This document shows, in pieces, positions 1 to 39,753 of a stretch of DNA of 39,753 bases. The notes under the pieces were generated by a model, which worked only from the letters and a program-made list of their open reading frames with translations, was not told where the DNA came from and did no database searches. Origin of the DNA: a virus. Position numbers and translations under genes: made by a program. Location of the stretch: IMG/VR virus record IMGVR_UViG_3300009176_000049, positions 1 through 39,753 of that record; one strand, 5' to 3'. Within the stretch, counting starts at the first letter, position 1, and each line of letters starts with the position of its first letter.

Positions 1-1008
1 CCCGCCGACGCCACGGCCCTCCTCCAAGCGGCCATCGACGCCGGAACCGTCATCCCGCCCGGCACCTACCCGTTCGCCACGCCCCTGGAGGTCGGCCCCG
101 GGAAGACCCTCACCGGCAGCGGGCCCGGACTGACACTGTTGACCTACACCGGCCCGCCGACCGACGACGGGGCGATCCGCATCCCGCCGCTGTCGTGGGG
201 CTGGCGGGTGTCGGGGGTGAACCTCGCGGGCGGGAAGGCGGGGACGGGGATCCGCTGCGGGTACGGGCCGGGAGCCGGGGCCGGGTCGAGCAACGGGAGT
301 GCGGTGCTCAAGGAAATCTGGCTGTCGGACTTCGCGGTGGGGATTCACTTCGGGGACGCGGCGAAGAGTCGGGCGGTCAGCGAGGTCGTGTACGAGCAAG
401 TCATTTGCTACGGGTGCGACACGGCGGTGAGGCTCGAAGACTGGAACACCCTCAATCACAACTTCACGCTCTTCGGTTGCGTCAACGGCCGGGTCGGGAT
501 CGACTGTACGAGCGCCGGCCACGTGCACGTCCGGGGCGGGTCGGCGACGAATGTCGGAACCGTCTTCGTGGCCGGTGCCTCAGAGATGTACACGTTGAGG
601 GACTTCCGCGCCGAGGTCTGCGGGTACTTGCTCACCACGGCCACCGTCGGGTCCCGCCACCCGGCGATCATCGAAGGCTGCACAACGGGGGCGATCACCC
701 GAGCGGACAAGGTCGATATCCTCGTCCGGGCCGGCGGCACGGTGACGGTCCGCGACTGCACCTTCGAGGGGAGCGTCCGCTATGAGGGGCCGGGGGGCGA
801 ACCGCCGCAGGGGCTCGGCCAGGTCGTCCTCCACAACGTGGGGACCCAGCAGCCCGCGGTGCTGACGTGGCGGGTGCCGACGAGGGGCGCGTTCGAGGTC
901 CACAACTCGGCGACGCTGGACGCGGGGTATATGGTGCGGGCGAGGCTGAACACCGTCGGGCAGGTGACGATGGGGGCGGCGGGGCGGTTTCCGGTGGGTG
1001 GGAAGTGA
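1..1008 (+). CDS. Right-handed beta-helix (pectate-lyase-like) protein, 5' partial
   Basis: The reading frame is open from base 1 to TGA at 1006-1008, so the true start lies left of the window. The first visible residues (PADATALLQAAIDAG, then a PPGTY segment and a TLTGSGPG segment) are the classic opening of a pectate-lyase-superfamily beta-helix: an alpha helix, a PPG turn, then the first coils. The rest is short beta-strand stretches rich in Gly and Val, as in phage tailspikes and secreted polysaccharide-binding proteins. An internal TTG at 139 is not a sensible start because it would remove the conserved N-terminal cap. It is followed by small phage-type genes on the same strand. It could be a tailspike or depolymerase, or a host or conversion gene; I see no catalytic motif that decides this. 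Confidence 0.8.
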   Translation, partial: PADATALLQAAIDAGTVIPPGTYPFATPLEVGPGKTLTGSGPGLTLLTYTGPPTDDGAIRIPPLSWGWRVSGVNLAGGKAGTGIRCGYGPGAGAGSSNGSAVLKEIWLSDFAVGIHFGDAAKSRAVSEVVYEQVICYGCDTAVRLEDWNTLNHNFTLFGCVNGRVGIDCTSAGHVHVRGGSATNVGTVFVAGASEMYTLRDFRAEVCGYLLTTATVGSRHPAIIEGCTTGAITRADKVDILVRAGGTVTVRDCTFEGSVRYEGPGGEPPQGLGQVVLHNVGTQQPAVLTWRVPTRGAFEVHNSATLDAGYMVRARLNTVGQVTMGAAGRFPVGGK

Positions 1009-1028
1009 ACTTTTACCGGAGTGTGACG

Positions 1029-1268
1029 ATGCCGAGCGAAACCAGTCTATTGGCTCTGTACAAACGATTGGCTGTATTGCAGCGAAGGATGAAGGCTCGG
1101 CCGCGTTGGATTTTTCAATGGTGCTACATGAGCTTCGGCACGTTCCGGAGGGTTCAACCGCATTTTCGGACTGTTAGGAAACGGGACGGAAGCCCGCCGG
1201 TCTACTTTGTCGGACTACTCTACTTCGTTCTGGTGTTCTCTAACCCACTCAAATGGATGAACCGATGA
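1029..1268 (+). CDS. Small basic hypothetical protein
   Basis: A 79-residue protein rich in Arg and Lys, with a Trp/Phe/Tyr-rich middle and a hydrophobic stretch near the C-terminus (YFVGLLYFVLVF, about residues 57-68) that could be a membrane segment. ATG 1029 is chosen because GGAG lies seven bases upstream. An earlier GTG at 1005 overlaps the preceding stop but lacks a good ribosome binding site. Its stop overlaps the next start as ATGA. I do not recognise the family. Confidence 0.5.
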   Translation: MPSETSLLALYKRLAVLQRRMKARPRWIFQWCYMSFGTFRRVQPHFRTVRKRDGSPPVYFVGLLYFVLVFSNPLKWMNR

Positions 1269-1513
1269 CTCCGCTGTTGACAGCCAAGAGGCGAGGGAGG
1301 CCGCGAAAGTATCCGCCCCCGAATGCGGATCAAACCGGCGGCCAGTTTCTGAGCGAAGACTGGCCGAAAATGTCGTTCGGCGAACGGGTGTTCTGGCGGA
1401 TGTTCGGCGACATGGACGCCACCATCGACATGCAAAAGAAGCTGATCCTCGCCCTCGCTGAACGGGTTCACAAGCAGGCCGAGTTGTTGAGTCGGAAAGC
1501 CGAGGCCAAGTAG
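1265..1513 (+). CDS. Small AT-hook-like DNA-binding protein
   Basis: An 82-residue protein when started at ATG 1265, whose ATGA overlaps the previous stop; ATG 1253 is an alternative four codons upstream. Residues 7-17 (KRRGRPRKYP) contain the RGRP core with flanking basic residues that defines an AT-hook minor-groove-binding motif. The rest is a predicted amphipathic helix with MFGDMDATIDMQKK and a Leu/Glu-rich C-terminus that could form a short coiled coil and dimerise. A small AT-hook protein at the start of an accessory-gene row could act as a nucleoid-like or regulatory protein. The motif is clear, but the function is inference. Confidence 0.6.
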   Translation: MTPLLTAKRRGRPRKYPPPNADQTGGQFLSEDWPKMSFGERVFWRMFGDMDATIDMQKKLILALAERVHKQAELLSRKAEAK

Positions 1514-1546
1514 CACCCCCGCCGCACCCCCGACCGGAGAAGGACG

Positions 1547-1738
1547 ATGCCGACGACCGATGATGAACGCGGAGCAGTTGATCTCAAGGCGTGCCCGACT
1601 CGCACTGCGTCGGGACTGTGCCGATGCGGAATCTGCAAGCGGTGTGGGAATCAAAAGCACACGGCGATCCACGGTCCGGTGATGGGTGAACCGCCCGGAT
1701 CAAAGCCATACGGCCACGAATACGAGGAGACCCGATGA
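1547..1738 (+). CDS. Cys-rich zinc-ribbon-like mini-protein
   Basis: A 63-residue protein with a strong ribosome binding site (GGAGAAGG) ahead of ATG 1547. The central part has five closely spaced cysteines (CPTRTASGLCRCGICKRCG, about residues 16-34) followed by two histidines (KHTAIHG), which suggests a small zinc-binding knuckle. Its stop is embedded in the start of the next gene (ATGA). Such mini zinc ribbons are common in phage accessory regions and usually have no assigned role; I do not assign one. Confidence 0.6.
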   Translation: MPTTDDERGAVDLKACPTRTASGLCRCGICKRCGNQKHTAIHGPVMGEPPGSKPYGHEYEETR

Positions 1739-2172
1739 CCCCCGACGACCTGGCCGACCGCGTGCTGGACGTGTTCTCCCGGGGCGAGCCGGACATTGCT
1801 GCACTGACCGGCGGCGGTGCTCCGACTTGGCTCATTCACGGCGAGAAGGACTTCGAGGCCGTGTCGGTCGCGTGCAACGCCGCCCCGGTGCTCGCGGCCG
1901 AAGTGAAGCGGCTGCGTGCCGAACTGGCCCGGCGGCGGGAGGACGAGGGGGCCGTGACGCGCGATTGGTTGCTGGCGCTGCCGGGGGCATTCGACCGTGG
2001 TCCGGAAATCGAATTCGACGCCGGTACGGTCAGTTTCACCGAGTACGCAGAATATGTCAGCGGCCCGTCTGAGTGGTGGTTATTTGAGGACCGCGTCGAA
2101 ATGAAGTCCCGCCGGCAAGTTCTGGCCCTGCTCGAAGGCTACGCCCTGCCCACCCCCAACCCGGGAGAGTGA
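1735..2172 (+). CDS. Hypothetical protein, paralogue of the 5107-5502 gene
   Basis: A 145-residue acidic protein starting at the ATG that overlaps the previous stop by four bases. The C-terminal half (T-x-DWL, then a GTVSFTEY strand, a WW pair, and a basic ending RRQVLALLEG) aligns by eye with the C-terminal half of the protein encoded at 5107-5502, which has TTKDWL, GQLQFTYF, WW and RRLLAAL at matching spacing. The N-terminal half contains a predicted helix pair with VKRLRAELARRRED. The two genes probably arose by duplication or from related modules; the function is unknown. Confidence 0.65.
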   Translation: MTPDDLADRVLDVFSRGEPDIAALTGGGAPTWLIHGEKDFEAVSVACNAAPVLAAEVKRLRAELARRREDEGAVTRDWLLALPGAFDRGPEIEFDAGTVSFTEYAEYVSGPSEWWLFEDRVEMKSRRQVLALLEGYALPTPNPGE

Positions 2173-2396
2173 ACGTGGAACCGCTGACGATTACGGACAA
2201 CGACGGCGACCAACTCGACCTGAAGGAGTATTCTCCGGGCAAATTGATGGTGACATGCCAAGCGTTCGGACCAGACGAAGAATCGGACACGAATCAGTGT
2301 GCACAGGTGCGGTTGCTTCCCACCGACGCCCGCAAGCTCCGCGACTGGCTATCCACCTACCTCGCCCACCAGGAGTCCGACCGTGCCCACGAATGA
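2169..2396 (+). CDS. Small hypothetical protein
   Basis: A 75-residue protein starting at GTG 2169, which shares GTGA with the preceding stop; GTG 2175 is an equally possible start two codons later. The pattern is a beta-rich N-terminus (PLTITDNDGDQLDL), a central strand ending in a single pair of Cys residues, and a C-terminal helix (DARKLRDWLSTYL). This layout is compact and well ordered, so I take it as real. I do not recognise a named family. Confidence 0.6.
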   Translation: MNVEPLTITDNDGDQLDLKEYSPGKLMVTCQAFGPDEESDTNQCAQVRLLPTDARKLRDWLSTYLAHQESDRAHE

Positions 2397-2715
2397 CCCC
2401 ACGCCGGGGGAACTGGCGGACTTCTGCGACCGGCTCGCGCAAGAGCCGGATTGGAAAGACTTCGCCGCATACCGTGACGAGTTCCGCCGCATCGCCGCCC
2501 TCTTGCGGTCGATGCCGACGTGGCAGCCGATTGAGACGGCACCGAAGGACGGGACGACGATCCTGATTTCATGGGCCGGGGCGGGGATGGTGTTCCTGTC
2601 GCGATGGCTGAAGAACGCGGACGAATGGCTGATGCCCGTGACGACTGCTCACCGGCCTCTTAAACCACCGACGCACTTCTGCCGTTACCCTTCACCCCCG
2701 GAGATACCACGATGA
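2383..2715 (+). CDS. DUF551-like phage protein
   Basis: A 110-residue protein starting at GTG 2383, inside the end of the previous gene and 14 bases before its stop ends. A helical N-terminus is followed by WQPIETAPKDGTTILISW (about residues 47-64), and the protein ends with PTHFCRYPSPPEIPR. The W-PIETAPKDG opening and the PTH-x-x-x-x-P-x-PP ending are the hallmarks of the DUF551-type domain found singly in many phages. The role of that domain is not established to my knowledge. The stop overlaps the next ATG (ATGA), and CACCCCCGGAG just before that ATG probably serves as its ribosome binding region. Confidence 0.7.
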   Translation: MPTNDPTPGELADFCDRLAQEPDWKDFAAYRDEFRRIAALLRSMPTWQPIETAPKDGTTILISWAGAGMVFLSRWLKNADEWLMPVTTAHRPLKPPTHFCRYPSPPEIPR

Positions 2716-3008
2716 CCAGCCCCACGCCGCCCACCCCGGCCGATGCGGACCGCGGGTGCCAAGTCTGCGCCGAAGGCCGCGACTGCCTCTGCTGGCACGC
2801 CGCCGTCGAGTGGGCGAGCCGACGAGAGCGGGAGTGGGCGGCGGCAAAGATCCACGAAACGAAAGAGGAGACGATCCGCCAACTGATACACGCCGGCTAC
2901 GATGAGCCGCGTCGGATCAAGAAGTTCGTCGCCATGATGGACGGCTTGCGAGACATGCTCGCCCCCGGCCTGCCGGGCGGCACGGAGGGGGGAGGGAAGG
3001 CGACGTGA
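2712..3008 (+). CDS. Hypothetical protein with N-terminal Cys cluster
   Basis: A 98-residue protein. A Pro/Thr-rich start is followed by three Cys and one His in CQVCAEGRDCLCWHA (about residues 16-30), a possible metal-binding knuckle. A long charged helix follows (RREREWAAAKIHETKEE) and then a Gly-rich tail. It overlaps its neighbours on both sides by four bases, indicating translational coupling. The family is not recognised. Confidence 0.6.
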   Translation: MTSPTPPTPADADRGCQVCAEGRDCLCWHAAVEWASRREREWAAAKIHETKEETIRQLIHAGYDEPRRIKKFVAMMDGLRDMLAPGLPGGTEGGGKAT

Positions 3009-3541
3009 GAGACCAAGTGCGTGAGAACTCAGCAATCGAACGGGCGCGAATGATACGCAATCCGACGGTTCTCGGACTGGCCCGGCGTTGTATTGCTGAC
3101 GGATTTGCCTCATCATCGGCTCGACCGATTCTCGCGGATGCGTTAGAGGAGGTCGGATACGACGATGCCAAGTATTTGCACGCACTTCGGTACGGAGACG
3201 TTCCTTGGTTCCGAGGGTGCGACCCAACCAAGACGAATGTGGCACACGAATCCATTTTCGAGGAAGCGGTTAAGGGGGTGCCGCCCGAACTTGAAGGATA
3301 CGACTGGAAAGAGGCGTTCGGGTACGCCGGAGAACCGGAAGCACACGGAAGTGGAGTTCCTACCGAAGCAGTCCCGGGATCGGGCATTGCGACCACGCCA
3401 TTCTCCCGTGTCGATGTGGCCGAAGTGCTGGCGACAGCGGAGGGCGAAAACGACGGCCCTAACTGGTTGTGTGTCGGAAAACTGAAAGACGGTCGATGGT
3501 TCGCACTCGACGCCGGGTGTGATTACACCGGGTGGGACTGA
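3005..3541 (+). CDS. TIGR02996-like plus DYTGWD-domain protein, cut by in-frame TGA
   Basis: A 178-residue product from GTG 3005 to TGA 3539-3541. The N-terminal part (RPILADALEEVGYDDAKYL, about residues 39-57) resembles the LVxADWLEExG motif of the planctomycete TIGR02996 domain. The C-terminal part (PNWLCVGKLKDGRWFALDAG then DYTGWD) belongs to a small phage domain that normally continues past GWD with a Cys and about 30 more residues. Here the codon after GWD is TGA, and the same frame stays open for 42 more codons to TAA 3668-3670. It may be a truncation allele, a readthrough site or a sequencing error. The domain assignments come from motif memory; the TGA itself is seen directly. Confidence 0.65.
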   Translation: MRDQVRENSAIERARMIRNPTVLGLARRCIADGFASSSARPILADALEEVGYDDAKYLHALRYGDVPWFRGCDPTKTNVAHESIFEEAVKGVPPELEGYDWKEAFGYAGEPEAHGSGVPTEAVPGSGIATTPFSRVDVAEVLATAEGENDGPNWLCVGKLKDGRWFALDAGCDYTGWD

Positions 3542-3670
3542 CGAGCCGGCGGGACGGTCGCGGTCGCGGCTACCGAAAACGACATTATCCGGTTCGGGCT
3601 GAGTTCAGAGTGTCGGGTGAGGCTCGGTTTGACTGTGCCCGGACTCGACGACTTGCACACGGCCAAGTAA
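3542..3670 (+). other. In-frame extension beyond the TGA of the 3005-3541 gene
   Basis: This stretch is in the same frame as the preceding gene. It encodes a short Gly/Ala turn (RAGGTVAVAATEND), then IIRFGLSSECRVRLGL and a short tail, ending in TAA at 3668-3670. It looks like the natural end of the DYTGWD domain: a strand, an acidic turn, then an IRFGL helix. The next gene has its own ribosome binding site at about 3693-3697. I annotate it as a possible readthrough product or pseudogenised C-terminus. Confidence 0.45.
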
Positions 3671-3705
3671 CCCCCACCCCCGGACGCCGGGCAGGAGCGA
3701 ACGAG

Positions 3706-3894
3706 ATGTTCCGGTTTCTCAAACTCCTAATCTCCGGTCATCACCGATGGTCACGGTGTTGGATGGGATTTCATCGGTGGTCAATGCCGGGCGGGTGGTG
3801 TGAGCGTTGCGGAATCTGTGACAACTTCTTCGGAGGCCACGATAAATGCGGATTGACCTGTATCCACTACGAGGAAACCGCCCATGCCGGCTGA
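3706..3894 (+). CDS. DUF1660-like Cys-rich mini-protein
   Basis: A 62-residue protein from ATG 3706, preceded by AGGAG with good spacing. The pattern GFHRWSMPGGWCERCGICDN (about residues 22-41) places a Trp/His-rich segment before a C-x2-C-x2-C knuckle, with further Cys and His residues after it (HDKCGLTCIH). This resembles the small prophage family DUF1660, which combines a GH-x-W segment with a CxRCG knuckle. It overlaps the start of the next gene by eleven bases. The role is unknown; zinc binding is likely. Confidence 0.6.
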   Translation: MFRFLKLLISGHHRWSRCWMGFHRWSMPGGWCERCGICDNFFGGHDKCGLTCIHYEETAHAG

Positions 3895-4582
3895 ACCTAC
3901 GCCCGCCCCCGGACCGGACGACCGGCCGACAGGTTTCGTGTCCAGCAAAGCGGCGGCCTTCGCCAAGTGGGCTGAGACCAACCCGGATGGCCTTGCGAAG
4001 ATGCAGGCACAACTTGACAACCTGCCGCCTCTTCTTCCCGCGTCCGACCCCCTCACGCCGGGCGAGCGGGAGGATGCGGCCGACCTGGCGGTTGCATCGT
4101 GGCGATGCTTCCACTGCGGCGAAGTCTTCAGCAGCCGGAAGTACGCGGCCGAACACTTCGGGGCCGAAGAGGGCGACGTTCCGGCGTGCCGCCTGTCGCA
4201 CAGCGAAGGCCACCTAATCACCTACATCCGCAAGCTACAGCGGGAACTCGCATCGTACCGCCGGGAAGACAACCTCGTCCTGCGGGCGTGGGATGCAAGG
4301 GTGATGGAGGGCGTGGATGCCGTCCGTCGGGCCGAAGAAACCGGCTACAACCGGGGCGTTCAGGACGCGAAGAAGATGTTCGAGGAAGAACTCGCCGCCG
4401 CCCGCCGCGACGGGGAGGCGGTGCGGCGAGATACGTTGATGGACTTCAAGGCGTGGGCCGAGGGAAGGTGGCGAGCCGAAGTCCATCAACGACCGGAAGT
4501 GAACGTCTACCGCGACATGCTGGACGCGACTTGGAAACAGGTCATCCATGAGGCTGAACGGTTGGCCGCACCGAAACCCTAG
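3884..4582 (+). CDS. Phage C2H2-like zinc-knuckle protein with coiled coil
   Basis: A 232-residue protein. A disordered Pro-rich N-terminus precedes a helix, then WRCFHCGEVFSSRKYAAEHF (about residues 73-92), a C-x2-C-x12-H pattern completed by a later Cys or His (PACRLSHSEGH). A long charged coiled-coil segment follows (YIRKLQRELASYRRED and beyond, to about residue 200). The CFHCGEVF-EHFG-PAC layout followed by a helix is frequent in phage early genes. It may bind nucleic acid or a host protein, but no activity is established from the sequence. It is the longest gene of the left cluster after the beta-helix gene. Confidence 0.7.
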   Translation: MPAEPTPAPGPDDRPTGFVSSKAAAFAKWAETNPDGLAKMQAQLDNLPPLLPASDPLTPGEREDAADLAVASWRCFHCGEVFSSRKYAAEHFGAEEGDVPACRLSHSEGHLITYIRKLQRELASYRREDNLVLRAWDARVMEGVDAVRRAEETGYNRGVQDAKKMFEEELAAARRDGEAVRRDTLMDFKAWAEGRWRAEVHQRPEVNVYRDMLDATWKQVIHEAERLAAPKP

Positions 4583-4622
4583 CCCGTAGCGGACCCGGCC
4601 GAATCCGGGAGAGGAGAGGGCG

Positions 4623-4847
4623 ATGACCGATGAAGTGCGAAACGAGTTGAGGCCTCTTGCATGGAACGCCGACATCCTGACCAAGGACAACGACGGGTAT
4701 AGCGGTCGCGAGATGTACGGCGAATCAACTCTTGCCTTGACCGTTAGCAGTCGTGACGAGGCGGCCGTTCTGGTTCACTTGGCCGACAAGACACTGAATG
4801 CAAAATTGCGATACGACAGCCTCGGAAAGAAGTTTGTCGTTTACTGA
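4623..4847 (+). CDS. Small hypothetical protein
   Basis: A 74-residue protein from ATG 4623, preceded by a purine-rich GGGAGAGGAGAGG binding region. It ends in a beta-rich stretch (LNAKLRYDSLGKKFVVY). It has no cysteines and no membrane segment. The acidic and Asn-rich composition differs slightly from its neighbours. The family is not recognised. Confidence 0.6.
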   Translation: MTDEVRNELRPLAWNADILTKDNDGYSGREMYGESTLALTVSSRDEAAVLVHLADKTLNAKLRYDSLGKKFVVY

Positions 4848-4887
4848 TTCCCCACCCCGGCCCCAGGCCGCACAGGAGGACGGACGG

Positions 4888-5082
4888 ATGCGTCGGCTGC
4901 TCTCATTGCTGATTTGTTGGTGGGACGGGCACGCATCCGAATCGCATTCGACCGTGTCGCACTTTCGGGACTTCGACACCGGAGGATTGTGGCACACGAA
5001 CTTTTACTGGGAGTCGTGTAGACGGTGCGGCAAGCGGCTGACAGAAACTCGGTCGAGACACGGAAAGGGATGGTCTCAGTAA
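4888..5082 (+). CDS. Small Cys/His/Trp-rich protein
   Basis: A 64-residue protein from ATG 4888 behind a very strong AGGAGGA site. It starts with a short hydrophobic Leu-rich segment (MRRLLSLLICWWDGH), has several His and Trp residues, and carries a CRRCGK knuckle at about residues 44-49. The arrangement (Leu-rich start, GH, aromatic residues, CxxCG) resembles the 3706-3894 gene, so the two may be distant relatives. Metal binding is likely; the function is unknown. Confidence 0.6.
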   Translation: MRRLLSLLICWWDGHASESHSTVSHFRDFDTGGLWHTNFYWESCRRCGKRLTETRSRHGKGWSQ

Positions 5083-5106
5083 CCCCACACACCCCGAGGG
5101 CCGGCG

Positions 5107-5502
5107 ATGGACGCGAAGCAGGTCGACGAGGCGTTTGAATCACTGGCTAGATACTGCACGTTCCTATGGCACGACGAGCGGGACGGCACGAGCGAGGCCG
5201 ACCAGTTCAAGACCGAACTCGCCCGCATTCTCAACCGCGAACCCGGGACGGGGGTGGTGCCGGAGGACGACGGTGAGCCGACCACGAAAGACTGGTTAGA
5301 GAGCATCGGATTTGTCAGCGAGCACGGACGATTCGCCCGCGGTCAGTTGCAGTTCACGTACTTCGCCGGATGGAATGCGTGGTGGGCGGTCAAAGGCCAG
5401 CCCCACGTGTCATCTCGTCTGGTTGACGGACTCAACACTCGCGGCCACGTCCGCCGGCTACTCGCGGCCCTCTCCCTCGCACCGGAGGCCGGGCCCACCT
5501 AG
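5107..5502 (+). CDS. Hypothetical protein, paralogue of the 1735-2172 gene
   Basis: A 131-residue protein. The N-terminal helix (VDEAFESLARYC) is followed by a second helical segment, and the C-terminal half has TTKDWL, GQLQFTYF, AWWAV and RGHVRRLLAAL, matching the layout of the 1735-2172 product. This is the last gene of the plus-strand cluster. Its TAG stop lies in CTAG at 5499-5502, and the last gene of the opposing operon uses the same CTAG for its own stop. The function is unknown. Confidence 0.65.
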   Translation: MDAKQVDEAFESLARYCTFLWHDERDGTSEADQFKTELARILNREPGTGVVPEDDGEPTTKDWLESIGFVSEHGRFARGQLQFTYFAGWNAWWAVKGQPHVSSRLVDGLNTRGHVRRLLAALSLAPEAGPT

Positions 5503-5714
5503 CGCCCGCTCCGCCCCTTCCCGGGCTTCCGCTTCGCCTGGCCCTGCACCGGGCCGGGCGATTCGGCGAGGCAGGGGCCGTAGTCGATCTGCCCGTCGAA
5601 CGTACCCGGATTCGACGGCGGGGTGCACTGCTCCTCGGCCGGGCACGCCTTCCCGTTCGCCGGGTCCGGGACCCAGCCGACCCCGACCCGCCACGTGTAC
5701 TTGCAAGGGAGCAT
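5499..5714 (-). CDS. Small Cys-rich protein, last gene of the late operon
   Basis: A 71-residue protein. ATG at 5714 has GGAGGAA just upstream and shares one base with the stop of the previous gene (TGATG). Four cysteines (LPCKYT, GKACPAEEQC, YGPCL) and the SNPGTF-D-G segment suggest a compact disulphide-bonded or metal-bound domain, followed by a basic Pro/Gly/Lys tail. Longer overlapping frames here start upstream inside the previous gene and are shadows. The role is unknown. As the terminal gene it probably belongs to the envelope and lysis group. Confidence 0.6.
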   Translation of the reverse strand: MLPCKYTWRVGVGWVPDPANGKACPAEEQCTPPSNPGTFDGQIDYGPCLAESPGPVQGQAKRKPGKGRSGR

Positions 5715-6343
5715 CAATTCCTCCCGATGCAGTCGAGCACGTCGGTGGCCCCGGGGTGGCCGAGCCGTTCGGCCTCGGCGTAGTACGACCGGGCCGCGGT
5801 CGTCTTCCCGCTCGCGTACAGGATCGCGGCCCGGTAGTACGGGACCAGCGACTCGTCCCGCGGGTTGGCGTTCGCCAGTTTCGCCAGCATCAGGCCCGCG
5901 AGCCCGTACTGTTGGGTGTTGATGTAAATCTCGATCATGGGCGGGAGGTAGCATTCCGGCGACGCCTGGTGCGCGCCGGCGTCCTGGTAGTGACCCAGCG
6001 CCTCTCGGTAGTCGCCCCGGAGTTGGGCCGCCGCCCCCGCGAGCATCGGCGCGGACGGACCGAGACGGGGCAGAATCGCAGCCATCGGGCGGACCTCCGT
6101 ACGGGGTGGGTTGGCACTAATACACAGACTGGCGACGGCGACGGCGAGGAAAATGCCGGGGAGTTTCGGGACGCCGACGACGGGCGTGGTCACCTTGTCG
6201 GGCTTCGGGGTGGCGGCGAGCGACCGCTCGATGAGGCGGTCCGTCTTGACAACGGCGTCGGTCAGGGAGCTTTTCAGGGAGTACAACCCGCCGGTAATGG
6301 AGTCCTGATACTCGACCGGGGTCAGGTCATGTGTCGGGGTCAT
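5714..6343 (-). CDS. Membrane-anchored TPR-like protein
   Basis: A 209-residue protein. A hydrophobic segment (LPGIFLAVAVASLCI, about residues 60-74) precedes a helical-hairpin array from about residue 95: AAAQLRGDYREALGHYQDAG, a second pair around EIYINTQQYGLAGLMLAKLA, and a third around AILYASGKTTAARSYYAEAE. These match the A/B helix rhythm of tetratricopeptide repeats. A GTG at 6193 would give a version starting right before the hydrophobic segment, which would then act as a signal peptide. The annotated start overlaps the end of the upstream gene by 17 bases. It may scaffold protein contacts at the membrane during lysis or particle release, but that is inference. Confidence 0.6.
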   Translation of the reverse strand: MTPTHDLTPVEYQDSITGGLYSLKSSLTDAVVKTDRLIERSLAATPKPDKVTTPVVGVPKLPGIFLAVAVASLCISANPPRTEVRPMAAILPRLGPSAPMLAGAAAQLRGDYREALGHYQDAGAHQASPECYLPPMIEIYINTQQYGLAGLMLAKLANANPRDESLVPYYRAAILYASGKTTAARSYYAEAERLGHPGATDVLDCIGRN

Positions 6344-6749
6344 CGGAATCTTCCTCCGCCCTCCGGTACAGTTCGGTCGCCTCAGTATCGGTCAAGAGTT
6401 CCCGCCCCTTCATCCGCTCAATGAGCTGAATCAGGAGCCGGTCCTTTCGTGTGTGCTTCCGCTCGCAGTCGTTCAACTTGCGGCCCATTTCCCCGAGTTG
6501 AGTGTACACCGCCTGCATGTCGTGTTCGTGCGCCTTCTTCCGTTCGAGCATGAGCGCCTTGAAAAAACCGACCGCGTTTTGCTGCTCGACGTGGGCGACG
6601 TCGATTTCCTTCTCCCGGTCTTCCCACACGATCCGGGCATCGGCTTTCTTGTCAGAACGTCTTTGCTTCCGCATCGTGTACCACAGGGTACCGAGGGCGG
6701 TCAAGACCCCGGGGGCGGAGGACAGTACCACGGTTAAGACATCTCCCAC
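6327..6749 (-). CDS. N-terminal membrane segment plus coiled coil, spanin/holin-like
   Basis: A 140-residue protein. A membrane segment (VLTVVLSSAPGVLTALGTLW, residues 4-23) is followed immediately by a strongly basic patch (RKQRRSDKKA) and then a long charged helix with heptad-like Leu/Val/Met spacing (about residues 40-125). This is the architecture of inner-membrane spanins and of some holin accessory proteins. Its neighbours are also membrane or coiled-coil proteins, which supports a lysis-module role. I cannot assign a specific family, and no second-spanin lipoprotein is obvious. Confidence 0.55.
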   Translation of the reverse strand: MGDVLTVVLSSAPGVLTALGTLWYTMRKQRRSDKKADARIVWEDREKEIDVAHVEQQNAVGFFKALMLERKKAHEHDMQAVYTQLGEMGRKLNDCERKHTRKDRLLIQLIERMKGRELLTDTEATELYRRAEEDSDDPDT

Positions 6750-6788
6750 ACAGGCCTCTCCGGTCTACGTCGCCCTGGTGTCCGACGA

Positions 6789-7391
6789 CTACGACTCCTC
6801 CAGCCGCTGCGCCACCCCGGCGGCGATCTTGTCGACCGCGGCGGGGGCGATGGACACCACCCGGACGGCGGTCGGGTCCCCGACGCTCGCCGTCGCGTGC
6901 TCGACGTGTTCGGCGACGCTCGACGTAATCTTCCCGCCCAAGTCCACGATCCGCTGCTTCTCCTCCTGATCGTGGTACGCCTGCTCCGCCAGTTCCGCCG
7001 CGGCCATGTCCTCCGGGTCCCGGGTCATGTGAGCCACCCGCCGCAGTGCTATCATCGACACCTTCAACTGGTTCGACATGGAACTGTTCACCAGCGTGTG
7101 CACCGCCCGGCCCACCTCCGCGATCCCGTCGAGTTTCTCGCTCTGTCGGGCGGTCTCGGCGACCAGTGTTTTCTTCACCTCCTCCACCTTCCCCGCCGCC
7201 ACCTCGGCCTTGCGGCCTACCTCCTCCACCTTCCCCGCCGCGGCCTTCGACGCCACCGCCGCCTGCTCCGTGAGTTTGTTCAGCCGGACGACAAGGAAGG
7301 CCATGACGGCGGTGAAGCAGGTCCCCAGGAACGTGACCACGACGGTGACGATCTGGACGAGTTCCGAGGACTCCGCGAACAGAAGAAGCAC
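6789..7391 (-). CDS. Membrane-anchored coiled-coil protein, holin-like
   Basis: A 200-residue protein. One membrane segment (TVVVTFLGTCFTAVMAFLVV, about residues 16-35) is followed by a coiled coil with an internal duplication: AAAGKVEEVGRKAE and VAAGKVEEVKKTL differ by few residues. The later VHTLVNSSM segment is frequent in phage proteins annotated as holin-like or lysis-associated. The C-terminus (VAEHVEHATASVG and beyond) is helical. Predicted topology is one transmembrane pass with a long soluble tail. It probably belongs to the lysis module, but the family is not certain. Confidence 0.6.
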   Translation of the reverse strand: MLLLFAESSELVQIVTVVVTFLGTCFTAVMAFLVVRLNKLTEQAAVASKAAAGKVEEVGRKAEVAAGKVEEVKKTLVAETARQSEKLDGIAEVGRAVHTLVNSSMSNQLKVSMIALRRVAHMTRDPEDMAAAELAEQAYHDQEEKQRIVDLGGKITSSVAEHVEHATASVGDPTAVRVVSIAPAAVDKIAAGVAQRLEES

Positions 7392-7409
7392 TACGTCACC
7401 CCGGGGTTA

Positions 7410-7577
7410 TTACCCTTTGATCGGAGCCCCGAACACCTGCCAGCCGAGCAGGCCGAACAGAATCAGCAACAGCCCCGTACTGGCGTACAGTGCGTACTCT
7501 CCGAAGATGCGGACACCGAAGAGGGCCGAGATACACCACAGGATCATAAGCAGCCAGAACAGCAATCCGCGCGTCAC
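7410..7577 (-). CDS. Small two-segment membrane protein, holin candidate
   Basis: A 55-residue protein from GTG at 7577 to TAA at 7410. It has two hydrophobic segments separated by a short polar turn: GLLFWLLMILWCISALF (residues 4-20) and STGLLLILFGLLGWQVFG (residues 33-50), ending APIKG. Size and topology fit a class II-like holin or a small phage membrane protein of the LLGWxVFG type. Longer frames drawn over this stretch are Arg/Pro-rich shadows. It lies between two other envelope-type genes. Confidence 0.7.
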   Translation of the reverse strand: MTRGLLFWLLMILWCISALFGVRIFGEYALYASTGLLLILFGLLGWQVFGAPIKG

Positions 7578-7631
7578 GGTGCACCGTCTTTCGGGGCGAG
7601 GGAGAACGGGCCGGGCCAGCCCGCGAGGGAA

Positions 7632-8030
7632 CTACGGTCTCGGGACCGGGTTTGAGAACGTCGCCGTCAACCCCGCCACGGCACTCCCGCCGACGGTGCC
7701 GGTCAGGTCCAGCGAGAAAGGTCCTACCGAGCCGTCGTCCCAGGTCGCCGTGACGCTGATCGTCACCGCGCCCGGCTTGACGCCGTGGGTCTGTACGGTC
7801 GCCCCGCTCGGCGTGTCGAGGGTCAGGGTCGACGGGTCCGACGACGTCGCGGTCAACGTCGCCACGCCGTCGATCGGCACTTGGTTGCCGGCCTTGTCGA
7901 CGCCGAAGACGGTGAACGACCCGTCCTCGTTGTCCGCGATGCTGAAGGCGTCCCCGGCCGCCTTCGCGCCGGCCGCGGCCATCATCTTGCGGGCGCCCTT
8001 CGGGGCCATCTTGCAGGTGAACTTCGCCAT
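7632..8030 (-). CDS. Ig-like (Big-type) domain protein
   Basis: A 132-residue protein. A short helical basic start (MAKFTCKMAPKGARKMMAAAG) precedes a beta-sandwich pattern: DGSFTVFGVDKAGNQVPI, VATLTATSSDPSTLTL, AVTISVTATWDDGS and ATFSNP. This succession of TATSSDP and VTATWDDGS strands is typical of bacterial Ig-like (Big2-type) domains on phage tails, capsids or cell-surface proteins. It has no signal peptide. It may decorate the virion or bind the host surface; which one is not resolved. Confidence 0.65.
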   Translation of the reverse strand: MAKFTCKMAPKGARKMMAAAGAKAAGDAFSIADNEDGSFTVFGVDKAGNQVPIDGVATLTATSSDPSTLTLDTPSGATVQTHGVKPGAVTISVTATWDDGSVGPFSLDLTGTVGGSAVAGLTATFSNPVPRP

Positions 8031-8052
8031 GAGACAAAACTCCTACTCGGGT

Positions 8053-8247
8053 TTACCGGTCCTTGTTCGGACCGAATTCGGCGCCAAGCCCCACGACGGG
8101 ACCGGGCGGTTCGGGCGGTTCTGGTGTCAGTATGGTGGCGATCTTTTCCACCGCGACCGCGATCCGTTCGAGGATCGGGGTAATCTCCACGAGAGACTTC
8201 CCCACCCCCTCGTCCGCCCGCAGCGTCACGTCTACATGGATTCGCAT
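8053..8247 (-). CDS. Small hypothetical protein
   Basis: A 64-residue protein. ATG at 8247 is preferred because GGGGGAG lies just upstream on the minus strand. An amphipathic helix (VEITPILERIAVAVEKIATIL) is followed by a Pro-rich linker (PEPPEPPGP). The frame extends 44 codons further upstream, but that part has atypical composition and overlaps the next small gene. The family is not recognised. Confidence 0.55.
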   Translation of the reverse strand: MRIHVDVTLRADEGVGKSLVEITPILERIAVAVEKIATILTPEPPEPPGPVVGLGAEFGPNKDR

Positions 8248-8299
8248 CGTCTCCCCCGGGCGCCCCGTTCCCGTCTCGGAACAGCCCCGCCCCCGGCTT

Positions 8300-8437
8300 T
8301 CACCAGAGGCGGGACCGCAGGTAGGATTTGCAGAGCGGCGATGGTTCGGGCCTCGTTTCCCGGCGCTCGTCCGCCTCACGCCAACCCTCGGCCGCTTCGA
8401 TCAGCCGTGACGCCCGGGTCAGGGCTTGCTTCGTCAC
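8300..8437 (-). CDS. Small helical hypothetical protein
   Basis: A 45-residue protein from GTG at 8437 to TGA at 8300. Its GTGA start overlaps the stop of the upstream gene, the same coupling seen repeatedly in this genome. The sequence is a single charged helix (RASRLIEAAEGWREADERR) followed by a Pro/Cys-containing basic tail. It fills an otherwise empty gap of about 190 bases in a densely packed operon, which is the main reason to accept it. Confidence 0.5.
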   Translation of the reverse strand: MTKQALTRASRLIEAAEGWREADERRETRPEPSPLCKSYLRSRLW

Positions 8438-8724
8438 CCACCGAGAAGGCCGAGCAGCATCTTCATCAGGGCGGCGATGAGGGCTTGACCCTGCGGACTC
8501 TGAAGGAACGCCATAATGGCGGCCAGAATCGTACCGTCGCCGATGGCCGACACCTTCCCGACTTCCGACTCCGTCTCCGGACCGGCGAGGGCCGCCGCGG
8601 CGTCGATGGCCTCGCCGTCGACTTGGCCCATCACGTCGTTAATCTGCCGCCGGGAGTAGCCCTCCTTCGACAGTTCCCGGCGGGCGTGGACCTTCGCGTA
8701 AAACGTCAGCAGCGGATGAGACAC
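8434..8724 (-). CDS. Small protein with hydrophobic C-terminus
   Basis: A 96-residue protein from GTG at 8724. The binding site GGAGGTGATC seven bases upstream is a full match to the 16S rRNA anti-Shine-Dalgarno end, so this start is firm even though the frame continues 21 codons upstream. The N-terminus is helical and basic (YAKVHARRELSKEGYSRRQI), and the C-terminus is hydrophobic (ILAAIMAFL and ALIAALMKMLLGLLGG), possibly a membrane-active segment. Such a strong site suggests high expression. It may belong to the lysis module. Confidence 0.65.
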   Translation of the reverse strand: MSHPLLTFYAKVHARRELSKEGYSRRQINDVMGQVDGEAIDAAAALAGPETESEVGKVSAIGDGTILAAIMAFLQSPQGQALIAALMKMLLGLLGG

Positions 8725-8726
8725 GT

Positions 8727-8739
8727 TAGGATCACCTCC
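8727..8739 (-). promoter_or_regulatory. Near-perfect ribosome binding site for the 8434-8724 gene
   Basis: The minus-strand sequence GGGAGGTGATC lies directly before CTAAC and the GTG start. AGGTGATC pairs with the canonical 16S rRNA 3' end without mismatch. It is by far the strongest such site I noticed in the operon. Confidence 0.7.
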
Positions 8740-8814
8740 CCTCACGAGGAATGGAACCCGACCGCCCGCCGGGCGCCCCGTCTTCACAAAGGCGGTCCCG
8801 GCGGGCGTGGCTTG

Positions 8815-9306
8815 CTATCGCGGACAATTCCCGCCCGGACACCCGCCCCGCATGACGCCCCGGAACACCGCCCGACCCCGATCCACGAACATCGAGAACC
8901 CCCCGACGGGCGCGAGCCGGGGCGGGTTACTCTGCACCGCCGCCGTCATCGGCAAAGGCACGCTCGCCACCGGCGCCGCCGGCTGGACCGGCTCCGGGGC
9001 CTTCATCGCCGGGGCCACGGCGGGGGCGGGAATGACCGCCACGGGCGCGATCTTGGCGGGCACGACGGTTTCCCGCGTGACGGTCCGGGTGCGGGAGACG
9101 CGAGCTAATGCGGCCCCACCGGTACACCCGGCCCGCGTCGCCATGGACCCGGCGCAGCCCGTGCGGACCGTGGCCGTGCCCGCGCAGCCCGTCCGGGGGG
9201 CCGTGGCGGTCGCCTGGGCGCCGGAACAGCCGCTCCGGTGGAGCAGGTGGGCGTCGGGGGAGACGGGGGCGGTCAGGAGACCACCGGCGAGAATGAAACT
9301 GTAGAT
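8815..9306 (-). CDS. Secreted Cys/Pro/Ala-rich protein with apparent AUC start
   Basis: The frame encodes a typical planctomycete secreted protein: a signal peptide (YSFILAGGLLTAPVSPDA), then repeated Gly-Cys units (SGCSGAQ, TGCAGTA, TGCAGSM, AGCTGGA), a Pro/Ala/Val-rich linker, and a Gly/Cys ending (GGCPGGNCPR). No ATG, GTG or TTG precedes the signal peptide in frame. The codon at the right place is ATC at 9306, six bases after AAAGGAAG. A GTG at 9313 is in another frame and sits directly on the binding site. An internal ATG at 9144 would lose the signal peptide. It is either a true AUC start or a start-codon mutation. Confidence 0.6.
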   Translation of the reverse strand: MYSFILAGGLLTAPVSPDAHLLHRSGCSGAQATATAPRTGCAGTATVRTGCAGSMATRAGCTGGAALARVSRTRTVTRETVVPAKIAPVAVIPAPAVAPAMKAPEPVQPAAPVASVPLPMTAAVQSNPPRLAPVGGFSMFVDRGRAVFRGVMRGGCPGGNCPR

Positions 9307-9337
9307 GGTGCACTTCCTTTCGGTTGGGGTTGAGAGA

Positions 9338-9781
9338 TCACTTCTTCGGGATTGCAGCTTTCACTTCGTCCGTCTTCTGCCCCACGGCCGCGACTGCCTT
9401 GTGGGTGTCGTCGAGCTTCTTCAACGTCTCATCCTGCTTCGCCTCGGCCCGGCCCGTGGTATACCGCAACTCTTTCTTGACCTCGACCGCGTCGGCCGCG
9501 GCGGTGTCGACCTTCGCAGCGGTCGCGTCGATCTTCGCGCCGTTGACCTCCTGCGTGGCGTGGATGTTGTCCAGCTTCGTCCCGTGCAGACTCGATATCA
9601 CCCCCTGCACGACCTGCCCGACGGTGTTCATGAGCGTCCCCACCGCCACGAGGACGAGGATGACTTTCGTCGCGTCCTTCCACCACGGGACGGGATCGGG
9701 CGGAGGCGGTGCGGGCGGTTCGGTCGGCGGCACGATGGTCTCCCGGGGTGGTTCGGTGCGCGGGGTGTAGGGCGGGGGCAC
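9338..9781 (-). CDS. Pro-rich, membrane-anchored coiled-coil protein
   Basis: A 147-residue protein. The Pro-rich N-terminus (residues 1-31) is followed by WWKDATKVILVLVAVGTLM (about residues 33-51), a membrane segment, and then a long coiled coil with Asp/Glu/Lys and regular Ala/Val (NGAKIDATAAKVDTAAAD, KLDDTHKAVAAVGQK). It resembles the membrane-plus-coiled-coil genes at 6327 and 6789 in layout but not in sequence. It is a candidate lysis or envelope protein; the family is not recognised. Confidence 0.6.
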   Translation of the reverse strand: MPPPYTPRTEPPRETIVPPTEPPAPPPPDPVPWWKDATKVILVLVAVGTLMNTVGQVVQGVISSLHGTKLDNIHATQEVNGAKIDATAAKVDTAAADAVEVKKELRYTTGRAEAKQDETLKKLDDTHKAVAAVGQKTDEVKAAIPKK

Positions 9782-9784
9782 GGG

Positions 9785-10663
9785 TCAGTTTCTCCAGCGT
9801 CCGAACAAGCCGATGCGGCCGGACGACGACGAACACCCGCCCGGACCGCAGGTCGGGTACGACGGAACCGACTCCGCGGGGACAGAATTATTCCCGACCA
9901 TTGAGGTCGATGATTCTGGTGAGAGGGATAATTCTGGATCGGCCACCCACTCGTACCAACAGTTGCCGCCGGAACAGTGCTTGACGTAGTGCCCACTGCT
10001 CGCCTGTTGCGGCGCGGTCGCGAGCTGGGCCCGGATCGCGTTGCACATCGCGCAGTACGGGGAATTGCAAAGCGGTCGCGAGTACAGTTGACCGCCCCAC
10101 GCGGCGGCCGTCACTTGCTGCAATGCCACGGGCTGCGGGCGAAGGTAAATCCAGGTGTCGCCGTTCTGAGTCGCGGCCACCGGCGGCCGGTGCATGTAAC
10201 TGGCGAACGCGGCCAGCTTCTCCAGTCTCGACTTCAACTTCGCCAGCACGTCGGGCCAGAGGTAAGCCACGCCCACGTCGGCCTGCACGTCCGTCGTGAT
10301 CGCATCGCCTTCGACAATCGTCACGAGGTTCCCCAATCCGGCGGCCCGAACGCATTCTTTCGCGGCGGCCGCGCGGGTCGGGTCGATCTCGACCCCCGTT
10401 ACTCGGCATCCCCACCGCTGGGCCGCAGCAATGCACCATCGCGCGTCGGCCCCGCAGCCGAAATCGACGAACCCAATCGTCGGCTTCGGGAGCAGGGCCA
10501 GGACACGTGCGATTTCACTTTGTGGAGTCGGGGCCGCATCGGCGTCGGCCTGACTCTGGACAGGTGTCCGTTCCCGCGCCGCCCGGGCCAGTGCCAACGC
10601 GGCGGCGGCGTCCGCGTCGGGGGACGCGCCGGCGAGGAATCCGAGAAGGAGGAAGGTGGTCAT
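9785..10663 (-). CDS. Exported SAM-dependent methyltransferase-like protein with Cys-rich tail
   Basis: A 292-residue protein from ATG 10663. A short hydrophobic N-terminus (TTFLLLGFLAGA, residues 2-13) looks like a signal peptide. Residues 62-120 form a class I methyltransferase fold start: FVDFGCGADARWC (motif I, glycine-rich SAM loop), VTGVEIDP (acidic residue for the ribose) and NLVTIVEGDA (motif III). The C-terminal third has C-x4-C-x2-C (LCNSPYCAMC, about residues 199-207), further Cys residues, and a Gly/Ser ending with GLFGRWRN. The signal peptide is the odd feature, since SAM is cytoplasmic. It may be a degenerate or membrane-attached enzyme; the substrate is unknown. Confidence 0.65.
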   Translation of the reverse strand: MTTFLLLGFLAGASPDADAAAALALARAARERTPVQSQADADAAPTPQSEIARVLALLPKPTIGFVDFGCGADARWCIAAAQRWGCRVTGVEIDPTRAAAAKECVRAAGLGNLVTIVEGDAITTDVQADVGVAYLWPDVLAKLKSRLEKLAAFASYMHRPPVAATQNGDTWIYLRPQPVALQQVTAAAWGGQLYSRPLCNSPYCAMCNAIRAQLATAPQQASSGHYVKHCSGGNCWYEWVADPELSLSPESSTSMVGNNSVPAESVPSYPTCGPGGCSSSSGRIGLFGRWRN

Positions 10664-10671
10664 GGCGCCCC

Positions 10672-11619
10672 CTAAATCAGCCAGTGGATCAGGTCCGCAG
10701 GCCACCCGTCAAACCCGCTGAACGTCCACGAGTCGTCTTGGGCGAGCATCGCCGCGAGATCTTTCTTCAGAATCCAGAAGGAGTACGACGGGATCGGGAT
10801 CGGGCCGATCGGTCCGTCTGGCTCGCCGGGACCCCAACTCTGGTCGACGAGGAAACACTCGCCATCGCCAGCCAGGTCCGGAGTCCAGCCCTGTACCGTC
10901 ATTTGGTGCGACCACGTTCCGCCGCGGTGGGCGCGGCCGTTGCTGTCGCGGGTGAACATGACCGATCGACTGGACCGGATGCCCATGAACCCGACGTTCG
11001 ACGCCACCGTGAATCCGTACCCGTTGACGATGAGGTCGCGGCCCTGGTCCGTCGTCTTCACTTGGGCCATGTTCTTGACGAGGTGATTTTTCGCCTTGGC
11101 CTTGTACTCCGTCGGCACTCCCCGTGCCCCGTACTGGCAGGCGAGCGTGTCCGAGTTCTCGTTGTCGCCCGGCTCGGTCGTGTCCTCGTACGTCAACTCG
11201 CCGCCTTGGACCGCACCCCGGCCAACCGCCGCCCCGGTGCAGCCGTCGTCGTTCTCGTTGTTCGGGTTGCCGCCGAGCATACCGGCGATCTCCCGGCCGA
11301 GTCCGTAAATGATCGCGTGGTTCGTCTGCTTGAACACGAGCGGGGCACCGGCGCCGATCATCACGCACTGCATTACGTCCAGGTCCCGCTTCAGGCCCCG
11401 CGACGTGCAGGTCCCCCGGGGCTGGTTCTGCGAGGGTATGTAATCCCCGATCACCTTTTTGCACACGTCGTGCAGGACGACGGGGCGGTCTGGAGCGGCC
11501 TTGGCCCCGACGATGCCGGGGGCGGCCCGGTCGACGTCGGGCTCTTCGCCCCGCATCGAAATCCAGGCCCGCGCATCATTGACGTGAGCCGACGCCAGTT
11601 CCTGTCGATATCCGAACAT
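10672..11619 (-). CDS. Papain-like (C1-type) cysteine protease
   Basis: A 315-residue protein from ATG 11619, nine bases after AGGAAG. Key elements are in papain order: PSQNQPRGTC with Gln64/Gln66 and the candidate nucleophile Cys71, GGTWSHQM with His238, and DQSWGP at 259-264 where papain has NSWG. A Gln/Asp therefore stands at the usual Asn position. A VASNVGF strand precedes the His segment, as in other C1 enzymes. There is no signal peptide, so a cytoplasmic enzyme released by a holin or a virion protein is possible. It lies in the membrane-protein module after the tail genes, where an endolysin is expected. Activity is inferred from motifs. Confidence 0.7.
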   Translation of the reverse strand: MFGYRQELASAHVNDARAWISMRGEEPDVDRAAPGIVGAKAAPDRPVVLHDVCKKVIGDYIPSQNQPRGTCTSRGLKRDLDVMQCVMIGAGAPLVFKQTNHAIIYGLGREIAGMLGGNPNNENDDGCTGAAVGRGAVQGGELTYEDTTEPGDNENSDTLACQYGARGVPTEYKAKAKNHLVKNMAQVKTTDQGRDLIVNGYGFTVASNVGFMGIRSSRSVMFTRDSNGRAHRGGTWSHQMTVQGWTPDLAGDGECFLVDQSWGPGEPDGPIGPIPIPSYSFWILKKDLAAMLAQDDSWTFSGFDGWPADLIHWLI

Positions 11620-11632
11620 CGTGGAGGCTTCC

Positions 11633-12685
11633 TTACTTGAGGGAATCGAGCAGGCCCGCGATCCGGTTGAACTGTTCTTTCGCCACGGCTCGCTTCGCCG
11701 TGTCCAGCGGGACGGTCGCACCACGGCCGAGCTTCGCGTCCAGTTCGGTCGCAATCACTTCCCGGAACGTCTTTCCGGTCGGTAGCGGCGCCACGGTATT
11801 TCCCGCCTTCGCCATATCCGCATAGAGGGCCGCAACGGTCGTTAGGGTCGGATCATCGACGGTCGATTTGTCCTTCGCCGCTTGACGATAAATTCCGGCG
11901 AGGGCAGCGGCACATGCTGCGGGGGAACCGTCGGCCTTGAACGCGGCGGAGAGGGACGGGAAAAGCGGGTCGGTGGGTTGTGGCGCCGCCCCGACCGTCA
12001 CCACCGCCGTCGCCGACCGGTCCCCCTGCGTCACCACCGCCGGATAGGTTCCCGCCGCCGCGTAGGTGTGCGAGAGCGATTGATCCGGTGCCGAACCGTC
12101 CCCGTAATTGATTGAATACGGCAGGGCCGGATCGAGCCCCACCGCCTTAAACGTGGTCGAGAGTGGGGCATTGCCCGCGTTCGGTGCGGCGGTCAGGGTG
12201 AACGGCGGCGGGCGCGGCCCCGTCCCGGCGTTGACGTCCAGCATCCGCCGGATAATGTCCTTCTCCGTGAACGGGATCGCCTTCCCGGCCGCGTCCACCC
12301 GGTTCACCGTCGGCATCACGTCCAGCAGCACCTTCCCCGTCGTCTTGACCTTGATGACGTACACCCACGGCCCCTTGACCGTGACCTGTTCCGGGTCGTC
12401 CGCGTCCGGCTTCCTTCCGACGGCCACTTCCGCCGGCACGACGTACGGACCTTTCTTCTTCGAGACCGTGACGGCCCCGCCGTCGAGCGAGAACGTGGCG
12501 ACCATTTGTTCCGTGTCCGCGTCCACGATGAACCACTGGCCGACGCCGAGCTTCGTCAGCGAATCGGGCGGGGCGACGGGGGCCAGGACTTCGGGGAGAC
12601 GAACGGTCGGGGGCGGGTCGGCGGCGGCAAGCGGAAGGCCCAGAGCGAGCGACGCCAGAAGAAGCGCGGTCGGCACGAGCCGCAT
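11633..12685 (-). CDS. Secreted PKD-domain protein
   Basis: A 350-residue protein. The signal peptide is clear (RLVPTALLLASLALGLPLAAA, residues 2-22). Residues about 45-150 form a beta-rich N-terminal domain (QWFIVDADTEQMVATFSLDG). Residues about 163-232 form a PKD-type fold: APNAGNAPLSTTFKAVG, INYGDGSAPDQSLSHTY, AAGTYPAVVT. The C-terminus is helical (ALAGIYRQAAKDK and TAKRAVAKEQFNRIAGLL). It sits directly before the protease gene in the operon (13-base gap). It is probably exported to the envelope; it may bind surface polymer or protein. Confidence 0.7.
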   Translation of the reverse strand: MRLVPTALLLASLALGLPLAAADPPPTVRLPEVLAPVAPPDSLTKLGVGQWFIVDADTEQMVATFSLDGGAVTVSKKKGPYVVPAEVAVGRKPDADDPEQVTVKGPWVYVIKVKTTGKVLLDVMPTVNRVDAAGKAIPFTEKDIIRRMLDVNAGTGPRPPPFTLTAAPNAGNAPLSTTFKAVGLDPALPYSINYGDGSAPDQSLSHTYAAAGTYPAVVTQGDRSATAVVTVGAAPQPTDPLFPSLSAAFKADGSPAACAAALAGIYRQAAKDKSTVDDPTLTTVAALYADMAKAGNTVAPLPTGKTFREVIATELDAKLGRGATVPLDTAKRAVAKEQFNRIAGLLDSLK

Positions 12686-12737
12686 GGTTTACCCTTCAAA
12701 GGACGTGATCGGCGTACGGCATGGGGAATTTACCACC

Positions 12738-12753
12738 GGCGTAGCCCGTCAGA
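12738..12753 (+). repeat. Intergenic repeat, copy A (GTAGCCCGTCAG)
   Basis: GCGTAGCCCGTCAG lies in the 80-base gap between the 12766-14388 gene and the start of the PKD gene. It is followed by GCGGGC, which can pair with GCCCG as a five-base stem. The same core occurs in the same orientation in two other late-operon gaps (near 21156 and 37121). Confidence 0.6.
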
Positions 12754-12765
12754 GCGGGCCGGACG

Positions 12766-14388
12766 TCAGGTCGGGGACGGGACAAGCGAATGATTCGCTC
12801 CCGTCATCGTGACCGCCGCCAACGGGCTTCCGTCTTCGTCCGTCACAGCCCCTGCCAGACAGACGAGTGAGACGATGTCGCCGACATGGGCGATGCCAAC
12901 GGCCGTGAAGACCAGCACCGTCGAGTCGGTTCCCGAGACGTACACGAGGCCTCCCACCTCGGACCCCGAGATCACATACCCGAAGCCCGCGACATACCGC
13001 ACCGGCTTCGAGAACGTGACGGTCCAGGTGACCCCGTCCGTCGCGACCGAGACCGACACGACGGTCGGCGGCACGGCCGACACGACCGGCGGGAAGGTCG
13101 GGGGGTCTTCGCTCGGCCGCACGGTCAGCGTCCCGGCTGCCAGGTCGTCGCGGAACCCCGCGTCCGTCCGTTTTGCGAGCCAGTGATAGGTTGCGGTCTT
13201 GTTGCCGACGAGCGCGAACGCGATCGGGTCGGTGGGGAACTCCACGCGGAAGGTTCGGGTTCCGGTGATCGTAACGCCGGACCCGATCGTCAGCGGGAAT
13301 CCGATCAGGTTCGCCGCCCCGGGGGCCGTCGCCACGAAGAACGAAATCGCCCACCCGGTCACGTCGTCGGCGGAGTCGGCCATCGTGAAGTCGAAGACGA
13401 CGTCGTCCTTGGTGCGGACGGAAATACTTTGCCGCAGGGCCACTCGGCCCAACTCGTTGCAGTCTCGGTCGTGCGTGGTGGACACCGGGAGGCAGAATTG
13501 CGCCGTTCCCACCGTCAACGCCGGGTACACCTGTAACTGCCAGAGAATCTGTTCGACGGGTTCCTGGTCCGTCGGGACCGTCACAAGACAGAGGTAGCGG
13601 CCCGGATTGACCGCCAGGACCGGCACCTGAATCAGGAACTCCATCGCGGTCGCGCCGGCCGAGACGGCCGGATCGGGCGAGAGTGGCGTGTTGCCCTCGC
13701 CGTCCGAAATGACGGTCGCGGTCGGAAGGCCGGGCGGGATGAAGTCGCACACCACTGCCGCCGTGATCGTGCTATCCTCCGTCAGCCGGCCACCCAGCAA
13801 GTCACCGAACAGCTCGTATACCACGTCGGTCCCGCCGAACGTGGCGTAGACAATGATTTGCACGTAATCCGTCTGGAACCACCCGGACGGCACGGAGTAG
13901 ACGACGTTGTACGTCGCGTCGAGGATCGGCAGAACAATCGTGTCGGACCGGACCCCGTTGCGGAACACCCGGACCGTCGGGATCGCGTCCGGCGGATCGT
14001 AGAAAATCAGCTTGCGGGAGATCGTCAGCCCCGGGACCGGCACCGGCACCAGGGGAACGATGGAAGATGTCGCGGGGTTGCCGATCACCCCGAAGTCGAG
14101 ACCGACCAGCCGAACCGTCGGCATCATCAGCCGCTTCGACGTCCCCCCGATAATGGCAATGACGCGGGGGTGGACGACGTCGCCCGGCGTGTAGTTCGTC
14201 GGCAGGTCCGCGTACCCGTGGTAAAGGCCCGTCGCCGCGTGGGCAATGACCACCGGCACGGCGAGGTCATCGGCACCTTGCCGGGCGAGCGTCGCGGTCG
14301 GAAGTGCGTCCGCGTCGGCATAGGCACCCGCCGCGTTGTGCGTCGGGAACTCGAAGTGCAGCCGGTCGCCGGGCCGGGCCCAGTTCAC
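12766..14388 (-). CDS. Large baseplate or tail-fibre protein with Ig-like C-terminus
   Basis: A 540-residue beta-rich protein. The N-terminus (RPGDRLHFEFPTHNAAG) resembles the BppU-type start of phage baseplate or fibre proteins, and residues about 315-425 repeat this theme with SISVRTKDDVVFDFTMADSA. The C-terminal ~95 residues (PPTVVSVSVATDGVTWTVTF and YVISGSEVGG, then AVTDEDGSPLAAVTM) look like a bacterial SbsA/Ig-like domain. It shares ATGA with the upstream gene. It is likely part of the distal tail or a fibre; no enzymatic motif was seen. Confidence 0.65.
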   Translation of the reverse strand: MNWARPGDRLHFEFPTHNAAGAYADADALPTATLARQGADDLAVPVVIAHAATGLYHGYADLPTNYTPGDVVHPRVIAIIGGTSKRLMMPTVRLVGLDFGVIGNPATSSIVPLVPVPVPGLTISRKLIFYDPPDAIPTVRVFRNGVRSDTIVLPILDATYNVVYSVPSGWFQTDYVQIIVYATFGGTDVVYELFGDLLGGRLTEDSTITAAVVCDFIPPGLPTATVISDGEGNTPLSPDPAVSAGATAMEFLIQVPVLAVNPGRYLCLVTVPTDQEPVEQILWQLQVYPALTVGTAQFCLPVSTTHDRDCNELGRVALRQSISVRTKDDVVFDFTMADSADDVTGWAISFFVATAPGAANLIGFPLTIGSGVTITGTRTFRVEFPTDPIAFALVGNKTATYHWLAKRTDAGFRDDLAAGTLTVRPSEDPPTFPPVVSAVPPTVVSVSVATDGVTWTVTFSKPVRYVAGFGYVISGSEVGGLVYVSGTDSTVLVFTAVGIAHVGDIVSLVCLAGAVTDEDGSPLAAVTMTGANHSLVPSPT

Positions 14389-14804
14389 TGGTTACCTTCG
14401 GTAAGTGTGAAACTATTGGCCGTGATGCTCTGGGAGTTTGCTATCGAATTATTATCAAGCGTCATGTCGCCACCGCCCCCGACCGCCGTGACCGTGCCCT
14501 GGATGTAGCAAGTCGTTCCCGCCGAATCGTAGATCCGGAAGAACGTCGCGGCCGTGCCCGAACCGGCTCCGGATTGCCCGGTCAGGGTCCAGCTTCCGGC
14601 CTTCGCCTTGGTCCCGCCGGACGCCGCCGCCAGCCAGTCGGACGGCAGCGTGCCTTGCGCGAGCAGGGTGTTTCCGGAGAGCCCGGTCGTCGGGAGGGCC
14701 GGCTTGGTGCCGTTGTAAAGATTGAGCAGCGGCGCCGTGCCGACGTTCGTCTCGACCGCGTCGAGCCGAGCGTTCCGAAGGGTCGTCGTGTACTGAATCG
14801 CCAT
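14385..14804 (-). CDS. Phage tail structural protein
   Basis: A 139-residue protein. MAIQYTTTLRNARLDAVE, then LLNLYNGTKP, a TLPSDWLAAASGG segment, AATFFRIYDSAGTTCYIQG and DMTLDNNSI, ending FTLTEGN. This order of motifs is a widely distributed small phage structural protein that usually lies among tail genes, often with LPSDW and the FRIYD-IQGTVT strand pair. It is coupled with the downstream gene by an ATGA overlap. The exact location in the tail is not established to my knowledge. Confidence 0.75.
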   Translation of the reverse strand: MAIQYTTTLRNARLDAVETNVGTAPLLNLYNGTKPALPTTGLSGNTLLAQGTLPSDWLAAASGGTKAKAGSWTLTGQSGAGSGTAATFFRIYDSAGTTCYIQGTVTAVGGGGDMTLDNNSIANSQSITANSFTLTEGNQ

Positions 14805-14814
14805 GCAAGAACTC

Positions 14815-17211
14815 CTAAAGGGCCATGCCGAACGTGTCCGGCGAGAATGCGGAAACCTGGAACGACTGGTGGGACGTGCCCGCCAGAATCAGGAACACGA
14901 GCGAATCACCCGCGGTCGTGACCGACAAGTTCGCCACCAGCCCGCCGACCGACGAACCGGAGAAGACAACGGTGTCCGACCCCTCGGTGACGGCGGACGT
15001 GGCCACGAGAGGCAGGGTGGCGTCGAACGCGGTCACATCCCCGCCCTCGACGATCGCCGCGTCGAAAATCAGGCCGCTCAGGGTCGTCACCGTCGCGTCG
15101 AGAACATCGGCCCCCTCCGTCTGGGCGAGACTCGCGGCCGCGGTCACGCCCGCCGTCGAAGCCGCCGTGTCCGCGGTTTCGGTCGGGCCCGCGTCGATCA
15201 CCAGCCCGCCGAGCGTCGTCACCGTGGCGTCGAGCACGTCGGCCAGTTCCGTGTCCGCAAGACTGTTTCCCACCACGACCGCGGCCGCGCCCGCGAAGGT
15301 GTCGTCCGCGGTGGTGTTGGCGGAATCCGCCCGGACGCTGACCAATCCGGCCGACGTCGACGTGTCCGCGGTTTCGGTATCCGCCGCCGCCGCCACGAGG
15401 GCGAGGGTGGCCGCGAAGGCGGACGTGTCGGACCCCTCCGCCTTGGACAGGTCCGCCGCAAGGGCCACGGCCCCGGCCGCCGCGAGAGTGTCCGCCGTTT
15501 CGGTTTTTGACAGGCTGGCGACGAGGGCGACCGCGCCGGCGGAGACCGACGTGTCCGCGGACTCCGGGGTGAGGGCCGAGATGCCGATGATCGTGGCCGC
15601 CACGATCCCGGAATTGTCGAGTGTGTCGGCCGTCTCCGTCTTGGTAAATGTCGAAATCAAGGCGACCGTCGCCGCGAAGGCCGACGTGTCCGCCGTCTCG
15701 GTCGGGAGCGCAGCCGAAACGATGGTGACGGCAGCGGCAGAGGCGAGCGTATCTGCCGTTTCCGTAATCGCCGACGCCCCGCCGACGGTCGCACCCGCCG
15801 CGAAGACGGACGTATCCGCCCCCTCCGCCTTCTGCACGTCGACGGACGGAACGGTGATGAACTCCGGCGCGAACTCGCCCGCCGCGGTCCGACTCAGGTC
15901 GAACCACGCCGCCCGGCTCATCAGAGAATCAAAGGCTCCGAGCCTAAACGAGGGCGGCGGAGGAGTCACCAGAGCAAGGGCGGATGCCACAATGTCGAAA
16001 TTCGCACCATTGACTGCAGTGTAGATGACGCCAATCTGATTGTTCGACACGACCGGGTTGCCGCTAATGAAGTTCCGGGCCGTTGACCCGGCGGCTTCCA
16101 ATAACGTCCATGATCCGAAACTGATCGTCCCGCTCGCCGTGGAACCTTTGACGTAGTAAATGCCGTTGTTGGTCGTCGTATCCATTACAAACAGCCAAAG
16201 ATTTGCTCCGTCAGTGGCCGCGAACAGTCCGGCCCCCGCTTTGACAACTCCCGATCCGACTCCGGAGAAGGTCGGAACCGTCGAAACCGGAGTCGACCAG
16301 GTGATATTCCCATCGTGCCTGCGACAAAGGATTGCCGTATTGCTGTCACGTCTGAAGGCGTAAATGTGTGTCGCATCGACCGCGCAGAGACACCAGTCGT
16401 TGTCGTCTTGGGTGCTCGTCCCGATACCCACATCGACGGTTCCGGTGTTCGCCGGCCACGTCGTTCCGGAGGTGTACTTGCTCGACTTCAATCCGCCACT
16501 GGTCGTATCAGACACGCTGGCATTTTCGTAAACGAGCAGCATGGCCGCTGCAGCCAGAGGGGCGAAGGCGTACGAATTGCAGATGAACCCCATCCCATCG
16601 TCCGGCGTGACCAGCGACCCGAACCCGTTCGTCCAGGTCGATCCGCTATCGGCATTGGTCGAGACCCGGGCCAGCGGATCGCCGTTGTTGTTGCTCCCGC
16701 TGGCGTTGACCGTGAGCTGGCAATCGTGAATGACGCCCGTCGAGGACACTCCGACCGCGTTCCCCTTGAGCAACCGCGGCACCACCCCTGCCGACGTCGT
16801 GACGACTTCGTTCCACGCCTCCCACGTGATCGAACTCGCCCCGGTGAACTTGGCGCGGGCGTGGGCGACCCGCTGGGCGGCCCCGCTCGTTGCACCGGCG
16901 CACGACGACACATCCACGTGGACGACGTCGTTGGCGTTGATCGCATTCGGGATCACCGCGACCCCAAGGTTCCGCTGATCGTTCGTCGAAAGGGCCTGAG
17001 TCAGCGCGTTGGAATCCGTCGAGGCTGCCCACGTCGCAGTAGTCAGGTCGTTGGAACTGCTGACGTAAGTCGAGACGACGGTCGCCGTTTTTGTTTTGAT
17101 GACGAACAGCCACCATCTTTGTTGAACGGGAGCGTAGACGAGGTGGGACTGGTTCCCGTGCCCGGAGGCGTCCGAGAAGACAGTGAGACCGGAAACCAGA
17201 GTCGTCGCCAT
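14815..17211 (-). CDS. BNR-like tail protein with 21-residue tandem repeats
   Basis: A 798-residue protein. Residues about 1-415 have repeating beta-strand units with Trp and Asp-rich turns (QQRWWLFVIKTKTATVVSTY, DGANLWLFVMDTTTNNGIYY), consistent with a sialidase/BNR-like propeller. From about residue 450 to 780 there are some 15 copies of a 21-residue repeat built on T-E-T-A-D-T/V followed by Ala/Val-rich residues. No catalytic Arg triad or Asp boxes are clear enough to claim sialidase activity. The repeats may form a stalk of variable length. It lies in the fibre part of the late operon. Confidence 0.7.
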   Translation of the reverse strand: MATTLVSGLTVFSDASGHGNQSHLVYAPVQQRWWLFVIKTKTATVVSTYVSSSNDLTTATWAASTDSNALTQALSTNDQRNLGVAVIPNAINANDVVHVDVSSCAGATSGAAQRVAHARAKFTGASSITWEAWNEVVTTSAGVVPRLLKGNAVGVSSTGVIHDCQLTVNASGSNNNGDPLARVSTNADSGSTWTNGFGSLVTPDDGMGFICNSYAFAPLAAAAMLLVYENASVSDTTSGGLKSSKYTSGTTWPANTGTVDVGIGTSTQDDNDWCLCAVDATHIYAFRRDSNTAILCRRHDGNITWSTPVSTVPTFSGVGSGVVKAGAGLFAATDGANLWLFVMDTTTNNGIYYVKGSTASGTISFGSWTLLEAAGSTARNFISGNPVVSNNQIGVIYTAVNGANFDIVASALALVTPPPPSFRLGAFDSLMSRAAWFDLSRTAAGEFAPEFITVPSVDVQKAEGADTSVFAAGATVGGASAITETADTLASAAAVTIVSAALPTETADTSAFAATVALISTFTKTETADTLDNSGIVAATIIGISALTPESADTSVSAGAVALVASLSKTETADTLAAAGAVALAADLSKAEGSDTSAFAATLALVAAAADTETADTSTSAGLVSVRADSANTTADDTFAGAAAVVVGNSLADTELADVLDATVTTLGGLVIDAGPTETADTAASTAGVTAAASLAQTEGADVLDATVTTLSGLIFDAAIVEGGDVTAFDATLPLVATSAVTEGSDTVVFSGSSVGGLVANLSVTTAGDSLVFLILAGTSHQSFQVSAFSPDTFGMAL
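14895..15830 (-). repeat. About fifteen 63-bp degenerate tandem repeats inside the BNR-like gene
   Basis: On the coding strand each unit encodes an acidic start such as TETADTS or AEGSDTS followed by about 14 Ala/Val/Leu-rich residues. The units are about 63 bases, with occasional 2-residue insertions, and are recognisable on the plus strand by recurring GTGTCCGC and GTTTCGGT motifs. Because the repeats are degenerate, they have aged or been selected at protein level. Confidence 0.75.
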
Positions 17212-17224
17212 AAACCAGGTTGCC

Positions 17225-18583
17225 CTAGAACGAGTACACGTACACCGCCCCCGCGCCGCCCGTGCCGCCGGCCCCGCCGAGGCCGGGGTTCATTCCCACG
17301 CCACCACCGCCGCCGCCGCCACCGTTGGCCCCGCCGTTGCCGCCCGCCTTGCCCGCCGTACTCGCGGTCACGGTCGTCCCCCCGCCCCCGCCGCCGGCCC
17401 CGCCGGTCGTGGAATTCCCCGCCGCCCCGTTCGAGCCGACGGTCGGCGCCGCCCCGTCCGTCCCCACTGCCCCGCCGGTGCCCGCGGTGTAGGTCCCCGA
17501 TGCCCCGCCGGCCGCACCCGCCACGATCGCCGGGGTGGCGTTGTGGTGGCCGCCGGTGCCTCCCCCGCCAGCGCCCTTGATCGACCCGCCCCCGACACTG
17601 GAGGTCGGCGTGGCCGTGCTTCCGCCGCCCCCTCCCCCGCCCCGTTCCGCGTTGTGGGCCGTGTTGACCGTGATGGTGCCGTCCGACCCGGTACCACCCC
17701 AGACCCCGGCGACCCCCTTCGCCCCGACCACGCCCGGAAAACCGCCCACGCCGGACGTCGTCGAACCCACCGTCCCGGCCCCACCGGTTCCGCCGCCGCC
17801 ACCGCCCCCACTCGCCACCCCGGAGATCGCCCCGCCGGCCCCGCCACCGCCGCCGAATGCGGTGAGTTTGACGGCGGTCCCGAAGGTCGTATTCCCCCCG
17901 ATCCCGCCATTCCCGCCCGCAGCACCCGCGGCGCCGGGGATTCCGGCCGTGCCCGCGATCCCCACGTTGACCGCTTCCGTCGCGGCCAGATCGACGGCCT
18001 GATAAATCTCGAAGGCGTACGCCCCGCCTCCGCCGCCCGCCCCGCCCTTGGCGACGATTGCGGTGGCGAGTGATGCCCCGGCCCCGCCGCCACCGCCGCC
18101 TCCGAACATCGTCACGATGACCGTCTTCGGCGTGAACGACGTCGGCTTCGTCCAGGTGCCGGCCCCGGGCGTTTGGAACACCTGCAGGTCTACCTGTCCG
18201 GTCGCGTTCGCCGTCTTCGGCACCCCACCGGACGTGTAGGCCTGCCAGTCGCCGTTCGCGTTCCGGGTGAGGTTTTCCCCGGGCAGCACGACGCCCGACC
18301 AGAGGTGAATGATGTTCGTCCCGTCGGTGTGCAGGACGGTAATGGTGACGGCGAGCGTGGCGTGGGTATTGCGGAGGTTGATGGCCTTGACGCACCGGGC
18401 CACGCCAGATCCGGGCGAGCCGACGATGGTCGTCGTCGTCGCGGTGGAGATCAGGGTGTTCAACCGGTCGGGCGTGGCGGCGCCGGCCCCGACGCTGTCG
18501 ATGTAGTCGGCGTGGACGGAGACGGTGGCCGTCGAATCGGTGATGACTCGAACCAGGTCCGACGTCGAGGTCATGTAGATCAT
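17225..18583 (-). CDS. Glycine-rich tail-fibre protein
   Basis: A 452-residue protein. The N-terminus (TSTSDLVRVITDSTATVSVH, LRNTHATLAVTITVLHTDG, then LPGENLTRNANGDWQAY) matches a common phage tail-protein beta domain. The middle TWTKPTSFTPKTVIVTMFGGG segment is a fibre junction of the W-KP type, where Gly-rich fibre bodies begin. From about residue 160 to the end the protein is dominated by Gly, Ala and Thr, with long Gly runs and PGAAGAAGG-like turns. ATG 18583 and 18574 are both possible starts. The Gly-rich body is likely a flexible or polyglycine-helix-like fibre or tip. Confidence 0.75.
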   Translation of the reverse strand: MIYMTSTSDLVRVITDSTATVSVHADYIDSVGAGAATPDRLNTLISTATTTTIVGSPGSGVARCVKAINLRNTHATLAVTITVLHTDGTNIIHLWSGVVLPGENLTRNANGDWQAYTSGGVPKTANATGQVDLQVFQTPGAGTWTKPTSFTPKTVIVTMFGGGGGGGAGASLATAIVAKGGAGGGGGAYAFEIYQAVDLAATEAVNVGIAGTAGIPGAAGAAGGNGGIGGNTTFGTAVKLTAFGGGGGAGGAISGVASGGGGGGGTGGAGTVGSTTSGVGGFPGVVGAKGVAGVWGGTGSDGTITVNTAHNAERGGGGGGGSTATPTSSVGGGSIKGAGGGGTGGHHNATPAIVAGAAGGASGTYTAGTGGAVGTDGAAPTVGSNGAAGNSTTGGAGGGGGGTTVTASTAGKAGGNGGANGGGGGGGGVGMNPGLGGAGGTGGAGAVYVYSF

Positions 18584-20028
18584 GCGGCCCCCCGGTTAGC
18601 CAACCGCACCGCCCCGCCCCGGGCCGGAATCGTAATCGACGACGGCTGCGCGGACCGGGCGAAGAACCGGACGATCGCGTCCGTCAGATTGGCGATCCGC
18701 GTCTCGTCGTAGAACTGGGCCGACGAGTGGTCGCCGACGACGAGTTCGAGGGTGAACTCGACCATCCGGCTCGCGGTCAGCGTTTGCATGACGTCGAGGT
18801 TGTCCGCCGTCACGACCAGCGTGTCGTCCGACGCGGCCACGGCGTAGATCGACGTCCTCGGGAAACTGGTCGCGGCGATCAGGACCGGGTTGGACAGGTA
18901 CGACTTGACGGCAAAGTTCCCGTCGTTGGCCGCGTATGCCGTGTTGATGTTGGAGTTAAAGACGCCCGCGTGCATCGCGTCCAAATTGCACGCGGCTTTA
19001 ATTGCGAGGAATCCGACGTAGGTGTATCGGGAGTCGAACATCGACTGGAACAGGTCCAGCCCACCCATCGACTGACCCCACCCCAAAACTTGACCGGCGG
19101 TGATCCGGTAGTGGTCGAGGGCGTACTGGTACGCCGCGGCCTGCTGAACGACGGAGATCGGGTTGCCCCAGTTCTGCGCCGTCCCCGGCTGGCCGCCGTC
19201 CGCGTTCGACGAGAAAATCAGATAACCCGCGGCCCACAGGTCGTAGACGAATTCTTCCTTGTCCCCGCCGTACGCGGCGGGCGCCGAATAGTCCTCGCCC
19301 GCCCCGTGGAAATACTGGATCGCCGGTGGGTGATCGGTTCCGGAATCCGACCACCCCTTCGGCGGGATGACGAGCATCGGTTGCCCGTCGCCCTGAGTCC
19401 GGAAATCAAAGCGAAACGTGTCCCAGGCATTGACGTTCGACCATTGCAGGCCCGTGGAATCGCTGGCGGGGCCGAAGGTGATCAGCCCCATGCGCGTGCC
19501 GGTGAGTGGCGTCGTATCGGCCCAATCTCCGCTATTGACACCGTCGGTAACAACCGCGCCGTTGACCGTGATCGTGATCCGGCACCACCCCGGAACGGCG
19601 TAGTGGTCCCGGCACTCGATCAGGATGGTGTAGTCCGTGGCCGCGGTCAGCACCGCCGTCACTGTACTGCCGATCTGAACCGGATTCCCGGCGAGCCACC
19701 GAGTGACCTTCCAACCCACCCCCGCAAAATACCCGATCTCGTAATAAGTCTGGGCGGTCGGGGAGGCCCGCATCGCCATCAGGGCGTAATTGACGTTCGT
19801 CTGGCACCGGAGGGTGGCCGTGAAGACCTGATTCCGCTCTTCCGGCAGTGCATTAGACAGCACCAGACCGTAGTTGTTGTCCACCGACCGGACCCGGCCG
19901 TTGCCGACGAGCTGCAGGTTCCCGGTGTAGGCGGGGTGTAGCGACCATCCGCCGCCCGTCTCCGGCGTGTGGGCCGTGAGCAGGGACGCGGCGGTCCCGG
20001 TGAACGTGTCCGTCAGGAACTTGATCAA
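18580..20028 (-). CDS. Tailspike with alpha/beta-hydrolase (esterase-like) domain
   Basis: A 482-residue protein. Residues about 1-205 form a LamG/concanavalin-like beta sandwich (TDTFTGTAASLL, GWCRITITVNGAVV, ITFGPASDS). Residues about 215-455 form an alpha/beta hydrolase: HGAG at 241-244 (oxyanion region), GWGQSMGG with Ser320 as nucleophile, AASDDT with Asp401/402 and VGDHSS with His434. This is a complete catalytic triad in canonical order. Location in the fibre region suggests a tail-borne esterase or deacetylase that removes acyl groups from surface glycans. The exact substrate is unknown. Confidence 0.8.
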   Translation of the reverse strand: MIKFLTDTFTGTAASLLTAHTPETGGGWSLHPAYTGNLQLVGNGRVRSVDNNYGLVLSNALPEERNQVFTATLRCQTNVNYALMAMRASPTAQTYYEIGYFAGVGWKVTRWLAGNPVQIGSTVTAVLTAATDYTILIECRDHYAVPGWCRITITVNGAVVTDGVNSGDWADTTPLTGTRMGLITFGPASDSTGLQWSNVNAWDTFRFDFRTQGDGQPMLVIPPKGWSDSGTDHPPAIQYFHGAGEDYSAPAAYGGDKEEFVYDLWAAGYLIFSSNADGGQPGTAQNWGNPISVVQQAAAYQYALDHYRITAGQVLGWGQSMGGLDLFQSMFDSRYTYVGFLAIKAACNLDAMHAGVFNSNINTAYAANDGNFAVKSYLSNPVLIAATSFPRTSIYAVAASDDTLVVTADNLDVMQTLTASRMVEFTLELVVGDHSSAQFYDETRIANLTDAIVRFFARSAQPSSITIPARGGAVRLANRGAA

Positions 20029-20031
20029 CCG

Positions 20032-20796
20032 TCAAGCCCTCAGTGCATCGCCGGTTGTTTTGAGCAGCGCCAGGTCGCCACCCGAAGCGGTGGCGAACCA
20101 GATCCCTGCCCCGTAGCACACGCCCCCCGCGTTGAACCCGATCAGGCCCGGGTACATGCCGTAAATCCGCGGGCCGGTCGTGGCCGCCAGGGTGCCGGAC
20201 GGGACGGTGGGGGTCGACGAAACCCCGTCGAGGGTCCAGGTGATCTTCTGGTCGGCCGCGACCTGGACGGCGTGCGAGTGATTGCCGGTGTCGGCGGCGG
20301 CGATGCCGAAGCTCGAACAGTTCAGGTCGGCCGAGTTGCCGGTGAAGTACCAGCCGGTGAACGCCGACAGTCCCCGGGCCTGGCCGGTGGCATTGGCGCC
20401 GAACCCGATCAGTTCCGACCCGCCGGCAGACCCGGCCTTCGCGGACGCGAAGAGGACAATGACTTGGGTGGACGCCGCGGTCAGGTCCGCCGCCGTGTAG
20501 TACGTCGTCATCCCCGTCCCGTCGAGATACCAATTCAGTCCCGCCGTCTGCTTCAACAGCCAGCCCGTCCCGTTACAGGTCCAATCCATTCCGCCGTTGT
20601 AATGCGGGTCGGTAATGACCTTGACGGGGTCGTTGACGGCGATCGCGGGTGTCGTCTTCCCGGCGTTCTGCCACAGTCCGTTGGCCGCGTAGGAATCGTT
20701 CGGCCAGAGACCGCCTTGATAGCCGGTGAGGGCGGCGAGGGCCCAGCTAGCCGTCCCGCGGCGACGTGAAGTCAGAGAGAGGCCGAGTCCGAGCAC
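20032..20796 (-). CDS. LamG/concanavalin-like tail protein
   Basis: A 254-residue protein. After a Leu/Arg start, residues about 25-245 form a beta sandwich with VIVLFASAKAGSAGGSELIG, WYFTGNSADLN, KITWTLDGVSSTP and YGMYPGLIGFNAGG strands, the pattern of LamG-like jellyroll domains on phage fibres and capsids. There is no signal peptide or catalytic motif. It sits between the spike-base-like gene and the hydrolase tailspike, so it may be an adhesin or fibre subunit. Confidence 0.65.
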   Translation of the reverse strand: MLGLGLSLTSRRRGTASWALAALTGYQGGLWPNDSYAANGLWQNAGKTTPAIAVNDPVKVITDPHYNGGMDWTCNGTGWLLKQTAGLNWYLDGTGMTTYYTAADLTAASTQVIVLFASAKAGSAGGSELIGFGANATGQARGLSAFTGWYFTGNSADLNCSSFGIAAADTGNHSHAVQVAADQKITWTLDGVSSTPTVPSGTLAATTGPRIYGMYPGLIGFNAGGVCYGAGIWFATASGGDLALLKTTGDALRA

Positions 20797-20808
20797 AGGG
20801 CCTCCGGG

Positions 20809-21099
20809 TTACCAGATGGCCTTGATGCCGGTGGCCGTGGTGAGCGTCGAATTGACCCGGGTCGCCATGACGGGGATCAGGAAATTCGCGGGGACGGTCC
20901 AGGTGGCGACGACGCCGTCGGCACCGACGAAGGACACGTCGCCGGCCCCGGTCACGTACAGCGACCGGGCAATCCGTGTGAAGTTGACGGAATCGCTCGG
21001 CGTCACCGCAGCCGAGCCGATGCCGGGCATACTGGCGAGCGGCTGGGTGTTGTTGCCGCCCAGCGCCAGCGTATTTGCATCGGACAGGGACAGGGCCAC
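20809..21099 (-). CDS. Spike-base-like protein (RCAP_Rcc01079-type)
   Basis: A 96-residue protein. VTPSDSVNFTRIARSLYVTG, GDVSFVGADGVVATWTVPAN and FLIPVMATRVNSTLTT follow the pattern of the small beta-rich spike-base family known from gene-transfer agents and phage tails: a PSD start, RxLYV-G-AGD, and an IPV-x3-RV-x-ST ending. It is likely a trimeric base for a fibre or spike. The upstream non-coding gap of about 80 bases contains a repeat copy and a hairpin. Confidence 0.7.
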   Translation of the reverse strand: MALSLSDANTLALGGNNTQPLASMPGIGSAAVTPSDSVNFTRIARSLYVTGAGDVSFVGADGVVATWTVPANFLIPVMATRVNSTLTTATGIKAIW

Positions 21100-21125
21100 G
21101 GCGGAGACTCGTGCGACCGGAAGGT

Positions 21126-21165
21126 GGTCCGGACCGCCTCATGGTGGAGGCGGACGTAGCCCGTC
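21126..21165 (+). repeat. Intergenic repeat, copy B, with adjacent hairpin and palindrome
   Basis: The core GTAGCCCGTC at 21156-21165 (continuing AGGAAGG) matches copies A and C. Directly to its left are a perfect ten-base palindrome GGTCCGGACC (21126-21135) and a seven-base hairpin: CCGCCTC at 21134-21140 pairs with GAGGCGG at 21147-21153 around an ATGGTG loop. On the operon strand it lies between a stop at 21178 and the start at 21099. Confidence 0.65.
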
Positions 21166-21177
21166 AGGAAGGGGGGA

Positions 21178-21402
21178 TCAGGCATCGCCGATATACGCCG
21201 GGCACGTCTGGCACGCGCCGAGGTGGGAGACGACGGAGAGGAACCGGTCACAGACGACGAGGTCGTTTCCGCGGCACGAGCCGACCCGTGCGACCAGCCG
21301 GCCGCGGTCGATGCACAGGGCGGTGCGGCCAGACCTCGGGGGCGTGATCTTCTCGCCGGCCAACGCCCGACGGTACGTTTCGGACTTGCGTATGTCGATC
21401 AT
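21178..21402 (-). CDS. Small Cys-rich protein
   Basis: A 74-residue protein from ATG at 21402, which shares ATGA with the preceding gene's stop. Cysteines at about residues 30, 43, 51, 64 and 67 (ALCIDRG, SCRGNDLVVCD, ACQTC) suggest a compact zinc- or disulphide-stabilised fold. A basic N-terminus (DIRKSETYRRALAGEK) could contact nucleic acid or a partner protein. A much longer frame running through it is a shadow of the next gene. Confidence 0.6.
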   Translation of the reverse strand: MIDIRKSETYRRALAGEKITPPRSGRTALCIDRGRLVARVGSCRGNDLVVCDRFLSVVSHLGACQTCPAYIGDA

Positions 21403-22496
21403 ACGTGAACGTCGATTGTGAACGTCTGGCCGCCGAGGATCCCGTCGAAGTCGAAGCCGGCCTGCGGAAAGGACAAGTAAATCGGGTAGCAGGTCGAGGA
21501 CGCGGCGTTCTGGTTGTACTTCAGAACGTCCGGAGTGCCCCGGAGGTAGATTTTCATGTTCCACGTCGGACCCGCGACGCACGACAGGACGAACTTGTAA
21601 TCGCCTACGAAGAAGTATCCGTTGCCGGACCAGAAGTCCGGTGAAACGTACCCGAGTTGGGCGGCGAGTGTCGACGCGGGGGCGGGCGCCGTTGCCCCGG
21701 GCAAAATGACCTCCAGGGCGCGCGGTATCTTTTCCGTGCAGCATGGGACCGTGACGTGTCCACACCCACAGGAACCGAACGTAATGGTCAGCGGATCGTC
21801 GAGCGACCGGGGCGAACCGGAAACGAGCGTCAGGGTAGAAGTCGTGCCGCCGCGATTCCCGCCGGTCGCGTTCAGGGGGTCCAGGATGATCTGCGGCGGA
21901 CAACAATCGAACGGCGAGAGGGAAAAGACGAGTTCGTTGCCAGACGGACCCGGGTAGGGGTTGACGCCGTAGTTCGAGTCCCAATAGTCGACGTACAGTT
22001 TCCAGCCCGAATCGTAATAGAGTTTGAAGTAGAACCCATAACCCAGACCGGTAAAAATATCCCCGGTCGAAATCAGTACGGCCACCCAGGTGCAATCTTC
22101 GCCGGTCGCGTTGAATGAGCTTGTGGAATAGGCCCCGCCCGCGGAGCTAAACCCGCCGAACTTGACCCCGTTCGCGAAGACGATCCCGCCGGGGTAGGAA
22201 TAAAGGCCCCCGCCGATTGACGTGATCCCTCCGTCGATGAACCAGTCGAAGACCGCCGGCGCGTACCCGTCCGTGCACTGCGGGCAGACGGATTGAAGGC
22301 AAGCGGTCGTCGACTGACAGCAGGTGCATCCGGAAATGTACTCGACTGCCGCGTTTCCGCTCACGTGCTGAGATGCAACAACCTGCCCGCCGAAAATGAT
22401 GTAACCCGTTTCCGCCCGGGTAGTCACGCGGTCGGTCGTCGATTCGCCGGTGAAGGGAATGTCAATCGGGGCGATCGGTTCATCAATGCTAGCCAT
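21399..22496 (-). CDS. Cys-rich beta-structured virion protein
   Basis: A 365-residue protein when started at ATG 22496, which overlaps the preceding stop (an ATG nine codons upstream, at 22523, is less likely). Clusters of cysteines occur at CTCCQSTTAC-x4-C-x2-C and SCGCG-x5-CC. The central body (GEDCTWVAVLISTGDIFTGL, FYFKLYYDSGWKLYVDYWDS) is a beta sandwich with many aromatic residues. It is likely a fibre or spike subunit, stabilised by disulphides or metal. The family is not recognised. Confidence 0.6.
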   Translation of the reverse strand: MASIDEPIAPIDIPFTGESTTDRVTTRAETGYIIFGGQVVASQHVSGNAAVEYISGCTCCQSTTACLQSVCPQCTDGYAPAVFDWFIDGGITSIGGGLYSYPGGIVFANGVKFGGFSSAGGAYSTSSFNATGEDCTWVAVLISTGDIFTGLGYGFYFKLYYDSGWKLYVDYWDSNYGVNPYPGPSGNELVFSLSPFDCCPPQIILDPLNATGGNRGGTTSTLTLVSGSPRSLDDPLTITFGSCGCGHVTVPCCTEKIPRALEVILPGATAPAPASTLAAQLGYVSPDFWSGNGYFFVGDYKFVLSCVAGPTWNMKIYLRGTPDVLKYNQNAASSTCYPIYLSFPQAGFDFDGILGGQTFTIDVHV

Positions 22497-22911
22497 TGGT
22501 GAACAGCCCGTTAGTGGCGTCAATGTCGAAGGTGTAGGAATCCGGGGCCGTGACGGAGATGCTGGATCCGTGATCGATATACCCGATTAGCTGATCGCTC
22601 GCGGCGGTGTCGTTGTAGACGACCGCGTACCGGAACGGTCCGAAACTGCCGCCGGACGCCGTAAAGACGACGTCGCTCCCGGTGAACTTCGCCACCCCGG
22701 AAGTCTGGGCGTAGGCGTTCGCTCCGATTGCCGTTCCGCCGGCCGTATACCCGTGCGCGGCGGTGATCTCGGTAATGTCCGTTTTGACCGTGTTTGTCGA
22801 TACGTTCGGGGCGGTATTCGTCAGCATGACCTTGATGGTGTCCGCGTTCAGGTTGTGGACCTTCCGCCCGAGGTCTTGCGTGAAACAGTCGAACTTGACA
22901 AACGTCGGCAT
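22489..22911 (-). CDS. Conserved small phage structural protein
   Basis: A 140-residue protein. The start FDCFTQDLGRKVHNLNADTI, the Thr-rich block KVMLTNTAPNVST, ITEITAAHGYTAGG, FGPFRYAVVYNDT and YTFDIDATNGLF appear in the same order in a very common phage structural family encoded near tail-tip genes. The beta-strand layout indicates a jellyroll-like fold. It overlaps the downstream gene by eight bases. Confidence 0.8.
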   Translation of the reverse strand: MPTFVKFDCFTQDLGRKVHNLNADTIKVMLTNTAPNVSTNTVKTDITEITAAHGYTAGGTAIGANAYAQTSGVAKFTGSDVVFTASGGSFGPFRYAVVYNDTAASDQLIGYIDHGSSISVTAPDSYTFDIDATNGLFTNG

Positions 22912-22914
22912 CGT

Positions 22915-23799
22915 TTACCCCTTCGTTACGACCAGTTCCCCATCGACACAGGTCACGTCGGTCACGTACCCTTCCGGAGCCCCGGTCTCGTATTTGCCGG
23001 CGTCCGTCGGACTCGGCCACGCCCGGACGACGTGACCGTTCGGGATGACCGCGGTCGTCGTCGCGGACGGCGCCCGTTTCAGGTTGTTCGTTCCGGTGAG
23101 CGGGGAAGGCGCCGCGGCGTCGACGTAAAGGTGCGTCGTCGGGTCGAGTAGTTTCCGCTTCCACGAATACAACGTCCCCGGCTCGGCTCCCCCGGAACTG
23201 CCGGTGATCTCGGCCCAGAAGCCGCTGTCCGTCCCGCCCCCGCCCGACCCCGCGTTCAACAAGACCCGCGCCCGTTGTACGCCCGTCGCGGTCGATTCCT
23301 TCCACAGAATCCGGGCCGGGCCACTTGCCGCGGACAACAGGTTCGTGTCCGACGCCGTCAATGTGGCAAACTCGTGCCCGAGATCGGTCACGTTAAGGGA
23401 ACATTCGACACTGCCGGTGATGTAGACCTTGCCTACACGACCCGCCGGGATCGGCTCGGCCGTAATCCCGATCGCCTCGGCCTCGTCGCCGGCTTCCGGC
23501 GATAAGGCATCGAACAGTTGACGGCGTTGCGAATCGAGCGGACGAAGCGTCGGGTCGATGCCACCGGGGTCGAATCCGTCGTCCTGCCGGAGTTTGACCG
23601 GGCAAAGTTCCGCGAGGTCGTCGTCGCCTTCGTCGCGCAATGCGAAGACGGTGTTAGCGGGAAGCAACGAGACGTCCTGCTGATTTCCTCCGCCGGGTCC
23701 GAGGAATCCGCGGCGGAACGCATCCTCCATCTGCACCACGCCGTTCCACGTGCGCGCGGGGATTTGAAGCGGCCCGCCAGTTTCGGCCCTGTCGTCCAT
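22915..23799 (-). CDS. Virion-associated beta-rich protein
   Basis: A 294-residue protein. The N-terminus (GPLQIPARTWNGVVQMEDAF and a later SLLPANTVFALRDEGDD) appears disordered to helical, and the C-terminal two thirds are beta-rich with Gly/Thr turns (GKVYITGSVECSLNV, GFWAEITGSSGGAEPGTL). It shares a base with the upstream gene's stop (TAATG/TGATG-type coupling). Position between tail genes suggests a fibre-associated or tail-tip subunit; I do not recognise the family. Confidence 0.55.
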   Translation of the reverse strand: MDDRAETGGPLQIPARTWNGVVQMEDAFRRGFLGPGGGNQQDVSLLPANTVFALRDEGDDDLAELCPVKLRQDDGFDPGGIDPTLRPLDSQRRQLFDALSPEAGDEAEAIGITAEPIPAGRVGKVYITGSVECSLNVTDLGHEFATLTASDTNLLSAASGPARILWKESTATGVQRARVLLNAGSGGGGTDSGFWAEITGSSGGAEPGTLYSWKRKLLDPTTHLYVDAAAPSPLTGTNNLKRAPSATTTAVIPNGHVVRAWPSPTDAGKYETGAPEGYVTDVTCVDGELVVTKG

Positions 23800-24677
23800 C
23801 AGCTAAACAGCCCTAGTTGGTTGAGGTCCTTGAGGTCGTAGACGCGATCGACATAGACCGCGAACGGTTGGGCAACGACAGCCCCACCACTGGGGGCCTG
23901 TTCGTACATGACCCAGAGGTAATCCCACCCGTATTTGAGGGGGACGAGCAGACCGTTCCCCGCCGGCCCGATCTGCACGTTCGTCTTGTTTCTTGACCGC
24001 AGGAATTGAAACGTCCCGGTAAACCCTTCAGCGGATGTCCACGTCATCCTCGCACCGAGGAACAGCACTTCGCCCGCCGGCTTGCCGAGGAACGGAACGG
24101 AATTCACACAGCAACTAAGGTCGGTCAGGAGGTCTTCGTAGGCCTGCGTCATTACCGGGATTTTGCACGTGTACGTCATCTTTTGGTTGGCTTGGAATAC
24201 GTCGACGCCTTCGACCTTGCCGTCACTGAATCCGATGGCGTGGTTCGTTTCCGGTGCGGCCACTCCGCCCAGTCCGATAGAGAAAACTCGCGCTTCGCTG
24301 GTGGTTATTTTGGTCGTGCCGCCGGTGTAGTCGAACTCCCAATTCCGGCCCAACGGGTCGTTCGGTGCTGGCGCAGGCGGGGGCGGTGGAGGCGGACCCC
24401 CGCCAGCTCCGCCCGTCGTCGGCGCCCCCGGCACACCCTGAACCGGATAATCGCCCACCCCGTACGGGATGACGAACTTCCAAACCCCGCCGCCGAGGTG
24501 GTCGATCTTGCGGCCCTGCCACTCCCGAAGAAACCCTTCCTCGAAATCGCCGGAAAATCCGTACACGGCGACCGCGATTTCGTCCACGTCGTACGAACGG
24601 AACGCGAGAAAATGAACGTCCAGCTTGCCGCCGCCGACGTACGAAACGGTGTTCAACTTGACGACGGTGATCGACAT
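23799..24677 (-). CDS. Tail-tip or distal-tail protein
   Basis: A 292-residue protein. The N-terminal ~70 residues are beta-rich (KLDVHFLAFRSYDVDEIAVA), followed by a Gly/Pro spacer with a run of eight prolines at about residues 95-103, and then a second domain (RNWEFDYTGG, MTYTCKIPVMTQAYEDLLTD, KYGWDYLWVMYEQAP). It lies immediately downstream of the tape measure and the plus-strand gene, the usual location of a distal-tail protein. The two-domain layout with a flexible linker fits a tail-tip hub or fibre adaptor; the exact role is inferred. Confidence 0.6.
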   Translation of the reverse strand: MSITVVKLNTVSYVGGGKLDVHFLAFRSYDVDEIAVAVYGFSGDFEEGFLREWQGRKIDHLGGGVWKFVIPYGVGDYPVQGVPGAPTTGGAGGGPPPPPPPAPAPNDPLGRNWEFDYTGGTTKITTSEARVFSIGLGGVAAPETNHAIGFSDGKVEGVDVFQANQKMTYTCKIPVMTQAYEDLLTDLSCCVNSVPFLGKPAGEVLFLGARMTWTSAEGFTGTFQFLRSRNKTNVQIGPAGNGLLVPLKYGWDYLWVMYEQAPSGGAVVAQPFAVYVDRVYDLKDLNQLGLFS

Positions 24678-24704
24678 TCACAATCCCTCATCCGAGACGG
24701 GGTC

Positions 24705-24740
24705 TTGACAACGGCATGACGAACGAACAAAACAAATAAC
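24705..24740 (+). promoter_or_regulatory. Candidate sigma70-type promoter for the plus-strand gene
   Basis: A perfect TTGACA at 24705-24710 is followed by an unusually AT-rich stretch (AACAAAACAAATAAC, 24726-24740) where a -10 element could lie, in an otherwise very GC-rich region. The exact -10 hexamer is not clear. It points toward the gene starting at 24765. Confidence 0.45.
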
Positions 24741-24764
24741 CCCCAGACCGAGAGACCGACCGCG

Positions 24765-25034
24765 ATGTCGCGTCAAGTCGAATTCACGCACCGCGAGCGT
24801 GGCACGTTCGGGAAGGGCTTTGGCCTGAGTCTCGGGTGCCTCTGTGGCATCGGATTCTTTTTGGCGGCGTGCGTCGTCGGCGTATTTCTGCTCTGCGGCG
24901 GATGCGTTACGGCAATGAAGCAAAGCCAGGATTACCTTCAGGAAGAACGCGAACGACAAGAGAAGATAAAAGAAGAACGGAACCGTCGGCCGGCTCTTGA
25001 GGTTGCCCCGGTGCCTCGATCGATTCAAAAATAG
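24765..25034 (+). CDS. Membrane-anchored mini-protein on the opposite strand (moron-like)
   Basis: An 89-residue protein encoded against the direction of the late operon. A basic N-terminus (residues 1-19) precedes a Cys/Gly/Leu-rich membrane segment (LSLGCLCGIGFFLAACVVGVFL, about 21-42) and a strongly charged helix (QDYLQEERERQEKIKEE). With its own apparent promoter and an opposite orientation between two tail genes, it fits a moron: a late-acquired gene expressed from the prophage. It could alter the host envelope or exclude other phages; no family is recognised. Confidence 0.55.
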   Translation: MSRQVEFTHRERGTFGKGFGLSLGCLCGIGFFLAACVVGVFLLCGGCVTAMKQSQDYLQEERERQEKIKEERNRRPALEVAPVPRSIQK

Positions 25035-25054
25035 AGCCGTCAATCCCATATCGT

Positions 25055-26746
25055 TTAAGTGAACCTCGGCGCGATCTTCTGTATATTTTCGTCGATGCTT
25101 GCGAGCAGGTTGTTTTGCTTATCGCCTTGCGCGACGAGTTGTTTCCCCACACTGTCGCCGGATCCGAACTGCCCAATCGCACTACCGATCTGAAAGGCCC
25201 CGCGGGTCGCCCCGGCCACTTGAGAGAGGAGGCCGGGGATCCGGTCCGCGCCGGCCTCGCGTGCGATTCTCGCTTGGTTCCTGAGTTCTTCCAGTCGCTG
25301 TCGAGCGGCATTTTCTTCCGCACGATCAGCCGCGCCGGGCTGCTGGCCCGGCTCGAATTGCGTCAGGTCGAACCGTCTCTTTTCTCCGCCTGCATCAATG
25401 GCCTGTTTCAACAGGTCCCGCTTCTTATTGATGTCCTCAACCGTGTTCGATCCGGTAAGGATGTCGCCGAACCCAAGCTTCCGGCCGACCCAGCCCAATT
25501 CCCGATTGAGACTTTCGACGAACGTCCGCATCTGCCGGGCCATCCATGCCATCAGGTCGATCATCACCTTCGCCAGCCAGTCGGTCGCATCGCCCCACGC
25601 GAGTTTGAAACCTTTGACGACGTCGCCCCACCCGCCGGAGAACTTGGCGGTGAACTTGTTCCACTGTTCTTCAAGGTCGTTAAGGCCGGTCTGCCAGGCG
25701 AGATTCAGGCCTGCCATCGCGATCTGGCCGGCGAGTTCGATGTGCCCATTAGTCAGCGCGTCCGAGATGCCACCGATGGTCTCATCGAATACTGTTCTCA
25801 ATTTGACAAAGGTCTCGCCCAGTCCCTGAAAAAACTGAATCACACCACCGCCGCTGATCTTGTTGGCGAGTCCGGCCAGTGCCGCGAGTGTCGCGACCAC
25901 CAGCCCCATCGGCGAAACGACAAATGCGAGCACCGCCCCGATAGCTCCCCACGTAAACAGCAACGCCTTCATGGCGAACGCGGCCGCCGTTGCCGCCACC
26001 CCCAGCCCGACGAGGCCAGTCCCCGCCGCGATCAGTCCGGCCCCAACCGCGGCGAGCACCTGAAAGAGTCCCTGATTTTTCCGAACGAGTTCAGCGACGA
26101 ACGTGGCCGCGTCCGCCGCCTGAAGCGCGAACGGCAATAATGCCGTCATCGCCGTGTATTTAATTTTGTTCAGAGATTGGCCGAACGAGTCCGCCGCGTC
26201 AAGGGTCTCCTGATTGAACAGCGGGGCCTCGCCGAAGAGGCGTTTCAGGTCACCGGCCACGCGGAGGAATTTCAATCCACCTTTGCCCAACGTCTCGACC
26301 GCCTTCGCGGCCCGTTCGGACCCGTCGTCGATCGCCAATAGCCCGTCGGCGAAGTCGAGGGCGAATTCGTCGAGCGGCTTGCCGGTAGTATTTTGCTTGG
26401 CGAGTCCCTTGAGGATCGGTTCGAGGTCTTCCAGTCCGGCCCCGGCGACCTTCGCCGCGTACCCAAGTTTCGACGCACCGGACGCGGTTAGCCCGAATTC
26501 GTCCTGGAGATCCTGAAGCTGACCCGCGATATCCAACCCGCCCTTGAACAGCGCCGTGATCGGAGCAAGTAGACCGGCACCGAGGCCGATACCGATCCCT
26601 CCGGCCTTCATCAACGATTTCCCGAACCGGCCGATCCGATTGGCGATGTCGTCGAGGCCCTTGTAGTTCGGCTTGACGAAAATCTCCACGAACGCCGCGC
26701 CGGCGCGAATGGCCCCGCTCTGTCCGCCTCCCCCCGGCAACGGCAT
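25055..26746 (-). CDS. Tail tape measure protein
   Basis: A 563-residue protein. It has a glycine-rich start, several hydrophobic helices (GIGIGLGAGLLAPITALF around residue 55, and a long Ala/Val/Gly/Leu-rich stretch about 225-300), amphipathic helices between them, and a charged coiled-coil C-terminus (AARQRLEELRNQARIAREAG). This is the typical layout of a tape measure that fixes tail length and later crosses the host membrane. It is directly preceded in the operon by the overlapping chaperone genes, and it is short, so the tail should be short. No lytic domain was seen. Confidence 0.85.
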   Translation of the reverse strand: MPLPGGGGQSGAIRAGAAFVEIFVKPNYKGLDDIANRIGRFGKSLMKAGGIGIGLGAGLLAPITALFKGGLDIAGQLQDLQDEFGLTASGASKLGYAAKVAGAGLEDLEPILKGLAKQNTTGKPLDEFALDFADGLLAIDDGSERAAKAVETLGKGGLKFLRVAGDLKRLFGEAPLFNQETLDAADSFGQSLNKIKYTAMTALLPFALQAADAATFVAELVRKNQGLFQVLAAVGAGLIAAGTGLVGLGVAATAAAFAMKALLFTWGAIGAVLAFVVSPMGLVVATLAALAGLANKISGGGVIQFFQGLGETFVKLRTVFDETIGGISDALTNGHIELAGQIAMAGLNLAWQTGLNDLEEQWNKFTAKFSGGWGDVVKGFKLAWGDATDWLAKVMIDLMAWMARQMRTFVESLNRELGWVGRKLGFGDILTGSNTVEDINKKRDLLKQAIDAGGEKRRFDLTQFEPGQQPGAADRAEENAARQRLEELRNQARIAREAGADRIPGLLSQVAGATRGAFQIGSAIGQFGSGDSVGKQLVAQGDKQNNLLASIDENIQKIAPRFT

Positions 26747-26749
26747 GAC

Positions 26750-27040
26750 CTACCCCCCGTGCTGAACCATTGTCTTTAACCCCCGGACCATCATCCGCAA
26801 CGCCCGCCGCGACTCCTTCTTCTGGTCTTCTTCGGACAGCGGTGTTTTGAAAACAGTGCGTAGCGGATTCAGTTCAAGGGTTTCGGCAACCTTGTTCGAT
26901 ACCGCCGCTCCCAAGGCCGCCGCAAGCCTCACCACTTCGGCGTCGTATCTGCCAATTGCCATCCAAACCAATTGCCGAAACGTCAGAGGGCGTGGATCGA
27001 CTCCGACGGCTCCTGCAAGTTCCCAGGCAATTTGTCGAAA
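26750..27040 (-). CDS. Tail assembly chaperone, T-type (second frame, -1)
   Basis: The conserved-looking segment starts around 27040 (FRQIAWELAGAVGVDPRPLT, then FRQLVWMAIGRYD) and runs to the stop at 26750. It overlaps the last ~20 codons of the G-type gene in the -1 frame, the normal arrangement for a G-T fusion made by programmed frameshifting. An internal ATG at 26962 would give only the C-terminal 70 residues, losing the conserved VDPRPLTFRQL part. No canonical slippery heptamer is present; T_TTC at 27040-27037 is the best single-tRNA slip candidate. The end coordinate 27040 marks where the frame becomes protein-like. Confidence 0.55.
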   Translation of the reverse strand, partial: FRQIAWELAGAVGVDPRPLTFRQLVWMAIGRYDAEVVRLAAALGAAVSNKVAETLELNPLRTVFKTPLSEEDQKKESRRALRMMVRGLKTMVQHGG

Positions 27041-27444
27041 TCCACGCCTTCCAACTTCTCCCGGAGCATCTTCTCCATCGTGTCGTCCATTCTTTTCAGC
27101 GTCGGCCCCAGCACCTCCCGCATCACCTGGCCGACCCGGGAGCGGGAGGAAAAATCTGCGACGGCGATGAGTAAGGTTTCGACTGCAGTCTCGATCGTCG
27201 GCCCGTCGAAGCACCGCATGAATTGCTCTGGGGTCATGTTCCGTTCTTTGATTTGGTCTTCGCAAAGAACGTGTAGTACCTGCCCGATTTTCCCCCGCTT
27301 GCCGAACACGAATTCGGCGGCCAGCTTTTCGTCGCTGAGCACGGCTTCCATATCGATGCCGGTTTTCGATTGAATGCGGTCATAGTCTCCGAGAACGATT
27401 CGGAGTTCCCAATCATTACCCTTGTAATCCTTAAACATCGCCAT
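26983..27444 (-). CDS. Tail assembly chaperone, G-type
   Basis: A 153-residue protein. KDYKGNDWELRIVLGDYDRI followed by TGIDMEAVLS, LHVLCEDQIKERNMTPEQF and a helical C-terminus fits the G-type chaperone of siphophages, which lies between the major tail protein and the tape measure and keeps the tape measure soluble. The stop is followed, in the -1 frame, by a T-type extension. Start ATG 27444 shares TAATG with the upstream gene. Confidence 0.75.
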   Translation of the reverse strand: MAMFKDYKGNDWELRIVLGDYDRIQSKTGIDMEAVLSDEKLAAEFVFGKRGKIGQVLHVLCEDQIKERNMTPEQFMRCFDGPTIETAVETLLIAVADFSSRSRVGQVMREVLGPTLKRMDDTMEKMLREKLEGVDFDKLPGNLQEPSESIHAL

Positions 27445-28061
27445 TAAGCGGCCCTCTCGGAGATGCCCAGCTTTGCGAACAGCGGGGCGAATTTTGGAAG
27501 TTCAGCCATCAGCGACGGGTTCATGTACGGCCGGGCGGCGATGGTCACCGTCCGGTATCGGGTCGGCATGTGACCCCAGAATCGGCGGGTGCGGAGATCG
27601 GCCCGGACCCACTCGCCCGACCGCCGCTGCCGTTCCAGAATCGTCACCTGTCCGCCGCGTTCGAGGACGCCCGGCACCGTCCCCCGTATCGGCTTCCGAT
27701 TCTTGTCGAAGAACACCATGTTGAGCCGGTCGGGTCCGACGACGACGGAATGGGTCGCCGGGTCGTAAGCGAAATAGAGTCGCTTCACCAGCGACCCTTC
27801 ATGCACATAGGGCGGTTCGCCCGGCTTGCTGTACCCGTCCCGGTTGGTGACCTTCGACTTTACTCCGAATCCGCGGCGGACCACGTGCCGCAACATCAGC
27901 CCTTGCGCGTGGGTCCGGACGAACGCCCCGAACCGGGACATGACGCCCTGTTCCGTCTTCGTGAGCGACTTTATGACCTTCTGCCGGTCGAAGAACCCCG
28001 ACTGGAATTTGATGAGGGTGTCGACGACCGGTGTCTTCCCGAGCAGTTGGATACCCGGCAT
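27444..28061 (-). CDS. HK97-gp10-like tail/neck protein
   Basis: A 205-residue protein. Basic N-terminal helices (IKSLTKTEQGVMSRFGAFVR) precede SKPGEPPYVHEGSLVKRLYF and VVVGP, a block typical of gp10-like or minor tail proteins, and ARPYMNPSLMAELPKFAPLF near the C-terminus. The PGxPP and ARPYMxP elements are characteristic of this class. In the operon it follows the tail tube gene and precedes the chaperone. It likely joins the head-proximal tail end; the call is by motif and location. Confidence 0.65.
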   Translation of the reverse strand: MPGIQLLGKTPVVDTLIKFQSGFFDRQKVIKSLTKTEQGVMSRFGAFVRTHAQGLMLRHVVRRGFGVKSKVTNRDGYSKPGEPPYVHEGSLVKRLYFAYDPATHSVVVGPDRLNMVFFDKNRKPIRGTVPGVLERGGQVTILERQRRSGEWVRADLRTRRFWGHMPTRYRTVTIAARPYMNPSLMAELPKFAPLFAKLGISERAA

Positions 28062-28072
28062 GGGCCCTCCCG

Positions 28073-28549
28073 CTACGGGGCGATTGCCGCAAACGTCACC
28101 ACTGGACCGGTGGTAACGGCCGCGGTCTTCGGGGGCTGAATCGATGAGTCGGGAATGAACTCCGCGTCGAAGAACTGAGCCGCCTGCACTCCCTGATCGA
28201 GACCGTACTTTTTGATCCAGAAGTAGGACCGGTACCCTTGATTACCGACAGTAGTCATATCCCCGTCAAGGACAAGGAAGTCGACTGCGGTCGGTCCGTG
28301 GTAAGCGGCGAGCAGGGCGATGTTGTTTGTATCGTCGTCGTCGTTCCGGATCTTCGCCGTCCACCCCAGCGTGAGCGTCGTCGGCACCTGCACTTCGATA
28401 CGGCTGGCTCGGGTCGTGGCGTTCGCCATGTTCCATTCCGAGTTCACTTGCACGTCGCTGATAGTGGTCATCTCGGACCACGTCGGCGAACCGTACGTGC
28501 CGGAGTTTCGGAAGGCTTTACCCTTAATGCCCATTTTCGCCTTCGCCAT
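28073..28549 (-). CDS. Major tail (tube) protein
   Basis: A 158-residue protein. KGKAFRNSGTYGSPTWSEMT, a MTTISDVQVNSEWNM segment, then IEVQVPTTLTLGWTAKIR and HGPTAVDFLVLDGDM and WIKKYG strands. It is a small beta-rich protein of the size and position (before the chaperones and tape measure) of tail-tube subunits. The pattern of an N-terminal GTYGSPTW loop followed by a beta-sandwich body fits the tail-tube fold. It has a good fit but no hallmark motif. Confidence 0.7.
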   Translation of the reverse strand: MAKAKMGIKGKAFRNSGTYGSPTWSEMTTISDVQVNSEWNMANATTRASRIEVQVPTTLTLGWTAKIRNDDDDTNNIALLAAYHGPTAVDFLVLDGDMTTVGNQGYRSYFWIKKYGLDQGVQAAQFFDAEFIPDSSIQPPKTAAVTTGPVVTFAAIAP

Positions 28550-28552
28550 GAC

Positions 28553-29035
28553 TTAGCCCTCCCAGAATGCGAGTTGAACTTCGGACCAGAGCAAATGAAG
28601 CTGCGACCACAGGGACGGCTCAATCAGGTTGAGCAGTCCGGCCGCTTCGGTCGGATAAAGCGCGGCGCCCGCAATGAGCACCAGATTTTCCTCGTCCGTC
28701 AGCGGGAGATGGATCGTATTTTCGATCCACTCCAATACCCCGTCGGACCACGCCCGTCGTTCGGGTTCATTGCGGTAATCCGTCGGGACCCGCTCGGCGG
28801 TGATGACCGACAGTTCATACACGTGCGCCCGGCGACCCCGCGTCCGGTTCTCTCCGAACCGGTGTCGGGTCGGGAGAACGAACACCCATCGGCCGACGAG
28901 GTTTTCGTAAAACGCCTTTTCCTCCAACACATCGGGCGGCACCCGCCGTTCGACGGCCGTGACGCCCCGGTCGTCCATGTTCGCCCGGATGTAGTCGACC
29001 ACGGCGTCTGCAACTTCGAGCACCCGGGCCGCCAT
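28553..29035 (-). CDS. Tail terminator or tail-completion protein
   Basis: A 160-residue protein. An N-terminal helix (RVLEVADAVVDYIRANMDD), a beta-strand core with VFVLPTRHRFGENRTRGRRA and VYELSVITAERVP, and a helical C-terminus (SDGVLEWIENTIHLPLTDEE) fit the small mixed alpha/beta neck and tail-terminator proteins that lie between the head-completion gene and the tail tube. Its start shares TAATG with the upstream gene. The call rests on size, fold pattern and order. Confidence 0.6.
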   Translation of the reverse strand: MAARVLEVADAVVDYIRANMDDRGVTAVERRVPPDVLEEKAFYENLVGRWVFVLPTRHRFGENRTRGRRAHVYELSVITAERVPTDYRNEPERRAWSDGVLEWIENTIHLPLTDEENLVLIAGAALYPTEAAGLLNLIEPSLWSQLHLLWSEVQLAFWEG

Positions 29036-29439
29036 TACCGCCCCTCGTCATCGGTGATCCGCTTCACGTGGATTCGGTATCGGGTGCGGGTCGGGTCCGA
29101 ATGCCGCCACGCCGGTTCGCCGGTGATCGGCATGATCTCGAAGGTCAGATCGGACCCGCCGATCGACTCGATGAACCGGTCGCCGACCATCGGCTCGACC
29201 ACCGACCCGTCCAGCACATACGACGCGACCGGAATCAGGTAGTCCCGTTCCCCGAACGTGATCGCCGCAGACCCGATATCGTTCATCTTGAACACCGTCC
29301 GACCGACGACCGCGTCTTCGATCGTTCCGTAGCACGTTGATTGACCGGGCGACCCCCTGGAGAGTGCCAACGTCACCGCCGCGGCCGACGCCACGCCGCG
29401 GTCCAATAGCGCCATTCCACGGGTGAGAAGGTTCGGCAA
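29035..29439 (-). CDS. Head-tail joining (stopper-like) protein
   Basis: A 134-residue protein. A short helical start (LLTRGMALLDRGVASAA) precedes a beta-rich body (FKMNDIGSAAITFGERDYLIPVA, then VGDRFIE, LTFEIMPITGEPAWRHSDPT, TRYRIHVKRI). The DYLIPVA and GDRFIE elements and the PAWRHSD-turn near the C-terminus occur in head-closure or stopper proteins that sit between the head and the tail terminator. The gene is placed exactly there. Confidence 0.65.
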   Translation of the reverse strand: MPNLLTRGMALLDRGVASAAAVTLALSRGSPGQSTCYGTIEDAVVGRTVFKMNDIGSAAITFGERDYLIPVASYVLDGSVVEPMVGDRFIESIGGSDLTFEIMPITGEPAWRHSDPTRTRYRIHVKRITDDEGR

Positions 29440-29440
29440 C

Positions 29441-29821
29441 TCAGTTCCCCGGGACTATTGGCGGAGCGACTGCGGCCGGTCGGGCGGCCGAGCGGACCGG
29501 CGGCGGGGGTTGCGTCTTGCCTTCCGCCGCGTCGATCAAGTGGTGAAGGTCCGGGGCCATGAGCCACACGGCCGCGTCCGGTTTGTTGCGGACCGACCCC
29601 AATCGCAGGTCTTTCACCTTTTGGTCTTGTCGCTCGGCCGGTATGGCGTCGCACACCGTGACCACGTCCCCGGCAATCACCTGGCAAATATGGTGACCGA
29701 TACCCTTGACCATCGTGCCGGGCACGTCGGCCGTCAGGTCCTCGAACTCGGTCTCGACCCCGACGCGGGGCTTATCCTTCGCCGCGGTTTTCAGTCGATC
29801 CAGGGGCATTTCTTCGGCCAT
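29441..29821 (-). CDS. Hypothetical late protein
   Basis: A 126-residue protein from ATG 29821. An acidic helical start (AEEMPLDRLKTAAKDKPRV) is followed by a beta-rich core (HHICQVIAGDVVTVCDAIPA) and a Pro/Ala-rich C-terminal tail. ATG 29821 lies one base after the preceding stop. The longer frame, which begins 47 codons upstream, reads through the capsid-cement gene and is a shadow. The position, next to head-completion genes, suggests a head-tail connector accessory, but the family is unknown. Confidence 0.5.
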   Translation of the reverse strand: MAEEMPLDRLKTAAKDKPRVGVETEFEDLTADVPGTMVKGIGHHICQVIAGDVVTVCDAIPAERQDQKVKDLRLGSVRNKPDAAVWLMAPDLHHLIDAAEGKTQPPPPVRSAARPAAVAPPIVPGN

Positions 29822-29822
29822 G

Positions 29823-30791
29823 TCATTGCTCCGCGAATCGGGCGGTGAGTCGGTCGACGAGCAGTTTGTAAACGTCGGTCGTGGCAGTCTTCTCGACGTG
29901 GACGAGTAGGAAGAACGGACCGACCGCGGCATTGACGTTGAACACGGTCGCCGGCAGGACATTCACGCCATCGACGTAAACCTGCACGTCCGCCGGGTCA
30001 CGCATATCGATCCAAACTTCTACGCGGTTGGCAACAGCCGACCCTTCGGTGTAGGTCTTCGTCGTGTTCGTCGCCGCGACGGTCGTCGATCCATCTTTCG
30101 ACTGGAGGTTGATGTTTGTGACGTTCTCGTCCAGGTGGACCAACAGATGCTCGGTAATCGCATCGGCATCGGTCGCGTGGGTGGCGTTGGCGATCCCGAT
30201 ACTCGCGTCGACCGCGGTACTGGCCCCGTCGTTCTGGACCCGGAAAACCGCCTCAATGATCGCGTTGGCGTCTTTCGAGAACCCGTCCACCGAAAGGGCG
30301 TCGACCTTCTGAGCCTCGTTCGTCGCGGTTATTTCTAATTGCAACGTCCCGCCGAGGTTCACCGGGTACCCGAACCCGCCGACCGCCGAGGTTCCGACCG
30401 GGACGGACAGGTACCCGTCCCGGACAAGGTCAATGTCGTAACGCGGGTCGACGTTCAGTGTCACGGAACAATTCGAGTCGGACTGGGCGGCGTCGGCCGT
30501 CGCCCGGCCGAGGTAATAATCCCGGTCGTTCACCTTCTTGAAGTGGACCTGGTTCGCTGAGTGGTCCCAAAAGACCCGACCGCCCTTCAACAATGCGAAC
30601 GTCGTCGCCTTGGGCAGGGTAACGACGCCGGACGAAGTCAACGTGATCGCCGTCCCGATATCGGCGCCGGTCGTCGAGTTGTAGAACCCGGACCGGCCGT
30701 CCGGCCCCTGCTGGACTTCGCCCGAACCGACAGCCGCCGCGGCCGTGACCTTCGGCGCGTCGCTGGGTCGGATTAGGGAGGCGTCGGCCAT
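29823..30791 (-). CDS. DUF2190-like cement protein with LamG-like C-terminus
   Basis: A 322-residue protein. Residues about 60-115 (TLPKATTFALLKGGRVFWDH, FKKVNDRDYYLGRATADAAQ, CSVTLN) follow the DUF2190 capsid-cement pattern: K-G-x-V-x-WD, a second strand ending in LG, and a short beta ending. From about residue 150 a second beta sandwich (VPVGTSAVGGFGYPVNLGG, VEVWIDMRDPADVQVYVDGV) looks like a LamG-like jellyroll. It may be a cement protein with an exposed outer domain that binds host glycan. It sits next to a plain DUF2190 gene. Confidence 0.65.
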   Translation of the reverse strand: MADASLIRPSDAPKVTAAAAVGSGEVQQGPDGRSGFYNSTTGADIGTAITLTSSGVVTLPKATTFALLKGGRVFWDHSANQVHFKKVNDRDYYLGRATADAAQSDSNCSVTLNVDPRYDIDLVRDGYLSVPVGTSAVGGFGYPVNLGGTLQLEITATNEAQKVDALSVDGFSKDANAIIEAVFRVQNDGASTAVDASIGIANATHATDADAITEHLLVHLDENVTNINLQSKDGSTTVAATNTTKTYTEGSAVANRVEVWIDMRDPADVQVYVDGVNVLPATVFNVNAAVGPFFLLVHVEKTATTDVYKLLVDRLTARFAEQ

Positions 30792-30810
30792 TTACGAACC
30801 GTTGCCCCTG

Positions 30811-31164
30811 TTAGTTCCACGGCGTGTGCAACGCCTCGACGATCGTGTTCACCCCGGTTCCGCCCGGCCCGGCGATCGACCCGAATGGCGCGTTGTTGGT
30901 CGACGTGGTCGTCACCTTGTTGTTGGTGTCGTCCCAGTAGACCTTCGTGCCCTGCGTGTAGTTTCCGATCATGGTCACGTCGTAGATTCCGCCGCCGATG
31001 GCGAGCGCGCCGGCGACGTTGTTGGCGATGTCCAGGTGGGCAATGCCACACGTCCACCCGGTCAGGTTTCCGACCAGGACGACTTGGCCCGCGGCGATGT
31101 TGCCGGCGGCCGGGGTGTAATCGGCGAAAATCGCGTCGCCGTGACGGTAACTGGCCTCGGCCAT
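30811..31164 (-). CDS. DUF2190 capsid cement/decoration protein
   Basis: A 117-residue protein. RHGDAIFADYTPAAGNIAAG, QVVLVGNLTG, GIAHLDIANNVAGALAIGG, GTKVYWDDTNNKVTT and FGSIAGP follow the DUF2190 small capsid decoration fold. This family often follows the major capsid gene in siphophages. Here the glycosyltransferase-methyltransferase gene lies in between, and the cement gene immediately downstream is a longer relative with a jellyroll C-terminus. Confidence 0.75.
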   Translation of the reverse strand: MAEASYRHGDAIFADYTPAAGNIAAGQVVLVGNLTGWTCGIAHLDIANNVAGALAIGGGIYDVTMIGNYTQGTKVYWDDTNNKVTTTSTNNAPFGSIAGPGGTGVNTIVEALHTPWN

Positions 31165-31166
31165 GA

Positions 31167-32492
31167 CTACTTCTCCTGAGAAACGAGGACCGGCGGCCGG
31201 ACGACCGCCAGCGAATCATGGCGGGAGAGCAGGTGGCCCCCGTCGCCGATCAGTTCGTCGACCGCCCGCGTCACGCCGGGGTCCCATCGACCATCGCATT
31301 CGCCCGGAGTGCGACGGTAGTCGTGAAAGGCCAGCAGGCCTCCGGGCCGCAGGACGGTTTTGGCCGCGTCGATGTCCGCCCGGACCGACTCGTACGAATG
31401 GTCGCCGTCGATGAAGACGAGGTCGAAGACGGCGGGGAGCGTGGGAACGACCTCGGCCGCCGTTCCCTTCCGGACGGTGACCCGGTCCGCGACGCCGTAG
31501 CGGGCGACGTTCCGGTTGAACGCGGCGAGTGTTTCGCCGGGCGTCGGCGTGGCCCGCCCGTCGAACGGGTCGACCGCGAAAACGTGTTCCGCCGTCTGCG
31601 CGAGACATACGGTCGACCGGCCGCAGTACGACCCGATTTCGAGAACGGTCTTTCCTTCGGCGAGGCGGCCGAGTTCACGCCCCTCGATTTCCGTGAGCCA
31701 GCCGGGCACGTCGTGCGGGAACCGGCCGGTCGGCGTGGCGTCCGCGTCGAGGACGCTGGCCGTGAAGTATTCCGAGTCGAACGGGTCGCCCCACGGGTCC
31801 TGGTTGCCGAAGTTGATCGGCCCGCGGTGGCCCATTTTGATCTTGCGGGTCGCCCCGACCTTCAGCCCGTACTCGTGGAAGCACCGGGACAGGTTCCAGT
31901 CTTCCGGCTCGCACTCCGGCATGTACCGGTTGTGCGTCGTGTTGAAAATGATCCGGTCGTTGACCTCGAAGTGGAACTTTTTCATCTGCCTTTCGTCGAA
32001 CCGGCAGACCCAGCACCCGGTATTGAGCAGGATTTTGTAGCCCACGTCCTGGCTGGTGAACGTCTCGGGCAGTCGGCAGACCTCCTTCATTGTCAACCGG
32101 CCGTGGACCCGCCACGTATTCCCGTCCGGCCGGGCCATGGCGATCGACGTTCGCCCCCGCTGGTCCTTGATCGGCGAGACGACGCCGAGCACGTCGAGGT
32201 TCTTCGCCTCCAGTTCGTCAATCGCCTTGTCGACCCAGAAGTCTTCCGGCTGGCAATCCCCGTGGAGCATGGCGAAGTAGTCGCACCCGGGGCCGGACCG
32301 GGCGCGATTCAGGGCCTCGCACCAGAGGATGTTCATGTTCTGGGCGAGCAGACTCCCGACCTGCTGCATGATGTGGACGTCGAACCGGCCGGCGGTGGAC
32401 CGGAACAGGGCCCGGGCCGCGTGGGGCGTAATGTCCCCATGGCTCGGCATCCCGAGGAGGACGGTCTTTCGTGGCAGGTCCGTCGTCATCAA
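31167..32492 (-). CDS. Glycosyltransferase-methyltransferase fusion
   Basis: A 441-residue protein. The N-terminal half (about residues 10-250) has a GT-A-like region: DYFAMLHGDC at 71-80 holds the aspartate that would bind the metal and sugar nucleotide, followed by DVLGVVSPIKDQRG and later GHRGPINFG (221-229). The C-terminal half is a class I methyltransferase: KTVLEIGSYCGRST (281-294, SAM loop), FAVDPFDG (305-312), DLVFIDGDHSYESVRADI (357-374) and LRPGGLLAFHDY (381-392). Both parts appear intact. It lies between the major capsid gene and the cement genes, suggesting modification of capsid glycans. Substrate is unknown. Confidence 0.75.
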   Translation of the reverse strand: MMTTDLPRKTVLLGMPSHGDITPHAARALFRSTAGRFDVHIMQQVGSLLAQNMNILWCEALNRARSGPGCDYFAMLHGDCQPEDFWVDKAIDELEAKNLDVLGVVSPIKDQRGRTSIAMARPDGNTWRVHGRLTMKEVCRLPETFTSQDVGYKILLNTGCWVCRFDERQMKKFHFEVNDRIIFNTTHNRYMPECEPEDWNLSRCFHEYGLKVGATRKIKMGHRGPINFGNQDPWGDPFDSEYFTASVLDADATPTGRFPHDVPGWLTEIEGRELGRLAEGKTVLEIGSYCGRSTVCLAQTAEHVFAVDPFDGRATPTPGETLAAFNRNVARYGVADRVTVRKGTAAEVVPTLPAVFDLVFIDGDHSYESVRADIDAAKTVLRPGGLLAFHDYRRTPGECDGRWDPGVTRAVDELIGDGGHLLSRHDSLAVVRPPVLVSQEK

Positions 32493-32528
32493 CTTCCTTC
32501 GCGGGAGTGAGTGGGTACCGGTCTGGGG

Positions 32529-32789
32529 TTACTTGTCCTTCGCCGGCGCCTTCGGGTGTTCGGCGGGGACGGTGCCCGAGAAGACCGGGGCGGGTGTCGG
32601 AGTGGCCTTTTTCTTCGGCGCGACCGGTTCGTCGGTGTGTTCCGCGAGGCCACGTTTCAGGAGCGTTTCGCCTTCCTTGTCGTCAACGTCGACGACCTCG
32701 CCCTCGCCGTAAGGGGGCAGGCCGGACGGCTGGTGCGTGACGGGGTCTTCGTCCTTCACCCCGATGTTCCGCAAGACTTTCAGTCGCAT
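32529..32789 (-). CDS. Small head-associated protein
   Basis: An 86-residue protein from ATG 32789. Residues about 1-50 (RLKVLRNIGVKDED, GEGEVVDVDDKEGETLLKRG, LAEHTDEP) follow a common phage head-gene pattern, where a short beta domain with E-V-V-D-V-D-D and an L-x-x-R-G-L-A-E ending lies after the major capsid gene. The C-terminal tail is rich in Lys, Pro, Thr and Ala and probably disordered. The frame extends 17 codons upstream but the ATG start fits the family. Confidence 0.6.
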   Translation of the reverse strand: MRLKVLRNIGVKDEDPVTHQPSGLPPYGEGEVVDVDDKEGETLLKRGLAEHTDEPVAPKKKATPTPAPVFSGTVPAEHPKAPAKDK

Positions 32790-32815
32790 GGCAGACTCCG
32801 CAGTCGGAAGGAATT

Positions 32816-32836
32816 CGGGGCCGGCGGTCGGCCCCG
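32816..32836 (-). terminator. Strong hairpin after the major capsid gene
   Basis: CGGGGCCG at 32816-32823 pairs perfectly with CGGCCCCG at 32829-32836 around a five-base loop. On the minus strand it lies 16 bases beyond the capsid gene's stop and before the next start. No U-run follows, so it may be an attenuator or an RNA-stabilising hairpin and not a full terminator. Confidence 0.5.
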
Positions 32837-32851
32837 TCAAGGTTCTGTCGG

Positions 32852-34444
32852 TTAGCTACCCGCGGAGCGGACACCGCCGCGGTATTCCTGAAGGGCAATG
32901 CCAAAATCAAAATATCCCCTCATCGCGATCCCGAGCGTGTTCCAGTCCATGTCGCTGGTCTCGACGATCGGCGTCTGCTGGCCGTTCAGGAACCCGACCT
33001 CGATCACCGGCATGTCGTTCGGGTCGGCGAGTAGGTACCACGCGGCGGCACTGAACCCCGTGTAACTGGAATTCGACATGTACGGCGAACTGACCACCCG
33101 GTACGCGCCGGCGAACGGGTTGTTCGCGGGCAGGAGCGAGTTGGCGGTAGTGGTCCCGGTAAGGGCGGTCGAACTCATCAACTGCAGCGCGAGGATGCGC
33201 AGGGCGGTCGGCACCAGGAGGATCTGCGCCTTCGCGGCCAGCGGCGTGCCGTCCGGGTCGGTCTGGGCGGTGAACACCACGTCGGCGGCGGTGAGGCCGG
33301 CAATGCCGAGCGCGGACCCGGCCCCGGTCGAGACGTTCGTGTGCCCCGACGTGAAGAAGGTGGAGTTGTTGAGGAAGATCGACCAGAACTTGTCGTTCAA
33401 CTTCAAGGCGCCGCCGCGGCCGAGCCGGCTCGACGCCCCGGTCAACGCCCCCAAGTCGTCATTGATGAGGTCGCGACGGTCGATGCCGAGCATCTTGCCG
33501 TAGGTGTCCGCCTGATTGGGGTAGGCCAGTTCGCCGAGGTCTCCGTGTTTCAACTCGCCCCCGCGGGGGACGAGTGAATACATGAGGCCGCCGGTCAGGG
33601 CGACGGTGCTGGTCGCCTTGAAGTCGTTGAACGTCCGGATCGCGGCCAGCATCCGCCAGGCGTCGTCGACCGCCATGAACGACTGGCGGAGGAACTTGTT
33701 CGCGACGTTCGACAGGATGTTCGGCAGGCTGTAGGTGCTCGGCCCGGCTTGACCGGCACGGAGGTCCGGCGTGTTGCCGTCGGCCCCGAACGCGGCGGCG
33801 AGGTTGCCCCGCAGGTTCGATTTGAGCGACCCGCCCCGATACCCGTTCTTCCGGGCGAACGTACCGATCAGGTCCGCGAGACCCAGCCCGCCGCGGAAGT
33901 TCTGGTGGGCGGCTTCCAGCGTGCGGGCGTCGTACTCCTTCTCGACCGTCGACAACCCGCCGGCCACGCACACCGCGGCCTCGATCACCTTGCCGGAGAC
34001 TTCCCGCTCGTCGTCCCGGCGGACGGTCATCGGCGCCCCGGGCCGGGCGGCGCGGATGAGCCGTAGTTCGGTTTCGGTGACGTTCCACTTCTTCTCGATC
34101 GCCTCACTGACGATCGACTCGCACGCTTCGAGGTTGGACGGGTTGGCCTGACCGTATTTGACGCCGAGAAGCGTAATCTGCTCCTGCCGGGCCTGTTCCG
34201 CCCGCATCGGCGCGAACGCGCCTTTGATATCCACCCCGGTCGCCTGTTCGGCGGGGTTCTTCGGGTCGGGCTTCCACTCCCGCTCGACGGCCGCCTTCAA
34301 CCGCTCCGACCCGGCCAGGTCGTCGTCCCCGCCGGAGGTCGACCGCTGCTCCGCCCGCCACTGGGCCTGGAGACGGCCCTTGGCCTTGTCGTTCAGGGTC
34401 GAAAGGTCGAACCCTTCGGCCACCGCCCACGCCTCGAATTCCAT
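32852..34444 (-). CDS. Major capsid protein (Mu gpT/HK97-like) with N-terminal scaffold-like extension
   Basis: A 530-residue protein from ATG 34444. Residues about 235-530 are capsid-like: PSTYSLPNILSNVANKFLRQ, a beta-rich core with LVPRGGEL, ADTYGKMLGIDRRDLINDD and LLVPTALRILALQLMSS, AAWYLLADPNDMPVIEVGFL and MRGYFDFGIALQEY near the end. The LVP-x-AL and WYLLADP elements are those of gpT-like capsid proteins. The first ~230 residues are helical and charged (EFEAWAVAEGFDLSTLNDKA, LGLADLIGTFARKNGYRGG) and may be a scaffold region removed by the S49 protease. It is longer than most HK97-fold capsid proteins for that reason. Confidence 0.8.
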   Translation of the reverse strand: MEFEAWAVAEGFDLSTLNDKAKGRLQAQWRAEQRSTSGGDDDLAGSERLKAAVEREWKPDPKNPAEQATGVDIKGAFAPMRAEQARQEQITLLGVKYGQANPSNLEACESIVSEAIEKKWNVTETELRLIRAARPGAPMTVRRDDEREVSGKVIEAAVCVAGGLSTVEKEYDARTLEAAHQNFRGGLGLADLIGTFARKNGYRGGSLKSNLRGNLAAAFGADGNTPDLRAGQAGPSTYSLPNILSNVANKFLRQSFMAVDDAWRMLAAIRTFNDFKATSTVALTGGLMYSLVPRGGELKHGDLGELAYPNQADTYGKMLGIDRRDLINDDLGALTGASSRLGRGGALKLNDKFWSIFLNNSTFFTSGHTNVSTGAGSALGIAGLTAADVVFTAQTDPDGTPLAAKAQILLVPTALRILALQLMSSTALTGTTTANSLLPANNPFAGAYRVVSSPYMSNSSYTGFSAAAWYLLADPNDMPVIEVGFLNGQQTPIVETSDMDWNTLGIAMRGYFDFGIALQEYRGGVRSAGS

Positions 34445-34460
34445 GTCAAGCTCCTTGAGG

Positions 34461-35312
34461 TCACTTGGCGGCGGCGAGCGCCTCCAGGGTGGAGTCCAAA
34501 CTGCGAATCCCGTCAATCAGTCGTTTGTCCAGTGCCTCGACGGCCGGGAACACCCCGCCGGTCCGCACCGCGGCCAGTTGGGTCCCGTTCAGGCCCCGGC
34601 CCTTTTGCACCGCGGCGTCGAAGTGGGTCTGTGTCTCGTTGACGAGGGTCTGGAAGTAGCCGGCCTGTTCGTCGGTCACCGCCGCCCCCGGCGTACCGGC
34701 GCCCTTCAACGGGCCGGTGGCGAAGACGAGGGCCTTGACCCCGTCCTTTGCGGCAGCTTCCGACAGGTCGTACACGGTCAAGACGGTGCCGATCGAACCG
34801 ACCAAGGCGGTCGGCGAGTTGGCGAACACGGCGTCGGCCTGCGAGGCGATCCAATAAGCGGCACTCGCCCCCAGGTCGTCGACGTGGGCCCAGACCGGTT
34901 TCTTCTTCCGCGCCGCCTTGACGTCGGCCGCGAGGTCGGCGGTCCCGGCCACGGTCCCGCCGGGCGAGTCGATCGCCAAGAGGATGGCCGAGACGTTGGG
35001 ATCGTTCGACGCCGCCCGCACGTCCCGGCGGAGTTGCACCGTCGACGTACCGCCCATCGACGACTGCGCCTTCATGAGCGTTCCGGCCGCCTTGATGACG
35101 GCGACGGTCTTGCCGTTCTTCCCCGTGAACATCTCCGTCTGCGAGGCCGGCTTCGGGGGCGGGCCGGCGGCCATGTGCCGGGGGAGGTCGGTGGCGTGGA
35201 CGATCCGCCACTGGGCGGCGAAGTAGGCCGGGTCAACGGCCCAGAGGCCGACGTAATCGCACAGCCGGGCGAAGGCGGGCACGGCGAGGGCGAGACCGTC
35301 ACGCATAGACAC
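34461..35312 (-). CDS. S49-family head maturation protease (lambda gpC-like)
   Basis: A 283-residue protein. It carries the S49 signature: AILLAIDSPGGTVAGTADLA (about residues 109-128), DDLGASAAYWIAS with nucleophile Ser150, and TGPLKGAGTP with general-base Lys203. This Ser-Lys dyad and spacing match SppA/gpC-type peptidases. Its place between the portal and the capsid genes fits a prohead protease that trims scaffold. The C-terminal part is short, with no long Nu3-like scaffold tail. The start overlaps the end of the portal gene by 14 bases. Confidence 0.85.
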   Translation of the reverse strand: MSMRDGLALAVPAFARLCDYVGLWAVDPAYFAAQWRIVHATDLPRHMAAGPPPKPASQTEMFTGKNGKTVAVIKAAGTLMKAQSSMGGTSTVQLRRDVRAASNDPNVSAILLAIDSPGGTVAGTADLAADVKAARKKKPVWAHVDDLGASAAYWIASQADAVFANSPTALVGSIGTVLTVYDLSEAAAKDGVKALVFATGPLKGAGTPGAAVTDEQAGYFQTLVNETQTHFDAAVQKGRGLNGTQLAAVRTGGVFPAVEALDKRLIDGIRSLDSTLEALAAAK

Positions 35313-36858
35313 GCCCCCTTCGCGTCGGGGCCAGGTCCGTGTCTTCCAAACTGTCGTCGTCGTAGGCGTTGGGGTCGTTTGGTCCCGGCTCCGGCGCGTT
35401 GGGGTCCATCGGCGCCCCCGGAACCACCGGTTTCGTCAGGCCGATACTCGCGTCCGGGTCGATCCCTTTCGCCCGCATGTACTCGCGTTCGACGGCCCGT
35501 TGATCCACCACCTCCCGCCAGTCGAGTCCGTCGGCCGCACACTCCGCGGCGAGCGTGGTCAGGTTGAGCCGCAACCGCAGTTCGATCGCCGTGGCGTCCT
35601 TGTACGGGTCGATCGACACGAACCCGTCCCACTGCCACTCCCACTCCCACGTGTTCACCGGCCCCAGTTCGACGGGAATGAGGCCGGCGACCGAGGCCGC
35701 CTCGGCGAGCCAAGCCCGGAACAACTTGTCGAGCACCAGGTGCCGGAACCGCTCGCGTTCGATCCAGACGACGCGGTGATAAGGGACGTGGTCGAGCCGT
35801 CCGGAAGAGTAGTTGTAACCGCTGGAATTACCAGTCGTTACGTTGAACGGAGCGAGCACCGGCCGGCCCATCTCGGCCCGTTTGTCGCCGACGAACTCCT
35901 TGTACGTGCCGGTCGGCTGTTCGGCTTTGAGTTGGCTGGCATCCCACCCTTCGGGCAGGGTCAGGAGCGCGTTCCGCGGAATGTCCACCTCTTCCATCGT
36001 GTCGAATTTGGGCGCCTCACCCCCCGCGTCGGCCGAGCCCGTCGTCTTCATGATCCCGGAGATGTTCGCCGCCGTCTCGGCCGCGCTGAGCACCGCCTTC
36101 CCGTACCGCCGGGTCTGGGCGCCGGTCTCGAGGGCGGACGCGAACTCGGACACGCCGCGGGCCTGCCCCGGCCGGCGCGGGCGGAACCAATGCACCATGA
36201 ACTCCGCGGGGACCTTGTCGGCCTTGATCCCCCAGAAAACGCCGTCGCCCGGGTGCTCTTTCAGGACGTGATAGATGGTCGGGTTGCCGGCCTTGTCGTA
36301 TTCGATGCCGTCGATCGCCAGCGGGTCGAACAAGTTGAACTCTGTCCCGCCCCACAACGGGGTGGCGATCTGTTCCGCTTCCATCACCTTGAGGTCGAGC
36401 TTGACCGGGTGGTCGATCATCTCGTTCGTAGTGAACTGGCCGAACGTCTCGCCGTCGGCCGGCTGCGGCTCCACCAGGAGCCGGAACTTCTCGGCCATGC
36501 CGGCGGCGCGGACCCACGCCTTGAACGACTTCATCACCACCATTGCCGCATCGTGCAGGTCCACCTCTACCGTGAGCTGGAGCCGCGGACCGGTGCCGAT
36601 CATGTCGTAGGCGAGGGTCTTGGTCAGCCCGTCGAAGTGCGGGTCGTTCTCGCGTTCGAGCCGCGCCCGGCGGCGGAGGGTCCGGCGGACATTGGTCCGG
36701 GTGGATAGGTTCGGCGAGAGGTCGTCGGCGGCGGCCCAGTGGTTGCGGTTCTGGCTCCCCGTCTGGGCGGCGTCGAACCGGGCCTGCATCCCACCGGCAG
36801 AACGGCGGGCGACGACTTTCGGCGCGGCGGCGGTCCGACATTGGGGGAAATTGGGCAC
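35299..36858 (-). CDS. Portal protein, lambda gpB type
   Basis: A 519-residue protein. Key elements: HWAAADDLSPNLSTRTNVRR (about residues 40-59), a lambda-gpB-type stem, LKVMEAEQIATP, EYDKAGNPTIYHVL and FRPRRPGQARGVSEFASALE, and later helical clip regions with RVVWIERERFRHLVLDKLF. The family (Phage_portal_2) forms the dodecameric portal ring through which DNA is packaged. Size, motifs and position between terminase and protease all fit. The C-terminal ~60 residues are Pro/Asp-rich. Confidence 0.85.
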   Translation of the reverse strand: MPNFPQCRTAAAPKVVARRSAGGMQARFDAAQTGSQNRNHWAAADDLSPNLSTRTNVRRTLRRRARLERENDPHFDGLTKTLAYDMIGTGPRLQLTVEVDLHDAAMVVMKSFKAWVRAAGMAEKFRLLVEPQPADGETFGQFTTNEMIDHPVKLDLKVMEAEQIATPLWGGTEFNLFDPLAIDGIEYDKAGNPTIYHVLKEHPGDGVFWGIKADKVPAEFMVHWFRPRRPGQARGVSEFASALETGAQTRRYGKAVLSAAETAANISGIMKTTGSADAGGEAPKFDTMEEVDIPRNALLTLPEGWDASQLKAEQPTGTYKEFVGDKRAEMGRPVLAPFNVTTGNSSGYNYSSGRLDHVPYHRVVWIERERFRHLVLDKLFRAWLAEAASVAGLIPVELGPVNTWEWEWQWDGFVSIDPYKDATAIELRLRLNLTTLAAECAADGLDWREVVDQRAVEREYMRAKGIDPDASIGLTKPVVPGAPMDPNAPEPGPNDPNAYDDDSLEDTDLAPTRRGRVYA

Positions 36859-37107
36859 TTACTGCGGCCCTCCGCCGGGAGGGACCGCCCGCGCCATCAT
36901 GACCCGACCCCACGCGGACCGCGGAGGGGTCGTCGTCTCCGCCGCCCACCGCCGCAGGGCGAGGAGTTTTTCGGGGTCGGTCGCCACGACGGTGACGCCG
37001 TCGACGGTCATCGACTGAACGCCTTCGACGGCGCCGGCCAGAATGGTCTCGTCGAGAGTTTCGATCAGCGTTGCCACGAACCACGGCCCCCGGGGGACGT
37101 GGTGCAT
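36859..37107 (-). CDS. Small head-to-tail or gpW-like protein
   Basis: An 82-residue protein. After a basic start (RGPWFVATLIETLDETILAG), residues about 30-50 (VQSMTVDGVTVVATDPEKLL) and the helix ALRRWAAE follow the order of lambda gpW-like and related small head-completion proteins: a helix, a beta hairpin with the VTVDG turn, then a helix. It sits between the large terminase region and the portal gene, where lambda gpW lies. A repeat copy lies directly upstream of its ATG. Confidence 0.6.
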   Translation of the reverse strand: MHHVPRGPWFVATLIETLDETILAGAVEGVQSMTVDGVTVVATDPEKLLALRRWAAETTTPPRSAWGRVMMARAVPPGGGPQ

Positions 37108-37111
37108 GGTG

Positions 37112-37138
37112 GGGGCGGGCGTAGCCCGTCAGGAAGTG
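37112..37138 (+). repeat. Intergenic repeat, copy C
   Basis: GTAGCCCGTC at 37121-37130 (followed by AGGAAGTGGGG) matches copy B over at least 30 bases with few substitutions. CGGGC at 37116-37120 can pair with GCCCG at 37124-37128 around GTA. It lies in the only sizeable gap near the terminase-side genes. Confidence 0.65.
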
Positions 37139-37173
37139 GGGAAAGAGCTGGGCGGGGAGAATTGAACTATCGG

Positions 37174-37416
37174 TTAGGTGGCAGACTTCCACTCGCCGCA
37201 CCAGTCGGTTGCGTGTGTGATCGGGAAAACACCCGCAGGCCATCCGTCTGAATTCACGGCAACCCCGGCACGTGGTGCGTGCCGACGACAAAAACCTTGT
37301 TGCACTTCGTCTTTCGGCCTTTGTTCCAAGCCGCCCCAATACTTACACGTCTCGCACCGGTCCGGCCGCGGCGGGGAATCGGTCGTCGGCAGGGGCAAGG
37401 GGGAAGCGGCCATCAT
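37174..37416 (-). CDS. Small Cys-rich zinc-binding-like protein
   Basis: An 80-residue protein. ATG at 37416 and 37413 are tandem (ATGATG), overlapping the stop of the upstream gene. C-x2-C-K-Y-W-G (CETCKYWGGL, about residues 21-30) with a later GFCRRHAP and WCGEW gives four cysteines and a histidine, arranged like a small phage zinc-finger family. It probably binds zinc and may act in DNA packaging or regulation, but the function is not known. Confidence 0.65.
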   Translation of the reverse strand: MMAASPLPLPTTDSPPRPDRCETCKYWGGLEQRPKDEVQQGFCRRHAPRAGVAVNSDGWPAGVFPITHATDWCGEWKSAT

Positions 37417-37814
37417 TTCGCCCCCGTCGGTTCCCATTCGACCGTCGCCCCTGCCATGTCCACTTCGCCGCCCAGCGCGTCCCGGGCCATGTCCATGATC
37501 ACGGGGGCCATGCGGGCGCGGAGTTTGTCGAGCCGTTCCTTCTCCCACCGGGCGAACTCCGCCGCTTGGGTCGGCTCGTCCACCTCATAGTTCCCGACGT
37601 TGTGACCGTGCTCGATTTCCAGAACGCCGGTGTAGGGCCGGTTGGTGACGGAGTCCCCGCTCAGGACGGCGTACCCTTCCGCCAACTGTTCCGGCGTCAC
37701 GATCCGGCGGGCGGGCACGAACACCCGCCGTGGAACTCCCGGCACCGCCGGTTCGCCCGCGCCGCCCGCCTCGAACGCGAGCACGTCGGAGAGGATTTCG
37801 CCGTTGGGGGTCAT
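37413..37814 (-). CDS. Hypothetical late protein
   Basis: A 133-residue protein. The N-terminal half has beta strands with a PRRVFVPARRIVTPEQ segment and the second half is a charged helix (FARWEKERLDKLRARM). It overlaps the preceding stop in the ATGATG pair. Position between the large terminase and the portal suggests a packaging accessory, but I cannot assign a family. Confidence 0.55.
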   Translation of the reverse strand: MTPNGEILSDVLAFEAGGAGEPAVPGVPRRVFVPARRIVTPEQLAEGYAVLSGDSVTNRPYTGVLEIEHGHNVGNYEVDEPTQAAEFARWEKERLDKLRARMAPVIMDMARDALGGEVDMAGATVEWEPTGAK

Positions 37815-37823
37815 GGGTGAGCC

Positions 37824-38162
37824 TCACGTGTTGATTTCAACCGGCGGTCTCACCGGCTCGACGTATTTACTCTTAAACACGGGCACCGTACCCGGCGTGT
37901 CCAGTACGAGCCGGGAATCGCCATAGTTGCTCAGGTCTCTACCATCCTTGCCGTCGACCAAAAAATCAAGCGAGACGTCATGCAAAAATAGGTCCGGCGG
38001 ATGCAGAGTGAAATCCCCGTTCAACTTCGCGTCCGGCGGCAATCCGAGCCCGGTAAAGTCGATCATTTCGGGGTGGTCGATGATCTTCGGAAAAACGGCG
38101 ACCAAGAAGTCCAGCAAGGGGACGCGGATCGTTGCGTAAGAAGGAGATTCCGTTTTCATCAC
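37824..38162 (-). CDS. Hypothetical late protein
   Basis: A 112-residue protein. YATIRVPLLDFLVAVFPKII, then an acidic LPPDAKLNGDFTLHPPDLFL segment, and a beta-rich end (RLVLDTPGTVPVFKSKYV). It has no Cys and no membrane segment. Its start overlaps the stop of the terminase gene. It follows the large terminase and may be a packaging cofactor; no family is recognised. Confidence 0.55.
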   Translation of the reverse strand: MMKTESPSYATIRVPLLDFLVAVFPKIIDHPEMIDFTGLGLPPDAKLNGDFTLHPPDLFLHDVSLDFLVDGKDGRDLSNYGDSRLVLDTPGTVPVFKSKYVEPVRPPVEINT

Positions 38163-39753
38163 CGCACCCCCATCCGTTCCGCCTTCTCTTTTCGCCTGAG
38201 TAATTGTAACTCCCTTAAACTCTGCGGCTTGACTTTCTCCGTCACCACCGGCAGCCCGTCCGCGGTCGCGCTGGGTCGCAGACCGGCCACGCTCGCGGCG
38301 ACGGCAGCCATTACGACGCAGTCCAGCCAGTGATTATCGGGTCGGTCGGGCCTTAACAGCCATTTATCGAACGTCGCCCCGCGCAACGTCACCGGGCTCG
38401 CATACTCCGCACTCAGGTGCTCGCTCAGCATCTCGTGTTGCTTCGGGTCCTTGCCCCACAACGTCAAGCCCGTCCGCCCGCCCGGCGGGACGGTGAGCCG
38501 CTGGTACAGAAAACTCTTCCAGTGGTCGGGGTCGAACTGCACCATCTGGCCCCGGCCCGTCTCGGCCCGGGTGAGTCGCCAGTACCAGCCCGGCTTTTCC
38601 CCCGGCCGCGGCTTCCACTCGGACACGCCCCGCGCCGTCGTCGTCCGCCCGATCCCCTTCGACGGGGTCAGAACGCCCGCGTGCGGCGAGGCGCGGACGA
38701 ACTGGTAGACCGCGTCGCTTTCGTACCCGGAGTCCACCAGGGCGCGGCCGATCTTCATCTCCCCGGCCGTCTGCTCGTTCTTGTAGACCTTTCCCAGCAC
38801 TTCATTCGTGAGGTCCATCATCCCGTTGTAAACCAGTTGGCTCGCGTTCATGCCCCGGTACTTCTCCACCTCCTTCAGCGTCGGCCGGGCGTCGGTCGCG
38901 GCGAAGAAGCTCCGCGCCTGCCGCGGCCAGCACCCGTAGTCGACGAGCGACCCGCCGAACGCTTCCGTCCAGGCGACCACCACGTACCAGTGGAGCCCGC
39001 CCCCCGCGTCGAACCCGGCGGTCAGCATGGGACACTCGCGGGGCACGAGGAACCGGTCGACGCCGTTGTGGCGTTGGGCGATCTCGGCGGGGATCAGTTC
39101 CTTGGCGCCGACGCCGAGGTCGCCGGGGTCGGGGTCGTTCTGATACTCCGCCTTAAAGACCTTGAAATCCTGATACCGCAGGTTCATGGCGTGCTGGACG
39201 GCCGAGAGTTCGTCCGGCTTGAACCGTTCCGCCCAGGCCACCTTCGCCCCGTCGTCCATCGGGGCCCGATTCCGTTCATAGAACGCGGTCGCGTCCGCCA
39301 GGCCCCGCCCTTCCCGGAGGGAGGTCAGCCGCAATTCCGCGTACTGCTCCCACAGGTCGGTGTTCTTCGGGAATGAGTAGACCATCTTCGTCCGCTCGCC
39401 ATTCCACTCGGGATGCGACTCACGGTCGAGCAGTTGGTCGGCCATGTCCCGCGGGGCGATCACGGTACACGGCACCACCGCGGAGATCTTCACCTTGGGC
39501 CCGGCGAGCCCGAGGACGGCCTTGGACAGGATCGCCAGTCGCTTCGCCGTCTGGGTCGGGCTGAACGCGCTCTCGTCGTCCTGCGGGTCGTCGCAGATGG
39601 CGAGGTCGGGCCGGATCGTCTTGCCGTCCGCCGTCACGTGGGACATGCCCCGCACCCGCCCGGTGATTCCGGTGGCGCGAATGACGGCACCCGAAGAAAC
39701 CGAACCCGGCACGGTCGGGAACTGGATGCCGTGATCGGTCCACTCCATCCGCG
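38159..39753 (-). CDS. Large terminase subunit (GpA-like), N-terminus outside the window
   Basis: At least 529 residues are visible and the frame is open at the window edge. The visible part has RPDLAICDDPQDDESA (Walker B-like, carboxylates at about residues 53-54 of the visible chain), TGFAG-like coupling elements, and LTAGFDAGGGLHWYVVVAW, where the first Asp of the RNase H-like nuclease centre lies, and later DSGYESDAVYQF and DNHWLDCVVMA, typical of lambda-gpA-type packaging nucleases. The Walker A ATPase motif is expected beyond the right edge. It packages DNA into the prohead through the portal encoded downstream. Confidence 0.85.
   Translation of the reverse strand, partial: RMEWTDHGIQFPTVPGSVSSGAVIRATGITGRVRGMSHVTADGKTIRPDLAICDDPQDDESAFSPTQTAKRLAILSKAVLGLAGPKVKISAVVPCTVIAPRDMADQLLDRESHPEWNGERTKMVYSFPKNTDLWEQYAELRLTSLREGRGLADATAFYERNRAPMDDGAKVAWAERFKPDELSAVQHAMNLRYQDFKVFKAEYQNDPDPGDLGVGAKELIPAEIAQRHNGVDRFLVPRECPMLTAGFDAGGGLHWYVVVAWTEAFGGSLVDYGCWPRQARSFFAATDARPTLKEVEKYRGMNASQLVYNGMMDLTNEVLGKVYKNEQTAGEMKIGRALVDSGYESDAVYQFVRASPHAGVLTPSKGIGRTTTARGVSEWKPRPGEKPGWYWRLTRAETGRGQMVQFDPDHWKSFLYQRLTVPPGGRTGLTLWGKDPKQHEMLSEHLSAEYASPVTLRGATFDKWLLRPDRPDNHWLDCVVMAAVAASVAGLRPSATADGLPVVTEKVKPQSLRELQLLRRKEKAERMGVR

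Follow-up and report, generated by a model that had tools for sequence, protein, structure and literature searches.

A papain-like cysteine peptidase as the proposed effector of a probable lysis cassette in a phage of a likely planctomycete-type host

We analysed a stretch of viral DNA of 39,753 bases (hereafter the window), which covers the whole of the linear IMG/VR record IMGVR_UViG_3300009176_000049. After its tail genes lies one closely spaced run of genes, all on the minus strand, that is probably a phage lysis cassette; in place of a recognisable peptidoglycan hydrolase, a papain-like cysteine peptidase would serve as its effector (Table 1). A preliminary description of this DNA had listed here a papain-like protease, an exported PKD protein, several membrane-plus-coiled-coil proteins and a small two-segment membrane protein, and all of these were found. 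The present analysis goes further, as the cassette is conserved across hundreds of viruses.

Table 1. Features of the window discussed in the text, with the basis of each assignment
Feature	Position	Strand	Basis or remark
Terminase	38159..39748	−	truncated at right end
Tape measure	25055..26746	−	
Exported partner c1 (PKD protein of the preliminary description)	11633..12685	−	signal peptide; PKD/Ig-like domain, PKD_4 1.5e-5
Papain-like (C1A) cysteine peptidase, 315 aa	10672..11619	−	profile, Pfam on relatives, AF2/Foldseek; proposed lysis effector
Exported protein, class I SAM-methyltransferase-like domain	9785..10663	−	Methyltransf_11 24.9 bits, cut-off 21.2
Membrane and coiled-coil protein, holin-like topology	9338..9781	−	hydropathy; no Pfam/PHROG holin match
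Small Cys-rich protein ending CPGGNCPR (CX4C)	8815..9144	−	sequence; CX4C tail common to c2 proteins
96-aa protein, hydrophobic C-terminal helix	8434..8724	−	sequence comparison by eye
132-aa Ig-like (Big_2-like) protein	7632..8030	−	weak Pfam Ig-like matches
55-aa protein, two TM segments, candidate holin	7410..7577	−	sequence; topology only
200-aa protein, TM and long coiled coil, accessory lysis candidate	6789..7391	−	sequence
140-aa protein, TM and coiled coil, accessory lysis candidate	6327..6749	−	weak matches to phrog_4098 and phrog_5328 (function unassigned)
209-aa TM and TPR-like protein near operon end	5714..6343	−	weak TPR match

The late genes run on the minus strand from the terminase through portal, capsid, tail genes, tape measure, tail tip and a receptor-binding region to the protease module. 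As the terminase is truncated, the record is a fragment. Terminase relatives with 44-50% identity come from viral contigs as well as from genomes of Planctomycetota and Lentisphaerota, which makes a planctomycete-type bacterium the likely host. The window and these relatives have head and tail genes in common; for the window genes lying between ~22.9 and 5.7 kb, no match was found among them.

Profile and model evidence together assign the central gene to the papain family (C1A) of cysteine peptidases, beyond chance. It starts with the ATG at 11619, with the ribosome site AAGGAAG upstream, and its product has neither a signal peptide nor a transmembrane (TM) segment. Single-sequence searches with this protein matched no Pfam or PHROG family, gave one unrelated chain (E 0.7) as the sole PDB match, and found no relatives in phages, plasmids, IMG/VR or GTDB contigs. 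Relatives surfaced through whole-genome searches in Gemmataceae and then through a profile built from 31 sequences. Against the PDB, this profile matched 118 chains at E ≤ 1, and all 60 matches listed were papain-family; Pfam Peptidase_C1 matched 20 of the 31 relatives. The AF2 model of the window peptidase (pLDDT 82) has a papain fold, with Foldseek matches to Lpg2622, xylellain and cathepsins and a probability of 1.00 to C1A structures.

The catalytic positions of the window peptidase are Q66, C71, H238 and Q260. In the alignment of Gemmataceae relatives, Q66, C71, H238 and SWG261-263 are invariant, and all 110 aligned sequences, viral relatives included, retain the catalytic Cys and His. 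Position 260 is Asn in 102 of these and Gln in eight, among them the window peptidase. The family as a whole has the papain active-site set (Gln oxyanion, Cys, His and Asn-Ser-Trp-Gly), while the window copy has Gln in place of Asn. In a tree, the window peptidase sits on a long branch and groups with L230 (support 100/99). The Gln at position 260 and the long branch are points against a lysis role.

The peptidase is encoded on at least 400 IMG/VR contigs, as detected by the profile, and its neighbourhood is conserved. Among non-redundant viral contigs, c1 lies within three genes of the peptidase in 37 of 51, a small gene with one or two TM segments lies within five genes in 30 of 51, and the gap to the upstream gene is at most 20 nt in 41 of 49. 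Typical gene orders are holin-like, c1, peptidase and C-tail protein in L286 and L329, and two 2-TM genes, c1-like, peptidase and exported thioredoxin with a WCGPC motif in L341 and L358; in L156 the starts of the c1, peptidase and C-tail genes overlap, and a 2-TM gene follows. Ribonucleotide-reductase-like or dUTPase genes adjoin the cassette in L341, L358 and L322, which suggests that these carriers are lytic phages.

By whole-genome searches, 32 of 95 Gemmataceae genomes proved to encode peptidase relatives, and the profile was positive in 14 of 392 genomes sampled across the phylum. The gene partners in Gemmataceae are constant: c1 stands upstream and a small exported protein, c2, downstream. 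In 29 loci the C-terminal helical domain of c1 (~110 aa) is conserved beside the peptidase. Many of these loci are prophages (G052:C12, four in G130, G144, which has four copies, and others), in which the trio ends the tail operon or sits between tail and head genes.

Terminase-clade phages of other planctomycetes carry a protease in one late-operon slot, between the head and tail genes, in 24 of 29 records. In 14 records the slot holds a papain-fold peptidase, either exported or a lipoprotein, accompanied by a thioredoxin-like protein; the others have trypsin-like proteases (eight), a C1 peptidase with a holin-like gene (one) and a member of the window peptidase family (L156). The thioredoxin-like partners match DsbC weakly, and in four phages the trypsin-like protease is fused to an Ig-like domain resembling that of c1. 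The Pirellulales lipoprotein peptidase has a papain fold by model (pLDDT 71, Foldseek E about 1e-3); at the sequence level no relationship to the window peptidase was detectable (hhalign probability 1.9%), and the fold alone agrees. A wider proposal is that a large group of planctomycete phages lyses its hosts mainly by envelope proteolysis, with exported thioredoxin opening disulfides and with unrelated proteases (papain-like, C39-like and trypsin-like) interchanged. We put this forward tentatively and consider it rather doubtful.

The peptidase occurs in soluble and membrane-anchored forms. It is soluble in 67 of 78 viral contigs, and hydropathy indicates a hydrophobic N-terminal segment, which the window copy lacks, in about 25 of 33 Gemmataceae peptidases. 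Of 43 soluble peptidases, 30 have a separate gene for a small membrane protein no more than three genes away, against only 6 of 26 anchored ones (Fisher p 2e-4, a value uncorrected for relatedness and based on a definition set after seeing examples). In L245, L252 and L264 a holin-like gene immediately precedes a soluble peptidase. None of the TM genes of the window or its relatives matched a Pfam or PHROG holin family. Two window genes, encoding the 55-aa two-segment protein and the membrane and coiled-coil protein with holin-like topology, are small, with one to three TM segments, and lie near the proposed lysin gene; either or both are proposed as candidate holins, named by topology. The soluble and anchored forms recall holin-endolysin and SAR-endolysin systems, with separate small membrane genes for a soluble effector and none for an anchored one. 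The effector proposed here, unlike in those systems, is a protease, and the membrane proteins match no holin family.

We propose the following mechanism. During late expression, c1 and the protein in the thioredoxin slot would be exported by Sec, while the soluble peptidase would build up in the cytoplasm. One or both candidate holins may then let the peptidase cross the inner membrane, and in the envelope it would cleave peptide bonds in peptidoglycan stems or cross-links, in envelope proteins, or in both, until the cell bursts. Where a relative's peptidase has an N-terminal TM anchor, its export would be Sec-dependent and fewer separate holin-like genes would be needed, as with SAR endolysins. 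Some relatives encode an exported thioredoxin (WCGPC), whose likely task is to hold the peptidase Cys in the reduced state or to open envelope disulfides. That the papain-like protease lies among exported and membrane proteins which form a conserved set suggests that a protease, and not a classical lysozyme or amidase, bursts the cell.

The target of the peptidase could be either peptidoglycan peptides or envelope proteins. A sub-case of the lysis-cassette reading takes it as a papain-fold endolysin of a new catalytic family that cuts peptidoglycan peptide bonds only, which we regard as quite possible although we lean against it. CHAP, NlpC/P60 and LysA N5 domains are thought to cut peptidoglycan peptide bonds, and the BFVD structural matches of the peptidase contain papain-fold phage proteins annotated as peptidoglycan-binding or as muramidase, with lysin A also among the names. 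However, the nearest Foldseek folds are true proteases, the peptidase stands alone with no cell-wall-binding domain joined to it, and trypsin-like proteases fill the equivalent slot in related phages. We know of no chymotrypsin-fold enzyme that cuts peptidoglycan. The cell wall of Gemmata favours this sub-case: Gemmata obscuriglobus has DAP-containing peptidoglycan and lysozyme-sensitive sacculi (PMC4432640). Older work on planctomycetes, as cited in PMC2754498, described a disulfide-bonded protein sacculus; given the Gemmata sacculi, the view that the wall consists purely of protein is out of date. The preliminary description had reasoned from a partly proteinaceous wall to a protease as the main lysin. 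That rationale was not supported, while the proposal itself fits the conserved cassette, the soluble and anchored forms, and the results of the searches for peptidoglycan hydrolases in relatives.

In these searches, no peptidoglycan hydrolase, and no known catalytic domain of one in the peptidase or any other gene, was found among the ~50 window genes with Pfam and PHROGs, in agreement with the preliminary description. In 26 papain-bearing virus records (38-181 kb) there was no Amidase_2, Phage_lysozyme, M23, NlpC/P60, SLT or M15_4, and in 42 records there was no Amidase_3; control genomes scored positive every time. Nor was any peptidoglycan hydrolase found among the 80 genes of two cassette-bearing Gemmataceae prophages or among 100 representative non-structural genes from the terminase clade. 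The case that the carriers have no recognisable peptidoglycan hydrolase is strong but not final, as most records are fragments, seven families were profiled and a divergent lysin could escape the profiles.

These results bear on another alternative, in which the true lysin is either an unrecognised gene of this module or encoded in the part of the genome that the window lacks. The protease would then have an accessory role, such as disrupting the outer envelope in a spanin-like way. The window covers a fragment, it has many unassigned exported genes, and no other IMG/VR contig contains its ends, which were sought to extend the sequence; a lysin in the missing part is therefore possible for this phage. 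The seven families are, however, missing from the 26 to 42 larger relatives, and the prophage and clade genes point the same way. The separate endolysin beyond the window that the preliminary description had allowed for was thus not met in larger relatives for the families searched, and we judge this alternative unlikely.

The chromosomal copies raise a further alternative: an exported protease set for lysogenic conversion or the host envelope, serving surface change, superinfection exclusion or competition. Stand-alone c1-peptidase-c2 trios flanked by housekeeping genes, with no phage genes, occur in chromosomes (L243, L244, L256, L259, L261, L262 and L263), so a non-lytic role is possible. 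Phage and chromosomal copies are interleaved in the tree, with at least five label changes, and the chromosomal-type peptidases are mostly membrane-anchored. Against this, the cassette lies within late operons with overlapping genes, also in apparently lytic phages, and its carriers have no other recognisable lysis enzyme. We consider this alternative improbable.

A virion-associated protease for maturation or entry is very improbable. The position beside tail genes and the lack of a signal peptide in the window copy would fit it. Relatives, however, are anchored by an N-terminal TM segment or, in the analogous family of Pirellulales, carry lipoprotein signals; the peptidase is accompanied by exported partners; and the capsid protein has its own maturation-protease-type match (phrog_4523/133). 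A virion structural or maturation protein, the other reading weighed in the preliminary description, is therefore unlikely.

With the lysis-cassette reading preferred, the closest known systems can be compared. The N5 domain of mycobacteriophage LysA, which also lends support to the endolysin sub-case, is papain-family and C39-like (PMC3314691). Like the window peptidase in its proposed role, it is a cysteine peptidase of the papain family encoded by a phage lysis gene, but it forms one domain of a modular peptidoglycan hydrolase, whereas the window peptidase stands by itself, is C1A-like and belongs to a family with c1 and thioredoxin partners. PeiW and PeiP are cysteine pseudomurein endoisopeptidases of methanogen viruses (PMC2989375, PMC4592898). 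There too, the enzyme that lyses a host of unusual wall structure is a viral cysteine peptidase rather than a glycosidase or an amidase, as we infer for the window; PeiW and PeiP differ in belonging to another peptidase family with a C-H-D triad and in having a proven substrate. We know of no thioredoxin/c1 cassette in their viruses. Xylellain and Lpg2622 (PDB 3ois, 6a0n) are the best structural matches of the window peptidase, yet share 12-14% identity with it and are bacterial proteins, not phage lysis genes.

To our knowledge, phage lysis of planctomycete cells is essentially undescribed. If the lysis-cassette reading is right, the cassette would name a new class of lysis enzyme, with a protease replacing the usual lysin, and would explain the unrecognised lysins of these viruses. 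It would also offer a direct means of finding out whether peptidoglycan or a layer of disulfide-linked protein bears the load in the planctomycete envelope. Neither planctomycetes nor papain is mentioned in a 2025 survey covering the lytic proteins of prokaryotic viruses (PMC12596118).

Among the other cassette genes, the exported methyltransferase-like protein occupies the slot that a thioredoxin-like protein fills in relatives. By eye, its N-terminal signal/ALALA motif resembles that of c2 proteins, and it contains CX4C motifs. Comparing the profiles of c2 and the thioredoxin-like proteins gave no significant match, and redox activity is therefore claimed solely for relatives with CxxC. The start of the small Cys-rich protein is uncertain; an ATC near 9305 would make it longer and possibly exported. 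The 96-aa protein resembles, by eye, the small C-tail proteins that adjoin the peptidase in relatives (L156:18311-18577, c18-type).

Genes for the cysteine peptidase, its exported neighbor c1 and the small exported protein c2 encoded downstream were also found outside full phages. At a Gemmataceae locus, L240, they follow genes for a terminase-like ATPase, an ABC-type ATPase and a GNAT acetyltransferase and are followed by host genes. The same set occurs in L241 and is kept in two Gemmataceae genomes as a minimal phage element, perhaps a domesticated one. Furthermore, chromosomal c1-peptidase-c2 trios stood alone, without nearby phage genes, at L243, L244, L256, L259, L261, L262 and L263, with c2 not detected in some of them. 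These trios may represent remnants, a domesticated module, or the original host module.

The catalytic Asn is replaced by Gln (QSWG) in the window peptidase and seven relatives (L230, L247, L284, L285, L291, L292 and L343), none of which, the window peptidase included, has a clear membrane anchor.

Features of the window and of locus L240
Position	Strand	Feature
1-1008	+	Partial ORF, beta-helix tail spike-like
8815-9305	-	Cys-rich ORF, possibly exported
9785-10663		Exported protein, SAM-methyltransferase-like domain
10672-11619	-	Peptidase
18580-20028		Tail-region protein, alpha/beta-hydrolase motif (GQSMGG)
31167-32492		Late-operon protein, glycosyltransferase-like N-terminus (by eye), methyltransferase C-terminus
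L240:6199-10886		Minimal, possibly domesticated phage element with c1, peptidase and c2

The exported protein with the SAM-methyltransferase-like domain, unusual in a periplasmic protein, is encoded where relatives have a thioredoxin-like protein. The Cys-rich ORF would begin at an ATC downstream of the AAAGGAAG site, and is overlapped by a plus-strand ORF with coding-like codon use.

The hydrolase-motif protein is possibly a surface esterase or depolymerase. The spike-like ORF and the late operon are on opposite strands. Several glycosyltransferase-like genes follow the tail genes in related phages.
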